Origin: Phycisphaerae bacterium RAS2
Lineage (GTDB): Bacteria; Planctomycetota; Phycisphaerae; UBA1845; UTPLA1
Length of the DNA stretch: 64,000 bases
Direction of reading: 5' to 3'
Assembly: GCA_007753915.1 (NCBI GenBank)
Contig: CP036352.1
Coordinates: forward strand, 2,604,001-2,668,000
The notes beneath the pieces are model-generated. The model was not told the DNA's origin. It did not search any database and saw only the letters and a list, made by a program, of their open reading frames with translations. Both the position numbers and the translations under genes were made by a program. Below are positions 1 through 64,000 of the stretch, piece after piece; the stretch's first letter is position 1, and every line of letters begins with the position of its first letter.

Positions 1-1
1 C

Positions 2-1342
2 GATCACCCGACGCGCCGCCGAATGATCCTCGATAAGCTGTGCCACAGCGTGATGGACTCGAAGAATCCCCATGCGCTTCAATACGGCTACGAGCGCGTC
101 TATGCGGCCGTCGCAGATTGCGTGACGAAACCGGGGCAACCCATTCGCGTGCTCATTCTGGGAGGAGGAGGTTACACCCACCCGCGGCATATTCTTCACA
201 TGCGGCCGGGCAGCTACGTCGAAGTCGTCGAGATTGACCCGGTCGTCACGCGCGCGGCCCGGGAGACGTTTGGGCTGGCTCCGCAGCAGGGGCTGGAGAT
301 CGTTCACCTCGATGCGCGCCAGCACCTGACGGACCTTGTTCGGCGGCGCGCGGCGGGCGAGGCGATTCCCCTGTTTGACTTCGTCTATCTCGACGCAATC
401 AACGATTTCAGCGTCCCGTTTCACTTGATGACGCAGGAGTGTCATCAACTCATTGCTGAACTGATGTCCGATAGCGCTGTCTACATGATTAACATGGTGG
501 ATATCTATGCCGAGGGCCGCCTGCTGGGATCCTCCATTCGCACCCTTCGCCGGACGTTTCCATTCGTCGAGGGCTTCTTTGCAAGTTTCGAAGGCGATCG
601 GCTGCACCACTTTGACCGCTACACGTTCGTACTCGCCGCGTCGAGGCGAGACATGCAACTCGATCGATTGAAGGATTCCCCCACGAGTCGGGCAATTGCC
701 AAACAACAATTGACTCCCGCCCAGTTCGACACGCTGCTGGCCCGTTGCAATCCGCTTGTGCTGGTGGACGATCACGCGCCCATGGAGTTTCTGCTGATGA
801 ACGTCGTTCAATCGTCACGCAAGGCCGGTTGGAACGAAGACGCACGCAAGGCATACAGTCAGGGGAATGCGGAGTTCGAGCAGAACCGGGTGCCGCAAGC
901 GGTCGAATACTACCGGGAGGCGATCCGGCTCGATCCCACGATGTACCTGGCGCACCTCAACCTGGGATTGGCGTACATTGAGTTGGGCCAATACGATCGG
1001 GCCAATGAGGCGTTTCGTGCCGCGATTGATATCCAGCCGAATCGGGCAGACCCGTTCGTCAATCTTGGCGGCCTCTCCATGCGAACACACGATTACGACG
1101 CGGCTTGCCGACACTACGAGGAGGCCATCGCGCGCGAACCCAAGGATGCCCATGCCCACAACGGCCTCGGCATGGCGCTGGCGAATCTCGGTCGATTGAC
1201 CGAAGCACGCGCCGCGATTCAACGTGCGATCGAACTACAGCCGGATTATCCCGCCGCCGTTCGCAATCTTGCACAGGTCGATGCCGCCATTGCGTCACGC
1301 TCAAGCGGTCGTGGCACGGCGACTGCACCGGCCGGCGACTAG
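2..1342 (+). CDS. Spermidine synthase-like methyltransferase-fold protein fused to TPR repeats (5' partial)
   Basis: The frame is already open at base 2 and the family normally has residues before the first ATG (base 23), so the gene is probably cut by the window edge. Counting from that ATG, residues 43-50 (VLILGGGG) are the nucleotide-binding glycine loop, VVEIDP at 68-73 is the acidic strand-2 motif and YLDA near 122-125 is the substrate-pocket aspartate region, as in polyamine aminopropyltransferases. Residues about 270-430 form four or five TPR units (for example the repeat around YLAHLNLGLAYIELGQYDRA). Such synthase domains in planctomycetes and other bacteria often follow a membrane-transporter half, which could lie upstream. 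Actual aminopropyl transfer is not shown. The next gene starts 8 nt after the stop, so the two are likely co-transcribed. Confidence 0.75.
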   Translation, partial: DHPTRRRMILDKLCHSVMDSKNPHALQYGYERVYAAVADCVTKPGQPIRVLILGGGGYTHPRHILHMRPGSYVEVVEIDPVVTRAARETFGLAPQQGLEIVHLDARQHLTDLVRRRAAGEAIPLFDFVYLDAINDFSVPFHLMTQECHQLIAELMSDSAVYMINMVDIYAEGRLLGSSIRTLRRTFPFVEGFFASFEGDRLHHFDRYTFVLAASRRDMQLDRLKDSPTSRAIAKQQLTPAQFDTLLARCNPLVLVDDHAPMEFLLMNVVQSSRKAGWNEDARKAYSQGNAEFEQNRVPQAVEYYREAIRLDPTMYLAHLNLGLAYIELGQYDRANEAFRAAIDIQPNRADPFVNLGGLSMRTHDYDAACRHYEEAIAREPKDAHAHNGLGMALANLGRLTEARAAIQRAIELQPDYPAAVRNLAQVDAAIASRSSGRGTATAPAGD

Positions 1343-1350
1343 GAACCACC

Positions 1351-2010
1351 ATGCTCTACGACATCACGCCGCCGATCTCTCCGGACTTGGCCGTTTGGCC
1401 GGGCGATACGTCGCCGCGGCGGGAAATACTGCTGGACCTCGCACGGGGCGACAACGTGACGCTCTCCACGCTACATGCCACGGTCCATCTGGGCGCGCAT
1501 GCCGACGGGCCGAATCACTACGCCCAAGACGGGGCCGACATTGCCTCCCGGCAGCTTGGTTATTACCTAGGACCGTGTCGCGTGGTGCGCACGCGGACGG
1601 CCAAGCGAACGCGCGTGGAATTAGCCGACATTGCGACGCAGCTTGAAGCGAAGGACGAATCCGGCATGGGCACTCGTCGGCCGCTGCCCCCGCGCATACT
1701 GATTGCCACCGGCACCGCGCCGGACCCGATTCACTTCTCACAGGACTTTGCCGGGCTGGACCCTGATCTCGTTGATGCCCTGGCCGCGCGCGGGGTCATC
1801 ACGATCGGCGTTGACACGCCCAGTGTGGACCTGTTTGAATCGAAGGACCTTCCCGCGCATCAGGCTTTTCACCGAAATGACATGGCGATTCTCGAGGGGC
1901 TGGACCTTCACGCGGTGCCGGAGGGCGACTACGAATTGATCGCGCTGCCGCTGCCGCTGATGGGCTTTGACGCCAGCCCGGTGCGAGCCATCTTGCGAAC
2001 GCTCGATTGA
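1351..2010 (+). CDS. Cyclase family protein / kynurenine formamidase-like hydrolase
   Basis: A 219-residue protein of normal length for the cyclase/KynB family of metal-dependent amidases. The metal-binding signature HxGxHxDxPxH is complete at residues 46-56 (H46, H50, D52, H56). The start codon is the ATG 8 nt after the upstream stop; a longer in-frame extension into the preceding gene is read-through only. Family members hydrolyse N-formylkynurenine or related cyclic and amide substrates in the cytoplasm. No other kynurenine-pathway gene is nearby, so the substrate is open. The TGA stop abuts the stop of the convergent gene (the hexamer TGATCA serves both). Confidence 0.8.
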   Translation: MLYDITPPISPDLAVWPGDTSPRREILLDLARGDNVTLSTLHATVHLGAHADGPNHYAQDGADIASRQLGYYLGPCRVVRTRTAKRTRVELADIATQLEAKDESGMGTRRPLPPRILIATGTAPDPIHFSQDFAGLDPDLVDALAARGVITIGVDTPSVDLFESKDLPAHQAFHRNDMAILEGLDLHAVPEGDYELIALPLPLMGFDASPVRAILRTLD

Positions 2011-2508
2011 TCAGTCGGAGTCGCCAGACTTGCCGGAGTCGCCCTTCACGCGCTCGACTGCCTGCGTCGTCGCATTCTTGACCTTTTCAATTGCCTGCGT
2101 TGTCGCGGTCTTCACCTTCTCCGCCGCCTGCGTGGTGGCCGTCCGGACGCGCTCGGCTGCCTGGGTCGCCGCAACCTTCGCCTGTTCCACGTAGGGCCGA
2201 GCCTCGTCTCGCAGCTCCGCCGCCTCGTCTCGAACAGACTGCGCCGCTTCCTGCATCGTTGTGCGGCCGGCCTCGATCAGCGGCTCGACGCGCTGGGCCA
2301 CATCGTGTGCCGCCTGTGTGGCAGCAACTCGCGTCTCTTCGGCTTTTTGCGTCGCCGTAACCCGCGCGGCATCGGCCTTCTTTCTGGCCTGCTCTCGCGT
2401 TGCGGGATCGCAGCCGTGACATGCTGCAAACACGACACTCGCCGCAAGTGTTCGCCAAATCCGGTGTTGATGGGATCGCTTCAAGGTTCGCCTCCACACA
2501 AAGGGCAT
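2011..2508 (-). CDS. Secreted or lipoprotein-like Ala/Thr-rich protein with LEA-like 11-residue repeats
   Basis: I chose the ATG at 2508 because CGGGAG precedes it by a few bases; an upstream in-frame ATG lacks such a site. The 165-residue product begins with basic residues, then a hydrophobic stretch ending in VVFAAC (Cys30) and a second Cys at 33, which resembles an imperfect lipoprotein signal (Phe at -3). The rest is charged and helical. From about residue 112 to 156 an 11-residue unit of the form ATTQAAEKVKT is repeated four times, and looser copies occur earlier. This periodicity resembles group 3 LEA proteins and other amphipathic helix repeats. Function is unknown; a role in envelope or desiccation protection would be speculation. 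Confidence 0.65.
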   Translation of the reverse strand: MPFVWRRTLKRSHQHRIWRTLAASVVFAACHGCDPATREQARKKADAARVTATQKAEETRVAATQAAHDVAQRVEPLIEAGRTTMQEAAQSVRDEAAELRDEARPYVEQAKVAATQAAERVRTATTQAAEKVKTATTQAIEKVKNATTQAVERVKGDSGKSGDSD

Positions 2509-2838
2509 TGTCTCCCGAGGGGATTGTATTTGCGTCCAACTGCCGGGCCCACCGCGGTCACCATACGGCTTCATCGATAAGACCATGAAATCCCGCATGT
2601 TATGGCGGCCGATCCAGTCACAAATTTTTGCAGTCCCCTTGATGGAGGTTGTTGGCACGAGCACGCTGCATCACAACGCCGCCGACAAATCAATCACCGG
2701 GCATGCGTTCGGATTGCGACCTGGGTGTGATAACTGCGCGCCGCGGCGCAGAGTTTGCCTCGCGCCGATGCAGAAGCTGCGCCACTTTGACTCGAACGAA
2801 GATCGCGTGGAAATCAATGAATCAGGTGCCGATATATA

Positions 2839-2924
2839 CCGCGAGGCTGTGGGTCTTCCGCTGTTAGGCGGGACAGCCTGGCTTGGAGGATCCGAGTAAC
2901 GGCGAGCTCGGATCCTCTTTTTTT
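2839..2924 (+). ncRNA. Candidate small RNA ending in an intrinsic terminator
   Basis: Two consecutive hairpins: AGGCTGT (2844-2850) pairs with ACAGCCT (2873-2879) around an inner CCGC/GCGG stem, and then the terminator stem at 2886-2917. A TATATA box at 2833-2838 could be a -10 element, though no convincing -35 is visible. Both flanking genes are on the minus strand, so a plus-strand terminator here implies an unannotated plus-strand transcript. It matches no RNA family that I recognise; it is not a tRNA, tmRNA or RNase P RNA. Confidence 0.3.
2886..2924 (+). terminator. Strong Rho-independent terminator
   Basis: A perfect 11-bp stem, GAGGATCCGAG (2886-2896) with CTCGGATCCTC (2907-2917), has a 10-nt loop and is followed directly by seven T residues (2918-2924). 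On the minus strand the stem is not followed by T residues, so it acts on plus-strand transcription. Confidence 0.85.
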
Positions 2925-2953
2925 GCGCGCCGACTTTTTCGCCACCCACCCAA

Positions 2954-3781
2954 TCAGGCGAACCAGTCGCCCCGCGTCGCAAATCGACGCACGTCTCCGA
3001 TAAACGCATTGACGTCCGCCAGCGTCGAACAGCCCGGCCGCTCCCGCTCCATGCCGAGGAACTGGACGCCCAGGCCCAGCCGATCTTCTCCAGTGATGAC
3101 GCAATGTCGGTATTGCCCTTCGACCAGCAGGGGCGCGCCGCCGGGGCGCGGCGTGATCTCAACGCCGACGTTCTCCCCAACCGTCAGCCTCGGATTGTGT
3201 TCCTTGCGAATGTCAACCAGTATGCCGCCCAGTGAAATGTTGCCGACACGCCCCGAACAGCTAGGCCCAACGGTCTGATCCTTGGAAGGCAGCCCGCCCT
3301 GCCATAACCGCACGGCTACGAACTGATCCGGCGGCAGCGTGATGCGCTGATACGATCGACGCTGCAACTCACGCACATCGCGCGGCGCACGAAGCACGAG
3401 CACCTGGGTCGCCGAAGCGGGATCGCTTCCTTCGGCGTTCTGCAACACCACGACGCGGGTCACAAACACGCATTTCTTGTGCCCACGGCGAAACGTCATG
3501 CCGACGAGCTGGCCCGGAGCGACTTGAACGGCCGCAGGCGCAACGGCGATCCCGTCGCCGCCGGGTCCGGCTGCTGGGGTCATCTCCAGCTTCAGCAGCT
3601 TTTCGCCGGCATCGAACTCCACCAGTTGCGTACGGACGTTTTGCCAACAGCCTTCCTGCTCGAGCGAGACCGTGACCGGAACGCGCTTGGAAGCCGCCCA
3701 GATCAGTACGGCTTCCACAGGCGAACCGTCTGACGGTGCGGCCGGCGCGCCGTCGGGAATTGTTTGAGAAGCTTGATTCAT
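2954..3781 (-). CDS. PilZ domain protein (second gene of a PilZ pair)
   Basis: The 275-residue protein has an N-terminal beta-rich region (about 20-130, YcgR-N-like) and a C-terminal PilZ domain. The c-di-GMP-binding arginine motif is at 141-146 (RRSYQR) and the N/DxSxxG motif is NISLGG at 181-186, so both halves of the ligand site are present. PilZ proteins are cytoplasmic c-di-GMP receptors. The ATG overlaps the stop of the upstream PilZ gene by 4 nt (ATGA), indicating translational coupling. No flagellar or pilus gene is in the window, so the output process is unknown. Confidence 0.85.
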   Translation of the reverse strand: MNQASQTIPDGAPAAPSDGSPVEAVLIWAASKRVPVTVSLEQEGCWQNVRTQLVEFDAGEKLLKLEMTPAAGPGGDGIAVAPAAVQVAPGQLVGMTFRRGHKKCVFVTRVVVLQNAEGSDPASATQVLVLRAPRDVRELQRRSYQRITLPPDQFVAVRLWQGGLPSKDQTVGPSCSGRVGNISLGGILVDIRKEHNPRLTVGENVGVEITPRPGGAPLLVEGQYRHCVITGEDRLGLGVQFLGMERERPGCSTLADVNAFIGDVRRFATRGDWFA

Positions 3782-4491
3782 GTGAGTGCCTCTGCCTCGT
3801 TCGAAACCGGGACCGGCGGCCCCGGGTTCAGGATCTTTCGCAAGTCCGCCAGTTGGGCCACCGAGTCAAACACCCTTGCGAACTGCAGACCCAGGATGAA
3901 CCCGCCGTCGCTGGCGGGTGTCTTGTTCATGACAAGCGAGTCCAGCTCGAATTCACGTGTGCTTTCCCGCATACGGAACCGAGCCTTGACCGAGGTCTGG
4001 ACTTCAATCGCCGACGCCGCCAGCTTGTCCACGCGGCAAGCCAGGCCATCGACCGATACATTCAACAGCGCGGCGTTGTGCCGCTCGCGCGATCCGCAAT
4101 GCGCCCACTCCAGCGCCACGCGCGCCGACGGCGCAAGCTTGGCCCGCCAGAATCGCCGCCGGTCGATGACCGTCAGTTCGTTCGGTCGAGCGAGCGCCAG
4201 CGCCTGGCTCGCACCCCAGATCGGCGCCGACTGCACCGTCGTCGTGAACTGGTAGCGTTGATCGCTGAACAATTCGACGTGGATTAACTTGCCCGTCAGC
4301 TCCGCAGGCTTGATCGCGGGCTTTCCGGTGATCTCCATGAGAACCGTCGAGGCATCCGCCGTCAGCAGAAACCCGTTCACCGTGGTGTCCACCCGGCCGG
4401 GGATGTTGATCACCGCCTGGGCATGATAGAGAACAGCTTGTTCCAGCGCATGCTGACCGGCCTGGGCGTCCAGTCGAACGTTCTGCTTCAT
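3778..4491 (-). CDS. PilZ domain protein (first gene of a PilZ pair)
   Basis: The 237-residue protein starts at the ATG at 4491, with GGAGA about 8 nt upstream. It has the same two-part plan as its neighbour: an N-terminal beta-rich region followed by PilZ. RRRFWR at 111-116 supplies the arginine motif and NVSVDG at 144-149 the second c-di-GMP motif. It is clearly diverged from the downstream PilZ protein, so this is either an old tandem duplication or two receptors that work together. The pair forms a translationally coupled operon; the hflX stop lies 193 nt upstream on the same strand. Confidence 0.85.
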   Translation of the reverse strand: MKQNVRLDAQAGQHALEQAVLYHAQAVINIPGRVDTTVNGFLLTADASTVLMEITGKPAIKPAELTGKLIHVELFSDQRYQFTTTVQSAPIWGASQALALARPNELTVIDRRRFWRAKLAPSARVALEWAHCGSRERHNAALLNVSVDGLACRVDKLAASAIEVQTSVKARFRMRESTREFELDSLVMNKTPASDGGFILGLQFARVFDSVAQLADLRKILNPGPPVPVSNEAEALT

Positions 4492-4684
4492 GATGACGAG
4501 TCTCCATCTGCAATTCGCTCGCGCCGGACAGAGTGGACCACCCGGCCGACGAGTCGCGCGCAAATACGCTCACAGATCGGTTGAACCGATGGGAGACTCC
4601 ATCTCAAAGGCGTGTGTTGTTCCGAGAAAAGTGAGCCGCAGCGGGAAGGGCTTCACGGCTTGCATGCGGCCGGTCGGCGAACGG

Positions 4685-5986
4685 TCAATCGGTCGCGGCG
4701 GAAGCGTCTGCAGCTGATTCCACGACTGACGCGCCCATCTTCACGACGCGGGCCACCTCGCCCCGCGGCAGACGCACGTCCATGCGGACGCGACCGTCAA
4801 CGTACTCGCGTCCGAGAACGTGGCCGTGCTGGCTGATGTACGAGATGAGCCGTCCGTTCGCGCTGCTGCTCTCGAGGATCAATCGCACAAACCGATCCCG
4901 CATGACTGCCAGGACGCGGTCGCACAGTTCGGGCAGCCCCGCCCCGGTCCGCGCCGAAATCTCCGCAACCTCCGGCAGCTGGGCCCGCAATACGGCCAGT
5001 TCACCGACGTCCTCCACGGCGTCCAGCTTGTTCAGGACGACGAGCGACGGAATCGTGTCACACTCAAGTTCGGTGAGGACCGATCGAACCGCTTCGTATT
5101 GCTGGATCGCGTCGTAAGCCGACGCATCGACGACGTGCAGAAGCAGGTCGGAGTGAATCGTCTCCTCGAGCGTTGCGCGAAACGACGCCACGAGTTGGTG
5201 AGGCAGATCGCGAACAAACCCGACCGTGTCGGACAGCAACGCGAGTTGGCCGCCGCCGAAGTTCCAGCGTCGCGTGCGTGTGTCGAGCGTTGCGAAGAGT
5301 TTGTCCGCGACGTACGTCTCGGCGCCGGTGAGCGCGTTCATCAGTGTGCTCTTGCCGGCGTTCGTGTACCCGACGAGGCTGACGGTGAAGTAATCCCCGC
5401 GGGCCTTCACCTCGCGCACCCGGCGCTGGTCAATGTGAGCGAGTTGGCTGCGCAAAAACGTCACGCGCTTCTGCACGATGCGCCGGTCGATCTCAATCTG
5501 GCGCTCGCCCGGTCCGCGCGTGCCAATCGCGCCGACCGCGCCGGCCGTCGTGCCGCCGCCCGCGCCGGCGATGCGTTCGAGGTGGGTCCACATGCCGCGC
5601 AAGCGCGGAGATGTGTATTCAAGCTGTGCCAGTTCCACCTGAAGCCGGGCCGTGGCGGTGCGCGCGCGACTCGCAAAGATGTCAAGAATCAACTCGGTGC
5701 GATCAATCACCCGCCGCTTGCAGGCCTTGTCTAATTCGCGGATCTGCGACGGCGTCAGTTCGTTGTCGAAGATAATGACATCGGCGTCCTTCTCGTCCGC
5801 ATAGGCCGCCAGTTCCTCCACCTTCCCGCTGCCGATGTACGTCGCCGAGTCGATGCGGCCGCGCTTCTGGATCGTCCGGCCGACGACCTGCGCTCCGGCA
5901 GCTTCGGCCAGCGAAGCCAGCTCCGCCAATGGGTCGTAGCGCGTTCCGCGCGGAGCGTCGCCCGGGAGAATCAGGCCGACAAGCAC
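4685..5986 (-). CDS. hflX: Ribosome-associated GTPase HflX
   Basis: A 433-residue HflX with all family landmarks: N-terminal HflX domain, the glycine-rich linker ending in RGPGERQIE near 157-165, G1 GYTNAGKS at 206-213, G3 DTVG at 253-256 and G4 NKLD at 319-322. HflX binds 50S and 70S particles and rescues or splits stalled ribosomes under stress. The start given is GTG with GGAG 6 nt before it. The frame stays open for 18 more codons, and the peptide just upstream (LGVVAERA) resembles other HflX N-termini, so a non-canonical earlier start (CTG or ATT) is possible; an in-frame TAG bounds it. Confidence 0.95.
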   Translation of the reverse strand: MLVGLILPGDAPRGTRYDPLAELASLAEAAGAQVVGRTIQKRGRIDSATYIGSGKVEELAAYADEKDADVIIFDNELTPSQIRELDKACKRRVIDRTELILDIFASRARTATARLQVELAQLEYTSPRLRGMWTHLERIAGAGGGTTAGAVGAIGTRGPGERQIEIDRRIVQKRVTFLRSQLAHIDQRRVREVKARGDYFTVSLVGYTNAGKSTLMNALTGAETYVADKLFATLDTRTRRWNFGGGQLALLSDTVGFVRDLPHQLVASFRATLEETIHSDLLLHVVDASAYDAIQQYEAVRSVLTELECDTIPSLVVLNKLDAVEDVGELAVLRAQLPEVAEISARTGAGLPELCDRVLAVMRDRFVRLILESSSANGRLISYISQHGHVLGREYVDGRVRMDVRLPRGEVARVVKMGASVVESAADASAATD

Positions 5987-6089
5987 GGCCCGCTCCGCGA
6001 CGACGCCAAGGTCAATTCTCTTTCGCTCCTTCAGATGCCACCTCGTCTAGCCTTCCAGGCAAACATTATACGATTGGCCGGTCGTCCCT

Positions 6090-6131
6090 CAAAAAGAGAA
6101 CGCCGCCCGAGGCGAATCACCTCGAGCGGCG
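6090..6131 (-). terminator. Rho-independent terminator after the thrombospondin-repeat gene
   Basis: Read on the minus strand, CGCCGCTCGAGG pairs with CCTCGGGCGGCG around a 7-nt loop (6101-6131, one weak pair) and is followed by TTCTCTTTTTG. It lies about 75 nt after the stop of the minus-strand gene that ends at 6205. Confidence 0.75.
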
Positions 6132-6204
6132 CACATGAAAATCGGTATGTAAAAAGGCCTGCCGCGTGCAAGGACTCACGGGGCAGATTGCCGTCAACGA
6201 CTCA

Positions 6205-7656
6205 TCAGCGTGAACGTCGAACGCGATGCCGTCGTCGCATTCCGACTAGGCACAACCCCACGAGCGGCATCATCGTTCCCATGCCCGGGCCGCAGGTCAC
6301 GCCACATGCTTCGGGGTTGGGACTGGGCACCGGGGACTCGTTTTCATTGCCCGAGTCGTTCCCGTTAGCGTTGTCGTTCCCGCCCCCGTTGTTATTGCTC
6401 TCGGCCTCGTCAATGCAATCAGCGACCCCATTGCCGTCGCCATCGCCATCGGATTCGCCGCAGCCGCACGCACCGGGAACGACCTTGTTGATGTCGTCCG
6501 GGCATTCATCATTGCAATCGGCGATCTCGTCACCGTCGCTGTCCATGTCAACTTCGCCGCAGCCGCAGTCGCCGGGATCGACCTTTTCGGGATCGGCCGG
6601 GCAATTGTCGATGCAGTCCTCCACGCCATCCGCGTCCGCGTCGTCTTCGGAGACGCCGCACCCGCACACACCCGGCGCGGTCTTGGTCGCGTCATTCGGG
6701 CAATCGTCGCAACCATCCGGCGTGCCGTCGCTGTCGGCGTCGAGGTTGTCATCAAAGCCGTGGCAAACATCCACGTCGCCGCATACGCCGTCGGCGTCCA
6801 GGTCGTTGTCCGGATCATTCGGGCACTTATCGCAACCGTCGGGGATGCCGTCGCTGTCGGCGTCAATCGTGTCGTCTTCGCCCGGGCAGAGGTCGCTCGC
6901 GTCACACACGCCGTCGCTGTCGGCGTCTTCAAACGCGTTTGAGCAGACGCCGTCGGTGCAGGAGTCGGCCGTGCAAGCGTCGTTGTCATCGCAGATCAAC
7001 TGACTGCACGAGCAGCCGTCGCCGTTGATGGACTCGCCGTCGGGAGTGCCGAGGCAGGAGTCGTACGCATCGCAGACGCCGTCGCCGTCCTCATCCGCAA
7101 CGTCGTTCGAGCAAACGCCATCGAGGCAGGAATCGCTCGTGCATGCGTCTCCGTCGTCGCAGTTTAGTTGGCTGCACGAGCACCCGTCGCCATTGACGGA
7201 TTCGCCGCCTGGCGTGCCGAGGCACAGGTCGCCGGCATCGCAGATTCCATCGGTATCATCGTCCGCGCACACAACGATCGCATCGACGAGGGAAATCGAA
7301 TCCGACAGACCGCTGCATCCATCAAATTGTCGCGCCGTCAGATTGAGGTCGTAGGTGCCCGGCATTTCCGGTGCGGTGATATCGAACGTCACGTCGTGCG
7401 TGCCGGTCGAGAAGTCGTCGTGGTTGACACAGGCATTACTGCCGCCGTCGAAATTCCATTGCGTGGCGCGCCAGCCCGGTGCGATGCCGCTGCCGGTGAC
7501 CTGTATGTACACGCTGACGGTCGCGCCGGGCGTGACCGTCGCCGTCGCGGCACCGTTGACGAAGGCACTTTCGACATTGAGCGCTGCATCGGCAGCTCCG
7601 ACCCAGGCCAGGTAGAATCCGAGCGCGGCCAGGCAGAAATGAATCTTCGTTCGCAC
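6205..7656 (-). CDS. Secreted thrombospondin type 3 repeat protein with C-terminal sorting signal
   Basis: The second of two adjacent in-frame GTG codons is chosen because CGGAGG lies 5 nt upstream. The 483-residue product has a signal peptide (to about AADA, residue 24), a beta domain (25-130), then about ten Asp-rich calcium-binding repeats of the DADSDGIPDGCDxCP type alternating with Cys-rich units. A Gly/Asn linker leads to a tail made of a Cys/Gly motif (CGPGMG), a hydrophobic helix (MMPLVGLCLVGM) and a terminal Arg cluster. That tripartite tail resembles PEP-CTERM and MYXO-CTERM-like sorting signals. The protein is probably exported, Ca-binding and surface-anchored. Ligand unknown. Confidence 0.8.
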   Translation of the reverse strand: MRTKIHFCLAALGFYLAWVGAADAALNVESAFVNGAATATVTPGATVSVYIQVTGSGIAPGWRATQWNFDGGSNACVNHDDFSTGTHDVTFDITAPEMPGTYDLNLTARQFDGCSGLSDSISLVDAIVVCADDDTDGICDAGDLCLGTPGGESVNGDGCSCSQLNCDDGDACTSDSCLDGVCSNDVADEDGDGVCDAYDSCLGTPDGESINGDGCSCSQLICDDNDACTADSCTDGVCSNAFEDADSDGVCDASDLCPGEDDTIDADSDGIPDGCDKCPNDPDNDLDADGVCGDVDVCHGFDDNLDADSDGTPDGCDDCPNDATKTAPGVCGCGVSEDDADADGVEDCIDNCPADPEKVDPGDCGCGEVDMDSDGDEIADCNDECPDDINKVVPGACGCGESDGDGDGNGVADCIDEAESNNNGGGNDNANGNDSGNENESPVPSPNPEACGVTCGPGMGTMMPLVGLCLVGMRRRHRVRRSR

Positions 7657-8114
7657 GTCCACCTCCGATTAATTCCGAACTCGAGACTGCTTTTCGTTCC
7701 GCCGACGGACCGTCGACGCGCCGACGCTGTCGCCCGGATAGCTTGATTCTGACCACGCCACGCGCCACCGCACTATTCACTAAAGTTGGCGATGGAGAAT
7801 TCGCCGCTGCACGATCCGGCATTGATCATATTACCGCACGGCAGCACAAGGCAATCTCTCAATCGCGCAATTTGACGCAATGGCCAGACCGAAAAAAGAT
7901 TGAACCCCGCGATGAACACCGGGCCTTCCTTTCGGACCGCCGTGGCGCCCTTGATTCCTCCCTCCGTACAGCTCGGAGCCGGCTCGTCGATTCAAGAGCG
8001 GTGTTCAGTCAAGGCTTGCAGGCGTTGATTAGCGCGCGGAGCGAGACGACTTTGAATAGCGCGACATGGCTCAAGGCGACTGCAGAAAAGGCGATTGATT
8101 CGCATCAACCATGG
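7657..8114. other. 458-bp upstream region of the thrombospondin-repeat gene
   Basis: No gene is supported on either strand; open frames here have no ribosome sites and no family character. It should contain the promoter of the minus-strand gene starting at 7656, but I could not find a convincing -35/-10 pair. Confidence 0.4.
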
Positions 8115-8326
8115 GCCCCCGTGAGCTTGTCGGTTAGAAACTCCACCACGCGCGATTTGTCGATCCGCTCCTGCTTGCCTGTGTCGCGGTCTCGCACTGT
8201 CACCGTGCCGTCTTCCTTTGTCTGGCCGTCCACAGTGAAGCAATACGGCGTGCCAGCATCGTTTATGCTCGCGTGACGTTTTCCGATCGCCTGCTTCGCG
8301 TCGTATTACGCCGGCCAGCGCTTGCG
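8115..8326 (-). pseudogene. Fragment of glycyl-tRNA synthetase 3' end (glyS remnant)
   Basis: These 212 nt align without gaps to 9670-9881, the 3' end of the intact glyS, with about 31 mismatches (near 85% identity by hand). Read on the minus strand the fragment still encodes stretches such as GTPYCFTVDGQTKEDG. It has no start, a CAG of glyS has become TAA, and the frame runs on past the normal stop. About two thirds of the differences are silent, so the fragment appears to come from a homologous working gene rather than from a recent copy that decayed here. It sits 3 nt from the stop of the next gene. Confidence 0.85.
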
Positions 8327-8329
8327 TGA

Positions 8330-8851
8330 TTACTGATTCAGCATTTCATCGACAATGCACTGAATATCCAGTGCGTTGACCGCACAATCTCCGTTGCAAT
8401 CTCCGTTGCAATCTCGCAGCGGGCGACCGGTCGCGTCAACCGGCACGCCGGGCGAGTTGCCCGGGCATGCATCGTTGGCGTTGATCAGACCATCGCCGTC
8501 GTCGTCACAACCGAGCATCAGAAAGTACACGGCCCCGGCGTTGGCCCCCCCGCCGTTGTCATCCGAAAAGGCTCCCACCACAGCCGTGTCGTCGGAAAGA
8601 GCGACCGGATAGCCGAGTGCGTCACCCGCCGCGCCGGCGTCGCTGCCGCCTGCCGTGTCAGCGCCCCAGGCACCGACGATTGCCGTGTCACCGTCAATCG
8701 CGACGATGATCCCGAAGTTGTCGTTCAAAGCACCATCGAGCGCCGTGTGCTTGGCGACCTCGGCTGGATTGCATTGGCCGGACGCGGTCGACTCGAAGCA
8801 GGACAACGCGACAATGGATGCGAAACTCACCAGCAGGCGTTGCGTGCGCAT
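8330..8851 (-). CDS. Secreted FG-GAP-like / dockerin-like protein
   Basis: The ATG at 8851 has AAAGGGG 8 nt upstream and opens a clear signal peptide (basic start, hydrophobic core, cut near TASG-QC). The 173-residue protein then has two short segments of FG-GAP-like repeat (NDNFGIIVAIDGDTAIVGA and a second shorter copy) and ends in an EF-hand-like dockerin segment rich in DCNGDC units. Full family members carry several complete FG-GAP blades, so this one looks shortened; internal loss of blades is plausible. It is probably exported. Function unknown. Confidence 0.7.
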   Translation of the reverse strand: MRTQRLLVSFASIVALSCFESTASGQCNPAEVAKHTALDGALNDNFGIIVAIDGDTAIVGAWGADTAGGSDAGAAGDALGYPVALSDDTAVVGAFSDDNGGGANAGAVYFLMLGCDDDGDGLINANDACPGNSPGVPVDATGRPLRDCNGDCNGDCAVNALDIQCIVDEMLNQ

Positions 8852-8991
8852 GAGTAATCCCCTTTCAACGTCGACGCCGGGCGTCCCGAACAGGATTGGC
8901 GAACCTAGCGCGACGACTGCGAGCCGATTGTCCCGGATTTTGCGGTTTAATTCAATTGGCTTGGCGAATGGCGCCGTCGAATCCAATTTAC

Positions 8992-9663
8992 TCAAACGTC
9001 GTCATCAAGATAAAGCAACCCCAACATGCGCTTGCCGACCTTCCACGCCGATTCCCATTCTTCTTCCGGCGCCCCGAAGAAAAGCGTGTACAAGGTGTCT
9101 GTCTTCTCGTTCGCCAGCATCATGATCCGAACGCGAAAATCCCCGTCAGACCCGGACTCGGGGATAGGCTTGACCACTTCGAAAATCAGGCGGTCGAACG
9201 ACGCGAACTTGTCGAGTGACGGCTTGAGCTTGACCTCGACATTCTTCGTGTACTCCTTCATGTAGTGCACGGCGTAAAGCTTCGCGCTGATCTTCGACTT
9301 CTTTGTGACATTGCGTGTCACATTGACCGTTAACCCCGTCAAGAACGGTTCGCCCTTTTTTGTGTTGTCTTTGGAAATGCGATAGACCTCACTGTCCTTG
9401 CTTCCCATCCGTCTGTAATGCCAGCCCTTCGGCTGCAGGAACGCCGCGCCGATCGTGTCAATCCGCTTCCAGCTGAAACCCGCAGGCGGATCGGGAAGTT
9501 CGACGGCCGGCGAGCTGGACGGTTGGCTCGCGGGTCGGCTGGTCGATCCCGACGCCGCTCCCGGCCCGGCACTGACTGCTGCTGAAATCAAAAGTGTGGC
9601 GATCATGCCAACGCCGGCCGCGCGGACGAAGGCGTCCGTCTGATTATCCAGAGGGAGTTTCAT
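8992..9663 (-). CDS. Exported protein of unknown function
   Basis: The start ATG overlaps the glyS TGA (ATGA), so this 223-residue protein is translationally coupled to glyS. It has an N-terminal hydrophobic segment (about 14-31), a Ser/Pro-rich linker (32-55) and a globular alpha/beta part with GFSWKRID and an aromatic-rich end (TLYTLFFGAPEEEW). The overall plan resembles PsbP/DUF1795-type periplasmic proteins, but I do not recognise the family firmly. The pairing with a tRNA synthetase says little about function. Confidence 0.65.
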   Translation of the reverse strand: MKLPLDNQTDAFVRAAGVGMIATLLISAAVSAGPGAASGSTSRPASQPSSSPAVELPDPPAGFSWKRIDTIGAAFLQPKGWHYRRMGSKDSEVYRISKDNTKKGEPFLTGLTVNVTRNVTKKSKISAKLYAVHYMKEYTKNVEVKLKPSLDKFASFDRLIFEVVKPIPESGSDGDFRVRIMMLANEKTDTLYTLFFGAPEEEWESAWKVGKRMLGLLYLDDDV

Positions 9664-11195
9664 TGATTTGCACCGGTCAGCTTGTCCGCCAGAAAGTCCA
9701 CCACGCGCGATTTGTCGATCCGCTCCTGCTTGCCCGAATCCCGATCGCGCACCGTCACCGTGCCGTCTTCTTTGGTCTGGCCGTCGACGGTGAAGCAATA
9801 TGGCGTGCCGGCTTCGTCCATGCGCGCGTAACGTTTTCCAATCGCCTGCTTGGCGTCGTACTGTGCGGGCCAGCGCTTGCGAATCTCGCGGAACAGCGGC
9901 TCGGCGATCTCCGGCATGCCGTCCTTATTCACCAGCGGGAAGACGGCCGCCTTGATCGGCGCAAGGCGCGGGTGGAAGCACATGATCTCCGGGCTGGCTC
10001 GCTCCGGATCATGCTTGTACGCCTCGCAGATGAACGCAAGCGTGCTGCGATCAGCCCCGGCGGATGGCTCGATCACCGTCGGCGTGAAGCGATCCTTCGT
10101 CTCGTCGTCGAAGTAGCTCATGTCCTTGCCGCTGTGCGTCTGATGCTGCGTGAGGTCGAAGCAGCCGCGATGGGCGACTCCCTCCAGCTCCTGCGGCTCG
10201 TCGGCGAAGGGGAAGTAATACTCGATGTCGGTGCAAGCCTTGCTGTAGTGGGCTAGTTCCTTCTCGTCCTGGTTGCGCGGTTTGAGATTCTCGCCGGCGA
10301 GGCCGAGCGACTTGTACCAGTTGATGCGCACGTCGCGCCACCACTTCCACCAATCCATCGCGTCCTTGTCGTGGCAGAAGAATTCGATCTCCATCTGCTC
10401 GAACTCGCGGCTGCGGAAGGTGTAATTCCGCGGGTTGATCTCGTTGCGAAACGCCTTGCCGACCTGCGCGATGCCGAAAGGAATCTTCACGCGCGTCGAG
10501 TCACAGACGTTCTTGAAGTTGGCGAAGATGCCCTGGGCCGTCTCGGGGCGCAGCCAGACTTTGTTGTCCTCATCCTTGACGGCTCCAGCATGGGACTCAA
10601 ACATCAAATTGAACTGACGTGGTTCCGTTAAGTGACCTGCTTCCCCACAATTTGGACATTCAAATTTGGATTTTCCCAAGTCGGTGAGTTTTGCATATTC
10701 GGTTTGATTTAGCAGTATCTCGAACTTACCTTTGGCTGCCACTAGCTTATCAATTTTCTTTTTATTTGACTCAAGAATCTCGTTCTCCGTACCTGTTCCG
10801 GATAGGTACAAACGAAACACGGGGTCGCAGTTATTGAATAAGAGTTCAATTGCATTGAGCTGATCTGCCCGAAACCTCGCTTTACACGCCTTGCAATCCA
10901 CCATCGGATCCGCAAACCCCGTCGCGTGGCCGCTCGCCTCCCACACTTTCGGGTTCATGATGATCGAGCAGTCGACGCCGACCATGCTGATCTCGCGGCC
11001 GTCGGGGCCGACGGGCGGGTGCTGGACCATGTCGTTCCACCAGGCGTCCTTGATGTTGCGCTTCAGCTCGACGCCGAGAGGGCCGTAATCCCAGAAGCCG
11101 TTGATGCCGCCGTAGATCTCCGACGATTGAAAAATAAACCCGCGCCGCTTGCAGAGGGCGACGATCTTTTCCATTTTCGCTGCGTCTTTGGGCAT
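9660..11195 (-). CDS. glyS: Glycyl-tRNA synthetase, single-chain class II type
   Basis: A 511-residue homodimer-type GlyRS, the archaeal/eukaryotic and some bacterial form, not the alpha2beta2 enzyme. It opens with RRGFIFQSSEIYGG (17-30), has motif 2 around NEINPRNYTFRSREFEQME and the C-terminal anticodon-binding domain. Cys101, Cys104, Cys180 and Cys183 could bind zinc in the insertion domain. It charges tRNA-Gly with glycine. The stretch encoding about residues 112-211 is strikingly AT-rich compared with both ends (see separate entry). The downstream exported protein overlaps its stop by 4 nt. Confidence 0.95.
   Translation of the reverse strand: MPKDAAKMEKIVALCKRRGFIFQSSEIYGGINGFWDYGPLGVELKRNIKDAWWNDMVQHPPVGPDGREISMVGVDCSIIMNPKVWEASGHATGFADPMVDCKACKARFRADQLNAIELLFNNCDPVFRLYLSGTGTENEILESNKKKIDKLVAAKGKFEILLNQTEYAKLTDLGKSKFECPNCGEAGHLTEPRQFNLMFESHAGAVKDEDNKVWLRPETAQGIFANFKNVCDSTRVKIPFGIAQVGKAFRNEINPRNYTFRSREFEQMEIEFFCHDKDAMDWWKWWRDVRINWYKSLGLAGENLKPRNQDEKELAHYSKACTDIEYYFPFADEPQELEGVAHRGCFDLTQHQTHSGKDMSYFDDETKDRFTPTVIEPSAGADRSTLAFICEAYKHDPERASPEIMCFHPRLAPIKAAVFPLVNKDGMPEIAEPLFREIRKRWPAQYDAKQAIGKRYARMDEAGTPYCFTVDGQTKEDGTVTVRDRDSGKQERIDKSRVVDFLADKLTGANQ
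10561..10860 (-). other. AT-rich mosaic segment inside glyS
   Basis: By hand count GC is 127 of 300 bases (about 42%) here, against about 60-62% in the two 60-nt lines just beyond the right-hand gene end of the segment (10441-10560). Codons such as AAA, AAT and TTA are concentrated in it. The reading frame is intact throughout and the encoded part (about residues 112-211) contains the second zinc-type Cys pair. Confidence 0.7.
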
Positions 11196-11355
11196 TCGAA
11201 TTTCCTGAAAGATGGTCTCAACCAGGCGAACGCCGCTGCCTGGGCATCGCCCGCTTGTTGAAGATCACTCGGCGCTCCCTGACGGTCGCGGCTCCGAAAC
11301 GTGGCAGTATATCGGTGATCCCGGTGATTCGGCTACACACGTGCTGCAGCGTGGC

Positions 11356-11383
11356 TTCACATGCATCCCCTGGGGGATACAAT
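11356..11383 (+). promoter_or_regulatory. Predicted sigma70-type promoter with palindrome in the spacer
   Basis: TTCACA (11356-11361), a 16-nt spacer and TACAAT (11378-11383) lie 35 nt before the ATG of the TPR lipoprotein gene. A perfect palindrome, ATCCCC-TG-GGGGAT (11365-11378), fills most of the spacer and touches the -10 box, a position that suits a repressor or a spacer-twisting activator. Confidence 0.5.
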
Positions 11384-11418
11384 GACGCCATTGCATTCAA
11401 TGTGAAAGGAGTGCCGCC

Positions 11419-13074
11419 ATGACCCGCGTCAGCATCGCCGCGACGCTTGCGTTGTTCCTGCTGCAGTCAGGCTGCGTCCAGCCCGCCGTGCAGCCGCCGC
11501 GCGAGGAAGCCGCCGTGCTGTTCGACGGCATGGGCGATCACGAGCGTGCGGTCACAACCAAATCGCCCAATGCGCAGCGTTACTTCAACCAGGGTTTGAC
11601 ATGGTCCTACGCCTTCAATCACGACGAAGCCATCCGCTCGTTCAGGACCGCAGCGCGGCTCGATCCCGACTGCGCCATGGCGCACTGGGGCGTCGCGCTC
11701 TGCAACGGACCGCACATCAACAACATGATCGTCCTGCCCGAGCGGGAGAAGGCTGCCGTTGAAGCGGTCAAACGCGCCCAGGCCCTGCGCGACAAGGCCA
11801 GCCTCGTCGAGCGAGCGCTCATCGACGCCGTCGCCGCGCGCTATGCCGATCCGCAGCCCAAGGACCGCACGGCGCTGAACGAGGCATATGCCGCCGCCAT
11901 GAAGAAAGTCTGGCAGGCGCATCCGAACGATGTCGATGTCGGCTCGCTGTACGCCGAAGCGCTCATGGATTTGCAGCCGTGGGATTTGTGGAATAAGGAC
12001 GGTTCGCCGAAGGGCCGTGTGACGGAGATCATCGACGTGCTCGACGCGGTGCTGGCGATGTCGCCGAATCACCCCGGTGCCCTGCATCTGTACATCCACG
12101 CACTGGAAGGCTCGCCAACGCCGGAGAAGGCCGTCGCGGCCGCGGATCGGCTGCGCGACCGAGTGCCGCAATCGGGCCATCTCCAACACATGCCGTCGCA
12201 CATTGACGTGCAGGTGGGCGCGTGGACCAAGGCCGCGGAACAGAACGAGCGGGCCATCGTCGCCGACACGAAATACCGCGCGATCATGCCGACGCAGGGG
12301 CTGTATGCCGGATACATGGCACACAATGCGCATTTTCTGATGTTTGCCAGCATGATGGAGGGTCGCCGCGAGCGCGCGGTCGGCGCGGCCCGCGAGATGC
12401 TGGCGAAGATCCCGCCGGGGTTCATCCGCGACATGCCGCAGTTCGCCGATCCGTACATGGGCGCGGCGATCGATGCCCTCAAGCGATTCGGACGATGGGA
12501 TGAGATTCTTCGCGAGCCGCCGCCGCCCGCCGGCCTGCCGATCAGCAAGGCCATGTGGCATTTCTCGCGCGGCGTGGCGTACGCGGCCAAACATGAGCTT
12601 GGCGCGGCCACCGCCGAACAGTCCGCGTTTCGCGCGGCGGCGAAGCGCGTGCCGCCCGAGGCGCTGATGGGCGCGAACAAGGGCGCGACGATCATGGAAA
12701 TCGCCGAGCACATGCTGGCCGGCGAGATCGCCTTCGCGCGCGGCGAAATCGACTCGGCCGTGCGCGAGCTGCGCGAGGCCGTGAAGATCGAAGACACGCT
12801 TCTCTACACGGAGCCGCCGGATTGGATTCAGCCGGTGCGACACACGCTGGGCGCGGTGCTGGCCAGCGCCGGTCGTCATGACGAAGCGGAAAAGGTCTAT
12901 CGCGAGGACCTGGTGCACTGGCCGGAGAACGGCTGGTCGCTGTTTGGTCTCGCCAAATGCCTGCGCGCTCGCGGCGCGACGGACGAGGCCGCAACGGTCG
13001 ATGCCCGATTTGCGAAAGCCTGGGCGCGGGCCGATACGAAAATCGGTACGAGCTGTCTTTGCGTGCGGGAGTAG
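11419..13074 (+). CDS. TPR-repeat lipoprotein
   Basis: The start ATG has AAAGGAG 7 nt upstream. The 551-residue protein has a lipoprotein signal ending LLQSGC (Cys19), so it is likely membrane-anchored on the outer face of the inner membrane or in the outer membrane. Residues about 50-100 and 430-540 contain TPR-type helical pairs (YFNQGLTWSYAFNHDEAIRS; GAVLASAGRHDEAEKVYRED). The central part has conserved-looking His-containing helices (LHLYIHALE, GHLQHMPSHIDV). It resembles large TPR lipoproteins common in planctomycetes and acidobacteria, which have no assigned role. It is divergent from glyS and has its own predicted promoter. Confidence 0.8.
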   Translation: MTRVSIAATLALFLLQSGCVQPAVQPPREEAAVLFDGMGDHERAVTTKSPNAQRYFNQGLTWSYAFNHDEAIRSFRTAARLDPDCAMAHWGVALCNGPHINNMIVLPEREKAAVEAVKRAQALRDKASLVERALIDAVAARYADPQPKDRTALNEAYAAAMKKVWQAHPNDVDVGSLYAEALMDLQPWDLWNKDGSPKGRVTEIIDVLDAVLAMSPNHPGALHLYIHALEGSPTPEKAVAAADRLRDRVPQSGHLQHMPSHIDVQVGAWTKAAEQNERAIVADTKYRAIMPTQGLYAGYMAHNAHFLMFASMMEGRRERAVGAAREMLAKIPPGFIRDMPQFADPYMGAAIDALKRFGRWDEILREPPPPAGLPISKAMWHFSRGVAYAAKHELGAATAEQSAFRAAAKRVPPEALMGANKGATIMEIAEHMLAGEIAFARGEIDSAVRELREAVKIEDTLLYTEPPDWIQPVRHTLGAVLASAGRHDEAEKVYREDLVHWPENGWSLFGLAKCLRARGATDEAATVDARFAKAWARADTKIGTSCLCVRE

Positions 13075-13090
13075 GATCGCGTAAGCCGGC

Positions 13091-13126
13091 GGCGTGATCA
13101 GCCGGATCGAAGTCCGGGGTCACGCC
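13091..13126. terminator. Intergenic hairpin between convergent genes
   Basis: GGCGTGA (13091-13097) pairs with TCACGCC (13120-13126) and an inner CCGGA/TCCGG stem closes a 6-nt loop. It lies between the stop of the TPR lipoprotein gene and the stop of the convergent stress-protein gene. There is no T tract on either strand, so it may be a bidirectional terminator without a U-run or a 3'-end stabiliser. Confidence 0.45.
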
Positions 13127-13137
13127 ATTGAATCAAT

Positions 13138-13638
13138 TCAACTGGCGCCGGTTGCATCGTGAGACGACTCCATTGGCTTCTCCACCGCTGCGATCGGCAC
13201 CATGAGCACCGGGCAAGGTGCATGCTCCAATACACATTTGCTGACGGACCCGAGGAAGATACGCTGCAGGACACCGCGAGCGTGTGAGCCGACGACGATC
13301 AAATCACACGAATGATCCTTCGCAAACTGACAAATCTGGCTGTAAGGAGTGCCGATCAATATCTCCGAAACGGTGTCGCGCGAAGGAAAATGCCGTCGTA
13401 CAAAATCGGCCAACGACGACTTCGCGTTCTCCAGATTAGCCTCCAGGTTTGGCTGAATGCCTGCGGCCGCCAAGCCCGGCGCGACGCCCGTACCGTCGAC
13501 GACAGCCGGCGGCGAGAGGACGTAAACCGCGAACACGGAAGCCCCGAGCGACTGTGCCAGCAATTCGGCATATTCGGCGGCATGATCCGCGAGCAAAGAG
13601 AAATCCGTCGGTACGAGTATTCGCTGTATCACCGGCAT
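13138..13638 (-). CDS. Universal stress protein (UspA family)
   Basis: The start is the ATG at 13638, with GAGGA about 9 nt upstream, which gives the usual beginning MPVIQRILVPTDFS. The 166-residue length fits a single Usp domain. The nucleotide loop is at 117-131 (GSHARGVLQRIFLGS): the first Gly and the final GS of the G-2x-G-9x-GS ATP motif are kept while the second Gly is Ala, so ATP binding is likely but not certain. Usp proteins are small cytoplasmic stress factors. Confidence 0.9.
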   Translation of the reverse strand: MPVIQRILVPTDFSLLADHAAEYAELLAQSLGASVFAVYVLSPPAVVDGTGVAPGLAAAGIQPNLEANLENAKSSLADFVRRHFPSRDTVSEILIGTPYSQICQFAKDHSCDLIVVGSHARGVLQRIFLGSVSKCVLEHAPCPVLMVPIAAVEKPMESSHDATGAS

Positions 13639-13712
13639 GGTCGCATGTCCTCGGCAATCACGACGCGCCAACTGTTGGCTGCGCGATGAAAGTATAGTAG
13701 ACACAAATGCTT

Positions 13713-13728
13713 GTATCCAGTAGGATAC
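13713..13728. promoter_or_regulatory. Inverted repeat between divergent genes
   Basis: GTATCC-AGTA-GGATAC is a perfect 6-bp inverted repeat. It lies 75 nt upstream of the stress-protein start and about 105 nt upstream of the GNAT-nitrilase start, so it could be an operator for either. No matching regulator can be named. Confidence 0.35.
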
Positions 13729-13832
13729 GACGAATTGATGTCTGATCGAGGCGTCGCGTCCGGTCTCAAACCAATGGAGAACGCGGACCCGCGCATGGGA
13801 ATCTACGAAACCCGAAGGGAGTTCGGCGACGG

Positions 13833-15389
13833 ATGTCGGAACCCATTGAGTACACAGAAGAGCGCTTGCGACTTCGACAGGTCACCCTGGAAGACTACGA
13901 GTCGATCCGCGCCATGTCCGAGCGATGTTTCCCGGGGATGAAGCCCTGGAGCCGGGAACAGATTGAAAGCCAGTTGACGATCTTTCCCGAAGGCCAGCTT
14001 TGCATCGAGCTGGACGGCGAAATCGTCGCGTCGACGTGCAACCTCATCGTCGACTTTGATGACTACGACGATTGGCACAATTGGAAGGAGATTTCGGATT
14101 CGGGCTTCATTCGAAACCACAATCCCATGGGAGATACGCTCTATGGGATTGAGATCATGGTTGACCCCGAATACCGCGGAATGCGCCTGGCGCGGCGATT
14201 GTATGACGCGCGCAAGGAGCTTTGTCGCGAGCGAAATCTACGCTGCATTGTGATTGCAGGACGGATCCCCGGTTACGGACAACATGCCGATCAGGTGTCC
14301 GCCCGCGAATACGTCGAGCGCGTGATTCGAAAAGAGCTCATTGACCCGGTCCTCACGGCGCAGCTTTCCAACGGCTTCATGCTCAAAGGGTTGATTCCCG
14401 ACTATCTTCCCAGCGACAGCGCCTCCCGCGGCTACGCAACGTTTCTGGAATGGTCCAACCTCGATTTCACGGAACCGTCCCGGCGAAAATACAAAGCCGT
14501 CTCGATGGTCCGTATCTGCGCCGTTCAGTACGGCATGCGCGCCATACGGACTTTTGACGAATTTGCGACGCAATGCGAGTTCTTCATCGACACGGCCGCG
14601 GACTACAAGGCGGATTTCCTACTGTTCCCCGAGCTGTTCACGACACAATTGCTTTCCCTTGTGCCCAAAGAGCGTCCCGGCATCGCGGCAAGGAAGCTGG
14701 CGGAGTTCACGCCGCAATACATGGAGATGCTTTCGGAAAAGGCAATCGAATACAGCGTCAACATCATCGGTGGTTCGCATTTCGTCGTGGAGAATGGGCA
14801 GTTGCTCAATGCTTCCTTCCTCTTTCGTCGCGACGGCAGCGTCGGAAAGCAGTACAAGTTGCACATCACACCCAGCGAACGGCGTTGGTGGGGTGTGCTT
14901 CCGGGCAACGGAGTCGAGGTGTTTGATACCGATCGCGGCCGCATTGCCATCCAGATTTGCTACGACATTGAGTTCCCCGAATTGGCTCGCATCGCCGTGG
15001 CCAAGGGCGCTCGGATCATCTTTGTGCCGTTCAATACGAGCGAACGCTACGGTTACCTGCGCATCCGTCACTGCGCCCAGGCGCGCGCCATTGAGAACGA
15101 AATCTACGTCGTCACAGCCGGATGCACGGGAAATCTTCCCTTTGTCGAGAACGCGGACGTGCACTACGCTCAATCGGGAATCTACACGCCTTCCGATTTT
15201 CCATTCGCGCGGGACGCCATCGCCGCGGAAAGCGGCCCGAACGTCGAGACCCTCGTCGTCCATGACGTGGACCTTGAAATCCTCCGACGCCAGCGATTAA
15301 ATGGAACGGTCACCACGTGGCAGGATCGCCGTGTTGATCTGTACCGTGTTCGCTACCGTGATTCCGACGGCCGCGAGACGGAAGTCTGA
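13833..15389 (+). CDS. GNAT acetyltransferase fused to carbon-nitrogen hydrolase
   Basis: A 518-residue two-domain protein. Residues about 10-215 are a GNAT acetyltransferase with the acetyl-CoA loop region around [14 protein letters not shown] (110-123). Residues about 225-505 are a nitrilase-superfamily amidase with the complete triad E267 (FPELF), K342 (YKLHITPSE) and C376 ([10 protein letters not shown]). The same fusion is known in other bacteria (YhcX-like proteins). The substrate is unknown; the amidase may act on an omega-amide or N-acyl product of the acetyltransferase half. The start is the ATG shortly after an AAGGGA site. Confidence 0.9.
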
Positions 15390-15421
15390 TCAATTCGGCG
15401 CTGGTTCGGAGGCCCCCGCTC

Positions 15422-16744
15422 GTGAAAGGACCCCAACGCGTCGTCGCAGCCTTTGCGCTGGTCATTCTGATTGGCGCGGCGTTGTTTCACCTTCCCCTTT
15501 GCACAAACGGCAAGGATGTTTCGTTCGTCGATGCATTGTTCATGTCGACTTCCGCCGTTTGTGTTACCGGCCTGACGACGGTAGACGTCGGCGAGCAGCT
15601 TAGCCCATCCGGTCAGTTCGTCTTACTGGTCTTGTTTCAACTCGGCGGATTGGGAATCACGACACTTTCAACGTTCCTGCTCCTCGCAGCGAGCCGCGCC
15701 TCGTTGGCTCATGCGGTCGAGTCCGGTGAGCAACTCGGTGCGCTTCGGGTCAAGCCGCTTCAACTGGTGCGTTGGGTGGTCTTGACAACGGTGACCCTGG
15801 AAGCAGCCGGGGCGCTGATTCTGTGGGGACGGATGAATGGAGACGAGGGTTGGTGGAGCGGAGTTTTCCACAGTGTGTCGGCGTTTTGTAACGCGGGATT
15901 TTCCCTTCATTCAGACAGCCTCACCTCCTACCGGAGCGATTGGGTCGTCAATTTCACCGTCATGGCGCTCATTGTTCATGGGGGATTGGGGTTTATCGCG
16001 CTGCGGCAGCTAGTTGAGTGGATCGCTGCCCGCATAACGGGAAAACCTGTACGCCTGCTGTTGCACACACGAGTCGTCCTTCTCGGGAGCTTCGCCCTCT
16101 GGGGACTCGGCGCCGCCATGCTTTCGTGGCTCGAATGGAATCGCACGCTGGCGGGCCTGCCATCGGACGAGCGAATCCTTGCAGCGTGTTTCCAGTCCGT
16201 TTCAGCGCGCACGGCAGGATTCAACACGGTGGACATCGGCGCGCTGCGCGAACCGACGCTTTTCTTTCTGATGTTCCTGATGTTCATCGGTGGCGCCCCC
16301 GGCAGCTGTGCCGGCGGCATCAAGGTCACTACGGCGGCGGTTGTGTTGGCAGCCTTGGTCGCCCGCGCGCGGGGGCGCGAGTCGGTTCACCTTCTGCAGC
16401 GCACGATACCGCGCGAGCTGGTTCGCCGATCCTTCGTCGCGATGGGTATGGCGGCGGGAATGATCGCGCTTGCGATCGGAGTTCTGCTCTTTTCCGAAGA
16501 GGGCCCTTCGACGGTACCGCGGGCCGATCACTTGACCGTGGTGGCGTTTGAGGCGGTCTCGGCCTTCGGCACGGTTGGTCTGTCGACCGGCCTGACGCCG
16601 AATCTTTCAGCGATCGGTAAACTTGTTCTTATCGTGTGCATGTTTGTGGGTCGGCTCGGACCGCTGCTGGTGGCACTCGCCGTGTTGCAGCCCCGTGAAC
16701 GAGCCGGTTATTCTTATCCGGAAGAAGACTTGGCAATCGGGTGA
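15422..16744 (+). CDS. ktrB: Potassium uptake channel subunit, TrkH/KtrB family
   Basis: The GTG start gives a 440-residue integral membrane protein beginning with a long hydrophobic helix, as in KtrB. The four selectivity-filter regions of the K+ transporter superfamily are visible, for example SAVCVTGLT (about 42-50), SAFCNAGFS (about 154-162), SARTAGFNT and SAFGTVGLS. It forms the membrane pore for K+ (usually Na+- or ATP-gated) and works with the RCK subunit encoded 3 nt downstream, a classic ktr operon. Confidence 0.93.
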   Translation: MKGPQRVVAAFALVILIGAALFHLPLCTNGKDVSFVDALFMSTSAVCVTGLTTVDVGEQLSPSGQFVLLVLFQLGGLGITTLSTFLLLAASRASLAHAVESGEQLGALRVKPLQLVRWVVLTTVTLEAAGALILWGRMNGDEGWWSGVFHSVSAFCNAGFSLHSDSLTSYRSDWVVNFTVMALIVHGGLGFIALRQLVEWIAARITGKPVRLLLHTRVVLLGSFALWGLGAAMLSWLEWNRTLAGLPSDERILAACFQSVSARTAGFNTVDIGALREPTLFFLMFLMFIGGAPGSCAGGIKVTTAAVVLAALVARARGRESVHLLQRTIPRELVRRSFVAMGMAAGMIALAIGVLLFSEEGPSTVPRADHLTVVAFEAVSAFGTVGLSTGLTPNLSAIGKLVLIVCMFVGRLGPLLVALAVLQPRERAGYSYPEEDLAIG

Positions 16745-16747
16745 TGC

Positions 16748-17410
16748 ATGAAGAGTTTTGTCATAGTAGGCTTGGGGCGGTTTGGGCAGTGCATGCTGGA
16801 CAGCCTCATTCGTCGTAAATGCGAAGTGCTGGTGATCGACCAGGACGAGGACAAGATTCAATGGGCCCGCGACCGGGCGACCAAGGCAATCAAGGTCGAT
16901 GCACTGAACCAGGAACTGTTCACCGAATTGCTCCCGGACAAGGTTGAATGCGCCATCGTGGATCTGGGCGACGCAATGGAGCGCAGCATTCTCGTAACCA
17001 ATCACCTCAAGAAATGCGGTATTGAGAAAATCGTCGTGGAAGCGGTCAATCGCGAGCACGCGGAGATTCTCGAAATCGTCGGGGCCACTCGAATTGTGTA
17101 TCCCGAGGAGGAAGCCGCAGAGCATCTGGCCGGCCTTCTGGCAGGCGGCGGCGCGCTGGATTTTTTTGCGGTCAGCGAGCGATTCGGCATGGTTGAGATT
17201 CCCGTCCCGCGCGATTGGGCTGGAAAGAAACCCATTGAGCTGAAGCTGCGTGAGAAAGCGGGAATTGAAGTTGTTGCCGTTCGCAGCCCCACGACTGATT
17301 CCAGTCAGGAAAACTGGCAGCTCCTCACAGGTGAGTATGTATTTAACCCCTCCGACATCGTGATCGTCGCGGGATCGTCCGAGGGAATCGGGCGATTGAC
17401 CAAAGATTGA
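16748..17410 (+). CDS. ktrA: Potassium uptake regulatory subunit, KtrA/TrkA-type RCK protein
   Basis: This 220-residue cytoplasmic RCK protein has the Rossmann loop GLGRFG at 8-13 and a C-terminal RCK_C (TrkA-C) domain (about 140-218). A single RCK_N-RCK_C pair fits KtrA rather than the double-length TrkA. It binds ATP/ADP and gates the channel subunit encoded immediately upstream. Confidence 0.93.
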   Translation: MKSFVIVGLGRFGQCMLDSLIRRKCEVLVIDQDEDKIQWARDRATKAIKVDALNQELFTELLPDKVECAIVDLGDAMERSILVTNHLKKCGIEKIVVEAVNREHAEILEIVGATRIVYPEEEAAEHLAGLLAGGGALDFFAVSERFGMVEIPVPRDWAGKKPIELKLREKAGIEVVAVRSPTTDSSQENWQLLTGEYVFNPSDIVIVAGSSEGIGRLTKD

Positions 17411-17786
17411 ATTCCGGACGTGCGCCTTCGGGACCTCGCGGCACGCATTGCCTCAAATTGGCTAAGCCCTCGCTCCTGCCCCCTACCACATGTTGGGATT
17501 CGTCAACACGCCCTCATAGAGTGCAACTTCCCACCAGCCCGTAGCCGTCCGCGCCATCGCAGGCAACGCCCGATGACCCTTGTTTTTATGGACGCCAACA
17601 TCATCTCGATGCCACCGTGCCATTGAAAGCGCACACCTTGCATTTATCCCCTTGCGAGAGAGGTCGGCGCGACCCGCCCATAACCGGCGGCGCGACGAGC
17701 GGGGGGAAAAAGGATGGTCGTCGTTGTGGCGGATATCGTCACTGCATTTGTTCGCCGGCGGGCGAAGATCATCATTCTGACGATCT
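17411..17786. other. 376-bp intergenic region with one doubtful short frame
   Basis: The region lies between the convergent ktrA and Fur-family genes. A 46-codon minus-strand frame (17623 to 17483) encodes a peptide with GHRALPAMARTATGWWEVA and a C-terminal NPNMW. It looks protein-like but has no ribosome site. It may be a small gene, the end of a decayed gene or part of an interspersed repeat. No terminator with a T tract was found. Confidence 0.35.
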
Positions 17787-18329
17787 TCACTTACGCCGCT
17801 TTGTGTTAGGACGCGGCGGTTTGGCCGAACCGCGCGGGCCGACGATCGTCTGTGCCCGCAAACCGATCGGGCAACTCTTCACACACGCCTCGCAAAGTCC
17901 GGTGATTTGAAACCGATGCGCCAAAGCGTGAAAGCGATGTTGCGCCGCCAGCGCCGCGCGAAGCCGTACCACGTCGGCCGCGCCGAACTCGATGATTCGC
18001 CCGCACCGGCGGCAGACCATGTGATCGTGCGGGTCCTGACCGTAGGTGTGTTCGTAATGAACCTGCTTGTTTGAGAAGTGCACTTCCTTGACGATGCCGC
18101 AAGCGACGAGCAGCTTGAGCGTGCGATAGACCGTGGCCTTCCCGACGCGGGAGTCCTTCTGGCGCATGTCGAGCAGGAGTTGCTCGGCCTCGAAGTGCTC
18201 ATCGTTGTGCATCACGGCGCGAAGAATGTCCTGCCGCTCGTCGGTGTATTTCAGTCCGCGGTCTCGCAGGAATTCGCGAAAGACATTCTCGGCGGTGGCG
18301 ATGGTCTCGGCGTCGGCCGGCTGGGCCAT
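17787..18329 (-). CDS. Fur-family metalloregulator
   Basis: The ATG at 18329 (MAQPADAET) gives a 180-residue protein; longer upstream extensions lack family character. It has the winged-helix domain (about 14-85, with RVGKATVYRTL as recognition helix) and the dimerisation domain with both structural zinc pairs, C106/C109 (HMVCRRCG) and C146/C149 (CEAC). His-rich residues around 91-103 would supply the regulatory metal site. It could be Fur, Zur or PerR; the sequence alone does not decide. A Lys/Arg/Pro-rich tail of about 25 residues follows. The divergent neighbour is an iron-sulfur protein gene, a plausible target. Confidence 0.9.
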   Translation of the reverse strand: MAQPADAETIATAENVFREFLRDRGLKYTDERQDILRAVMHNDEHFEAEQLLLDMRQKDSRVGKATVYRTLKLLVACGIVKEVHFSNKQVHYEHTYGQDPHDHMVCRRCGRIIEFGAADVVRLRAALAAQHRFHALAHRFQITGLCEACVKSCPIGLRAQTIVGPRGSAKPPRPNTKRRK

Positions 18330-18472
18330 GGGGGATTGCTCCGTTGGCGTCGATTTTCCAAGTAATCTAGCCGACACGACCAGCGAGAGCCAATCGCGAA
18401 GCTCAATGAAATGTCGAATAGCGAATAGCAAAAGAAACGCCAGAGTCGTCAGTCGGCGCTTACAATCACGAA

Positions 18473-19090
18473 ATGCCCGACCCGCTCGACAACCTCCCGC
18501 CGCAGGATCGCCGCGGATTCTTCGCCGAGGGCCTCCGCCGCCTGATGCGCCCGCTGGCCGACGCTATCGAAAAACGCCTGCCGGAGTCGTTCATCGCGGC
18601 GGCTCCGCTTCGCCCGCCCGGCGCGCTGCCCGAAATTGAGTTTCTCGACACCTGTCATCGTTGCGGCCGCTGTGCCGAGAGCTGCCCGGCCGACGCGATC
18701 ACGCTCTCGGTCAGCATGGACGACCGGGTTCGCGGTACGCCGACCGTGACACCGGCCCGGCAAGCTTGCGTCGTGTGCGACGAACTGGCCTGCATGAAGG
18801 TCTGCCCCAGCGGTGCGCTGCGATTGGTCGACCGATTCGCCATTCGCATGGGCCTCGCCCGCGTGGACCACGCCGTGTGCGTCCGCTCCAGCGGCGAACC
18901 TTGCGTCGAATGCATCTACAAGTGCCCGCTCGGCGCCGAAGCGATCCGGCTTGACAGGAACGGCCGCGTCGAAGTCATCAACCCCGACGCCCCGGGCAAC
19001 CAGGGCCGCGGCTGCATCGGCTGCGGCATCTGCGAACAGTATTGCCCAACGACGCCGGCGAAAGCGATTGCGATTGTGCCGGGGCGGTAG
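18473..19090 (+). CDS. Polyferredoxin of the NapG/MauM type
   Basis: A 205-residue protein with four Cys clusters suited to [4Fe-4S] centres: C61-C64-C67-C71, C99-C102-C107-C111, a third around C136/C144/C147/C151, and C181-C184-C187-C191. This arrangement matches NapG/MauM/NapF-like electron carriers. Unlike exported NapG it has no clear twin-arginine signal, so it is probably cytoplasmic or membrane-associated. No partner oxidoreductase is adjacent; the divergent Fur-family gene 143 nt away suggests iron-responsive control, which is inference. Confidence 0.85.
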   Translation: MPDPLDNLPPQDRRGFFAEGLRRLMRPLADAIEKRLPESFIAAAPLRPPGALPEIEFLDTCHRCGRCAESCPADAITLSVSMDDRVRGTPTVTPARQACVVCDELACMKVCPSGALRLVDRFAIRMGLARVDHAVCVRSSGEPCVECIYKCPLGAEAIRLDRNGRVEVINPDAPGNQGRGCIGCGICEQYCPTTPAKAIAIVPGR

Positions 19091-19095
19091 CGATG

Positions 19096-20340
19096 TCAGG
19101 GAAGGAATCGGCTTCGCAATTCAGCGGGAAGCATCGGACAGGCGTCTCTTGGCGACGCGAAAAGCCTGTGCCGCATCGCCGCCACACGATCATATGCCCA
19201 GTCCAACAACCGCCGAGGAAACGGCTTCATGAGAAATGCGAGGACGCGCCAAATCCCGCCGAAGCGCGCGAGAATGTGCAGCACCGCCGCAGATCGGCAA
19301 CGAACAAGACCATCGCCGGTCAACACGATAACGCTGTCCGGTAGCAAGGCCCGATCCTGCTCGGCAATCATCGCTGACATGGTCGCCCCGCCGATCGGAG
19401 CAAAACGAAGCGTTGCTTGATCAGATCGCTCTTCAGCAAGAATCCAACGCACTGACGCGTGGCAAAGACCGCAGCCGCCATCGTAAAAGAGCGTCGCTTT
19501 TTCATCGAGGCGGCGGCCTTCGATCCAAGCCGGGTCAAAGGTAAATAGATGAAGCAGCATCATTCCCAGACTAAGTTCCGCAAAATCAACAAGCAGAATC
19601 AATCCCGCATGCATGGCCAGCATGAGCAACCAGGCCACGGGTCGAAGTTTTCGCGACAAGGCCATTGGAGCGAATGCCAACTCCGCCAGCAGCGCCATCC
19701 ATGTCGCCGTGCGGAGTATTGGCGGCGGCAATGTCAGCAGGAATTCCCGCAGTCCGCTCGGTCGCGCCAACGGGTTTGCTAACACATGATGCAGCGCTGT
19801 TCCGTCAAGCCAGGATGGACTGACCAGCTTGGTGACCCCACCATACGAGTAGCCCAATGCCATCACAATCCAGGCAGCCGCGAAGATGGGGCCGGGAAAT
19901 TGCCACGCACCATTCGGATCGATTCGATGTCGAGCCTCCCAGGACCCAAAAGGCGCTCGAGGCAGGCATGCATGGGCGAGGAGCGTCCACCCGATGTATG
20001 GCAGGCTCGGGTTGCTGATCAGCGGATTTCGACAAAAGAGACATGCGGATACATACCACAACACGATCGCCGCAATTCGGTCGCGCCACCCAATTGCCAG
20101 GCAAATGGACATGACGGCGCCAACGAGCAGGATGATCGTTACGAACATCGGGGCGTCAAAAACAGTCAGTATGTTTGGAAACACATGGGCGAACGGGCTG
20201 TCGCCCGCAACGGGCAGCACGCCCTGATTGGAAAACACTTCGGTGCCCCACGGAATCAACCGGACGAATCGCACGAACAGATAGCTGCCCAGCAAGGCTC
20301 GAAAAACACTGTATTGGCCGCCCGTCCATCCGCTCTTCAT
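19096..20340 (-). CDS. HTTM-type membrane protein fused to DCC (DUF393) thiol-redox domain
   Basis: The ATG at 20340 overlaps the upstream gene's stop by 4 nt. Residues about 10-270 form several membrane helices of the HTTM/SdpB/vitamin-K-carboxylase-like kind. Residues about 283-395 are a DCC domain starting LFYDGGCGLCH, with the redox pair C290/C293 in the typical YDGxCxxC motif. The two domains are known as neighbours or separate proteins; here they are in one chain. A quinone- or thiol-dependent modification of a substrate in the membrane is a reasonable guess only. It is the last gene of a three-gene coupled operon. Confidence 0.8.
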   Translation of the reverse strand: MKSGWTGGQYSVFRALLGSYLFVRFVRLIPWGTEVFSNQGVLPVAGDSPFAHVFPNILTVFDAPMFVTIILLVGAVMSICLAIGWRDRIAAIVLWYVSACLFCRNPLISNPSLPYIGWTLLAHACLPRAPFGSWEARHRIDPNGAWQFPGPIFAAAWIVMALGYSYGGVTKLVSPSWLDGTALHHVLANPLARPSGLREFLLTLPPPILRTATWMALLAELAFAPMALSRKLRPVAWLLMLAMHAGLILLVDFAELSLGMMLLHLFTFDPAWIEGRRLDEKATLFYDGGCGLCHASVRWILAEERSDQATLRFAPIGGATMSAMIAEQDRALLPDSVIVLTGDGLVRCRSAAVLHILARFGGIWRVLAFLMKPFPRRLLDWAYDRVAAMRHRLFASPRDACPMLPAELRSRFLP

Positions 20341-20855
20341 GGGCAATTCGAATCCAATAGGAATGGAAGCTCGTCAACTTGACGATTGGGCACCGGAACG
20401 TAACGAATGCGTACGGAGCCGGATCGATCCGACGCATCGATACCGAGTTCCTGCAACAAGGGCGCGGCTCCGCAGAGGGCACGACGCATGACCGACTCAA
20501 ACATGGGCCGAGTTTTGACCGTCGTAACCAGGACCGGCCCGTATGCCAATACCGCCCCATATACGTTTCGACGGTTGTATGGGCCCTTCATTCTCGCATA
20601 GAGTTCAGGTGTAAGCTCGACCGAGTGCGCGACGCCGCCTGCCGAATCCCATTCCAGGAAGAATCGAGTCGAGTAAGTCTCCAGCCCGCGAACAGCTGAA
20701 AACACCTTGGGCGCTGGTGAAGCACCAGACGCAGCGGCGATTCCGGCCGCGGCTGCACCAACTCGCTGAAACCCGATTAACGAAACCAACTCACCGGTCA
20801 TTTGAAGCAAACCGACCGACAGAAGAACCATGGCGAGAACCCAACGCCGCTTCAT
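20337..20855 (-). CDS. Membrane-anchored partner protein of unknown function
   Basis: A 172-residue protein whose ATG overlaps the stop of the fatty-acid-hydroxylase gene and whose own stop overlaps the HTTM-DCC start (both ATGA). It has an N-terminal signal anchor (about 5-25) and a soluble domain with conserved-looking motifs (ETYSTRFFLEW; YNRRNVYGAVLAYGP). Position and size recall SdpA-like partners found next to SdpB/HTTM proteins, but similarity to SdpA itself is not evident to me. Confidence 0.7.
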   Translation of the reverse strand: MKRRWVLAMVLLSVGLLQMTGELVSLIGFQRVGAAAAGIAAASGASPAPKVFSAVRGLETYSTRFFLEWDSAGGVAHSVELTPELYARMKGPYNRRNVYGAVLAYGPVLVTTVKTRPMFESVMRRALCGAAPLLQELGIDASDRSGSVRIRYVPVPNRQVDELPFLLDSNCP

Positions 20856-21595
20856 GGCGTCGCATCCTCGCGTTGATCCGAATTGGATACATCGATGCCT
20901 CGCAGCATTTCTGCAAAGCGAAGCTCTTGAGCCCCGAAGCCGCATCGGGCCTCAAACCGTTCAGGATTACGAAAAGTGCCGAAAAGCATGTCCCACAAAG
21001 GCAGATCGGCATAATTGAATGCGTGCACGCCGTGCTGGTGATGCACGCAGTGGCTTTCCGGCCTCTGAATAATGTATCCCAACCAGCGCGGCGTGCTGAC
21101 ATTCCAGTGATAGAAGAGTTCCGCCATGGCCGTCGTCATGACCGCGCCCGTTGCAGCTTCCAGTCCGACGCCAACGAGTCCATACAGGATGGCCGCCGTA
21201 ATCAGACTATTGGCTACAAGCTCAAAGGGATGCTTGTAAAAACTCGTGATGATCTCAATTCGCTGCGGGCTGTGATGCATCTGATGCACCCAGCGCCATA
21301 GCCATGGAATCTCGTGCCGCCATCGATGCCACCAATAATAGATAAAGGTGATCGCGAAATACCCGACAATCGCCCCGCCCGCCGGACCCAACCAATCGGC
21401 GGACCAAACGCGATGGGCTCTCATCCATGGCTCCCACATCCAGCCCGCCAGGTAGACGACAGCGATCTGTGCCAGATTGAGCGCCGCAGCCCGCACCCAC
21501 CAGCCACTGACACGGGGCCACGAGCGGCCTGACTGGAAAAGCTCTACGACGATCATGATGATTGCAATCCCGAGCACGATTGCACAGATAATCAT
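20852..21595 (-). CDS. Fatty acid hydroxylase / sterol desaturase superfamily protein
   Basis: This 247-residue polytopic membrane protein has all three histidine boxes of the di-iron hydroxylase fold: H90-x3-H94 (HRWRHE), H104-x2-HH (HQMHHS) and H182-x2-HH (HCVHHQHGVH). It should use O2 to hydroxylate or desaturate a lipid or a hydrophobic metabolite. It starts a coupled operon with the anchored protein and the HTTM-DCC fusion, so the three products probably act on one membrane substrate. Confidence 0.88.
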   Translation of the reverse strand: MIICAIVLGIAIIMIVVELFQSGRSWPRVSGWWVRAAALNLAQIAVVYLAGWMWEPWMRAHRVWSADWLGPAGGAIVGYFAITFIYYWWHRWRHEIPWLWRWVHQMHHSPQRIEIITSFYKHPFELVANSLITAAILYGLVGVGLEAATGAVMTTAMAELFYHWNVSTPRWLGYIIQRPESHCVHHQHGVHAFNYADLPLWDMLFGTFRNPERFEARCGFGAQELRFAEMLRGIDVSNSDQREDATP

Positions 21596-21752
21596 AAGCG
21601 ATTCCAGATTGTCAGGCAGCTGCGCCGAGTGTACCGGAAGCTACCACAATGTCTTCCTCCAAGCCAGGCAATCGACATCTTGAATTGATCAAACGTTGAA
21701 GATTCCCTGACGACCTCTCTGGAATTGCATGCGAATTAATCGCATTGGTTTC

Positions 21753-22703
21753 TCAATTCATTGGGGCTAGTAGATCGGCAAGGGCGCCGCCGAGTACTGG
21801 AAACCGAAACTCAAACCCCTCTTCGCGCAGTCGCCGCGAGACAAGATATCGCCCATAAAGCGCCAACTCGGGATCGGTCTTCATCAAAAGCGGCGCGCCG
21901 AGGCGAACCATCCACTCGAACGCAGGCAGACCGATCGGCATGCGCACCGCCTGTCGCAAACTCCGCATGAACTCCACCTGCGAGACAGGATGAGGCGATG
22001 TCGCGATATACGCCCCGGAGATCTTCTCATCCGTCAGGGCTCGCTCAAAAAGCCGATTCATGTCAACTTCGTGAATCCAGCTCATGCCCTGTGTGCCCGA
22101 CCCGACACGGCCGCCCAGTCCCAATCTGGCCAGCAACTTCAATCGTGCCAGCGCCCCGCCGCCCGCCCCGCGGTCTCGCCCCAGAACGAAGCTTGTTCGA
22201 AACACAACCTTCCGCTGCGAAGGCAATGCACTCTCTTGGAATGCTTCCTCCCACGCGCGACCCACGAACGGCGCCAGGCCATATCCGAATGGAGATTCCT
22301 CATCACAAACAACCTGCGGCGGATCACCATAAATGTGTGCTGTCGCCATCTGCACCCAGACTGGCGGTGGAGACTCCATCTCGCGCATCGCCCGGCCCAG
22401 CGCACGCGTCGCCTCCACACGCGAACGAAGTATTTCATCCTGATGATCCGGCGTCTTGATGCAATCGACGCTGCGACCGACGAGATTCACCAGACCGCCC
22501 GCGCCGCTCAAACACGACTTCCAGTCGCCCAGCGTGCGCGCATCCCAACCCACATGCCGCCAGGGCCCGGCGACTTTCGGGGCATGGCGCGAAAGCAACA
22601 CTACGGGAACGTTTCTTTCCGCGAGATAATTGGCCAGCGAAACTCCCAGGAAACCGCTTCCGCCGGCGATGACTACAGATTGAGAATCGTCTCGTTTTGA
22701 CAT
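21753..22703 (-). CDS. TIGR01777-family NAD(P)-dependent epimerase (SDR39U1/YfcH-like)
   Basis: A 316-residue extended SDR with the N-terminal GGSGFLG dinucleotide loop (14-20), the SRHAPK and NLVGRSVD segments and the C-terminal DUF1731 region typical of YfcH/SDR39U1. The catalytic tyrosine is at AHIYGD. Its exact reaction is unknown in bacteria. It lies 157 nt upstream of the hydroxylase operon on the same strand and could be co-transcribed. Confidence 0.9.
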
Positions 22704-22847
22704 GCTGGAAGTCTAACGACCTGCCACGACCAATACCACCGCGTGGGCAATCACCCATGCCTGCCGGATGAGACCCAACGCACCGCCAAATGACGGTGCC
22801 GCTGGATTGAGCATGAACCCGAACGCCGAAATTCAGCTCGCCGATTC

Positions 22848-22856
22848 TGCTATAAT
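22848..22856 (+). promoter_or_regulatory. Extended -10 promoter element
   Basis: TGC-TATAAT (22848-22856) is a perfect extended -10 box (TGnTATAAT), 61 nt before the GTG of the LVIVD-repeat gene. No good -35 is needed or seen at 16-18 nt. Confidence 0.6.
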
Positions 22857-22916
22857 GCGGGGAGTGGGTGATGTGGATTCCAATTTCGTCCTAAATCGAC
22901 CGTCAAGGAGTGTGGA

Positions 22917-24407
22917 GTGCGTACAGACTTAAATCGTTCCGCTGTTGTCGTTGCCCTGTCATTCTTCGCGCTCCTGATTGCATCGAGCGCACCCTCCGTC
23001 GCCCTTGCCGGTGACGACGGCGGCTGTCCGCGCGGTGGGTGCGGTTGCGGTTCCTATTGCGGCTGCCAGTATTTCTGCGGCTGCGGCACGGGAACCGAGG
23101 AGCCGGTTTACGAAGGCCCCGCCTGGACCGCGGGCGGAAGCAAACCCCAGCTTCAGGGATTCAACTCGCTTAACGTCCAGCTATTGAGCTGGTTCCCGGT
23201 GACGACTTTCAACGCGAGCTTCACTTCCGCCAACACCTGCGAAGGATACGTGTCCAAGACCGGCCGGGAGTATGCCATCGTCGGCTTGTCGGGCGGCACG
23301 GGTTTTGTCGAGGTGACCGATCCGGCCAATGCACAAATCGTGACCGTCGTGCCCGATTGCGGAACATGCACCGCGAGCACCTGGCGCGACATCAAGGTGT
23401 ACGACCAATACGCCTACATCGTCAGCGAGGCGACCAACACCGGCCTGGAAGTGTACGACCTGTCACAGATCGATGACGGAATCGTGACATTTGTCACGCG
23501 CGTCAACACGCCCGGTTCCTCGCGCACGCACACGCTCGAAATCAACCAGGACAGCGGCTACGCCTACCGCTGCGGCGGCGGCAGCACACTCGGCCTGCGC
23601 ATCTACAACCTCGCCAACCCCGCTGCCCCCGCGTTCGTCACAACGGCTGTTGCCGGTCGCTATTTCCACGAATGTCAGGCAGTGACGTACACCAGCGGCC
23701 CCTACGCCGGCAAGGAAATCGTCTTCGGCTTCACCGAGAACAGCTCCAGCGGCGGCGCGGCCGGCGTGACGATTATCGACGTCACTGACAAGCAGAACGT
23801 CATCACCCTGACCGCGAATTATCAGTACACCGGGCCGTCGTTTTCCCATCAGGGCTGGGTCTCGGATGACAAGCAATACCTCTACCTGAACGACGAGACC
23901 GACGGCAACCCGGCGACACGCATCATCAGCATCAGCAATCTCTCGGCCCCCGCGCAGGTCGGCTCGTTCTCAAGCGGCTTGCCGGCCGTGGATCACAATC
24001 TCTACGTGAAGGGGCGCTACATCTTCGAATCGAATTATCGCAGCGGCCTGCGCATCTTCGACGCGATCAACCCGACCGCGCCGGTGCATGTCGCCTTTTT
24101 TGACACCTACGAAGCAAATGATAACTCCGGGTTCAACGGCCTTTGGGACAATTACCCGTTCCTGCCCAGCGGCATCGTCCTCGGCAGCGACATTGAACGC
24201 GGCCTTTTCATCTGGTGCTTCGGCAAGACCGGCGACATGAACAACGACCTGCGCGTGGATGACGAAGACGTCAACCTTTTTGTCGACGCCATGCTGAACA
24301 ACCCTGTCTCAACGTTACAGTGCAGCGGGCCGGATCTGAACGGCGACGGCGAAGTAAACGGCCTGGATGTCGAGGGCTTCAAGACCGCGTACGTCGCCGG
24401 GCCGTGA
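22917..24407 (+). CDS. Secreted choice-of-anchor-B / LVIVD-repeat protein with dockerin-like C-terminus
   Basis: GTG start with AAGGAG 7 nt upstream. The 496-residue product has a signal peptide (to about SVALAG), then a Cys/Gly-rich segment (about 36-60; nine Cys, e.g. CGCGSYCGCQYFCGCG). Residues 75-435 form a beta-propeller of LVIVD-like repeats (NTGLEVYDLSQ, VTIIDVTD, GLRIFDAINP), as in choice-of-anchor-B proteins. The end (about 440-496) carries two dockerin-type EF-hand-like segments (GDMNNDLRVDDEDV; DLNGDGEVNGLDVEGF). The anchor type and ligand are unknown. A strong extended -10 promoter lies upstream. Confidence 0.85.
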   Translation: MRTDLNRSAVVVALSFFALLIASSAPSVALAGDDGGCPRGGCGCGSYCGCQYFCGCGTGTEEPVYEGPAWTAGGSKPQLQGFNSLNVQLLSWFPVTTFNASFTSANTCEGYVSKTGREYAIVGLSGGTGFVEVTDPANAQIVTVVPDCGTCTASTWRDIKVYDQYAYIVSEATNTGLEVYDLSQIDDGIVTFVTRVNTPGSSRTHTLEINQDSGYAYRCGGGSTLGLRIYNLANPAAPAFVTTAVAGRYFHECQAVTYTSGPYAGKEIVFGFTENSSSGGAAGVTIIDVTDKQNVITLTANYQYTGPSFSHQGWVSDDKQYLYLNDETDGNPATRIISISNLSAPAQVGSFSSGLPAVDHNLYVKGRYIFESNYRSGLRIFDAINPTAPVHVAFFDTYEANDNSGFNGLWDNYPFLPSGIVLGSDIERGLFIWCFGKTGDMNNDLRVDDEDVNLFVDAMLNNPVSTLQCSGPDLNGDGEVNGLDVEGFKTAYVAGP

Positions 24408-24414
24408 CGACAAG

Positions 24415-24786
24415 TCAGCCCGCGGGCGCGACCTTTCGGCCGCCCAGCGCGAACGCGGCGATTCCGCCGATACCGCCCGCCACGGCGGAGCCGGCCGTGC
24501 CGAAGCCGAGCACGGCTGCATCGGTGTCACCGAGGATGACAGACAAGGCGATGCCGAGGATCGCGCAGACGCCTCCGACAATCGCGCCGCCGCCGAAGGC
24601 GTTGCCTTTCGATGCCGCGCCCTTCGCGGCCCACATCGCCGCTACCACGAGCGAGATCAGCATCCCGCCGATGGCGAAGACATTGTTCTTAATGAACTCG
24701 TTGTAGTGCCCCGCGACGACCATCGCGATCTGAACGATCGTGCCGACGGCGGTCATGGGAACCATGGACTTGCTTCGGACGTTCAT
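24415..24786 (-). CDS. Small four-helix membrane protein, function unknown
   Basis: The 123-residue product starts at the ATG at 24786 with AGGA about 8 nt upstream. It has about four hydrophobic segments (15-32, 41-60, 70-92, 97-115), rich in Gly and Ala, and no catalytic motif. It lies 43 nt downstream of the giant WD40 gene on the same strand, so it could be the last gene of that TetR-WD40 transcription unit. Confidence 0.6.
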   Translation of the reverse strand: MNVRSKSMVPMTAVGTIVQIAMVVAGHYNEFIKNNVFAIGGMLISLVVAAMWAAKGAASKGNAFGGGAIVGGVCAILGIALSVILGDTDAAVLGFGTAGSAVAGGIGGIAAFALGGRKVAPAG

Positions 24787-24829
24787 GCTTGAATCCTGCC
24801 TTTCCAATCTGGTAATCCAACGACTGGGT

Positions 24830-27800
24830 TCAATGCGCGCCGGGTGAATTTCGACGCGACGACAAGGTCATGCGCTCCTGCACGCGCTTCGCCAGCGGAA
24901 TGCTGTCGAGAATTCGCACGGTCCCATCCACAAACGACGCACAAAGTCGCGTCCCGTCCGGGCTGAAGTGCACGTCGTAAGCCGACTCGGGTGAGCGGAT
25001 GAGCATGGCGGCCTGCGCCCCCGTGGTCACATCCCACAATCGCACCGTCTGGTCGTACGACGCCGATGCCAGCCGCCTGCCGTCGCGCGAAAAACTCAAT
25101 CCATACACCTCGCGGTCGTGGCCCGGCATCGTGCGAAGCAACTTGCCGGTGCCGACGTTCCATAGGTGGACGGCCGTGTCGTACCCGGCCGAGGCAAGCA
25201 GCTTGCCGTCGTGGCTGAATTTCACACCGAGCGGCTTGTTCTTGTGCCCTTTCAATTCCTTGTGGATTTCGCCGGTCTGCCAGTCCCACAAACGAACGAG
25301 GTTGTCCGTGTCCGCCCCGGCGAGCAATCGGCCGTCCGGGCTGATGTCGATGGAGTACGAATAGAAACTTCCATCGCCCAGCGTGCGGACTTCCTCGCCT
25401 GTTTTCACGTTCCAGACCTTGATCGACTTGTCGTACGACGCCGAAATCAAGTGGCTGCCTTCCTTGGAATACGCCAACCCGGGCACACCGCCGGTGTGAC
25501 CAGACAATTTGCGAATTTTCTTCCGCGTCTTGATGTCGAAGATCAGCACGTCGGGCGTGTTCAAGCCCACTGCGATCGAACGGCCGTCCGGGCTGAAGGC
25601 CACGCGCGCGACCTGTTGCGGCAGGCCTTCGATGGCCGCGACCAGTTCCCCCGTCGCCGCATCCCAGACCTTGACGGCCTGCTCGCTGGATCCCGTCGCG
25701 AACCATTTGCCGTCGGGGCTGAACGGCGAGGACCAAACACCCTGCGCGCATTTCACCGACGCAGCGGGCTGTCCCGATCCGACAAACCACCGTTTTGATG
25801 ACTTATCCGCCGCGCCCGAAAGCAGGTACTGATCGTCGCGCGTGAAAGCCACCGTGCGAACCTGCGACGTGTGGCCGCGCAGTTCCGACAACCGCTCCCC
25901 CGTCGCCGCATCCCAGACGCGAACGAGCTGGTCGACCGCACCGGTTGCGATGCGCTTTCCGTCATGGCTGAATGCAATGGCGTAAATGTCCTTTTCATGC
26001 GCTGTCCACTTGCGAACAACATCGCCCGTGTCGGTGTCCCAAAGCCAGACGTTGTGCGCACCCGAGCATGCCGCCACTCGCTTGCCGTCCGGACTGAACG
26101 CCAGCGAGTTGTACGGCGTGTACTCCGCGCCGCCGTAGCCGGGGCCGAGTTTGTGCAGCGCCTCGCCGGAATCAACATCCCAGATGATCACGTGGTTGTC
26201 CCATCCCGCGGACGCCAGCCGCTCACCATCCGGGCTGAACACAACGTGAACGACCGGCGGCCGAACCACGTGGCCCTTGTAAGTTCGAATCGCCTCGCCC
26301 GTTTCCGCATTCCAGAGCTTCACGAAACTCAACATCGATGTCGCAATGGCTTTGCCGTCGGGGCTGAACACGGCGGAATAGACTTGAGTCTTCTCATGCT
26401 TGATGCTTAGCAGCTCGTCACCCGATTCGACGTCCCACACTCGTGCAATGCCGTCCGAGCCGGCCGTCACGACGCGCTTGGCGTCGTGGTTGAACGATGC
26501 ATGCCACAGCGCCTTGGGCGATGCTTTCAAGACACGGCGTACTCGTCCGGAATCCGCCTCGCGCAAGACGGCCGAGCCGTCGGCACACGCTTCGACGAAC
26601 AAGACCCCGTCCGCGCTGGTTTCAATTGCCATGACGGTCTCGGCATGATCGCGCCACGTCTGGACGCTCTGATCGCTCGCCGCGTTGAAATAGTCCCACT
26701 CCCATTGGCGGCGGCCGTGAGGCGCGGCATCCAGCCACCGCCGAGCCGATGCAGTCTCATTCAAGGTCAACGACGCCGATGCCGCCGCGATATGCGCCAA
26801 ATAGGACTCGAATTGCGGATCGAGACTCGCGTCCACATCTGACGAGGCGCTCGAGTCCGGCTCGCCCTCCTCCGGCTCCGGTCGCGGGGCCGCCCCCGCT
26901 GTGTTGCGCGATTTCGCGAACTTCGCCTGCAATTGCTTGACGGTCCAGTCATTGCCCTTGTCGAAAAAGGCCCGCAGTTTGCGCGAGTCCTCATCGTCGC
27001 CGTACCCCATGCCGCACACCGTAAAACGCGTTCGCCCATCGTCCAGCGGCTCCAGGTGGATCACCGACCACATGCCCTTCACCGCGGCCTTGAATGGAAA
27101 CTTCGCCGGCGGCTTGCCGACCTTGATCGAGAGCATCCGGTTCGGCTCGTAACTCAAGATGATGTTCTCAATGGTGTTCTCGTCGCCGATTACACCGTCC
27201 GGGCTGTAGTGCGTGCGCATCCTGCCGCCGACGCGCAGGTCAATCTCGGCGTGCGCGACCATCCACGACTCCATGCCCTCCTTGGTCGTGAAGGCCTTCC
27301 AGACTTCTTCCACGGGCGCATCGACGATCGCCGAATGACGGAGGACATCTCCCGCCCGCGAATCGCTTGCAGCGGGTTCCTCGTCGCCCGAAGTTTTCGG
27401 GTGCTCCGCGCGAGCGTTTTCCTGTGCCCCTCCCGATTGGTCCAGCGCCTTCACGATCATCTTCAGAAAGATGGGATTGTTCTTCAGAAAGTAGTCATAG
27501 GCGTCGTCCCATTCTTTCTCCCCGGCGCGCCAACCGACGACGGTCAGTCGCAGCCTTGTCTTCGCGTCGCCGACCGGCTCAAAGTAGAACGCGCCCCAGG
27601 TGCCCTCCTTCTGCACCGTCGGAAACTGCGGCGGCGCGCTGCCCCGCGTCGACAACACCGCATGCGGCACATACGCGAGAACCTTGTTCGGCGACTTCGG
27701 CCAGAAAGCCCACGCTCCGCCCGGCTTCAGTTCAACCAGCGGGTCCTTGCCGCCCAGTCGCTTGAGGCCGTCGGTTGTAGCGAGCAGCTCCCACACGTCT

Positions 27801-28513
27801 TCAACCGGCGCGGCGATCTCAAGTTCAAAACACTGCTTCTTCTCCGGGCCCTCGAACGAAGTCACTTTGACGTCCCCGTCCTGCCACGTCTTGTAAGGCG
27901 GTGCATCGTCAGGACTCTCATCGGCCGCATTGTCGGCCTCCACGTGCTCCTTGAGGTTCTTCAACACCATGCCCCAGGCTGCGTTGAAATACTCAAATCC
28001 GGCGTCCCAGTCCTTTCCCTCCTTCCATCCGACCTGATCGAGAATCACCCGGGTTCTGCCGGCCTTCTCCGTCAAGAATTGCAGCACAACAAACGTCTTT
28101 TCATGGGCGTTACGCAGCGCCGCGACCCTTGGTGGGAAGTTCCACTCGAACGCCAACAGCTCGTTGGGGATGAAGCTCAAGAGCTTGCAGCCCTCCGAAC
28201 CGCGCCCGCCGGATTCGTCGGGCGCTTTCATGCCCATGTAACACTCGTAAGCCCCGCCGAGGCGCAGCTCGATTTTTGAATCAGGGGAAAAGAACGTCGC
28301 CATCTCGGCCGAATCGGTCCAGCATTTCCAAATCCGGCCGACCGGCGCGTCGATCACGATCTCCTTGTGCAAAATGCGATCGCGCGGCGAATCGTCGGCG
28401 GCATGCACCGGCACTGCATGCAAACACAACGCAATCGCTGCGACGCACGTTGCAGGGGATGCGACCCTGCCCGATCTTTGAACAATACGCTTGGAGTACT
28501 TCCGGCTGTCCAT
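24830..28513 (-). CDS. Exported giant protein: three SRPBCC/AHSA1 domains followed by 14 WD40 repeats
   Basis: The ATG at 28513 has GGAG 6 nt upstream and opens a signal-like segment ending near VPVHA. The 1227-residue chain holds three AHSA1-type START-fold domains (about 45-190, 210-355, 385-535; each with an APVxxxWxxxT motif) and then fourteen WD40 units (about 620-1215; FSPDGK-type strands), enough for two seven-bladed propellers. AHSA1 domains bind hydrophobic ligands; WD40 propellers are protein scaffolds. I know of no described protein with this order. It follows the TetR gene by 32 nt and is probably controlled by it. Confidence 0.85.
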   Translation of the reverse strand: MDSRKYSKRIVQRSGRVASPATCVAAIALCLHAVPVHAADDSPRDRILHKEIVIDAPVGRIWKCWTDSAEMATFFSPDSKIELRLGGAYECYMGMKAPDESGGRGSEGCKLLSFIPNELLAFEWNFPPRVAALRNAHEKTFVVLQFLTEKAGRTRVILDQVGWKEGKDWDAGFEYFNAAWGMVLKNLKEHVEADNAADESPDDAPPYKTWQDGDVKVTSFEGPEKKQCFELEIAAPVEDVWELLATTDGLKRLGGKDPLVELKPGGAWAFWPKSPNKVLAYVPHAVLSTRGSAPPQFPTVQKEGTWGAFYFEPVGDAKTRLRLTVVGWRAGEKEWDDAYDYFLKNNPIFLKMIVKALDQSGGAQENARAEHPKTSGDEEPAASDSRAGDVLRHSAIVDAPVEEVWKAFTTKEGMESWMVAHAEIDLRVGGRMRTHYSPDGVIGDENTIENIILSYEPNRMLSIKVGKPPAKFPFKAAVKGMWSVIHLEPLDDGRTRFTVCGMGYGDDEDSRKLRAFFDKGNDWTVKQLQAKFAKSRNTAGAAPRPEPEEGEPDSSASSDVDASLDPQFESYLAHIAAASASLTLNETASARRWLDAAPHGRRQWEWDYFNAASDQSVQTWRDHAETVMAIETSADGVLFVEACADGSAVLREADSGRVRRVLKASPKALWHASFNHDAKRVVTAGSDGIARVWDVESGDELLSIKHEKTQVYSAVFSPDGKAIATSMLSFVKLWNAETGEAIRTYKGHVVRPPVVHVVFSPDGERLASAGWDNHVIIWDVDSGEALHKLGPGYGGAEYTPYNSLAFSPDGKRVAACSGAHNVWLWDTDTGDVVRKWTAHEKDIYAIAFSHDGKRIATGAVDQLVRVWDAATGERLSELRGHTSQVRTVAFTRDDQYLLSGAADKSSKRWFVGSGQPAASVKCAQGVWSSPFSPDGKWFATGSSEQAVKVWDAATGELVAAIEGLPQQVARVAFSPDGRSIAVGLNTPDVLIFDIKTRKKIRKLSGHTGGVPGLAYSKEGSHLISASYDKSIKVWNVKTGEEVRTLGDGSFYSYSIDISPDGRLLAGADTDNLVRLWDWQTGEIHKELKGHKNKPLGVKFSHDGKLLASAGYDTAVHLWNVGTGKLLRTMPGHDREVYGLSFSRDGRRLASASYDQTVRLWDVTTGAQAAMLIRSPESAYDVHFSPDGTRLCASFVDGTVRILDSIPLAKRVQERMTLSSRRNSPGAH

Positions 28514-28545
28514 CTCAATCTCCAGTCTTCGCGCGTCGGAGGCGC

Positions 28546-29175
28546 CTACCCCTCGCCGCGCGCTTGCTTTTCCCGGGTCGCCTGCTCCTGCAGGCGGTTC
28601 AGATAATCCTCAAACTGTGCCACAGATGCGTCATAATATTGAATGTCCCGATGCGAGCGGGCTTGCATGATGCCGCCCTCCATCACCGTCAGCGCGAAGC
28701 GCGCCAAGGCCGCCCGATCCATGTTCGCCGGCAAGCGGTCGCCCGCCTCCACGAGGCACTTCTCCAGGGCGGCGCACCAGTTCGTGAAGTTCTGCGCGAT
28801 CTTCTCCCGAACCACCGGACCCGCTCCCGCCCCCAACTCCAGCGCGAGATTTCCGATCGGGCAGCCCAGATTGAAATCCGTCATCAAGAGCATCTCGCGA
28901 TATCCCTTGAGCACGGCCACGACGCGGCCGATCGGATCGGTCGTTGACGCAAACGGCCCGTCCATGACACCGGGGTAGAGCATCTCGAGATACCAATCGA
29001 GCACAGCCGAAAGCAGTTCGTCCTTGGACGCGAAGAAGTGATACAGACTGCCCGCGCCGGCCCCGGACGCCTTGAGAATCTCCGACAGGCCGGTGGCGTG
29101 ATACCCGCGCTCATGGAAAAGTGCTCGAGCGGTCTCAACGATCTTCTTCCGTGTGTTTCGTTTCTCTTCTGCCAT
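28546..29175 (-). CDS. TetR/AcrR-family transcriptional repressor
   Basis: A 209-residue protein with an N-terminal TetR helix-turn-helix (about 8-55; LFHERGYHATGLSEILKAS) and an all-helical ligand-binding C-terminal half. It is the first gene of a minus-strand unit with the SRPBCC-WD40 gene. A perfect 8-bp palindrome sits directly against its start codon (29176-29195), the expected place for autorepression. The ligand might be a hydrophobic molecule also bound by the AHSA1 domains; that is inference. Confidence 0.9.
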   Translation of the reverse strand: MAEEKRNTRKKIVETARALFHERGYHATGLSEILKASGAGAGSLYHFFASKDELLSAVLDWYLEMLYPGVMDGPFASTTDPIGRVVAVLKGYREMLLMTDFNLGCPIGNLALELGAGAGPVVREKIAQNFTNWCAALEKCLVEAGDRLPANMDRAALARFALTVMEGGIMQARSHRDIQYYDASVAQFEDYLNRLQEQATREKQARGEG

Positions 29176-29195
29176 TGTGTTGAACGATCAACACA
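29176..29195. promoter_or_regulatory. Probable TetR operator
   Basis: TGTGTTGA-ACGA-TCAACACA is a perfect inverted repeat of two 8-bp arms, immediately upstream of the TetR-family ATG. Size and symmetry suit a TetR dimer; binding would block the ribosome-site region of the regulator and WD40 operon. Confidence 0.65.
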
Positions 29196-29257
29196 GTAAT
29201 CGAAGAAGCAGGACCATGTCAACAGCAAAACCCAGGAAACTCATAAGATGTTTTCTG

Positions 29258-29291
29258 AAAAAGCTTTATGGAAGGCGGCCAATCCGCCTCC
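29258..29291 (-). terminator. Possible terminator after selD
   Basis: Read on the minus strand, GGAGGCGG pairs with CCGCCTTCC (one bulge) around ATTGG, and CTTTTTC follows 7 nt later. It lies about 65 nt after the selD stop. Confidence 0.4.
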
Positions 29292-29355
29292 CTTTCAAAC
29301 TGCGTCACATGATGGCCGATTCGATGCGCCGGATTACCGCCTTGAACGCGGCTCC

Positions 29356-30405
29356 CTAGGGTCGAAACGTCAAGGTGCTGGCTGACTTCGGACGAACCTC
29401 GCCGACGGCCGCCGGCGACGCTAAGCCTTCATTTCGCAATTCAGCTAAAACACGTTCCGCATCTTGAGCGGCGACAGCCAGCAGCAGCCCGCCCGAGGTC
29501 TGCGCATCCGCGACAACTTTCTCCAACACGGCATCCGCCCCCTCGTTCGTGTACGCCGCACCGAGACTCTCCAGCGTCTGCTTCCACGCGCGCGTCACAG
29601 TGCCTGCTTCAGCAAGCTCGCGCGCCCGCTTCATCAACGGCACGCGCGACGCAAACAAATCGACGGTGACGCCCGACGCCTCGGCCATCTCGAACGCGTG
29701 GCCGATCAATCCGAAGCCTGTGATGTCCGTCACCGCGTGCGCACCGACGCGCACCGCCACGCGCGCCGCGGCCGCGTTTAATTCCGTCATTACCGTAATC
29801 GCCTCGCTAAACTCGTCCTGCGAGATCTTCTCATTCTTCGCCGCGCTGGCCAGAATCCCCGAACCAATTGGCTTTGTTAGAATCAACACGTCGCCCGGCT
29901 GCGCGCCGCGATTCGACAAGACCCTGTCGGGATGCACCGTGCCGGTCACGGCCAGTCCGTACTTAATCTCCGCGTCGCGCACCGAGTGACCGCCGAGAAT
30001 AACCGCGCCGGCCTCGGCCACTTTGCTCGCCCCGCCTGCAAGAATGGCGTCGAGAATCTCCAGCGGGAGGTCCTTATCGGGAAAACCGACGATGTTGAGG
30101 CAGGTAATCGGCGTCGCGCCCATCGCGTAGCAATCCGACAGGCTGTTGGCCGCCGCGATCTGACCGAAGGTGAACGGATCATCGACCAGCGGCGGGAAGA
30201 AATCCGTCGTCTGCACAATGGCGAGATCGGCGCGCAACCTGAACACGCCCGCGTCGGAGAAGTGCTCCGGTCCGATCAGCAGGTCGGGGTGCGACGTGGC
30301 CGGCAGTTCGCGCAGCACCTGCGCGAGGACTCCCCTCGGGAGTTTGCCCGCTCAACCCGCGCAATTAGCGTAGGCCGTCAAGCGTATTTGTCGCGATGGC
30401 GTCAT
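29356..30405 (-). CDS. selD: Selenide, water dikinase (selenophosphate synthetase), itself a selenoprotein
   Basis: The uninterrupted frame begins only at a GTG at 30318, but reading through an in-frame TGA at 30354-30352 extends it to the ATG at 30405 (349 residues). The restored N-terminus reads RLTAYANCAG-U-AGKLP, matching the SelD catalytic loop in which a Cys or Sec at this place is followed by xxK; Sec is codon 18 and Lys 21. The rest has DFFPPLVDDP, the AAANSLSDCYAMG helix and GHSVRD expected of SelD. It makes selenophosphate from selenide and ATP, the selenium donor for selenocysteine. A hairpin follows the UGA. An in-frame TGA upstream bounds the start; no clear ribosome site is seen. 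Confidence 0.92.
30329..30343 (-). promoter_or_regulatory. Bacterial SECIS-like hairpin in selD
   Basis: Eight nucleotides after the UGA (30354-30352) the minus strand reads ACTCCC-GAG-GGGAGT, a perfect 6-bp stem with a 3-nt loop, with possible outer GCG/CGC pairs. A G in the apical loop and closeness to the UGA fit SelB recognition; the loop is at the short end of the usual distance. Confidence 0.6.
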
Positions 30406-30569
30406 GGGTGCGATGCGGTTCGCCTTGCATCGGCGTCTCCTTCAGCCCGTCTTTCGCGGGCCCGTCGTCATTCTATCCGAGCGGGACGGCGCGCGTGACG
30501 GCGCTTTTTCAACGCCCGGGCAACCGGTTATCGTGGTCATCGTCGACCTGCTTACGGAGACCCGCTTGC

Positions 30570-31256
30570 ATGGCTGTCACCCTCACACCGCAGGAAGCCC
30601 GCGTGCTGGGCGTGCTGATCGAGAAATCGCTCGCCCTGCCCGAGTACTATCCGATGACGATCAACGCCATCACGACCGCCTGCAATCAGAAGAACAATCG
30701 CGACCCGATCACGCACTACACCGAGGCCGACGTCTCCACTGCGCTGCACGGTCTCACGCGCTGGCAACTCGCGTCGCAGGCGCCGCCCGACCGCAACTCG
30801 CGCGTCAACCGGTTTATCCACGAAGTCGAGAAGCGCTTCGGCTGGTCCACTCCCCAGCGGGCGATCATGGCGGAGTTGTTTCTGCGCGGGCCGCAGACGG
30901 TCGGCGAACTGCGGACCAACGCCTCGCGCATGTTCAAATTGGAGGCAATTGACTACGTCAACGACTTGCTCACCGAATTGCAGGCGAGTGACCCGCCGTT
31001 TGTGGCCGTCCTGCCGCGGCAGCCGGGTCAGTCTGCGATTCGCCACGGACATTTGTTGTGCGGCGCGGATGTTCATGTCTCAAACGATTGCAGCGCGATC
31101 CAGGCGCCGGCAGACGAAGGACCCACGCGGAGCACAGCGCCTCTTTCCGCACAGGGCACGGAGATTGACAAAGTCAAAGCCGAACTTCGGCAGCTCAAGG
31201 ACGAAGTGCAGGCACTTCGCGCCGAGGTTGCATCAATTCGGCAGAGCAGCCGCTGA
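30570..31256 (+). CDS. YceH family (DUF480/UPF0502) winged-helix protein
   Basis: The ATG at 30570 gives 228 residues starting MAVTLTPQEARVLGVLIEK, the typical YceH opening. It has two winged-helix-like domains (about 1-85 and 90-175) with the conserved YYPMTINAITTACNQKNNR region, and a C-terminal coiled coil (about 200-225). Function is unknown. It is divergent from selD with 164 nt between the starts. Confidence 0.9.
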   Translation: MAVTLTPQEARVLGVLIEKSLALPEYYPMTINAITTACNQKNNRDPITHYTEADVSTALHGLTRWQLASQAPPDRNSRVNRFIHEVEKRFGWSTPQRAIMAELFLRGPQTVGELRTNASRMFKLEAIDYVNDLLTELQASDPPFVAVLPRQPGQSAIRHGHLLCGADVHVSNDCSAIQAPADEGPTRSTAPLSAQGTEIDKVKAELRQLKDEVQALRAEVASIRQSSR

Positions 31257-31307
31257 CCGCACCATCTTGATGCGATCAATCGGGCATTGATTCACCGGAG
31301 GTGACAC

Positions 31308-31988
31308 ATGACCGGGAAGACAAGGGTTCGAGTCACATGGTGTGCTTTGGCCGTCAGCGCGGTCGCAGCCTTCCTCACACCCTTGCCGCTCGTCGCCCTC
31401 TTGCATGACGATGAGCCTGAAACAAACGCCCCTGCGGAACGGTTTACACTTGAGTATTCCGGAAAGTCAATCGACGTCATGCTCGGCGAGCCGTTTGTTG
31501 TCGAAATCGAAGGCCGACGTGTCGACATGAAACTGACTGCCAAGCGCTATCGCATCTTGGAGTTGGATGGCGTTTCATTTCGCTATCCACGCGAATTCAA
31601 GTTTAGTGCAGGAAAGGAGAAACGCTTTCGCACCGCAACTTTGGAAGGAACGGACGCGATGATTGTGCTGTACAAATATGAATCAGGGGACGCATCCGAG
31701 TTCATCTCCGCATTGGCAAAATCCCTCTCCAACGACTGGAAAAGGAAAAAAGCAAAAGTCAAGCAATCGAATCGAGTGCAAAATCTGGGGGCACATACCC
31801 TCAAGGGAAAAAGGATTGAAATCAAGACACTTGGGCATTCAATTCGGCAGGATTTTGTCGGGCTGAATACAACTTCGGGAGTAGTAGTCCTGATGCTACA
31901 GGACTCGGCCCCGGATCAGGAAAAGCCGTCGCCTCAATTCGCCGATGCCGTGCGAATGCTCAAAGAGTCTTTCAAGATTAGCGAATAG
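31308..31988 (+). CDS. Exported or membrane-anchored protein of unknown function
   Basis: A strong ribosome site (GGAGGTGA) precedes the ATG. The 226-residue protein has an N-terminal hydrophobic segment (about 9-31), then a charged beta-rich domain (FSAGKEKRFRTATLEG; IVLYKYES) resembling PsbP/DUF1795-like periplasmic proteins. Base composition is visibly lower in GC than its neighbours, with runs of AAA/AAG lysine codons near 31740-31830, which could mean recent acquisition. Confidence 0.65.
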   Translation: MTGKTRVRVTWCALAVSAVAAFLTPLPLVALLHDDEPETNAPAERFTLEYSGKSIDVMLGEPFVVEIEGRRVDMKLTAKRYRILELDGVSFRYPREFKFSAGKEKRFRTATLEGTDAMIVLYKYESGDASEFISALAKSLSNDWKRKKAKVKQSNRVQNLGAHTLKGKRIEIKTLGHSIRQDFVGLNTTSGVVVLMLQDSAPDQEKPSPQFADAVRMLKESFKISE

Positions 31989-32075
31989 TCGGTGCTAGCA
32001 ACTCGCCAAGCTCGCGATCAGATGGACTTGTAACGATTCGACCGGCCAGTCCCAAGCCGCTATCCTTTCCGAATC

Positions 32076-32606
32076 ATGAGCGAGTTCGCGGAAAACCTCT
32101 GGGCGCCGTGGCGGATGCAATACATTGAATCGCTGCGGGACGGCGATGCGCCCAGCGAATGTTTCCTGTGCGACTATGCCGCACAGCCCAAGGCAGACGA
32201 CGTGCATCACGTCATCTGGCGGACAGCCGACACGATGGCACTGCTCAATCGCTTTCCCTATACCAACGGCCACCTGCTCATCGCGCCGTTGGAGCATCGC
32301 GCGGAATTGACCGATCTGACCGACGACCTGCTGGCGGCGCTCTTCCGCACGACGCGCGACGCCCAGGCGCTCCTGCGGCACGTCATCGCGCCGCAGGGCT
32401 TTAACATCGGGATCAACTTCGGCCGCTGCGCCGGCGCGGGTCTGCCGGGTCACGTTCATGTGCATATCATCCCGCGCTGGAACGGCGACACGAACTTCAT
32501 GGCCGTACTCGGCGATGTTCGCGTCATTCCCGAGGCGCTCGACCGGTTGCTGATGAAACTCCGTGAGGGATCGCGGCAACTGGGCCTGCCCGGCTCGAAG
32601 AATTAA
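32076..32606 (+). CDS. HIT-family nucleotide hydrolase/phosphorylase
   Basis: A 176-residue HIT protein. The histidine triad is complete (H126, H128, H130 in GHVHVHIIPRW) and a C29/C32 pair with H44/H45 and H74 could bind zinc, as in Ap4A-phosphorylase-like HIT proteins. Such enzymes cleave dinucleoside polyphosphates or adenylylated compounds. The next gene starts 6 nt after its stop. Confidence 0.92.
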   Translation: MSEFAENLWAPWRMQYIESLRDGDAPSECFLCDYAAQPKADDVHHVIWRTADTMALLNRFPYTNGHLLIAPLEHRAELTDLTDDLLAALFRTTRDAQALLRHVIAPQGFNIGINFGRCAGAGLPGHVHVHIIPRWNGDTNFMAVLGDVRVIPEALDRLLMKLREGSRQLGLPGSKN

Positions 32607-32612
32607 ACCGCC

Positions 32613-33818
32613 ATGTCGCGTGCATCCGATCAACTCGCTCCCTTTGCCGTCGCCGAGGGTACCTCGCGCGGGCGGCAGCACGCCGACCCCTTCGCCGAGG
32701 GTGACAGCCCCTTTGAACTGGATCGCGCTCGCATCCTCTCCTGCACGGCTTTCCGCCGGCTCATGCACAAGACGCAGGTGTTCGTCACCGACTTGAGCGA
32801 CCATTTCCGAACACGGCTCACCCACACCCTCGAAGTCGTCGCGCAGTCCCAGCGGCTCGCACGGGCCATCGGCGCGAACGCGCGCCTCGCCGGGGCGATC
32901 GCCCTCGCGCACGATTTGGGCCATCCGCCGTTCGGTCACGCCGGCGAAGTCGCGCTGGCAGAGTGCATGACGGACCACGGCGGATTTGAACACAACATGC
33001 AATCGCTGCGCGTCGTCGATTATCTTGAACACCCTTATCCGCCCTTTCGTGGGCTGAATCTCTCGTACGAATTGCGCGAGTCGCTCATTAAACATCACAC
33101 GCGGTACGACCATCCTGACCGCGCGGCGCCGATGGATGACGCCACCGCACGCGAACTACTCGCCTCCGGCCCGCGCCCGCCGATCGAGGGGCAGATCGCC
33201 AATCTCGGCGACGCCATCGCCTACGCCCTCCACGACACCGAGGATGCGCTCTTTGACCTTGCCAACATTGCGGATCGCGGCAACCTGCGCGAAAGCGTCC
33301 TGTCGGCCGATCAGCTCGCGGCCAGTCCGCTGTGGGCCGAGGCGGCCGCGCGCGTGCAGGCCGTGTGGCCCAGCTCGCCGACTCACGCGATTCGCCGCCC
33401 GGTGCTGGATGAAATGAATCGGCTGTTGATTGATGACGCGGCAGCCGAATCGCGCCGGCGAATCGAAGCGGCGGGAATCGACTCGCCCGATGCCGCGCGA
33501 AACGCCGTGATTGATGCCGTGGCCTTTTCAGCGACCATGCAGGCGAAGCTCGACGCGCATCAAAACCTGCTGCGCGACGCGGTCTATCGGCACCCAAGCG
33601 TGGCGCGGATGGATGCCGAGGCGAAGCGGATCGTGGCGGAATTGTTCGCGGTGTTCGTGGATGACCTGGCGAGATTGCCCGCGCGGTTTTCCACGCGGAT
33701 CGGCGAACAATCGCCCCATCGCGTCGCCTGCGATTACATCGCCGGGATGACCGACCGCTTCTGCCGGGGGGAGCATGACCGGTGGGTGCAACGCTGCGGC
33801 GGGGATCCAACGCCATGA
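32613..33818 (+). CDS. dgt: Deoxyguanosinetriphosphate triphosphohydrolase-like HD protein
   Basis: The 401-residue protein has the dGTPase/HD layout: RTRLTHTLEV with the first metal His (H71), HDLGHPPFGH with the HD pair (H100, D101), and the C-terminal helical region. It hydrolyses dNTPs to nucleoside and triphosphate and so sets nucleotide pools. It is probably co-transcribed with the HIT hydrolase gene, another nucleotide-sanitising function. Confidence 0.92.
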   Translation: MSRASDQLAPFAVAEGTSRGRQHADPFAEGDSPFELDRARILSCTAFRRLMHKTQVFVTDLSDHFRTRLTHTLEVVAQSQRLARAIGANARLAGAIALAHDLGHPPFGHAGEVALAECMTDHGGFEHNMQSLRVVDYLEHPYPPFRGLNLSYELRESLIKHHTRYDHPDRAAPMDDATARELLASGPRPPIEGQIANLGDAIAYALHDTEDALFDLANIADRGNLRESVLSADQLAASPLWAEAAARVQAVWPSSPTHAIRRPVLDEMNRLLIDDAAAESRRRIEAAGIDSPDAARNAVIDAVAFSATMQAKLDAHQNLLRDAVYRHPSVARMDAEAKRIVAELFAVFVDDLARLPARFSTRIGEQSPHRVACDYIAGMTDRFCRGEHDRWVQRCGGDPTP

Positions 33819-33904
33819 GCGAGCCTTTTTTGTAACAAGATTGTCAGAGCGAGGGCTGCGGTAGAAAAGCAGTCGAAGGACCGCACAAATGGTCTGCCGT
33901 TCAT

Positions 33905-33933
33905 TTGACGAGTCGCGCTCGCCGAACGAAAAT
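33905..33933 (+). promoter_or_regulatory. Predicted sigma70-type promoter
   Basis: TTGACG (33905-33910), a 17-nt spacer and GAAAAT (33928-33933) lie 65 nt before the ATG of the next gene. The -35 matches five of six consensus bases and the -10 four of six. Confidence 0.4.
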
Positions 33934-33998
33934 GATCACGCATGGTCATGGGTGCAATCGAACGATCGCCGCGCACTTGCATTGAGAAGGATCTAGTC

Positions 33999-35090
33999 AT
34001 GTCACGACGACTCATCACAGGACTTGTTCTCTCCACGCTGCTGCTGATCAGCGCGAGTTCCGCCAGGGGGCAGGACACGCTCGTTGTTGATCGATTTGGT
34101 GGTTCCGCCAGCGCGCCGGCGGGATACCTCGCCGCGACGGAGGCGGATACGAACAAGCTCGTCGCGGATCGGGAGCGGTTCATTCGCACCTATTACGAGC
34201 CGGATCCCGCCGCGATGGCCGCGATACAGAAGTCGCTCGCCGAAGCTGCGAAGCTTCAGGATAAGTATCGCTTCGATGTCGCGCTGACGCTTTCGCGTAT
34301 GGGCCTCGCCCTGGGCATCGCCTCCGAAAACCCGGAGTACTCGCCGGAAAAGCGCGCCGAAGTCATGGGCCGGCTTCGTGCCCAGGCCTCCCGGTATTAC
34401 GCCATGGGCCCGTTGAGCCTTGCCAAGGTCGCGAAGATGGCCGAGGGATCGTTGAGCGCCGATCGCATCGCCGCCGGTCACGCGAAGCTCAACGCCGCGC
34501 TGCAGCACGTTCCTAACGCGACACCGGTCGATATCGCCAAGCTGGACGCCTTCTTGTCGCCCCCGCTCGCCGCCACGCCCAAGCCGATCATCCCGCGCTC
34601 GGCGCCGATGGATGTTCAAGCCCTGACCCAGCAGGACCAAAATCAGCAGATCATGCCAGCGAATGCCGCCAATCAGCCCGCGCCGATGGCGCAAAACCCG
34701 GCTCAACCGACGGCCCCGACCCCTGCCGAGCAGAAGGTCCCCGAGCGGCCGGTCATGCCCGCCGCCGCGGTCAACCCGCCGCCGCAACCGGTTCAGCCGC
34801 CGGCCCCGCCGCGTGAGATCAAGCCGGCCCCGGCGACGAACACCTGGGCCGACTTCGCGAAGCAATGCGCGACGCGGTTCAAATACACGGCGGATCAGCA
34901 GAAGTCGGCCGACACGGTGCTGGACAGCGTCATGAAGCGGGCCGGCTCCGCGGGCGACGCCAAGGACAGCGCCGGTCACAAGATGGTGGACGTGCTGTAT
35001 GATGAGCTTCAGCAGCGGCTGGAGTCCATCGCTTCCATCGAGCAGCGCCAGGCCGCCGCCCAGGCTGAACCTAAAAAGACTGGCAACTAA
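33999..35090 (+). CDS. Exported Ala/Pro-rich protein of unknown function
   Basis: The ATG at 33999 has AAGGA 7 nt upstream and begins a clear signal peptide (cut near SSARG-QD). The 363-residue product has a helical domain (about 45-190), a Pro/Ala/Gln-rich linker (about 200-275) and a C-terminal helical segment (about 285-355). I recognise no family. Its TAA is directly followed by the tdh ATG, so the two are in one transcript, but a link with threonine breakdown is not evident. Confidence 0.7.
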   Translation: MSRRLITGLVLSTLLLISASSARGQDTLVVDRFGGSASAPAGYLAATEADTNKLVADRERFIRTYYEPDPAAMAAIQKSLAEAAKLQDKYRFDVALTLSRMGLALGIASENPEYSPEKRAEVMGRLRAQASRYYAMGPLSLAKVAKMAEGSLSADRIAAGHAKLNAALQHVPNATPVDIAKLDAFLSPPLAATPKPIIPRSAPMDVQALTQQDQNQQIMPANAANQPAPMAQNPAQPTAPTPAEQKVPERPVMPAAAVNPPPQPVQPPAPPREIKPAPATNTWADFAKQCATRFKYTADQQKSADTVLDSVMKRAGSAGDAKDSAGHKMVDVLYDELQQRLESIASIEQRQAAAQAEPKKTGN

Positions 35091-36179
35091 ATGTCAACCC
35101 TGACCCGGCCGTCACCCGTGCAAACCCCCGCCGCAAAAGGCTTCATGGTCGGCCTGCGAAAGTCGCGCCCGGATGTGGGGCTGGACTACTGCACCGACAT
35201 CCCCATTCCCGCCCTCGGCCCGCACGATGTCCTGATCAAGGTGCGCAAGGCCGGCATCTGCGGCACCGATCGCGGCATCTTCGAGTGGGGCCCGTGGGCG
35301 CAGTCGCGCGTCAAGGTCGGCATCGTCATCGGGCACGAAGTGATGGGCACGGTCGCGGCCGTCGGCTCATCGGTCGACTCCATCGCCGTCGGCCGGCGCG
35401 TGAGCGTCGAGGGGCACATCCATTGCGGCGTGTGTCAGGCCTGCCGCACCGGCAATGCGCACGTTTGCGACAAGGTTCGCATCATCGGCATCGACCGCGA
35501 CGGTACGTTCGCCCAATACCTCGCGGTTCCCGCCGCCAACGTCTGGCCGCTGCACGACAACATCCCCGACAACGTCGCCGCCATCATGGACCCGCTCGGC
35601 AACGCGGTGCATACGGTCATGGCCGCCGGCGTCTCGGGCAAGAGCGTTCTCATCACGGGAGTCGGCATCATCGGTCTAATGGCCGTCTCCGTGGCGAAGG
35701 CAGCCGGCGCGTCGCGGCTGATCGTCGCCGACATTGATGAGCGCCGATTGGACGTTGCGCGGCAGCTTGGCGCGGATCATTGCCTCGTCTCATCCGGCGA
35801 CGGCTGGGTCGAGCAGGTCCGTAAGCTTACTGACGGCCTGGGCCCTGAAGTCGTCTGCGAAATGAGCGGCGCGACCTCGGCCATCAACGGCGCCCTCACG
35901 GTCCTGCGCAACTGCGGCACGATGGCGATCCTCGGCCTGCCCAAAGGCCCCGTGCCGATCAACTTCAACGATCATGTCATCTTCAAGGCCACGCACATCA
36001 TCGGCATCAACGGCCGACGCATGTACGAGACCTGGTACCAGGCCGAGCAATTGATTCTTTCCGGCCGCGTGAGCATGAAGCCGATCATCACGCACGAGTT
36101 CCCGCTCGTCGATTTCGAGCAGGGCTTCAAGGCCATGGCCGCCGGCGACGCGATCAAGGTCATTCTCAACGTGGAGTAG
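35091..36179 (+). CDS. tdh: L-threonine 3-dehydrogenase
   Basis: A 362-residue zinc-dependent medium-chain dehydrogenase. The catalytic zinc site is visible as C57 (CGTD) and H82/E83 (GHE), and the structural zinc Cys are C112, C115, C118 and C126. The NAD loop is GVGIIG. It oxidises threonine to 2-amino-3-ketobutyrate, which the next gene's product cleaves; the adjacent kbl supports tdh over sorbitol or other alcohol dehydrogenases. It starts immediately after the preceding stop. Confidence 0.95.
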   Translation: MSTLTRPSPVQTPAAKGFMVGLRKSRPDVGLDYCTDIPIPALGPHDVLIKVRKAGICGTDRGIFEWGPWAQSRVKVGIVIGHEVMGTVAAVGSSVDSIAVGRRVSVEGHIHCGVCQACRTGNAHVCDKVRIIGIDRDGTFAQYLAVPAANVWPLHDNIPDNVAAIMDPLGNAVHTVMAAGVSGKSVLITGVGIIGLMAVSVAKAAGASRLIVADIDERRLDVARQLGADHCLVSSGDGWVEQVRKLTDGLGPEVVCEMSGATSAINGALTVLRNCGTMAILGLPKGPVPINFNDHVIFKATHIIGINGRRMYETWYQAEQLILSGRVSMKPIITHEFPLVDFEQGFKAMAAGDAIKVILNVE

Positions 36180-36200
36180 CCCCGCAGGCGACGTCCGGCC

Positions 36201-37394
36201 ATGAGCACGCCCCCCTTCTGGAACGCCATCGACGCCGATTTGGGCAACCTCCGCGCTGCCGGGCAATTCAAAACGTTTCGCAACCTGCTCGCGCCGATGG
36301 GCGCGGTTTCGCGGATCGACGGGCTGGGCGAGGTCGTGGTCCTTTGCTCGAATGACTACCTCGGCCTGGCGAATCATCCCGAAGTGGTCGCGGCGGCCGA
36401 ACAGGCCACGCGCCGCTGGGGCGCGGGCACCGGCTCGGTGCGTTTCATCTGCGGCACGTTTGACTACCACCGCACACTTGAGCAGCGCATCGCCGCCCTT
36501 TCCGGCAACGACGCCGCCACGACCTACGTCTCCTGCTGGAACGCCAACGAAGCCGCCATCGCCACGCTCATGGCCATCGGCGGCGACAGCGTGGTGGCGA
36601 TCAGCGACGAACTGAATCACGCGTCCATCATCGACGCGATCCGACTCGGCCGGCAGATCAACAAGGCGTCCAAGTCCGCCGTCTATAAACATTCCGAAGT
36701 TGCCGGCCTGGAAAGCGCCCTCAAGGAACACGCCGCCACGAAACTCAAGCTTGTGGTCACCGACGGCGTTTTCTCCATGGAGGGCGACATCGCCAAGCTC
36801 GATGTCATTCACCGGCTCTGCATCGAACACGGCGCGCTGCTCGTCGTGGATGATTCGCACGGCGTCGGCGTCTGCGGGCCGACCGGCAAGGGCGTCGCCG
36901 AGCATTACGGCCTGCTGGGCAAGATCGATGTGATGACCGGCACGCTCGGCAAGGCCCTGGGCGGCGCCGCCGGGGGATACGTCGCCTCGCGTTCGAACCT
37001 CGTCGAACTGATGCTACAAAAGAGCCGGCCGCAGATTTTCTCCAACGGCTTGCCCCCCGCGTCGGCCGCCGCGGCCCAGGCAGCCATCGACATCCTGATG
37101 CGTGATTCGTCGCGCATCGACAAGCTCCGCGCGAACGTCGCGTACCTGCGCGACGGGCTTGCCAAACTCGGTTTCGAAGCGATCAACAGCCCCAGCGCCA
37201 TCACCCCGATCATCCTCGGCCCGACCGCCAAAGCCATCGCCGCCAGCCAGCGCCTTCTGGAATTGGGCGTTTTCGTGATCGGATTCGGCTACCCTGTCGT
37301 CCCTGAAGGTACAGCCCGCCTTCGCGTGCAGATTTCCGCCGCACACGAACGCGAACACCTCGACCGCGCCCTCGACGCATTTCGCAGGTTGTAA
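36201..37394 (+). CDS. kbl: 2-amino-3-ketobutyrate CoA ligase (glycine C-acetyltransferase)
   Basis: A 397-residue alpha-oxoamine synthase with the PLP-binding lysine at K251 in TGTLGKALGG, and DDSHGVG at 217-223 for the PLP aspartate. With CoA it splits 2-amino-3-ketobutyrate into glycine and acetyl-CoA. It lies 21 nt behind tdh, giving a complete two-step threonine-to-glycine pathway. Confidence 0.95.
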   Translation: MSTPPFWNAIDADLGNLRAAGQFKTFRNLLAPMGAVSRIDGLGEVVVLCSNDYLGLANHPEVVAAAEQATRRWGAGTGSVRFICGTFDYHRTLEQRIAALSGNDAATTYVSCWNANEAAIATLMAIGGDSVVAISDELNHASIIDAIRLGRQINKASKSAVYKHSEVAGLESALKEHAATKLKLVVTDGVFSMEGDIAKLDVIHRLCIEHGALLVVDDSHGVGVCGPTGKGVAEHYGLLGKIDVMTGTLGKALGGAAGGYVASRSNLVELMLQKSRPQIFSNGLPPASAAAAQAAIDILMRDSSRIDKLRANVAYLRDGLAKLGFEAINSPSAITPIILGPTAKAIAASQRLLELGVFVIGFGYPVVPEGTARLRVQISAAHEREHLDRALDAFRRL

Positions 37395-37453
37395 CGATTC
37401 CTCGACTTGCCTTGAGCGGGTGACATGGCCGCGGCCTTTGGCAGCCATGATGC

Positions 37454-37930
37454 TTACCCCGCGCGACCAAACGCGAACACTTCTCCTCGCGCCGCGCGCA
37501 GGTAATCCGCCGTCGCCAGAATCAGGCTATTCGTCAGGCTGCCCGCGTTGAACGCGATCTTTTCGTTCCGCGTGATCGACTCATCGATGAAAAGATCGAA
37601 CGGCAGGATCGGCTTCCCGAACGGCGGCACCGATCCGGGCACGAGGCCGGTCAGTTCCTTCAACTCCTCCGCCGTGGCGAAACGCGTTTTCTTCACGCCG
37701 AATCGCTGCTTGAGCGCGTCGGCATCGAGCTTCAACGCCGCGCTCAACACAAACAGGCGAAACACGTCGCCGGCCTTCACGAGCAGCGCCTTGCCGCCGA
37801 TTCGCACGTCTTCGCCCCGCGCCCGGGCCGACTCCTCCGATGTAAACGTCGGCTCGTGCTGAACGGCGCGATACGGCACGGCGGCCGCCTCGAGCATCGC
37901 GACAATCGAATCGTACACGGCTTCAGCCAT
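37454..37930 (-). CDS. YbaK/ProX-type aminoacyl-tRNA deacylase
   Basis: The 158-residue protein has the YbaK/prolyl-tRNA editing fold with GGKALLVKAG (45-54), the EELKELTG segment and the GSVPPFG loop (98-104). Members remove wrong amino acids from tRNA-Pro or similar. Its start overlaps the end of the glycosyltransferase gene upstream by 8 nt. Confidence 0.88.
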   Translation of the reverse strand: MAEAVYDSIVAMLEAAAVPYRAVQHEPTFTSEESARARGEDVRIGGKALLVKAGDVFRLFVLSAALKLDADALKQRFGVKKTRFATAEELKELTGLVPGSVPPFGKPILPFDLFIDESITRNEKIAFNAGSLTNSLILATADYLRAARGEVFAFGRAG

Positions 37931-39002
37931 GCAGCGGCCTTTCTTCGTTGAGTTGCCTCACGGCATCGGCTCTTGAGACTCGCACGATCCGCCTTCGGCC
38001 GGTCCAGAGCCGCACCGTCTCGCGCGCGTACGCAAACGCACGCACATGATAGTACGCGATCACCCACGGCAGCGAGCGAACAGTCTCGCCAAGCGTCTTG
38101 GCCTTGCGCGCCAACTCGTTGTAGATCACCGCTACGAGCCACGTCGCCAGAATTGCCGCAGCAGCCCACGCAAGTCGGGGCAGCGCCACGGCACCGAGGA
38201 GCAGCATATACGCCGCCATCATCGGCACGATGTCCATGCGATGCCACAGGCGATACTTCCACACGAAATGTGCCGCCGAGCCGCCGCCGAAATACGCCTG
38301 TCGATAAAACGACCGGCGATCGTACGTGTGCTCGTGCAGCACGCGCGCTTCGGGCACGACGCGCTGCTCGAATCCCGCCCACTTCAGAATCCGGAAGATT
38401 CCCTCTTCGTCGCAACCGCCCGAGTTCGTCACATCCGGCACCCCCGCGCGCTCCATCGCCTGAAACCGGCGGTCCTCGTCCCAATTGATTCGCCGCAGCA
38501 ACTCGCGCCGCACCGCCATGTTCCCGCCTACCAGTCGGCTCGCCGCGCCGCGCCCGTGCACGCGATTGGTCCCCTTGAACGCCAGTTCATACACATTCGT
38601 CGGTTTCAGATCCAGCACCAGGCCCGTCACCGCCGCCACTCGATCGTGTGCGAAACCCTCAAGTAGCCGCTCCAGCCAGTCCGGCTCGGCCACGCAGTCA
38701 CTGTCCAGAAACGCCACGATGCCTCCCTGCGCCGCCTCGGTTCCGCGATTGCGACTGGCATTGGCTCCCCGGTTCGTTTCGTTCACGAACCACCGCAGCC
38801 GCAATGCCGGATAGGCCACGCGCTGCCGTTCCAGCATGGCGACGGTGTCATCCGTCGAGCCGTCGTCCACAATGATGACTTCGAAATTGGTGTGCGTCTG
38901 CCGCGCCAGGGCCGTCAGGCATCGCTCGAGTACCGCGCGACGATTGAACGTCGGGATCACGACCGATGCCTCGGGGATGTCGCTTGCCTCGCCGCCGCTC
39001 AT
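37923..39002 (-). CDS. Family 2 glycosyltransferase
   Basis: I take the ATG at 39002 (MSGGEASDIPE); earlier ATGs exist at 39065 and 39071 but would extend into the promoter region of the divergent gene. The 359-residue protein has the GT-A signature VVIPTFNRR, DDGSTDD and the DSD metal motif (AFLDSDC), followed by two or so C-terminal hydrophobic helices. It probably adds a sugar to an envelope polysaccharide or lipid carrier. It is divergent from the next glycosyltransferase. Confidence 0.88.
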   Translation of the reverse strand: MSGGEASDIPEASVVIPTFNRRAVLERCLTALARQTHTNFEVIIVDDGSTDDTVAMLERQRVAYPALRLRWFVNETNRGANASRNRGTEAAQGGIVAFLDSDCVAEPDWLERLLEGFAHDRVAAVTGLVLDLKPTNVYELAFKGTNRVHGRGAASRLVGGNMAVRRELLRRINWDEDRRFQAMERAGVPDVTNSGGCDEEGIFRILKWAGFEQRVVPEARVLHEHTYDRRSFYRQAYFGGGSAAHFVWKYRLWHRMDIVPMMAAYMLLLGAVALPRLAWAAAAILATWLVAVIYNELARKAKTLGETVRSLPWVIAYYHVRAFAYARETVRLWTGRRRIVRVSRADAVRQLNEERPLHG

Positions 39003-39069
39003 GGCGTCGATGATAACCCCCGTCGCGCTGCCTACCAAAGCACTGGCCGCGCGCGTACGATTCATTCGC

Positions 39070-40044
39070 ATGACGCCCATCGTCGCCGTGATGATCACCA
39101 CCTGCCGCCGGCCCGACGGATTGCGGCGACTGTTGCTCGCGCTCAATCAGCAAGTCTTCCAGGACGCGCCGCCGATCGTTCGACTGGTCGTGTTGGATAA
39201 CGACGCGGAAGAATCGGGCCGCGCGACCTGTGACGCATTGCGGCCGCTGCTTCGATGGCCGATTCACTACGGGTCGGAGTCGCGGCGAGGCATCTCTCCC
39301 GCGCGCAATGCAGCCATCGCGCTCGCGCTGGCAACCGACCCCGCACTGGATAACCTAGCCCTCATCGACGACGACGAACAGCCCGCACCATCATGGCTCG
39401 ACGAGATGCTTCGAATCCAGCGCGATCACGCAGCCGATGTCGTTGCGGGCCCTGTCTATCCCCAGTTCGAGCACACTCCGCCGGATTGGGTCGCTCGCGG
39501 CCGGTTCTTCGAGCCGCGCACGCATCCCGACGGCGCGCGACTCGACTACGCCTTCGGCGGCAGCGTCCTTTGGCGGGCGTCGCTCTGCCGCGAGGGCGGT
39601 CACCGCTTCGGCGAGCACTACGGCCTGATCGGCGGCAGCGACAGCGAATTCTTCACGCGACTGCACCGCGCCGGCTGTAAGATCGTCTGGTCGCAGAAGG
39701 CCGAAGTGCTGGAGTTCATTCCGCCCGAGCGCACCAACGCCCGCTGGCTGGTCCGCCGCATGTTTCGCACGGGAAACGCCGGCGTGCTCGTCGCGCGCGA
39801 TCTGGATGGCAATACGTTGCGAACGAACGCTATTCTTTTCTGTAAGGCGCTGGCGTGGCTTGCCATCGGTGCGGGGCAATCGGCGGCAGGACTCGTGGCC
39901 GGCAAACACCTTCGCGTCACCGGCTATCGCCACATCGCTTACGGGCTGGGAATTCTCGCAGGACTGAGCGGCTGCCGATTTGAGGAGTACCGAACTGCGC
40001 ACAATGCGCCGCATTCAGATCGAAACGTCTCGCCGCATTCCTAA
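39070..40044 (+). CDS. Family 2 glycosyltransferase
   Basis: The ATG at 39070 gives 324 residues starting MTPIVAVMITTCRRPDGL, a normal GT2 opening; a longer frame runs upstream through the divergent gene and is not used. The metal motif is the acidic cluster LIDDDEQ, and the mid-part (GGSVLWRAS, GGSDSEFF) fits a GT-A fold. Its stop overlaps that of the convergent membrane gene by a few bases. Confidence 0.85.
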   Translation: MTPIVAVMITTCRRPDGLRRLLLALNQQVFQDAPPIVRLVVLDNDAEESGRATCDALRPLLRWPIHYGSESRRGISPARNAAIALALATDPALDNLALIDDDEQPAPSWLDEMLRIQRDHAADVVAGPVYPQFEHTPPDWVARGRFFEPRTHPDGARLDYAFGGSVLWRASLCREGGHRFGEHYGLIGGSDSEFFTRLHRAGCKIVWSQKAEVLEFIPPERTNARWLVRRMFRTGNAGVLVARDLDGNTLRTNAILFCKALAWLAIGAGQSAAGLVAGKHLRVTGYRHIAYGLGILAGLSGCRFEEYRTAHNAPHSDRNVSPHS

Positions 40045-41873
40045 AGCTTAAGTCGAATAAACGTCAGCTCGCCCGTTTGCGTGATGGCTGCGATGTGCGG
40101 CCGGACCCAGTCGGCGTTCACGCCGGTCGTCGGCACGAAATACTGCACGTTGTAACGGATGAGCATGTCGCGCCGACGCTGCCAGTCCGTCCCCGGTTGC
40201 AGCATGTCGTACAGATCTTTCAGACGCCTGTCGAGTTCAGGAACGCCGTTCGACGCGCTGGGCGATGCGATGATCCGGCAGTCGGCCGACATCGTGAACC
40301 ACAGGCACGCCATTGGCTCGCTCAAGACAACCGCCCCGCGCGGCACGTTGCGGCGGACCAGTTCGCCGATTTGCATCAATTCTCGCAGGGTATGTTCGCG
40401 CTCCGCCGTGGGTCTCATCGCCAGCCGAAGCGCGTCCCTCCACGTCCACGGCTCCTCATAGTTCGTATGGCACCACGCACCCGCAAGGGTCGCGGCGCAA
40501 AGTCCCGCACGAATCAGTGCACCGCGTTGCCAGCGCAGCAGCACCAGCGCCGCACCGCCCGGAACCAGCACATAGAACGCCAGCGAGGTAACGATCTCAT
40601 ACCGCGAAACAACCCACTCCTCACCGAACACGCGCATCAGCAACGTGCATAGCGGCGGCACAAACAGCATCACCGTCGCGATCACCGGCACCGAAAGCAC
40701 GAACAGCACGCGCGCGGCGACCGCCCACCCCGTCAGAAAGGACAAACCAATCGCCGCGACCAGCACCGCCGATCCACGATTCGATCCGCCCAGGAACGCA
40801 GGCAGCGATTCAATCCGCCGCACCCATCCGTCGCCGGCCGTCTGCACGTAATCGCCCGACGGCTCCGGCGTGATGTCATACACTTTGATTTTTTCCTGAA
40901 CCGTCGCCGTCTTCAGCTTCGATATCAGTCCGAATGGCAAGCCGACCGCCAGCGCGAGCAGGTACGCCGCCGTCGGCACCGCGCGGCCGGTGCGACGCCA
41001 AATGTGCCGCACCAGCGAATACGCCAGAATCGGCCCGGCCGCCATGACCGCGAAGGCAGCATACAGCCCGTGCATCGAGCCGATGACCAAGACCGTCGCG
41101 CCGAGTCCGACCGCGTCGCGGCTTCGCACGATCGGCCCGGTCGCTCGGATCGCCAGTGCGATCGCCATCGGCAGCAGCCAGTACGGTGCGAGCTGGTTGG
41201 GATACATCGAAAACGTCACCGGGCCGCGCGCGACGATGCAGAACAAGGCCGCCAGCCAGGCACAGACCTGATCGGAAAAAACCACCCAGGCCAAATAATA
41301 GACTCCTGTAATAATCAAGAGCTTGGCCCAAGCGCAGCTTGCAGCCCAGACTTCCAGGTGCGGCACACCAGTCAACTGCGATGCCGACGCATACAGTGCG
41401 TGCACGATGTTCGTGTGATAAACCGGGAAGAAGTAATCACCCGCAACGAACGGGTCGCGGTTCGACAGGCCGTGATCGATCAGGTGTCGAATGCGGGACA
41501 GATGAATCACCGCATCGCCGCCAAGAAATCCGCCGTTCCGAACGTCGATCGCCAGCGCGACGAGCACCAAGACAAGCGGAACGCCGCGTGCTTCTTTCAT
41601 CAAACGCCAGCCGTCTTTCCAACCGCCGCGACGTGTCAGGTCCACAATCGATGCGGCAACCAGCACAACAATAGCTCCGCTGAAGACGCCCAGCGGCGCG
41701 CGGATCACATAAAGCGGGATGACGACAGCGGTCAGCACGGCAAACGTGGCGAGGTAAGAAAGCCCGAGCGTTCCCAGCAAGCCGCTTCGAAGCGATTCGC
41801 TATCCCACCTCCGAACAACCGCGAAGCCCGGCAGTGCCAGGGCGATCCAGAACAGAAGCGATGCATGCATCAT
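40041..41873 (-). CDS. Polytopic membrane protein, probable GT-C-type glycosyltransferase
   Basis: The first of two adjacent ATGs (41873) overlaps the upstream glycosyltransferase stop by 4 nt. The 610-residue protein has about ten or more membrane helices. After the third or so helix there is a periplasmic loop with GGDAVIHLSRIRHLIDHGL, whose Asp may play the role of the GT-C catalytic acid. It may use a lipid-linked sugar to decorate a polysaccharide or protein. The C-terminal 150 residues are soluble. Confidence 0.75.
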   Translation of the reverse strand: MMHASLLFWIALALPGFAVVRRWDSESLRSGLLGTLGLSYLATFAVLTAVVIPLYVIRAPLGVFSGAIVVLVAASIVDLTRRGGWKDGWRLMKEARGVPLVLVLVALAIDVRNGGFLGGDAVIHLSRIRHLIDHGLSNRDPFVAGDYFFPVYHTNIVHALYASASQLTGVPHLEVWAASCAWAKLLIITGVYYLAWVVFSDQVCAWLAALFCIVARGPVTFSMYPNQLAPYWLLPMAIALAIRATGPIVRSRDAVGLGATVLVIGSMHGLYAAFAVMAAGPILAYSLVRHIWRRTGRAVPTAAYLLALAVGLPFGLISKLKTATVQEKIKVYDITPEPSGDYVQTAGDGWVRRIESLPAFLGGSNRGSAVLVAAIGLSFLTGWAVAARVLFVLSVPVIATVMLFVPPLCTLLMRVFGEEWVVSRYEIVTSLAFYVLVPGGAALVLLRWQRGALIRAGLCAATLAGAWCHTNYEEPWTWRDALRLAMRPTAEREHTLRELMQIGELVRRNVPRGAVVLSEPMACLWFTMSADCRIIASPSASNGVPELDRRLKDLYDMLQPGTDWQRRRDMLIRYNVQYFVPTTGVNADWVRPHIAAITQTGELTFIRLKL

Positions 41874-42994
41874 GACCCATCGCCCCCCACTCGCCGCGGC
41901 CCGCGAAACGGATACGCCAGCATGCCCTGCACCATGCCCACGGCACGCCACATCGCCCGGACGAATCCCAACGGCGCGAAGGCCACGTGCGACCACTTCC
42001 CAACATGCCGGACGAGTCGCAAGGTCAGGGGAATCTGAACGACCGCCAACAGCATTGCACAGATCACAACCATCCAGCCCGCCGCCGGACCGATCAACCG
42101 TACCTTGTCCGAGGCACTTTCCAGCACGCCGGTTGACGAACCTGCGACATGCCCGGGCCACCCCGGAAATTGGCTTGCGATAAAGACAAGAGTCGCCACG
42201 ATCATCAACAGCGCCAGCGGGGGCTGCACGTGATCCGTCCACTTGCTGTAATCATCACCGGCCGCCCGGTCGCGATAACGCATATGCAGGAACACGCGCC
42301 AGTAGCCGTGATGCCGCTGCGCGCGCAGGTACCGACCGAGGCTCGTCGGATGAAAATGCCCCACTCGCGATTCCAGCTCGAAGCGCAGCGCATACCCCAA
42401 CGTCGCCACGCGGAACGACAGTTCGGCATCCTCCGCCCCAGGCGATCCCGGTCCGTTGAAAAACCGCTCATCAAAACCGCCTGCGCGGTCCAGCGCCTCG
42501 CGTCGATAAAGAACATTGAAACCGCCCAGAAAGTTGACATCCGTCCTCATCGCCCGATGCCGCGCGACGATCTCTTCGTGAATCAGGCACGCCAGCAGCG
42601 AGTCCGGCCGCATGTTCCCATAGCTGCCCCCCACGCCCCCGACGCTCGCATCGTCCATGTGAGGCAGCAACCGCGCTAACGCGTCCGGCTCCGCCACGCA
42701 ATCCGAGTCGATGAACCAGATGAGCGGATGGCACGCCGCGCGCCATCCAAGATTCCGCGCCGCGCCCGGCCCCCCGCCGACGCCGGTCACGACGCGCAGG
42801 CAGCCCAGCCGCGCCGCGAACTCTTGCGCGATCCGCGCCGATTCGTCGGTCGATCCATCGTCAACGAAAATCACTTCGCGCAGACCCGACGTGCCGTCGG
42901 CCGCGATTTGCGCGATTGCTTCGAGGCAAGGCCGCAACGTGCCGGCGCAGTTTCGACCGGGAATGACGAGAGTGACGGACGGGTTCACGCCCAC
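41870..42994 (-). CDS. Family 2 glycosyltransferase with C-terminal membrane helices
   Basis: GTG start, 374 residues. GT-A motifs: LVIPGRNCAG, DDGSTDES and WFIDSDC. The substrate region contains NVLYRREAL and GAEDAELSFR (the ED motif of processive or polyprenol-linked GT2 enzymes). Two or three hydrophobic helices lie at about 255-345. It is translationally coupled to the downstream GT-C-like gene, so the two likely act in one glycan pathway. Confidence 0.87.
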   Translation of the reverse strand: MGVNPSVTLVIPGRNCAGTLRPCLEAIAQIAADGTSGLREVIFVDDGSTDESARIAQEFAARLGCLRVVTGVGGGPGAARNLGWRAACHPLIWFIDSDCVAEPDALARLLPHMDDASVGGVGGSYGNMRPDSLLACLIHEEIVARHRAMRTDVNFLGGFNVLYRREALDRAGGFDERFFNGPGSPGAEDAELSFRVATLGYALRFELESRVGHFHPTSLGRYLRAQRHHGYWRVFLHMRYRDRAAGDDYSKWTDHVQPPLALLMIVATLVFIASQFPGWPGHVAGSSTGVLESASDKVRLIGPAAGWMVVICAMLLAVVQIPLTLRLVRHVGKWSHVAFAPLGFVRAMWRAVGMVQGMLAYPFRGPRRVGGDGS

Positions 42995-43026
42995 AATCTA
43001 ATTGCGTTGCGAACGAGTCGCCACTG

Positions 43027-43560
43027 TCACGGGCACGCGCGATTGGGATACGTCCCGCTTCCGTGCAGCCGACCGAGATGAACGTAGCTTTCGATGACTT
43101 CGCGCAGGTACAGCTTCTCTTCGTCTTTCAAATCGCGTACGACCCGGCCCGGCGCCCCCATGACGACCTTGCCGTCGGGAACAATCGTTCTTGGCGGAAG
43201 CAGCGCCCCAGCCGCAATCAGGCAACCGCGCCCGATCTCGCAATCATCCAGCACAATCGCGCCGATGCCGATCAGCGTCCCCGCGCCGACCCGACGGCAA
43301 TGCACCACCGCGCGATGGCCGATGCTGACCTCGTCCTCGATGTCCATCGGCACGCCGCGGTTGGTGTGCAGCACCGTGCCGTCCTGCACGTTCACGCGCC
43401 GGCCGACCGTGATCGCCGAAACATCGCCGCGAATCACCACGTGGTGCATGACGGTCGACTGATCGCCGATCGTAACTTCGCCGCCGATGTAGGCCGTTGG
43501 GGCGATGTACACGTCCTTGCCGATTCGCACACGGTCGGGTAAATCAACAAAGTCGAACAT
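43027..43560 (-). CDS. Gamma-class carbonic anhydrase-like hexapeptide-repeat protein
   Basis: The ATG at 43560 gives 177 residues. A left-handed beta-helix of hexapeptide repeats fills about 15-150, with the metal-ligand-type histidines in HHVVIRGD, LHTN and GHRAVVH. A C-terminal helix follows. Close relatives are often named YrdA/CaiE-like or gamma carbonic anhydrase family. Enzyme activity is not certain. Confidence 0.88.
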   Translation of the reverse strand: MFDFVDLPDRVRIGKDVYIAPTAYIGGEVTIGDQSTVMHHVVIRGDVSAITVGRRVNVQDGTVLHTNRGVPMDIEDEVSIGHRAVVHCRRVGAGTLIGIGAIVLDDCEIGRGCLIAAGALLPPRTIVPDGKVVMGAPGRVVRDLKDEEKLYLREVIESYVHLGRLHGSGTYPNRACP

Positions 43561-43614
43561 GGCGGAATTGTATGCCGGACGCGCGCCAACGCTATGCGCG
43601 CAAATAGGGAACAC

Positions 43615-43681
43615 GTAGGGTGGGCACCGCCCACCAACAACACAATGGCTCTCTGAATCAATCGGTGGGCAATGCCCGCCG
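43615..43681. repeat. Pair of REP-like hairpins
   Basis: Two GC-rich hairpins 27 nt apart: GGTGGGC-ACC-GCCCACC (43619-43635, perfect) and CGGTGGGC-AAT-GCCCGCCG (43663-43681, one G-T pair). They share the GGTGGGC core, as in repetitive extragenic palindrome clusters. They lie just upstream of the selenoprotein gene; whether they recur elsewhere needs the genome. Confidence 0.45.
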
Positions 43682-43727
43682 GTAGCATTGACCTGCAATG
43701 CGAAATCGCGAGCCTCGGAGACACACC

Positions 43728-44081
43728 ATGCCCCGACGAACCATTGACTGGTACTACCATCGCGCGAACTGAACGGGCTGCGCGAAGTCGCAAGGGTTCC
43801 TTGCGAAGAACCAACTCACCCCCGCGAAGCAGGTCGACGCTCGAAAGGAACGATTCGGCCCGGCGGAGGCGCTGCGCCTGGCGCGCGCCGCCAGGCGAAT
43901 CATCGTCGCCAAGGGCAAGTCGCTCCTTGCCTTCGACATGTCCAACCCCCCGCCTCGTAAGGAGCTGCTCGCCGCCCTGCTCGGCCCCACGGGCAACCTT
44001 CGCGCCCCGGCAATGGTCTGCGGCGATACGCTGATCGTCGGCTTCTCCGCGGATGCCGCCAAGGCTGCCGGTCTTTACTGA
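43728..44081 (+). CDS. Selenocysteine-containing ArsC-family (thioredoxin-fold) protein
   Basis: Reading TGA at 43770-43772 as selenocysteine gives an uninterrupted 117-residue protein. GGAG lies 9 nt before the ATG. Residues 1-18 read MPRRTIDWYYHRAN-U-TGC, a UxxC redox pair (Sec15, Cys18) at the tip of the first helix of an ArsC/Spx-like fold. The remainder has KSQGFLAKNQL, VDARKERFGPAEAL, VAKGKSLL and the C-terminal LLGPTGNLRAP typical of this family, in which NCBI annotates both Cys and Sec forms. A SECIS-type hairpin follows the UGA. It probably acts as a thiol/selenol reductase; the substrate is unknown, and arsenate reduction is not implied. Confidence 0.9.
43788..43806 (+). promoter_or_regulatory. 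Bacterial SECIS-type hairpin in the ArsC-family selenoprotein gene
   Basis: TCGCAAGG-GTT-CCTTGCGA is a perfect 8-bp stem with a GTT loop, starting 15 nt after the UGA. An apical loop with GU about 23 nt downstream is the arrangement described for SelB-binding bacterial SECIS elements. Confidence 0.8.
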
Positions 44082-44153
44082 AAGTCCCCTTAGGCCTCAT
44101 GCAGCGCCTTAACCCTTCCCGCGTAAAACACTTGGCGTTAGATTCCCCGACAA

Positions 44154-44183
44154 TTGACAGCCCGGTAATAACCCGGTTAGAAA
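44154..44183 (+). promoter_or_regulatory. Possible promoter of the Mla-like operon
   Basis: A consensus TTGACA (44154-44159) is followed after 18 nt by TAGAAA (44178-44183), 43 nt before the likely GTG start. The -10 is weak. Confidence 0.3.
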
Positions 44184-44226
44184 GCGGTCCGCCTGCTTTG
44201 CGGGCCTGATGAGGGAGCATCTGCCC

Positions 44227-45057
44227 GTGTCCAGTGTCGCACCATCCGCCGGCCGCCGCGCTTTTGGACAGTTGATGCAGACCGCCGAAAACCTCGGCGA
44301 TTTCACAGTCTTCTCTTTGCGCTCCTTCGGCTGGATGTTCCGCGGTCTCTTCGAGCGGCAACAGTGGAACCTGCTCATCCCCCAGATGTACGAAGTCGGC
44401 TACCGCTCGCTTCCCGTCGTGCTCATCACCGGTGCGTTTGTCGGAATGGTCCTCGCGGTGCAGGCCATCGAGCAGTTCATGGCTGCCGGCTTGGAAGACC
44501 GCATGGGGTCAGTCGTGAACCTCTCCGTCGTGCGCGAGCTGGGCCCCGTGCTGGCCGGAATCATGCTCGCCGGGCGCATCGGCGGCGCGCTGACCGCCGA
44601 ACTGGGCACCATGAACGTCACCGAGCAGATCGACGCGCTGCGCAGCATGGGCATCAACCCGGTTCGGTATCTCGTCGCGCCGCGCGTGCTGGCGTGTTTT
44701 CTGCTCGCGCCGATTCTCACGCTGTACGCCGATCTGACCGGTTCCATCGGCGGCTGGTTCATCTCGGTCATCCAGCGCGGCGTTGACAGCGGCCCCTATT
44801 GGGAAAACACCGCCGCAGCCGTTGCGAACTATGACATTTTCAGCGGCGTGCTGAAAGGCTTCTTCTTCGGTTCGGCCCTGGGCCTGATCAGTTGTTACAA
44901 GGGGTTCAATTGCCGCGCGGGCGCCGAGGGCGTTGGCCGCGCCTGCACCGAGGCCTTCGTCGCGTCGTTCGTGGCGATTCTCGCATTGGACTACGTGCTG
45001 GCCGAAATCCTCCAGGCCATCAGCATCAAGCTGTGGGGTTTCCGCCCGCTGATCTGA
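44227..45057 (+). CDS. mlaE: MlaE-type permease of an MCE/Mla lipid transporter
   Basis: I prefer the GTG at 44227 because GGGAG lies 9 nt upstream; an in-frame ATG at 44209 would add 6 residues but has no site. The 276-residue membrane protein has the MlaE permease signature around LITGAFVGMVLAVQ and ELGPVLAGIMLAGRIGGALTAELG. With the ATPase and MCE subunits encoded next it should move phospholipid between inner and outer membranes. No mlaB or mlaC homologue is adjacent. Confidence 0.93.
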   Translation: MSSVAPSAGRRAFGQLMQTAENLGDFTVFSLRSFGWMFRGLFERQQWNLLIPQMYEVGYRSLPVVLITGAFVGMVLAVQAIEQFMAAGLEDRMGSVVNLSVVRELGPVLAGIMLAGRIGGALTAELGTMNVTEQIDALRSMGINPVRYLVAPRVLACFLLAPILTLYADLTGSIGGWFISVIQRGVDSGPYWENTAAAVANYDIFSGVLKGFFFGSALGLISCYKGFNCRAGAEGVGRACTEAFVASFVAILALDYVLAEILQAISIKLWGFRPLI

Positions 45058-45069
45058 CGGGACGCGCCG

Positions 45070-45864
45070 ATGACCACCGATTCCGGAAATCACTCCGAGA
45101 CGATCATCGAGCTGCGAGGCGTCAGCAAGCGATTCGGCGCGCTCACCGTGCTGGACGGCGTCAACCTGTCGATCGCCCGTGGAAAGACAACCGTCGTCAT
45201 CGGCGAATCCGGCACCGGCAAGAGCGTCCTGCTCAAGCACCTCGTCGCCCTGCTGCGGCCCGACTCGGGAGAGGTCCATTTTCACGGTCGCCGGATCGAC
45301 GACCTGTCCGAGCAGGAGCTGGTGGAGTCGCGCAAGCGCTTTGGGTTCCTGTTCCAGATGGGCGCGCTGTTTGACTCCATGACCGTCGCGGAGAACGTCG
45401 CCTTCCCAATCATTCAACACGGCGATCAGAACCTCGCGCCCAATGATCTGGACGAACTGGTGGCGCAGAAACTGCGAATGGTCGGGTTGGACGGTCTGCA
45501 ATCGCGACGGCCCGGGGAGCTTTCGGGCGGTCAAAAAAAACGTGTCGCCCTGGCCCGCGCGATCGCGCTCTCGCCGGAGGTCGTGCTGTACGACGAACCG
45601 ACGACCGGCCTGGACCCGGTTCGCGCCGATGTCATCAACGAGTTGATCATCAAGCTCAACCGCGAACTGAACGTGACAAGCCTTGTGGTCACGCATGACA
45701 TGACCAGCGCGTACAAGGTCGCGGACCGGATCATCATGCTGCACCACGGAAAGATCATCGCCGACGCCGACGCGACGTGGTTCAAGTCGTGCGATGATCG
45801 CCGCGTGCGTCGATTCGTTGACGGCAAAGCGGATGAGCAGGATTTGAAAGCGCTGGACATGTGA
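45070..45864 (+). CDS. mlaF: MlaF-type ABC transporter ATPase
   Basis: A 264-residue ATPase: Walker A GESGTGKS at 45-52, signature LSGGQ at 151-155 and Walker B VVLYDEP at 171-177. The layout and gene order (permease, ATPase, MCE protein) identify the Mla/Tgt-type family. It begins 12 nt after the permease stop. Confidence 0.94.
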   Translation: MTTDSGNHSETIIELRGVSKRFGALTVLDGVNLSIARGKTTVVIGESGTGKSVLLKHLVALLRPDSGEVHFHGRRIDDLSEQELVESRKRFGFLFQMGALFDSMTVAENVAFPIIQHGDQNLAPNDLDELVAQKLRMVGLDGLQSRRPGELSGGQKKRVALARAIALSPEVVLYDEPTTGLDPVRADVINELIIKLNRELNVTSLVVTHDMTSAYKVADRIIMLHHGKIIADADATWFKSCDDRRVRRFVDGKADEQDLKALDM

Positions 45865-45889
45865 TGGGAGAGATTTGTGGAATCTTCTT

Positions 45890-45908
45890 GGTGCGTCGAG
45901 AACGCACC
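45890..45908. repeat. Hairpin and short tandem repeat between mlaF- and mlaD-like genes
   Basis: GGTGCGT-CGAGA-ACGCACC is a perfect 7-bp hairpin. Just after it CCACTAA and two CCACTGA units run in tandem (about 45917-45937). Both lie in the short gap inside the operon and may influence the relative expression of the MCE gene or be a dispersed repeat. Confidence 0.4.
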
Positions 45909-45955
45909 TTACCAGCCACTAACCACTGACCACTGACGACCGCAAGGACAACACC

Positions 45956-46978
45956 ATGACTCAAAAAGCCGGTTACAACGTGATTGTCGGATTCTTCGTC
46001 CTGACGGGAATTCTCATTCTCACGGCGATGGTTTTCGCCTTCGGAGGCGGACGGTCCTTCTTCGCCGACACCTACACGGTCAACGCCGTCTTCCCCGATG
46101 GCGTGGTCGGCGTCCAGCCCGGTCAGAGTGTCACGCTCGGCGGCAAGCGCGTCGGCGAGACGGTCGACGTGCGATTCGTCGATCCCCAGCGGCTGGAGAA
46201 GGGCGTCGTCGTCGTCATTGCGGCGCTCAAGGACTTTGCCCTGCCGGCGGCCTGCGAACTTGGTGTCACGTCCAACATCATGGGCTTTGGCCGCCCCGTG
46301 CTCCAACTCAAGATCAAGGACCCAGGCGACACGCGGCACCTGCCGACCGACGGCACGGCGGAGATCCTCGGTCGAACCCTGAACCCACTCGATTCGATCA
46401 TTCCAAAGCAAACGCAAATGACGCTCGAAAAGGCGACGGCCGACATCGGCGATCTCGCGGCGTCGCTCAAACCCGTTGCCGACAACCTCGCCCGAATGCT
46501 TGAGTCACGCCAGCTGACCGACGTAGATGCCAAGGCCGTCAACGCCAACATCGACACGGTCGTGCAGCGGCTCGACGCAGCGCTCAAATCCATCGACGCC
46601 ATCGCCGGCGACGCCGAAAATCAGGCCAACATCAAGGCGGCTGTCGCCAATGCGCGCACCATGACCGAATCGGGCGTCAAGGTCACGGAAGATCTCCGAG
46701 CGTTCACAAGCGAGGGCAAGCAGGCCGCCGCGCAGGCGACGGTGTTTCTGCAGAAGCTGACGACCGTCGCGGAGCAGATGTCATCCGTGGCGTCGCACAT
46801 GGACACGGCCCTGGCGCGGATGAACGAAGGCAAGGGCACCGTCGGCCTGATGATGAACGACAACCGTCTCTATGAGGAAATGCTGCTGACTTTCCGCCGT
46901 ATGACCAAGATGATGGACGACATGCGCGAAGTACTCGACCTCGCCAAGAAAGGCCAGCTCCGCATCAAGGCGTTCTAG
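45956..46978 (+). CDS. mlaD: MlaD-type MCE-domain protein
   Basis: A 340-residue protein with one N-terminal transmembrane anchor (about 8-29) and a single MCE domain (about 40-125), then a long helical region (about 135-300) that would form a periplasmic tube or coiled stalk. It is the substrate-binding part of the lipid transporter encoded upstream. The helical tail is much longer than in E. coli MlaD, as in many other MCE proteins. Confidence 0.9.
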   Translation: MTQKAGYNVIVGFFVLTGILILTAMVFAFGGGRSFFADTYTVNAVFPDGVVGVQPGQSVTLGGKRVGETVDVRFVDPQRLEKGVVVVIAALKDFALPAACELGVTSNIMGFGRPVLQLKIKDPGDTRHLPTDGTAEILGRTLNPLDSIIPKQTQMTLEKATADIGDLAASLKPVADNLARMLESRQLTDVDAKAVNANIDTVVQRLDAALKSIDAIAGDAENQANIKAAVANARTMTESGVKVTEDLRAFTSEGKQAAAQATVFLQKLTTVAEQMSSVASHMDTALARMNEGKGTVGLMMNDNRLYEEMLLTFRRMTKMMDDMREVLDLAKKGQLRIKAF

Positions 46979-46997
46979 GGCGACCCTTACCGCCGGT

Positions 46998-48044
46998 TCA
47001 ATGCACGCCCTGATCCGCCAGCCAGCGCTCGGCGTCGATCGCAGCCTTGCAGCCCATCCCCGCGGCGGTCACCGCCTGCCGATAGACGCTGTCCACGCAA
47101 TCGCCCGCTGCAAAGACGCCTTCGATGTTCGTCGTTGAGCGATACGCGTCCTTCAATTTGATGTAGCCCTTCGCATCCAGATCAAGCTGCCCGTTCAGGA
47201 ATCCCGTCGCCGGCGTGTGACCAATGGCGATGAACAGCCCACCGACCGGCAGCGTGCTCTCCTCGCCGGTCTGCGTGTCCTTGAGCCGAAGCCCGGAGAT
47301 CATGGCATCGCCCAGAACATCGACGACGGCTTTGTTCCACTGAAAAACGATTTTGGGGTTGTCGTGGGCACGCTTGGCCATGATCTTGCTCGCCCGAAGC
47401 GCGTCGCGTCGATGGATCATGTGCACTTTGCTGGCGTACTTCGTCAGGTACGACGCCTCTTCCACGGCCGAGTCACCCCCGCCCACGACGGCCAGCTCCT
47501 TGTTGCGAAAAATCGGGATGGCCCCGTCGCACACGGCACACGCGCTCACGCCCCCGCCGCTCCGCGCGAGGCGAAGTTCATTCTCCAGCCCCAGCCAGTT
47601 CGCTGTCGCCCCCGTCGAGACGATGACGCTGTGCGCGCGATAAACCGTGTCGTCCTCGGCGATCACCTTGAACGGCCGCGTCGAGAAATCCACCGACTTG
47701 CAGTCCTGGTACTTGGACGAATGGCCGTCGTCCGGGTTGGACACATCCGGGTTCAGGCCGTCGTCGGTGACGATGCGCGTGCCGAACCGCACGGCCTGCT
47801 GTTCGAACTTTGACATCATCACGGGGCCCATGATGCCCTCGGGGAAGCCGGGATAATTCTCCACTTCGGTCGTCAGCATGAGCTGCCCACCCGGAAGCAT
47901 CAGCGACGGCGTACTCTTGGGCCGACCGGCGAACACAAGCGGAGACAGATTCGCCCGCGCCGCGTAGATCGCGGCCGTCCAGCCGGCGGGGCCGGAGCCG
48001 ATGATGATGACCTTTTCAACCGATGAACCGGATTGCTGCGCCAT
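46998..48044 (-). CDS. trxB: Thioredoxin reductase
   Basis: The ATG at 48044 (MAQQSG) gives 348 residues. FAD loop GSGPAG at 16-21, redox pair C169/C172 in CAVCDG, NADP loop GGGDSA and the C-terminal GVFAAGDC FAD motif are all present. It reduces thioredoxin with NADPH. Between about 93 and 117 there is an extra, Asp-rich stretch (DGLNPDVSNPDDGHSS) not seen in short TrxB proteins. The gene is convergent with the MCE gene. Confidence 0.93.
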   Translation of the reverse strand: MAQQSGSSVEKVIIIGSGPAGWTAAIYAARANLSPLVFAGRPKSTPSLMLPGGQLMLTTEVENYPGFPEGIMGPVMMSKFEQQAVRFGTRIVTDDGLNPDVSNPDDGHSSKYQDCKSVDFSTRPFKVIAEDDTVYRAHSVIVSTGATANWLGLENELRLARSGGGVSACAVCDGAIPIFRNKELAVVGGGDSAVEEASYLTKYASKVHMIHRRDALRASKIMAKRAHDNPKIVFQWNKAVVDVLGDAMISGLRLKDTQTGEESTLPVGGLFIAIGHTPATGFLNGQLDLDAKGYIKLKDAYRSTTNIEGVFAAGDCVDSVYRQAVTAAGMGCKAAIDAERWLADQGVH

Positions 48045-48203
48045 GGGAATCGCCCTTGTAACGGATGAGCCGTCGCCCCGCTCAACCGGACCGGTGATGA
48101 TAGGAGCGTTGCGCGAGGCCGTCGAGAGGGCCGTCGCGCCAAGTCCATCGGTCATGTCGCGCGCGCTTGCGGCAAGGCCGCGCGTCTTCTAGCATAGCGA
48201 CGC

Positions 48204-49208
48204 ATGGAAGCGATTCGAGCGCCCACCTCCGTCCACTTTCGTCACCGCTTTTTCGCGATGATGGCCTGCGCGGGCGCGGCGCTGCTCGGCGCAGCCTGCT
48301 CCGAACTCTCGCCGCCGGAGCCTGTCGTCTTCAAGACCGAGGACTGGACCTACCTCGGCACGCCGGGCAAGCAACTCACCTCGTCGCACTATGTCATTTA
48401 TACAACTTGCAAGAATGAGCGCTTCGTCAATGCCTTGCCGACGTTTCTCGAGTCCTGCTGGGATGCCTACGAGAAGGTGATCCCCACGCAACACAGCCTC
48501 GATAAACCGTTGCCGACGTACTTCTTCGGCACGCGCTGGCATTGGGAGCGCTTCACGGAGGAGTTCACCGGGCCCCGCGCCCCGACCTACAAAAAAATCC
48601 GCTCCGGCGGCTTTTCCGAACGCGGGGTCACCATCTCGCATTACTCCTCGCAGCGAGCCAGCCTCTCGATCCTTGCCCACGAAGGCCTGCACCAGTACCT
48701 GGAGGTCACGCGCGGGATCAACATTCCGGCATGGCTGAACGAAGGCCTCGCCTGCTACTTCGAGTCCTTTGACGTCGACACAGCCAATCGTGCCCTGTTC
48801 AAACCCGAGAAGAACACGCTTCGAATCCCGGCCTTGCGCGAAGCCTTGGCGGCGCAGACGCTTATTCCCCTTCGCGAAATCCTCTCGACCAATGCCGGCA
48901 TTGCCGTCCAGCAGAACTCAACCCACGTTCAGAATTACTACGCACAGGAATGGTCGCTCGTTCTTTTTCTAATGGACGACTCGCAGAGCAACCTCTACCG
49001 CGATGCGTTCCGACAACTCCTGAACGAGTTGGGCACCGAAGACATGGATCGCAAGGCCCGCGCTTACCTCGCCGCCGACACCGACGCGCGTATGTCCACC
49101 GGTGAAGCCATCTTCCGCGCCTACCTTACGGAAGACATCGACGGCTTCGAAAAGCAATACCACGCCTACCTCCACAAGCTTCTGGACCTCAAGCCCCGCA
49201 CCCCATGA
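48204..49208 (+). CDS. DUF1570-like exported zinc metallopeptidase
   Basis: The 334-residue protein has a signal region ending in a lipobox-like LGAAC (Cys32). A gluzincin-type HExxH site is present, H159-E160-G-L-H163 (AHEGLHQYLE), with E180 (NEGLACYFE) as a likely third ligand. It is probably exported and lipid-anchored. The peptide substrate is unknown. Its stop overlaps the purB start by 4 nt, an unrelated partner. Confidence 0.8.
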   Translation: MEAIRAPTSVHFRHRFFAMMACAGAALLGAACSELSPPEPVVFKTEDWTYLGTPGKQLTSSHYVIYTTCKNERFVNALPTFLESCWDAYEKVIPTQHSLDKPLPTYFFGTRWHWERFTEEFTGPRAPTYKKIRSGGFSERGVTISHYSSQRASLSILAHEGLHQYLEVTRGINIPAWLNEGLACYFESFDVDTANRALFKPEKNTLRIPALREALAAQTLIPLREILSTNAGIAVQQNSTHVQNYYAQEWSLVLFLMDDSQSNLYRDAFRQLLNELGTEDMDRKARAYLAADTDARMSTGEAIFRAYLTEDIDGFEKQYHAYLHKLLDLKPRTP

Positions 49209-50668
49209 AGACAAAGCGTCGTCAACGCGGCCGATCGTCGCAGCGCGGCGACGTGTATCAAAGCCCGCTGGTCGCGCGCAACGCCTCGGCCGACATGATC
49301 GCGCTCTTCTCCCCCGTGCATCGCGTCCGCACATGGCGACAGATATGGATCGCCCTCGCGGAGTCCCAGCGGGAACTTGGCCTGCCGATCACGGAAAAGC
49401 AGATTCGTGCGCTTCGCGCGGCGGCCGACGACGTCGATTTCGACGCCGCCGCCAGGCACGAGCAGCGCCTGCGGCACGACGTGATGGCGCATCTTCACGC
49501 CTTCGGCGACCAGGCGCCTTCGGCCCGCGGCATCCTGCATCTCGGCGCGACCAGCATGGACATCGTCGACAACGCCGACTTGATCATCATGCGCCAGGGG
49601 CTGCGCATCATTCGTAGCTGGCTGCTGGAAATCATCGACCGCTTCGCGGAGCAGGCGGCGAAGCATCGCGTATTGCCCTGCCTGGGCTACACGCACTTCC
49701 AACCCGCGCAGCTCACAACCATCGGAAAGCGCATCTGCCTCTGGTGCTGGGACTTCGTGCGCGATCTGAACGAGGTCGAGCGTCAGCGGCACGGCATGCC
49801 CTTTCGCGGCATTCGCGGAGCGACCGGCACGCAGGCGGGTTTTCTGGGTCTGTTCAAGGGCAACGCCGCCAAGGTCCGCCGGCTTGAGCAACTCGTCGCA
49901 CAGAAGCTGCTGTTCGACGATTGCGAGCCCGTCACCGGCCAGACCTACTCGCGCAAGCTGGACGCCCAGGTCATCTCCACGCTGGCAAACATCGCCGCGG
50001 GGGTCCACAAATTCGCCAACGACATGCGCCTTCTTGCCGGACTGAAGGAAATGGAAGAGCCGTTCGAGTCGGCCCAGATCGGCAGTTCGGCCATGCCCTA
50101 CAAGCGCAACCCCATGCTTTGCGAACGTGCCACAGGACTGGCACGATTCGTCATCAGCCTGTCGCAGTCGGCCCACCTGAACGCCGCCGAGCAGTGGCTC
50201 GAGCGCACGCTCGACGACTCGAGCAACAAGCGCCTGCTGATTCCCGAAGCCTTCCTCGCGACCGACGGCATGCTGCAGATCGTCGCGCGCGTCGCCGCGG
50301 GCCTCGTCGTGAATCCGAAGGTCATCGCCGCGCGCGTCGACGCCGAACTGCCTTTCATCGCCACCGAGGAAATTCTGCTCGCCGCATCGGCCAAGGGCGG
50401 CGACCGCCAGGCCTTGCACGAAAAACTTCGCCGCCATTCACACGCCGCCGGCTTTGAAGTCAAGCAGCGCGGCCGGCCCAACGATCTCCTGCGTCGCATC
50501 AGCGGCGACCCCGCGTTCGCCGGTGTTCGGCTGGATTCCATCCTCGATCCCGCGCGGCACGTCGGCCTCGCACCGAAACAGGTCGATGAGTTTCTCAAGA
50601 AGGTCATCACCCCGCTGAAGAAAAAGTTCATCGAAATCGCGCGGCGCAAGCCACAGATCAACGTTTGA
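49205..50668 (+). CDS. purB: Adenylosuccinate lyase
   Basis: A 487-residue fumarase-superfamily lyase with the signature SSAMPYKRNPM (about 297-307) and the GATSMDIVDN region (active-site part 1). It cleaves SAICAR and adenylosuccinate in purine synthesis. The long form (near 480) fits the vertebrate-like subgroup found in some bacteria. ATG overlaps the upstream TGA; pyrE follows 55 nt later. Confidence 0.95.
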   Translation: MKTKRRQRGRSSQRGDVYQSPLVARNASADMIALFSPVHRVRTWRQIWIALAESQRELGLPITEKQIRALRAAADDVDFDAAARHEQRLRHDVMAHLHAFGDQAPSARGILHLGATSMDIVDNADLIIMRQGLRIIRSWLLEIIDRFAEQAAKHRVLPCLGYTHFQPAQLTTIGKRICLWCWDFVRDLNEVERQRHGMPFRGIRGATGTQAGFLGLFKGNAAKVRRLEQLVAQKLLFDDCEPVTGQTYSRKLDAQVISTLANIAAGVHKFANDMRLLAGLKEMEEPFESAQIGSSAMPYKRNPMLCERATGLARFVISLSQSAHLNAAEQWLERTLDDSSNKRLLIPEAFLATDGMLQIVARVAAGLVVNPKVIAARVDAELPFIATEEILLAASAKGGDRQALHEKLRRHSHAAGFEVKQRGRPNDLLRRISGDPAFAGVRLDSILDPARHVGLAPKQVDEFLKKVITPLKKKFIEIARRKPQINV

Positions 50669-50723
50669 CGCCGTTCGGAGCGGGCTCCACCTCGACGACC
50701 CGCTCCCATGGCCGGAGCCGAAC

Positions 50724-51254
50724 ATGACAAAACAGGAACTCGCGGAACGAATCCGGGCCGTCGCCTACCTCGAAGGCGAATTCACGCTGCGCTCCGGCAA
50801 GAAGTCCAACTTCTACGTGGATAAGTATCTCTTCGAAACGCAGCCCGACATCCTCGCCGAACTCGGGCGGATGTTCGCGCAGAAGGCAACACCGCGAACC
50901 ACTTTGATCGCCGGCGCGGAGCTGGGCGGCGTCGCGCTCGCTGCCGCCGCGTCCATGGCCGCCAGCAAGCCGTTCGTCATCATGCGCAATGCCAAGAAAG
51001 ACTACGGCACGGGCAAGACCCACGAGGGCCGGCTCAACCCCGGCGATGTGGTCCTTCTCGTGGAGGACATCGCCACGACCGGCGGGCAGGTCCTCGAAGC
51101 CGCGCGCGACATCTCCGCCGCCGGCGCGACCGTTGAGAAGATCGTCGCCGTGGTCGATCGCGGCCAGGGCGCCGCCGACAACATCCGCAGCGCGGGCTAC
51201 GCTTTCGAAGCGCTCTTCAATTCCGCCGATCTTCGCCTGCCCATCGCGCAATAG
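50724..51254 (+). CDS. pyrE: Orotate phosphoribosyltransferase
   Basis: The 176-residue protein has the PRPP loop VVLLVEDIATTGGQ (about 109-122) and the flexible loop KDYGTGKTHEG. It makes OMP from orotate and PRPP. GGAG sits 8 nt before the ATG. Together with purB it forms a small nucleotide-synthesis run. Confidence 0.94.
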   Translation: MTKQELAERIRAVAYLEGEFTLRSGKKSNFYVDKYLFETQPDILAELGRMFAQKATPRTTLIAGAELGGVALAAAASMAASKPFVIMRNAKKDYGTGKTHEGRLNPGDVVLLVEDIATTGGQVLEAARDISAAGATVEKIVAVVDRGQGAADNIRSAGYAFEALFNSADLRLPIAQ

Positions 51255-51280
51255 GCCCGCACTTCGGGCACAATCCCGGC

Positions 51281-53383
51281 ATGGCGAAGCCCACGACGAC
51301 GCACATCGCACCCAGCCCCTGGTTCGCCGGGCCGCTGCTGATTGCGCTCGTGATCGTCGCATACCTGCCCGCATTCACGGCCGACTTCATCTGGGACGAC
51401 GACCATTACGTCACGCAGAACCCGGTGCTGCGCACGCCCGACGGCCTGAAGCGAATCTGGTTCGACATCGGCGCGACCCCGCAATACTACCCGCTCGTTC
51501 ATACATCGTTCTGGATCGAGTACCGCCTTTATCGTCTCAACGCGGTCGGCTACCACGCCGTCAACATTCTCCTCCACGCGGCCAACGCCATCGTTCTCTG
51601 GCAACTCCTGCGCCGCCTGCAACTTCGCGGCGCATGGCTCGCCGTCGCGCTCTTCGCGCTGCACCCCGTCTGCGTCGAATCGGTGGCATGGGTCACGGAG
51701 CGCAAGAATGTTCTGTCGGGGCTCTTTTATCTCTCCGCCGCGTATTTTTTCATTCATTGGATGCAGCGCCGAGGTGATTTCGAAAGAGCCCCCTCGACCG
51801 GCTCGCAGCAGGCTGCAACGACAAACAGGACCCCAGGTCACGCACCTTATTTCCTCGCACTCGCCTTGTTCCTCTGTGCCCTGCTTAGCAAGACCGTCAC
51901 CGCATCACTTCCTGCCGCCCTGCTCCTTGTTGTGTGGTGGAAGACCGGCAGGCTCACGCGCCGGCAGACCGCCCCAACGCTGCCGATGTTCGCACTCGCC
52001 GTCGCCGCCGCCGCGCTCACCGCCTGGATGGAACGCTCCGAAGTCGGCGCGGAAGGTACGGACTGGAACTTTTCCATCGCCGATCGCATTCTCATCGCCG
52101 GGCGCGCCTGCTGGTTCTACCTTGGCAAACTGCTCTGGCCCCATCCGCTCGTCTTCATCTACCCGCGCTGGACGATTGACGATTCGGAGGTTTGGCAATA
52201 CGCATTTCCCATCGCCGCCCTAGTTCTACTCGCCGCGCTGTTCCACCTGCGCCATCGCATTGGTCGTGGCCCGCTCACGGCCGCGCTTTTCTTCGGCGGC
52301 ACGCTCTTTCCCGCGCTGGGCTTCTTCAACGTTTACCCCATGCGATTCTCATTTGTCGCCGACCACTTCCAATACCTCGCCGCCATCGGCCCGCTCACGC
52401 TCATCGCTGCCGCCCTCCCGCGAATCTTCGCCCGCCCCCAGGCCAACGGCCGAGTGAACGTGCGCACGCTAAGCCTCGTCGTAATCGCCCTGCTCACAAC
52501 GTTTGGCACGCTCACCTTTCGCCAATCGCGAATCTATCGCGACATTGAAACGCTCTGGCGACACACACTCGCCCACAACCCTGACTGCTGGATGGCCCAC
52601 GGCAATCTGGCCAAAACGCTTGCCGAGCGAGGCGACACCACCACCGCCCTCGATCACGCGCGGCGCGTGCTCGAAGCCCGTTCCGATCTCCCCTCTTCGC
52701 ACACAAACTACGGCGACATTCTCTCGCTCGCTCGCAGACACGCCGAGGCCATTCCGCACTATGAGCGCGCGCTGGCGATCAACCCGCGCCATCTCAAAGC
52801 TCACTTCGGCCTCGCTGACGCGCTCATGGCACTTAATCGCCCCTCGGATGCCATTCCGCACTACCAGGCGGTTCTCAAAGCCCAGCCCGATTTCCCGACC
52901 TGCCTCCGCCGCCTCGGCTCCGCCTTCGAGGCCGTCGGCCGCTTCCCCGAAGCCCTGGCGACCTACACCCGCGCGCTCGAATTACAGCCCCATTCCGCCG
53001 AGACGCTCTACGGCATCGGCCGCGCCCATTTCTTCATGAACAACCTCCCGGCCGCCGGAGAATTCTTCCGCCGTACCATCGCTGCGAGGCCCGACCACGC
53101 CGAAGCCTACAACGACCTCGCCACGGTCATGGCAGCGCTGGGCAACGACGGCGACGCCCTGAAATGCCTCGACCGCGCCATTCAAATCAAGCCCGACTAC
53201 GTCGTCGGTCGATTCAATCGTGCGCTGTTGCTTGAGGGGATGGGCCGCGCTGCCGATTCAGCCGCCGAACTGCAATCGGTCCTGCGATTGCAGCCAGACC
53301 ACGCCGAAGCGACCCAGCGCCTTGCACGGCTTCGGGCCGGCGGCGCGCCTGCGACGACCAGCGCGCCAACATCCCGGCCGTGA
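51281..53383 (+). CDS. DUF1736/TMTC-like membrane protein with C-terminal TPR repeats
   Basis: A 700-residue protein: N-terminal half with about ten membrane helices and the conserved DDDHYVTQNPVL loop of the TMTC/DUF1736 group (GT-C-like), then about eight TPR units (about 430-680). Eukaryotic TMTC proteins are O-mannosyltransferases; whether bacterial ones transfer sugars is not known. A second protein of the same architecture is encoded at 58150-60126. Confidence 0.85.
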   Translation: MAKPTTTHIAPSPWFAGPLLIALVIVAYLPAFTADFIWDDDHYVTQNPVLRTPDGLKRIWFDIGATPQYYPLVHTSFWIEYRLYRLNAVGYHAVNILLHAANAIVLWQLLRRLQLRGAWLAVALFALHPVCVESVAWVTERKNVLSGLFYLSAAYFFIHWMQRRGDFERAPSTGSQQAATTNRTPGHAPYFLALALFLCALLSKTVTASLPAALLLVVWWKTGRLTRRQTAPTLPMFALAVAAAALTAWMERSEVGAEGTDWNFSIADRILIAGRACWFYLGKLLWPHPLVFIYPRWTIDDSEVWQYAFPIAALVLLAALFHLRHRIGRGPLTAALFFGGTLFPALGFFNVYPMRFSFVADHFQYLAAIGPLTLIAAALPRIFARPQANGRVNVRTLSLVVIALLTTFGTLTFRQSRIYRDIETLWRHTLAHNPDCWMAHGNLAKTLAERGDTTTALDHARRVLEARSDLPSSHTNYGDILSLARRHAEAIPHYERALAINPRHLKAHFGLADALMALNRPSDAIPHYQAVLKAQPDFPTCLRRLGSAFEAVGRFPEALATYTRALELQPHSAETLYGIGRAHFFMNNLPAAGEFFRRTIAARPDHAEAYNDLATVMAALGNDGDALKCLDRAIQIKPDYVVGRFNRALLLEGMGRAADSAAELQSVLRLQPDHAEATQRLARLRAGGAPATTSAPTSRP

Positions 53384-53437
53384 CTCGCCACAACGGGCCA
53401 TCCCCCTTTTGTTGCGCATCGCCCTTACAATCCCGAC

Positions 53438-54808
53438 ATGTCGCTTCCCGTGGTTGCCATTGTCGGCCGGCCGAACGTCGGCAAAAGCTCGCTGCTGAAT
53501 TTGCTGGCGCGCCGCCGCATCAGCATTGTCGACCCCACCCCCGGCGTCACGCGCGATCGCGTCTCGGCGGTCTGCGATCTGGATGACCGCTACTTTGAGC
53601 TGATCGACACCGGCGGTTACGGGATCGAAGATCAGGACAACCTCACGGAGCACGTCGAGCAGCAAATCCGCTTCGCCATCGGCGGCGCCGCGCTGATCCT
53701 GTTCGTCGTTGACATTCGCGCCGAGATCACCCCGCTGGACATGGAAGTCGCCCGGATGCTGCGCGGCATTGAGACACCGGTGCAGCTCGTCGCGAACAAG
53801 GCCGACACCGAAGCCATCGAGCACCTCGCCGGGCATTTCATCGCGCTGGGGTTCGGCGATCCTTTTTGCGTGTCGGCACTGCACGCGCGCCATCGCCGCG
53901 AACTGATGGAGTTGATTCTCGAGCGCGTCGGCGATCTCGCAGCCGACAAAGCCCCCGACCCGGTGATGAAGCTCTCCCTCGTCGGACGGCGCAACGTCGG
54001 CAAGAGTACGTTCATCAACGCCCTGGCCGGCGAGGAACGCGTCATCGTCTCCGAAGTCCCCGGCACCACGCGCGACAGCATCGACGTGCGCGTCAACCTC
54101 GACGGCCGCGAATTCCTCGCCATCGACACCGCCGGGCTGATGAAGAAGGGCAAACACAAGACAGATGTCGAGTTTTACGGTTACAGCCGCGCCCTCGCCT
54201 CCATCCGACGCAGCGACGTCGCGCTCTTCCTGATCGACGCGACCGTTCCCATCAGCGACGTGGACAAAAAGCTCGCCGGTTTCATCGTCGAAGAGTTCAA
54301 GCCCTGCGTGCTGGTGGTCAACAAGTGGGACCTCGCCAAAGGCCGGGCCGACGCCGAGGCCTACGGCGAATACCTCTCCAAGACCATGCCCCACATGGCC
54401 TACGCTCCCATCGCCTTCACAACCGCTGTCGCCGGTCGCAACATTCGATCGACCATTGAACTCGCGCAGTCGCTCTTCAATCAGGCGCGGCAGCGCGTCA
54501 CAACGGGCCAGCTCAATCGCGTCATCGAAGAAGCCGTCGCCGCGCAACAGCCGATGGCCGGCAAGCACGGCGGTCAGCCCAAGTTGTACTACGCGACGCA
54601 GATTTCCGTGGCCCCGCCGACCATCGTGTTGTTTGTGAACAACACGGCGCTGATCAAGGAGCAATACCGCCGCTTCGTGGAGAAGCGCATCCGCGAGGCT
54701 TTACCCTTCGAGGAAGTCCCGATACGATTGATCTGGCGGGCCAGGGAGTCGCGCGAGGGCGCTTCGTGGGGAGCACCCGCTCGCGGCGCTGGCCCGGACG
54801 ACGCCTGA
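53438..54808 (+). CDS. der: Ribosome assembly GTPase Der (EngA)
   Basis: A 456-residue double GTPase with G1 GRPNVGKS at 10-17 and a second G1 GRRNVGKS near 183-190, NKWD of the second domain, and a C-terminal KH-like domain with FVNN. It helps 50S subunit maturation. The extreme C-terminus has an added Gly/Ala-rich tail. Confidence 0.96.
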   Translation: MSLPVVAIVGRPNVGKSSLLNLLARRRISIVDPTPGVTRDRVSAVCDLDDRYFELIDTGGYGIEDQDNLTEHVEQQIRFAIGGAALILFVVDIRAEITPLDMEVARMLRGIETPVQLVANKADTEAIEHLAGHFIALGFGDPFCVSALHARHRRELMELILERVGDLAADKAPDPVMKLSLVGRRNVGKSTFINALAGEERVIVSEVPGTTRDSIDVRVNLDGREFLAIDTAGLMKKGKHKTDVEFYGYSRALASIRRSDVALFLIDATVPISDVDKKLAGFIVEEFKPCVLVVNKWDLAKGRADAEAYGEYLSKTMPHMAYAPIAFTTAVAGRNIRSTIELAQSLFNQARQRVTTGQLNRVIEEAVAAQQPMAGKHGGQPKLYYATQISVAPPTIVLFVNNTALIKEQYRRFVEKRIREALPFEEVPIRLIWRARESREGASWGAPARGAGPDDA

Positions 54809-54824
54809 AGGCAGGTCACTGCCC

Positions 54825-55397
54825 ATGCCGATTGAAATCCACTGCACGCACTGCAATCACCTCATCAAAGCGCCCGATGAAGCCGCCGGAAAGATGGGCA
54901 AGTGTCCGCATTGCCAGGGCGTCAATTACATCCCGCGGCCCGTCGCAGAAGAAGACGAACTCGACCTCGCCCCGATCGACGAAGCCGAAGAACAGCATCG
55001 CAAGCAGGCGGCCCTGGAAGACGCAGCTTACCAGCGACGCCTTCTGCATGAACGAAACATTCCCGGAGAAGCCGGCGGCAAACCTGCGGCCCGCGCAGGC
55101 GGTACCGCCTCACCCGGCGCCCGGCGGTCCTCCGCCGCGGAGGCGGGAACCTCCGCGTCCCGCAGTGCGGTCACGTCCAAGGAAGTCGCCCTGCTCATCG
55201 TTCGCTTCGTCGACGCCATGAGCGCCGGCAAGCTCGAACAGGCCGATGAGTACGCGACCCAGCTTGCGAAGAACAAGAACGCCGCCATGGTGGCCCTCGA
55301 TGAAATCGCCCGTGACGATTCCAACGCCTACGGCCTGCCTGTTCTTCCCCGCCCCGTGCTGATCGGATTTCTCAAGCAGCTTCGATCGCGGCTTTGA
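54825..55397 (+). CDS. Zinc-ribbon protein of unknown function
   Basis: The 190-residue protein has an N-terminal zinc ribbon (CTHC at 7-10, CPHC at 27-30), a charged linker rich in Ala/Ser, and a C-terminal helical domain (about 115-190). It starts 16 nt after der and is likely co-transcribed. No family name can be given; zinc-ribbon/helix proteins of this kind are frequent in planctomycetes. Confidence 0.7.
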   Translation: MPIEIHCTHCNHLIKAPDEAAGKMGKCPHCQGVNYIPRPVAEEDELDLAPIDEAEEQHRKQAALEDAAYQRRLLHERNIPGEAGGKPAARAGGTASPGARRSSAAEAGTSASRSAVTSKEVALLIVRFVDAMSAGKLEQADEYATQLAKNKNAAMVALDEIARDDSNAYGLPVLPRPVLIGFLKQLRSRL

Positions 55398-55592
55398 GAG
55401 CATTCTCAATTGCAATCAGGCGCTTGCGGCCGGGAAACCTCGCATTAACACACAGCGCCACAAGGGGTTCGACGAGATTTCAATCCCTCTGACCATTGAA
55501 TTCTCACTGCCTTTCTGTAACAATTAGGTAAGTGGGTGGTTCGAGACTCTTACTCCCCGTCCAAGGTTCGAAGGCACTCGAGGGTGATTAGA

Positions 55593-56921
55593 ATGCGATC
55601 CAAGATCGGAGTTCCGTTCGGAAGCGTCGTCGTGGTCCTGTTGGCGATGAGCGTTCATGCGGCTCGCGCACAGGAAGTCGTCGTCCGCAATGACAGTTTC
55701 GACGCGCCGGGGAGCGTCAACGTGCAGGCCGGTTTCGTCGCCAACGAGCGCGCGGCCGCCTGGCTCACGTCGCCCTGCGGCGGCAACATCGTCGCCGTAC
55801 AAATCCTCTGGCGATCGCTCTCCGGCACGACCGGCCAGAGCCTTGAAGAGAGTATCACCATCCACGCCAACGGCACCTTTCCGACACCCGGCCCCATTTT
55901 GCTGACGCTCGAAGGCCCAGTCATGACTGACAATGTCATCAACGAGTTCCGCTACATAGACGAACAGCAGACCATTCCGATCAGCATCCCGGTCACAAAT
56001 GGCCAGCGGTTTGTCGTGAGCTTTCAGTTCGCGAACAGCCCCAGCCCGACCAACGGCCCCAGCGTCTGCACCGATGTCGGCTCGGGATGTCAGCCGCAGA
56101 AGAACGGACTCTTTGCGATCCCGCCGAGCACTTGGTTTAATTCCTGCTTCCTCGGCGTTACTGGCGACTTCGTCATCCGCGCCGTTGTCGACTGCACCGA
56201 CACGCCCGGCGCGTGCTGCATCCCGAACGGGAATTGCGTCCCCGCCCTGACTCTGACTCAATGCCAACAGCAAGGCGGTTTGTGGAAAGGGCCGAACAGC
56301 ACCTGCACGGCCGGTGCCTGCAACCAGGCCTGCTGCTTCCAGCCGTCGGGCTGCGTGGATTTGTCACTCGCCAACTGCAACGGTGCCGGCGGCTTCCCGC
56401 AGGGCCTTGGATCCAACTGTGAGACCACAATCTGTTTTCCGGATGGTGCCTGCTGCCGGCCCGATGGCGTCTGCGTCGACGGTACGTCGCCCACCGAATG
56501 CGAGAATCTCGGAGGCTTCTGGCAGGGCAACAACTCCCTTTGCCAGAATCTGTCCTGTCCGCAGCCGACTGCGGCCTGCTGTTTGTCGAACAACTTCTGT
56601 CTGGTCATCACCCAGGCGGAATGCAGTCAGATTCCCAATGCTACCTGGAAGGGCTATCCGACCGATTGCTCGGACGGCAGCGGCGACGGGGTTGCCGACG
56701 CCTGCCAGAATCTCTGCGCCGGCATTCTCAAGGGCGATATGGACTTTGACACGCTCCGCAATGGCGGCGACATCAGCGGATATGTCGAAGAATGGCTGAA
56801 TCCCAGCGCGCCGGGTTCGCCCACCGCCTGCGCCGCCGACTTCGACGGAAACAACACGCTCTCGGCTGGCGATCTGACGGCCTTTGTCAATTGCCTGCTC
56901 ACGGGAAGTTGCGTCAACTGA
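55593..56921 (+). CDS. Secreted protein with four Cys-rich ACC repeats and dockerin-like end
   Basis: GAGGGTGA lies 6 nt before the ATG. The 442-residue product has a signal peptide (cut near ARA-QE), a beta-sandwich-like domain (about 25-195) and four repeats of about 40 residues, each with an ACC start, a G-x-C-V core, a later Cys and a WxG-type end (for example GACCIPNGNCV and GACCRPDGVCV). Two dockerin-type EF-hand segments close the chain (GDMDFDTLRNGGDISGYVEEW; DFDGNNTLSAGDLTAF). It is probably exported. Function unknown. Confidence 0.82.
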   Translation: MRSKIGVPFGSVVVVLLAMSVHAARAQEVVVRNDSFDAPGSVNVQAGFVANERAAAWLTSPCGGNIVAVQILWRSLSGTTGQSLEESITIHANGTFPTPGPILLTLEGPVMTDNVINEFRYIDEQQTIPISIPVTNGQRFVVSFQFANSPSPTNGPSVCTDVGSGCQPQKNGLFAIPPSTWFNSCFLGVTGDFVIRAVVDCTDTPGACCIPNGNCVPALTLTQCQQQGGLWKGPNSTCTAGACNQACCFQPSGCVDLSLANCNGAGGFPQGLGSNCETTICFPDGACCRPDGVCVDGTSPTECENLGGFWQGNNSLCQNLSCPQPTAACCLSNNFCLVITQAECSQIPNATWKGYPTDCSDGSGDGVADACQNLCAGILKGDMDFDTLRNGGDISGYVEEWLNPSAPGSPTACAADFDGNNTLSAGDLTAFVNCLLTGSCVN

Positions 56922-57270
56922 GATCGGCTCGGCCTGCGGCGTCGCGCTCGGCTTCCAAAATCGCAAGGTGCCGCACCAGCAGCGTCATCTCGCGCCCGAG
57001 GTGTCGTAGCCGCAAATAGACCATCCAGAAACCGATCATCATCACCACAACGGCGCAGTAGAACACGAGGTCCGCGCCGCGGCCGATCCCCAGGCGCTGC
57101 GCCACCCATCCGGTCGACGCCGGCCAGGCCGTCGCGACGCCGGCCAGCACGCACAGCGCCGCCCAGAGGAGGCTCGCGCGCTTCGTCGTCCAGCCTCGCA
57201 GGACGCAGACGATGTTCAATGCGAGCAAGCCCGCCAGGACCGCCAGCACGACCAGTTGAAAGTAATTCAT
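56914..57270 (-). CDS. DUF2304 membrane protein
   Basis: The ATG at 57270 overlaps the upstream glycosyltransferase stop by 4 nt. The 118-residue protein has three membrane helices and a C-terminal charged helix (LRHLGREMTLLVRHLAILEAE), the layout of DUF2304 proteins, which usually accompany dolichol-phosphate-mannose-synthase-like GT2 enzymes. It may hold that enzyme at the membrane. Confidence 0.85.
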   Translation of the reverse strand: MNYFQLVVLAVLAGLLALNIVCVLRGWTTKRASLLWAALCVLAGVATAWPASTGWVAQRLGIGRGADLVFYCAVVVMMIGFWMVYLRLRHLGREMTLLVRHLAILEAERDAAGRADLS

Positions 57271-57995
57271 CGGATCACCCTTCCAAGCAAATACTGCATC
57301 ACGATTCGCAGCGCCCCGCGCGACGACTGCCCCTTGGCCAGCGAGTAATCGGTGTAGCGGATTCTCACCGGCACTTCTCGGAACGGCATGCCGCTCGACA
57401 CGACCTGATCCAGCAACTCGCTGGCGTGCGCCATGCCGTCGAGCGTGATGTGAATCCGTTCGACCGCGCGGCGCGAGAACGCGCGAAACCCGTTGTGCGT
57501 GTCGGTCAGCCGCTTGCCGCTCGCCAGCCACGTAAACAAAACGCCGAGGCGCAGCATCCATCGCCGCGTCAGCGGCACATTCTCCGCCTCGCCGAGAAAC
57601 CGCGACCCCAGCGTGATTTCGCAATCACCCGCGGCGATCGGTCCGACCATCGCCGGGATGTCCTCCGCCTGGTGCTGGCCGTCGGCGTCGAACGTGACGA
57701 TGTATTCCGCGCCGCGGCGCAGGGCATAGTCGATTCCCGTTTGGAGGGCCGCGCCCTGGCCCCGGTTGACGGCGTGTCGAAGAACGTGGGGCGTCACACG
57801 GCTGGCCGTTTGAAACGTCGCATCCCGGGACCCATCATCAACCACGACGACGTGATGGACCACGTTCAGCACGCCGCGCGCGACGCGCTCGATCGCGGAT
57901 GCCTCGTTGTACGCCGCGATGACGACGTACGTCTGCCTCCGAACGGCTTCGGGCAACTCGGCGGATCGGGCGGATGGTTGCGTCGACGTGGTCAT
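57267..57995 (-). CDS. Polyprenol-phosphate glycosyltransferase-like GT2 (DPM1-like)
   Basis: The 242-residue GT2 has YVVIAAYNEASAI, DDGSRDAT and the metal motif FDADGQHQAED (family-typical of dolichol-phosphate mannosyltransferases). No C-terminal membrane helices are present, so the coupled DUF2304 gene could supply them. It probably makes a lipid-linked sugar for membrane glycosyltransferases, perhaps the neighbouring TPR/DUF1736 proteins. Confidence 0.9.
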   Translation of the reverse strand: MTTSTQPSARSAELPEAVRRQTYVVIAAYNEASAIERVARGVLNVVHHVVVVDDGSRDATFQTASRVTPHVLRHAVNRGQGAALQTGIDYALRRGAEYIVTFDADGQHQAEDIPAMVGPIAAGDCEITLGSRFLGEAENVPLTRRWMLRLGVLFTWLASGKRLTDTHNGFRAFSRRAVERIHITLDGMAHASELLDQVVSSGMPFREVPVRIRYTDYSLAKGQSSRGALRIVMQYLLGRVIR

Positions 57996-58149
57996 GGTCG
58001 GATCACGAATGGCTCGCCTCCCCGGCGGGTCGGCCTGCCTCGAATTCTATCGACCATTCTATCACGTTCCGTTTGCGCAATCGGCCGATGCCGGACGTGA
58101 GTGCGCCGGGGTGCCTCGACCCGTTTCCTGCTGTATCGTACGCGGCGCC

Positions 58150-60126
58150 ATGACGCGTCGCACCCGTCGAAACTCGCCCCACACACATTCGAACCCACGG
58201 ACAGACCGCGCCGCGACAACTAACACAGAACAGGCGGCGCACGATTCCCTGCCGGGCCGCATCTCAACACCCGTCGCGTACTTTCTACTGGGCTTCGCCG
58301 CCCTCATTGCCTACCTGCCGAGCTTTCGCGCCGCGTTTCTCTTTGACGACGCCGCGGAGATCACGCAAAACGACACGATTACTTCGCTGAAGCCCCTCTC
58401 GCGCTTCTTCGACAACAACACGCGGCCGGCAGCCTCCCTTTCGTTCGCTTTGAACTACGCCGTCGGCGGCTTCGACCCGATCGGCTACCACGTTGTCAAT
58501 TTCTTCATACACCTTCTGGCGGGCCTGACGCTCTTCGCCATCCTGCGCCGCGTGCTGCGGATGATTGACCCCGACAATCCAGCGAACCCTGCTCCGCCAC
58601 CCGCAAGCGATTCCGTCCTCGCATTCGTCATCGCCCTTTTGTGGATCGTCCATCCGCTTCAGACGCAGGCGGTCACGTACATCGTGCAGCGGACCGAGTC
58701 GCTCGCGGCCTGGTTCTGCCTGATCGCGTTCTATTCATTCCTGCGCGCCTCCACCGCACGCGACGAATCCACACCCGTGCCAACAAGTCGCTTCGCGTGG
58801 GCCTTCGTCGCCGCCGGCGCGTGCGCCCTGGGCATGGCCACCAAGCAGACCGCGCTCGTCATGCCGATCATCCTGTTCCTCTTCGATTGGATCGTGTTGA
58901 ATCATCGGCGGGGGTTTCACCTCGCTCGTCGCTGGCCGTTGCACCTTCTGATCGCCGCGACGTGGATTGTCCCTCTCGTGAATGGCACGATCGGCGCGGC
59001 CGTTGGGTCCGACCCGCACGCGGCGACGGGCTTTGCCTTCAAGGGCATTTCACCGTTTGACTATCTCAAGACACAGGCCGGCGTGATTCTCCACTACCTG
59101 CGACTGACCATCTGGCCCCACCCGCTCTGCCTCGACTACGCCTGGCCGATCGCGCGCACGCCGATGCAATTCGTGCCGCAGGGGTTGGTCATCCTCGCGC
59201 TGCTGGGCACGGCCGCCGCCTTGTCCGTGCGCCGCAATCTTCTCGGTTTTGCCCTGGTCGCGTTCTTTGTCTTGCTGGCGCCGACCTCCAGCTTCATCCC
59301 GATCAAGGACGTTATCTTCGAGCATCGCATGTATCTGCCACTTGCGCCGATCATCGCCATCCTGGTCGTCGGCGCCGACTGGGTCACACGCCATCGGTGG
59401 CGGCGCGCCCGCATGCCGATTGCAATCCTTGCCGCCGCGTCCCTGATGACTCTGACCTTCCTCCGCAATCGTGACTACCGCGACCCTGTCACCATGTGGA
59501 CAGACGTCGCCAGTAAGCAGCCGGCAAACGCCCGCGCGTTCAACAACCTCGGAAATGCGTTGAGCCTTGCCGGTCGAAACGACGACGCCCGCCGCGCTTT
59601 CGATGCCGCGCTCCGCCTCGATCCAAACCATGCCGACGCTGCCTACAACCTCGGCCGCCTGCTGCACGACGCCGGTCGCATTCCCGACGCGATCGCGCTC
59701 TACCGCCGCGCCCAGAGCGCCGCGCCCCACGAAATCGAATCCTCCATTCAGCTTGGAAACGCCCTGACGGACCAGAACGATCTCGCCGGCGCGGCCGCTG
59801 AATTCGAACGAGCCATCGCCGCGGTCATTCGGCGCACGCCGCGCCTGCTCGTTGCACGCGCGCACTTCAACCTTGCAAACACCCGCGCCCGCCAGAATCG
59901 AATCGAAGACGCGGCAACCCATTACGCCGCCGCCCTCGATGCCAAGCCCGATTACGCCCCAGCCCACCGCGGCCTCGGATGGGTCGCCGAGCAACAGGGC
60001 CGGATCGACGACGCCATCGGCCACTACCAGGCCGCGCTCGCAATCGACCCGGCCGACACGCAAGCCCGGACCTCGCTCGATTCGCTCACCACACGACCCG
60101 CTGCCGGCCGATCGCCGCTGCCCTGA
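58150..60126 (+). CDS. DUF1736/TMTC-like membrane protein with C-terminal TPR repeats
   Basis: The ATG at 58150 gives 658 residues; the longer upstream frame overlaps the divergent gene. It has the same plan as the protein at 51281-53383: a loop with FDDAAEITQND after the first helix, about ten helices, and TPR units (about 465-640). The Asp pair at the start of the first periplasmic loop fits a GT-C catalytic site. Together with the GT2/DUF2304 pair next door it could form a surface O-glycosylation module. Confidence 0.83.
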   Translation: MTRRTRRNSPHTHSNPRTDRAATTNTEQAAHDSLPGRISTPVAYFLLGFAALIAYLPSFRAAFLFDDAAEITQNDTITSLKPLSRFFDNNTRPAASLSFALNYAVGGFDPIGYHVVNFFIHLLAGLTLFAILRRVLRMIDPDNPANPAPPPASDSVLAFVIALLWIVHPLQTQAVTYIVQRTESLAAWFCLIAFYSFLRASTARDESTPVPTSRFAWAFVAAGACALGMATKQTALVMPIILFLFDWIVLNHRRGFHLARRWPLHLLIAATWIVPLVNGTIGAAVGSDPHAATGFAFKGISPFDYLKTQAGVILHYLRLTIWPHPLCLDYAWPIARTPMQFVPQGLVILALLGTAAALSVRRNLLGFALVAFFVLLAPTSSFIPIKDVIFEHRMYLPLAPIIAILVVGADWVTRHRWRRARMPIAILAAASLMTLTFLRNRDYRDPVTMWTDVASKQPANARAFNNLGNALSLAGRNDDARRAFDAALRLDPNHADAAYNLGRLLHDAGRIPDAIALYRRAQSAAPHEIESSIQLGNALTDQNDLAGAAAEFERAIAAVIRRTPRLLVARAHFNLANTRARQNRIEDAATHYAAALDAKPDYAPAHRGLGWVAEQQGRIDDAIGHYQAALAIDPADTQARTSLDSLTTRPAAGRSPLP

Positions 60127-60189
60127 TCGCACGATCATCCCGCCGCGGCGATTCCACACCCACGCGCGGTTTCCTTATACTCCGCCCCC

Positions 60190-61719
60190 ATGACCAGCTC
60201 CCATGCCCTGACGCTCGACGGCTCGCCGATTCCCTTTAATTCGCTCGATGCCGCCCTGGGCCAACCGCTCCATGTGACGCTCGCCGCGAAGGCAACCGCG
60301 GCGCTCTCCGCCTCGCGCGATCAAATAGACAAGCTCATTGCATCCGGCGCGACGATCTACGGCGTCAACACCGGCTTCGGCAAACTCTGCAACATCCGCA
60401 TCCCGCACGACCAGCTCGCCGCGCTTCAGGAAAACCTGCTTATCTCGCACGCCGTCGGCGTCGGCCCACCCATGCCCGACGACATCGTTCGCCTCATGCT
60501 GCTTTTCAAGATCAACGCCCTGATCCGCGGCGCCAGCGGCGTGCAGCCCGCCTGCGTTGAATGCCTCGTCAACATGCTCAATGCCGACTTGCTGCCTGTC
60601 GTGCCCACGCGCGGTTCACTCGGCGCATCGGGCGACCTCGCTCCCCTCGCGCACCTCGTTCTGCCGCTCATCGGCCGGGGGCAGATTCGCTCGAATGGGC
60701 ACGTCCTCCCCGCGGATCAGGCCTTCGCCGCGCACGGCATCGCCCCCGTCAAACTCGCCGCCAAGGACGGCCTCGCCCTGATTAACGGCACGCAGTTCAT
60801 GCTTGCCTACGCGGCGGCCATTGCGATTCGCGCGGCGCGACTCGCCAGGACGGCGGACATCGTCGCCAGCATGTCGCTCGAAGCCCTTCGCGGCAGCGCT
60901 CGCCCGTTTGATGACCGGCTCATGCAGCTTCGACCGCACCCCGGCGCGGCCGAGACGGCATCAAACATGCGAAAGCTGCTCGCTCGCAGCGAGATTCTCC
61001 CGTCTCATGCGAACTGCGACAAAGTGCAGGACCCGTACAGCCTGCGATGCATCCCACAGGTACACGGCGCCTGCCGCGACGCGCTGCGCCATGCGACGGA
61101 AGTCTTCGAGCGCGAGGCCGGCTCCGTCACGGACAACCCCGTTCTTGTCGACGGCGAGGTCATCTCCGGAGGGCTCTTTCACGGCGAGCCGCTTGCCATG
61201 ACCCTCGACTACCTCGCCATCGCCCTTTCGGAATGGGCCAACATCTCCGAGCGACGAACCTATCTCCTGCTCTCCGGCCATGACGGCCTGCCGCCGCTGC
61301 TGCTGAAGGACACCGGTATCAACAGCGGCCTGATGATCCCGCAATACACCGCCGCCGCGCTCGTGAATGAATGCAAGCTGCTGGCTGCTCCGGCCTCCAC
61401 CGACTCGATCCCGACGAGCCTCGGCCAGGAGGACCATGTCAGCATGGGCGCCAACAGCGCGCTGAAGTGCCGACAGTCCATCGAGAACGCCGAGACCGTG
61501 CTGGCCATTGAGCTGCTCACCGCCGCGCAGGCGCTGGATTTCCGCTCGCCGCTCAAACCCGGAATCGGCCCGCTCGCGGCGCACACCGCGGTGCGGCGCG
61601 TCATCCCCTTTGCGACGGCTGATCGGGCCTTTGGTGAGGACATTTGCAGCGCGACAGTCCTGGTGCAGGATCGAGCGCTGATCGGCGAAGTCGAAGCCGC
61701 CGCCGGCTCATTGGCTTGA
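60190..61719 (+). CDS. hutH: Histidine ammonia-lyase
   Basis: A 509-residue aromatic amino acid lyase with the MIO prosthetic group precursor Ala146-Ser147-Gly148 inside GSLGASGDLAPLAH and the IYGVNTGFGKL and NPVLVDGEV regions. It converts histidine to urocanate. hutU, hutI and other histidine-use genes are not in the window, so a tyrosine- or phenylalanine-specific relative cannot be excluded. Confidence 0.9.
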   Translation: MTSSHALTLDGSPIPFNSLDAALGQPLHVTLAAKATAALSASRDQIDKLIASGATIYGVNTGFGKLCNIRIPHDQLAALQENLLISHAVGVGPPMPDDIVRLMLLFKINALIRGASGVQPACVECLVNMLNADLLPVVPTRGSLGASGDLAPLAHLVLPLIGRGQIRSNGHVLPADQAFAAHGIAPVKLAAKDGLALINGTQFMLAYAAAIAIRAARLARTADIVASMSLEALRGSARPFDDRLMQLRPHPGAAETASNMRKLLARSEILPSHANCDKVQDPYSLRCIPQVHGACRDALRHATEVFEREAGSVTDNPVLVDGEVISGGLFHGEPLAMTLDYLAIALSEWANISERRTYLLLSGHDGLPPLLLKDTGINSGLMIPQYTAAALVNECKLLAAPASTDSIPTSLGQEDHVSMGANSALKCRQSIENAETVLAIELLTAAQALDFRSPLKPGIGPLAAHTAVRRVIPFATADRAFGEDICSATVLVQDRALIGEVEAAAGSLA

Positions 61720-61821
61720 TCTGGCATCCGCACCGAAATCGTGTTAGTCTATGCGGCTCGGTGAAGTCGCTGTACGCGAACTCAAATCCGCCGAACCGTC
61801 CGCGCCAAAGGAGTCCCGAAG

Positions 61822-62874
61822 ATGCCATCCAAAAAAGAACTGCTGACCACGCCGATTGAGCACATCGACATCACCAAGTTCGACTACGCCAAACTCGTCG
61901 GCTCGATGGAGCACATGGCCTACAGCAGCCGCGATCTGCATCGCGCCGCGACGATCTACAACATGATGCTCAACGACGCCGACTGCGGCATTATTCTGTG
62001 CATGGCCGGCTCGCTGGTCTCGGCGGGGTTGAAAAAAGTCTTCGCCGACATGGTGCGCAACCGCATGGTCGATTGCATCGTCAGCACCGGGGCGAATCTG
62101 ATCGATCAGGACTTCTTCGAAGGGCTGGGCTTCAAGCATTACCTCGCCCCGGATCGCTTCAAGTCGGGCATGGAAGACGACACGCTTCGCGACCTGCACA
62201 TCGACCGCATCTACGACACCTTCATCGACGAGGACGAGCTGCGCATCTGCGACGATGTCACCAAACAGATCTTCGACAGCCTCAAGCCGCGGGCCTATTC
62301 CTCGCGTGAAATGCTCCGCGAGTTCGGCCGCTACCTCGACAAGAACGGCAAGAACCGCGATTCCATCCTGCTCGCGGCGTTCGAGAACGACGTGCCGATT
62401 TTCGCTCCGGCGTTTTCCGACTGCTCGGCCGGTTTCGGGCTGGTCGCACACATCGCCGAGCGCGGCGGCAAGGACCACGTCATCTGGGACGGCGGGCGCG
62501 ACTTTTATGAACTCACTCAACTGAAAATCCAGTGCCCGCGCACCGGCATCTTCATGATCGGCGGCGGCGTGCCCAAGAACTTCACGCAGGACATCGTCGT
62601 CGCGGCGGAGATCCTCGGGCAGGATGTCGAAATGCACCGCTACGCGATTCAGGTCACGGTGGCCGACGTGCGCGACGGGGCGCTCTCCAGCAGCACGCTT
62701 AAGGAAGCGTCCAGTTGGGGCAAGGTGGACACCGCGTTCGAGCAGATGGTCTATAGCGAAGCGACGCTGGCGGTCCCGGCGATCGTCGGCTACGGCTACG
62801 GCCAAGGCGCGTGGAAGAAGCGCGAGGCCCGGCGCTGGCAGAAGTTCTTTGAAATGACGCCGCAACATGCCTGA
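61822..62874 (+). CDS. Deoxyhypusine synthase-like enzyme
   Basis: AAGGAG lies 9 nt before the ATG. The 350-residue protein is a DHS-fold enzyme with the NAD-site segments STGANLIDQD and GGGVPKNF, and the lysine that would carry the aminobutyl intermediate at K301 (SSWGKVD). Bacteria lack eIF5A, so the real reaction is probably transfer onto putrescine (homospermidine synthesis) or another amine. Its stop overlaps hldD by 8 nt. Confidence 0.85.
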   Translation: MPSKKELLTTPIEHIDITKFDYAKLVGSMEHMAYSSRDLHRAATIYNMMLNDADCGIILCMAGSLVSAGLKKVFADMVRNRMVDCIVSTGANLIDQDFFEGLGFKHYLAPDRFKSGMEDDTLRDLHIDRIYDTFIDEDELRICDDVTKQIFDSLKPRAYSSREMLREFGRYLDKNGKNRDSILLAAFENDVPIFAPAFSDCSAGFGLVAHIAERGGKDHVIWDGGRDFYELTQLKIQCPRTGIFMIGGGVPKNFTQDIVVAAEILGQDVEMHRYAIQVTVADVRDGALSSSTLKEASSWGKVDTAFEQMVYSEATLAVPAIVGYGYGQGAWKKREARRWQKFFEMTPQHA

Positions 62875-63853
62875 TTTGATCGTCGTCACCGGCGCCGCGG
62901 GTTTCATCGGCTCGAACCTCGCGCATCGTTTGGCGCGCGACGGGCACGATTTGATGCTCGTCGATCGTGAGGTTACGCCCGCCAAAGCGCCGAACCTTTC
63001 CGGGCTGCCTGATTCGCGCCTCCGCCCCGCCGGTGAAGTGCTGCGACACGATCAGTTTCTTGACGACCTCGAAGCCGGGCGACACGCCCCCGATGCCGTC
63101 TTCCATCTCGGCGCGTGCAGCCGTACGACCGAGACAAACTGGGAGTTTCTTCAGGAGATCAACATCCGCTACACACAGCGGCTCTGGACCTGGTGCGCCG
63201 CGAACAAGCGTCCACTTGTTTACGCATCCAGCGCCGCGACCTACGGCGACGGCACGATGGGCTTCAACGATCGCACGCTACCCAGCGAGTTGAAGCCGCT
63301 CAATCTCTATGGCAAAAGCAAGAACGACTTTGATCAGTGGGCGCTGGAGCAAGTGGCGGCAGGTCGTCCCGCGCCGTCGCGATGGGCCGGCGTCAAGTTC
63401 TTCAACGTCTACGGCCCGCGCGAAGGACACAAGGACCGCATGGCCAGCGTCGTCTGGCACGCACGGCGGCAGATTCTCGACACCGGCGAGGTGCGACTGT
63501 TCAAATCGAACGATCCCGCGATTCGTGACGGCGAGCAGCGACGCGACTTTGTCTTCGTCGGCGATTGCGTCGATCACCTGATCTGGCTCTGGAAGTCTCC
63601 CGCCCCGAGCGCGCTGTACAACTCCGGCACAGGCACACCGCGCACGTTCATCGACCTCGCAAACGCCGTCTTCGCCGCCCTCGGCCGCGAACCGCGCATC
63701 CGCTTCATCGACATGCCGCCCGATGTCGCCGGCCAATATCAGAACTTCACCCAGGCCGATATGACGCGCCTGCGCGAGACCGGCTTCAATCTGCCGCCAA
63801 CCGCGCTGGAAGCCGGGGTCGCGCGAACCCTCGCGCCCGCAGAACACTCGTAA
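62867..63853 (+). CDS. hldD: ADP-L-glycero-D-manno-heptose 6-epimerase
   Basis: A 328-residue extended SDR: GAAGFIG at 9-15, SSAATYG, the Y148-x3-K152 pair and the KFFNVYGPREGHKDRMASVV region typical of HldD. It epimerises ADP-heptose for lipopolysaccharide core synthesis, which supports a diderm with heptose-containing LPS. Its ATG overlaps the preceding gene by 8 nt. Confidence 0.93.
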   Translation: MPDLIVVTGAAGFIGSNLAHRLARDGHDLMLVDREVTPAKAPNLSGLPDSRLRPAGEVLRHDQFLDDLEAGRHAPDAVFHLGACSRTTETNWEFLQEINIRYTQRLWTWCAANKRPLVYASSAATYGDGTMGFNDRTLPSELKPLNLYGKSKNDFDQWALEQVAAGRPAPSRWAGVKFFNVYGPREGHKDRMASVVWHARRQILDTGEVRLFKSNDPAIRDGEQRRDFVFVGDCVDHLIWLWKSPAPSALYNSGTGTPRTFIDLANAVFAALGREPRIRFIDMPPDVAGQYQNFTQADMTRLRETGFNLPPTALEAGVARTLAPAEHS

Positions 63854-63939
63854 GACCTAAACGACCGTCGTGTTCATCGTACGAGGCACTTGGCTTAGAA
63901 AGCCATCGCTGCAGCCTCGACCACGCTACAATACCCATC

Positions 63940-64000
63940 ATGCCCGACGACGATGCAACTCCTGGCGGCATCATCCACACCTACCTCGGTTACGACCCCC
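63940..64000 (+). CDS. Start of an unidentified gene (3' partial)
   Basis: An ATG opens a frame that reaches the window end: 20 codons reading MPDDDATPGG and then IIHTYLGYDP. I do not recognise the family from so little, and no ribosome site is clear. It may be a real gene cut by the window edge. Confidence 0.5.
   Translation, partial: MPDDDATPGGIIHTYLGYDP

Follow-up and report, generated by a model that had tools for sequence, protein, structure and literature searches.

An 'ArsC-like' selenoprotein was already described in a bacterial survey of 2006 (PMC1794560), and the Global Ocean Sampling selenoproteome, reported in 2008, included an 'Arsenate reductase 2' (cd03032) with a UxxC motif (PMC2398784). 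The Arsenate reductase 1 of the latter study (PMC2398784), like the protein called arsenate reductase in the reviews, carries UxxS and belongs to a different family. An ArsC-like UxxC protein was listed in a 2022 review (PMC9312934), and NF041106 ('Arsenate reductase-like protein', UxxC) appears as a known prokaryotic selenoprotein family in a 2026 review (PMC13188914). Selenoproteins of planctomycetes have been reported as well (PMC4807772). 'Arsenate reductase 2' can be likened by its description to the NF041106 family, with the same ArsC-like fold class and the UxxC motif, and the two probably overlap. The family is thus known already, and the gene described here is a further member of it.

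The gene is located in a stretch of 64,000 nucleotides of the genome of Phycisphaerae bacterium RAS2 (the window, to which all coordinates refer). Judging from the sequence comparisons, its UGA at 43770-43772 is almost certainly read as selenocysteine (Sec), and the gene is very probably a stand-alone one that encodes a small ArsC/Spx-superfamily selenoprotein with a thioredoxin fold, Sec15 and Cys18 being its UxxC redox pair.

The gene and its family

The gene (43728-44081, forward strand; 117 codons and a TGA stop) starts with an ATG at 43728, ends with the stop at 44079-44081 and reads MPRRTIDWYYHRAN-TGA-TGCAKSQGFLAKNQLTPAKQ...LLGPTGNLRAPAMVCGDTLIVGFSADAAKAAGLY-TGA. Its one internal in-frame TGA is codon 15 (43770-43772, forward strand), which together with Cys18, the putative resolving cysteine (43779-43781, forward strand), forms U-T-G-C. 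A GGAG ribosome-binding site was read from the sequence 7 nt upstream of the ATG (43717-43720, forward strand); GGAGG likewise precedes the ATG of a relative from the same genus (L076). The first-pass annotation had proposed a 118-codon frame interrupted by this TGA only, a GGAG ribosome site and a redox pair of U15 and C18, and all of this could be retained, with 117 residues and a stop, and with Cys18 invariant in 50 aligned sequences.

A profile search in which Sec was read as Cys gave a match to NF041106 ('ArsC family (seleno)protein') of 121.1 bits (E 2.9e-35), well over the cut-off of 85 bits, and the UxxC/CxxC motif of the family is opened by Sec or Cys. The match spans residues 6-109 and so covers both sides of the UGA, where family-like sequence had been noticed before; in a six-frame search of the genome the same model scored 113.5 bits at this locus. 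The protein further agrees with NF041106 (ArsC_rel_Se_1) in the position of UxxC, in the presence of Sec or Cys within the family and in the distribution across Planctomycetota, and differs in having UTGC where most members have UTSC, but in nothing else of note. Among 392 phylum genomes the family scored over the cut-off in 80, in most of them with a single internal TGA; among 114 genomes of the order it did so in 50. From these genome searches it is mostly Sec-coding and widespread in the Planctomycetota.

Homologues that align across the UGA, a check put forward with the first-pass annotation, were indeed found. Within 77 sequences aligned across the site (window sequence included), the codon-15 column holds 66 TGA and 11 Cys codons (10 TGC and 1 TGT). 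The motif search behind this set allowed Sec or Cys alone at codon 15, and four loci matching the pattern incompletely were excluded. When any residue was allowed at the site, 80 further loci from named genomes yielded 70 times UxxC and 8 times CxxC; the remaining two were also UxxC on inspection, the motif search having caught an upstream false start. Residues invariant in the 50 sequences are W8, R12, Sec/Cys15, C18, G63, G86, P87, G89, R92, P94, G99 and G105. The copy from the same genus (L076) is 82% identical and has kept the TGA; compared with the window gene its dN/dS downstream of the UGA is about 0.25, and by this measure the downstream part is under purifying selection. One family member (L050, genome G512) has a Cys codon (TGC) though its genome still carries selA, suggesting that Sec and Cys forms may replace each other while the Sec pathway is retained.

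That ordinary gene callers would miss the gene, as had been expected, is correct insofar as standard callers truncate it, but an annotation pipeline with the NF041106 model can find such genes because the family is already modelled in NCBIfam.

Predicted fold and possible role

AlphaFold2, run on 50 sequences, gave a confident model with a pLDDT of 95.5 and a pTM of 0.88, in which a strand (residues 8-11) is followed by a helix (residues 16-27), so that Sec15 stands where the first helix starts. In thioredoxin folds the active residue usually occupies this position. When solved structures were searched by profile, the top matches were 2m46, a putative arsenate reductase, and Spx (E 5e-9 to 5e-8); the UxxC aligns to the CxxC of 2m46 and Spx, and the Arg of LRAP to that of LRRP in Spx, which makes the invariant Arg92 the counterpart of a conserved Spx arginine. 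Foldseek also ranked Spx first (E 3e-4, TM ~0.5). The predicted fold is of the ArsC/Spx thioredoxin-like type, and the closest solved relatives are mostly Spx. At such a TM the fold matches are moderate, and so they do not secure a catalytic role by analogy with ArsC or Spx. The earlier label 'ArsC-family' stands for fold and ancestry, but not for arsenate reduction.

On the basis of the model we infer a reductase activity of the thiol/disulfide type. Sec15, at the end of the first strand and the start of the first helix, would attack an oxidised substrate, Cys18 would resolve with formation of a selenenylsulfide, and a cellular dithiol donor would recycle the protein. This UxxC cycle is proposed because of the position of Sec15 in the model, the alignment of the UxxC and the Arg, and the match to the Spx fold. 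There is some chance, though a limited one, that the family, as a Sec-dependent reductase or redox switch, acts on a substrate that is new among the ArsC/Spx relatives.

The protein might also be a genuine selenoprotein that acts not as an enzyme but as an Spx-type regulator, binding the C-terminal domain of the RNA polymerase alpha subunit and sensing oxidation through its UxxC. In line with this, Spx dominates the closest solved relatives by profile as well as by fold, and the structures (PDB 1z3e, 6ghb, 3l78) share the thioredoxin-like ArsC fold, a CxxC at the same position, aligned to the UxxC, and the Arg of LRxP. However, identity is only 15-22%, Spx has Cys where the window protein has Sec, and TIGR01617 reached just 13 bits against a cut-off of 75.05. 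Sec is moreover rare in pure sensor switches. An Spx-like regulatory role is possible, if rather improbable.

The chance that we are dealing with a true arsenate reductase, in which Sec replaces the catalytic Cys, is smaller still. Pfam ArsC (PF03960) does match 47 of the 50 family members (best E 4.4e-9), but the motif is UxxC, whereas UxxS is found in the arsenate reductase selenoproteins, a separate family (PMC9312934, PMC13188914), and a conserved gene neighbourhood is lacking. The NCBIfam search of the selenoprotein reported no arsenate-reductase model, TIGR00014 (arsenate reductase ArsC) giving no match at E up to 1, which makes arsenate reduction unlikely for this sequence. The neighbourhood was compared over 80 loci, and the commonest flanking gene family occurred in 7 of them, so that the neighbours give no clue to function.

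The spacer between the selenoprotein gene and the gene of an MlaE-like permease (44100-44208; TTGACAGCCCGGTAATAACCCGGTTAGAAAGCGGTCCGCCTGC...GCGGGCCTGATGAGGGAGCAT) is strongly conserved with positions ~1330-1465 (reverse strand) of L076. Promoter and leader sequences for the mla-like operon that follows are likely located here; Rfam gave no match in the region 28000-47000, which includes this spacer.

The hairpin downstream of the UGA

The perfect 8-bp hairpin with a GTT loop that had been noticed 15 nt after the UGA is present at 43788-43806 (forward strand), where TCGCAAGG-GTT-CCTTGCGA forms 8 Watson-Crick pairs with a folding energy of -10.7 kcal/mol. Its GUU loop begins 23 nt after the UGA. 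The constraints described for bacterial SECIS elements (bSECIS) are a loop of 3-9 nt with a G in the first two positions, located 16-37 nt from the UGA, and a stem of 4-16 bp with a minimum free energy (MFE) of at most -7.5 kcal/mol (PMC13188914); the hairpin lies within these limits for loop, distance, stem and energy.

A bSECIS-like hairpin of 8 strict Watson-Crick pairs with a G-bearing loop follows 2 of the 1855 TGAs on both strands of the window, and 69 of the 1855 when G-U pairs are allowed. In addition, at 27 TGAs of the window a hairpin of -7.5 kcal/mol or lower occurs together with at least 60 open codons downstream. Because of these 69 and 27 sites the hairpin, taken alone, is modest evidence for Sec; the homology across the UGA raises the selenoprotein gene far above chance. 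Nine further sites among the 27 were inspected for other selenoproteins, and none was selenoprotein-like, most being spurious arginine-rich frames.

Plain MFE z-scores separated Sec from Cys homologues weakly (Mann-Whitney p 0.06), and the 61-nt stretch of the window gene folds no better than shuffled sequences (z -0.38). We therefore used covariation, and hairpin pair counts relative to synonymous recoding, instead. In 22 TGA homologues, hand-picked for a hairpin in the same register, 92.6% of the cells are paired, a figure inflated by this choice of sequences, and four pairs have changed on both sides (15 such cells), which is the informative part. The covariation score of this set (0.314) was reached in 0 of 500 shuffles and by no slid control. 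Among the 77 unselected sequences, the pair counts (out of 8) are 6.06 for TGA genes, compared to 4.45 under synonymous recoding, and 2.64 for Cys genes, compared to 2.51. By these sequence comparisons, the hairpin is maintained with compensatory changes in the TGA homologues and is absent from the Cys homologues.

The loop opens with GU in 60 of the 66 TGA genes. Some TGA homologues with low pair counts in the fixed register, the group L021-L024, have kept the stem with a 4-nt loop. Eight TGA homologues from other families (L029, L037, L038, L044, L045, L087, L089 and L095) do not have the 8-bp register; downstream of the UGA they form another stem-loop, and their SECIS seems to be built differently.

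Selenocysteine machinery and decoding of the UGA

The genome, a single contig of 4.32 Mb with 97% completeness, contains the genes expected for a bacterium that makes selenoproteins. We found tRNA-Sec (selC; 71 bits, anticodon TCA), selB (297.8 bits against a cut-off of 242) with selA immediately after it (508.6 bits against 268), and selD, so that the search for Sec genes called for at the first pass had a positive outcome. The selD gene, whose selenophosphate synthetase acts in trans in the Sec pathway, lies in the window itself (29357-30404, reverse strand, ends approximate) and matches TIGR00476 with 377.6 bits (cut-off 125). It has one TGA inside (30352-30354, reverse strand; NCAG-U-AGKL), and 25 nt after this UGA begins a hairpin of 8 bp whose loop is GUG. 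With a UGA in selD as well, the window has two genes for selenoproteins, separated by about 13 kb; gene callers will truncate selD at its UGA. In the ArsC-like gene, SelB and tRNA-Sec(UCA) would decode codon 15 as Sec under the direction of the hairpin that begins 15 nt further on.

A pseudogene, i.e. an ArsC-like Cys gene broken by a nonsense change from Cys to TGA, could be imagined, as Cys-coding homologues exist and TGA is one base away from TGC and TGT. However, the TGA is common to 66 homologues of many families and to the copy from the same genus, dN/dS downstream of it is 0.25, the covarying SECIS occurs in TGA homologues only and the Sec machinery is complete in the genome; we rejected this explanation, which has next to no probability left, on the conservation of the TGA across genera and the pattern of Sec/Cys exchange. 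Which residue stands at the UGA does not follow from translation of the frame alone, but near-cognate suppression or Trp decoding, for which we found no supporting point, was discarded as similarly negligible on the same exchange pattern, the residue swapped with UGA in relatives being always Cys and never Trp, and tRNA-Sec, SelA, SelB and SelD being present in the genome. From these comparisons we infer that Sec is actually inserted at codon 15, and the first-pass annotation of a hidden selenoprotein is borne out by the homologue column, the SECIS covariation and the Sec machinery.

The analysis confirms a UGA-decoded gene where standard gene callers truncate. The gene and, at a distance of 13 kb, the Sec-type selD together document the use of selenocysteine in Phycisphaerae bacterium RAS2. 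If the substrate of the family is indeed new among its ArsC/Spx relatives, this widespread planctomycete selenoprotein would define a new biochemical activity.
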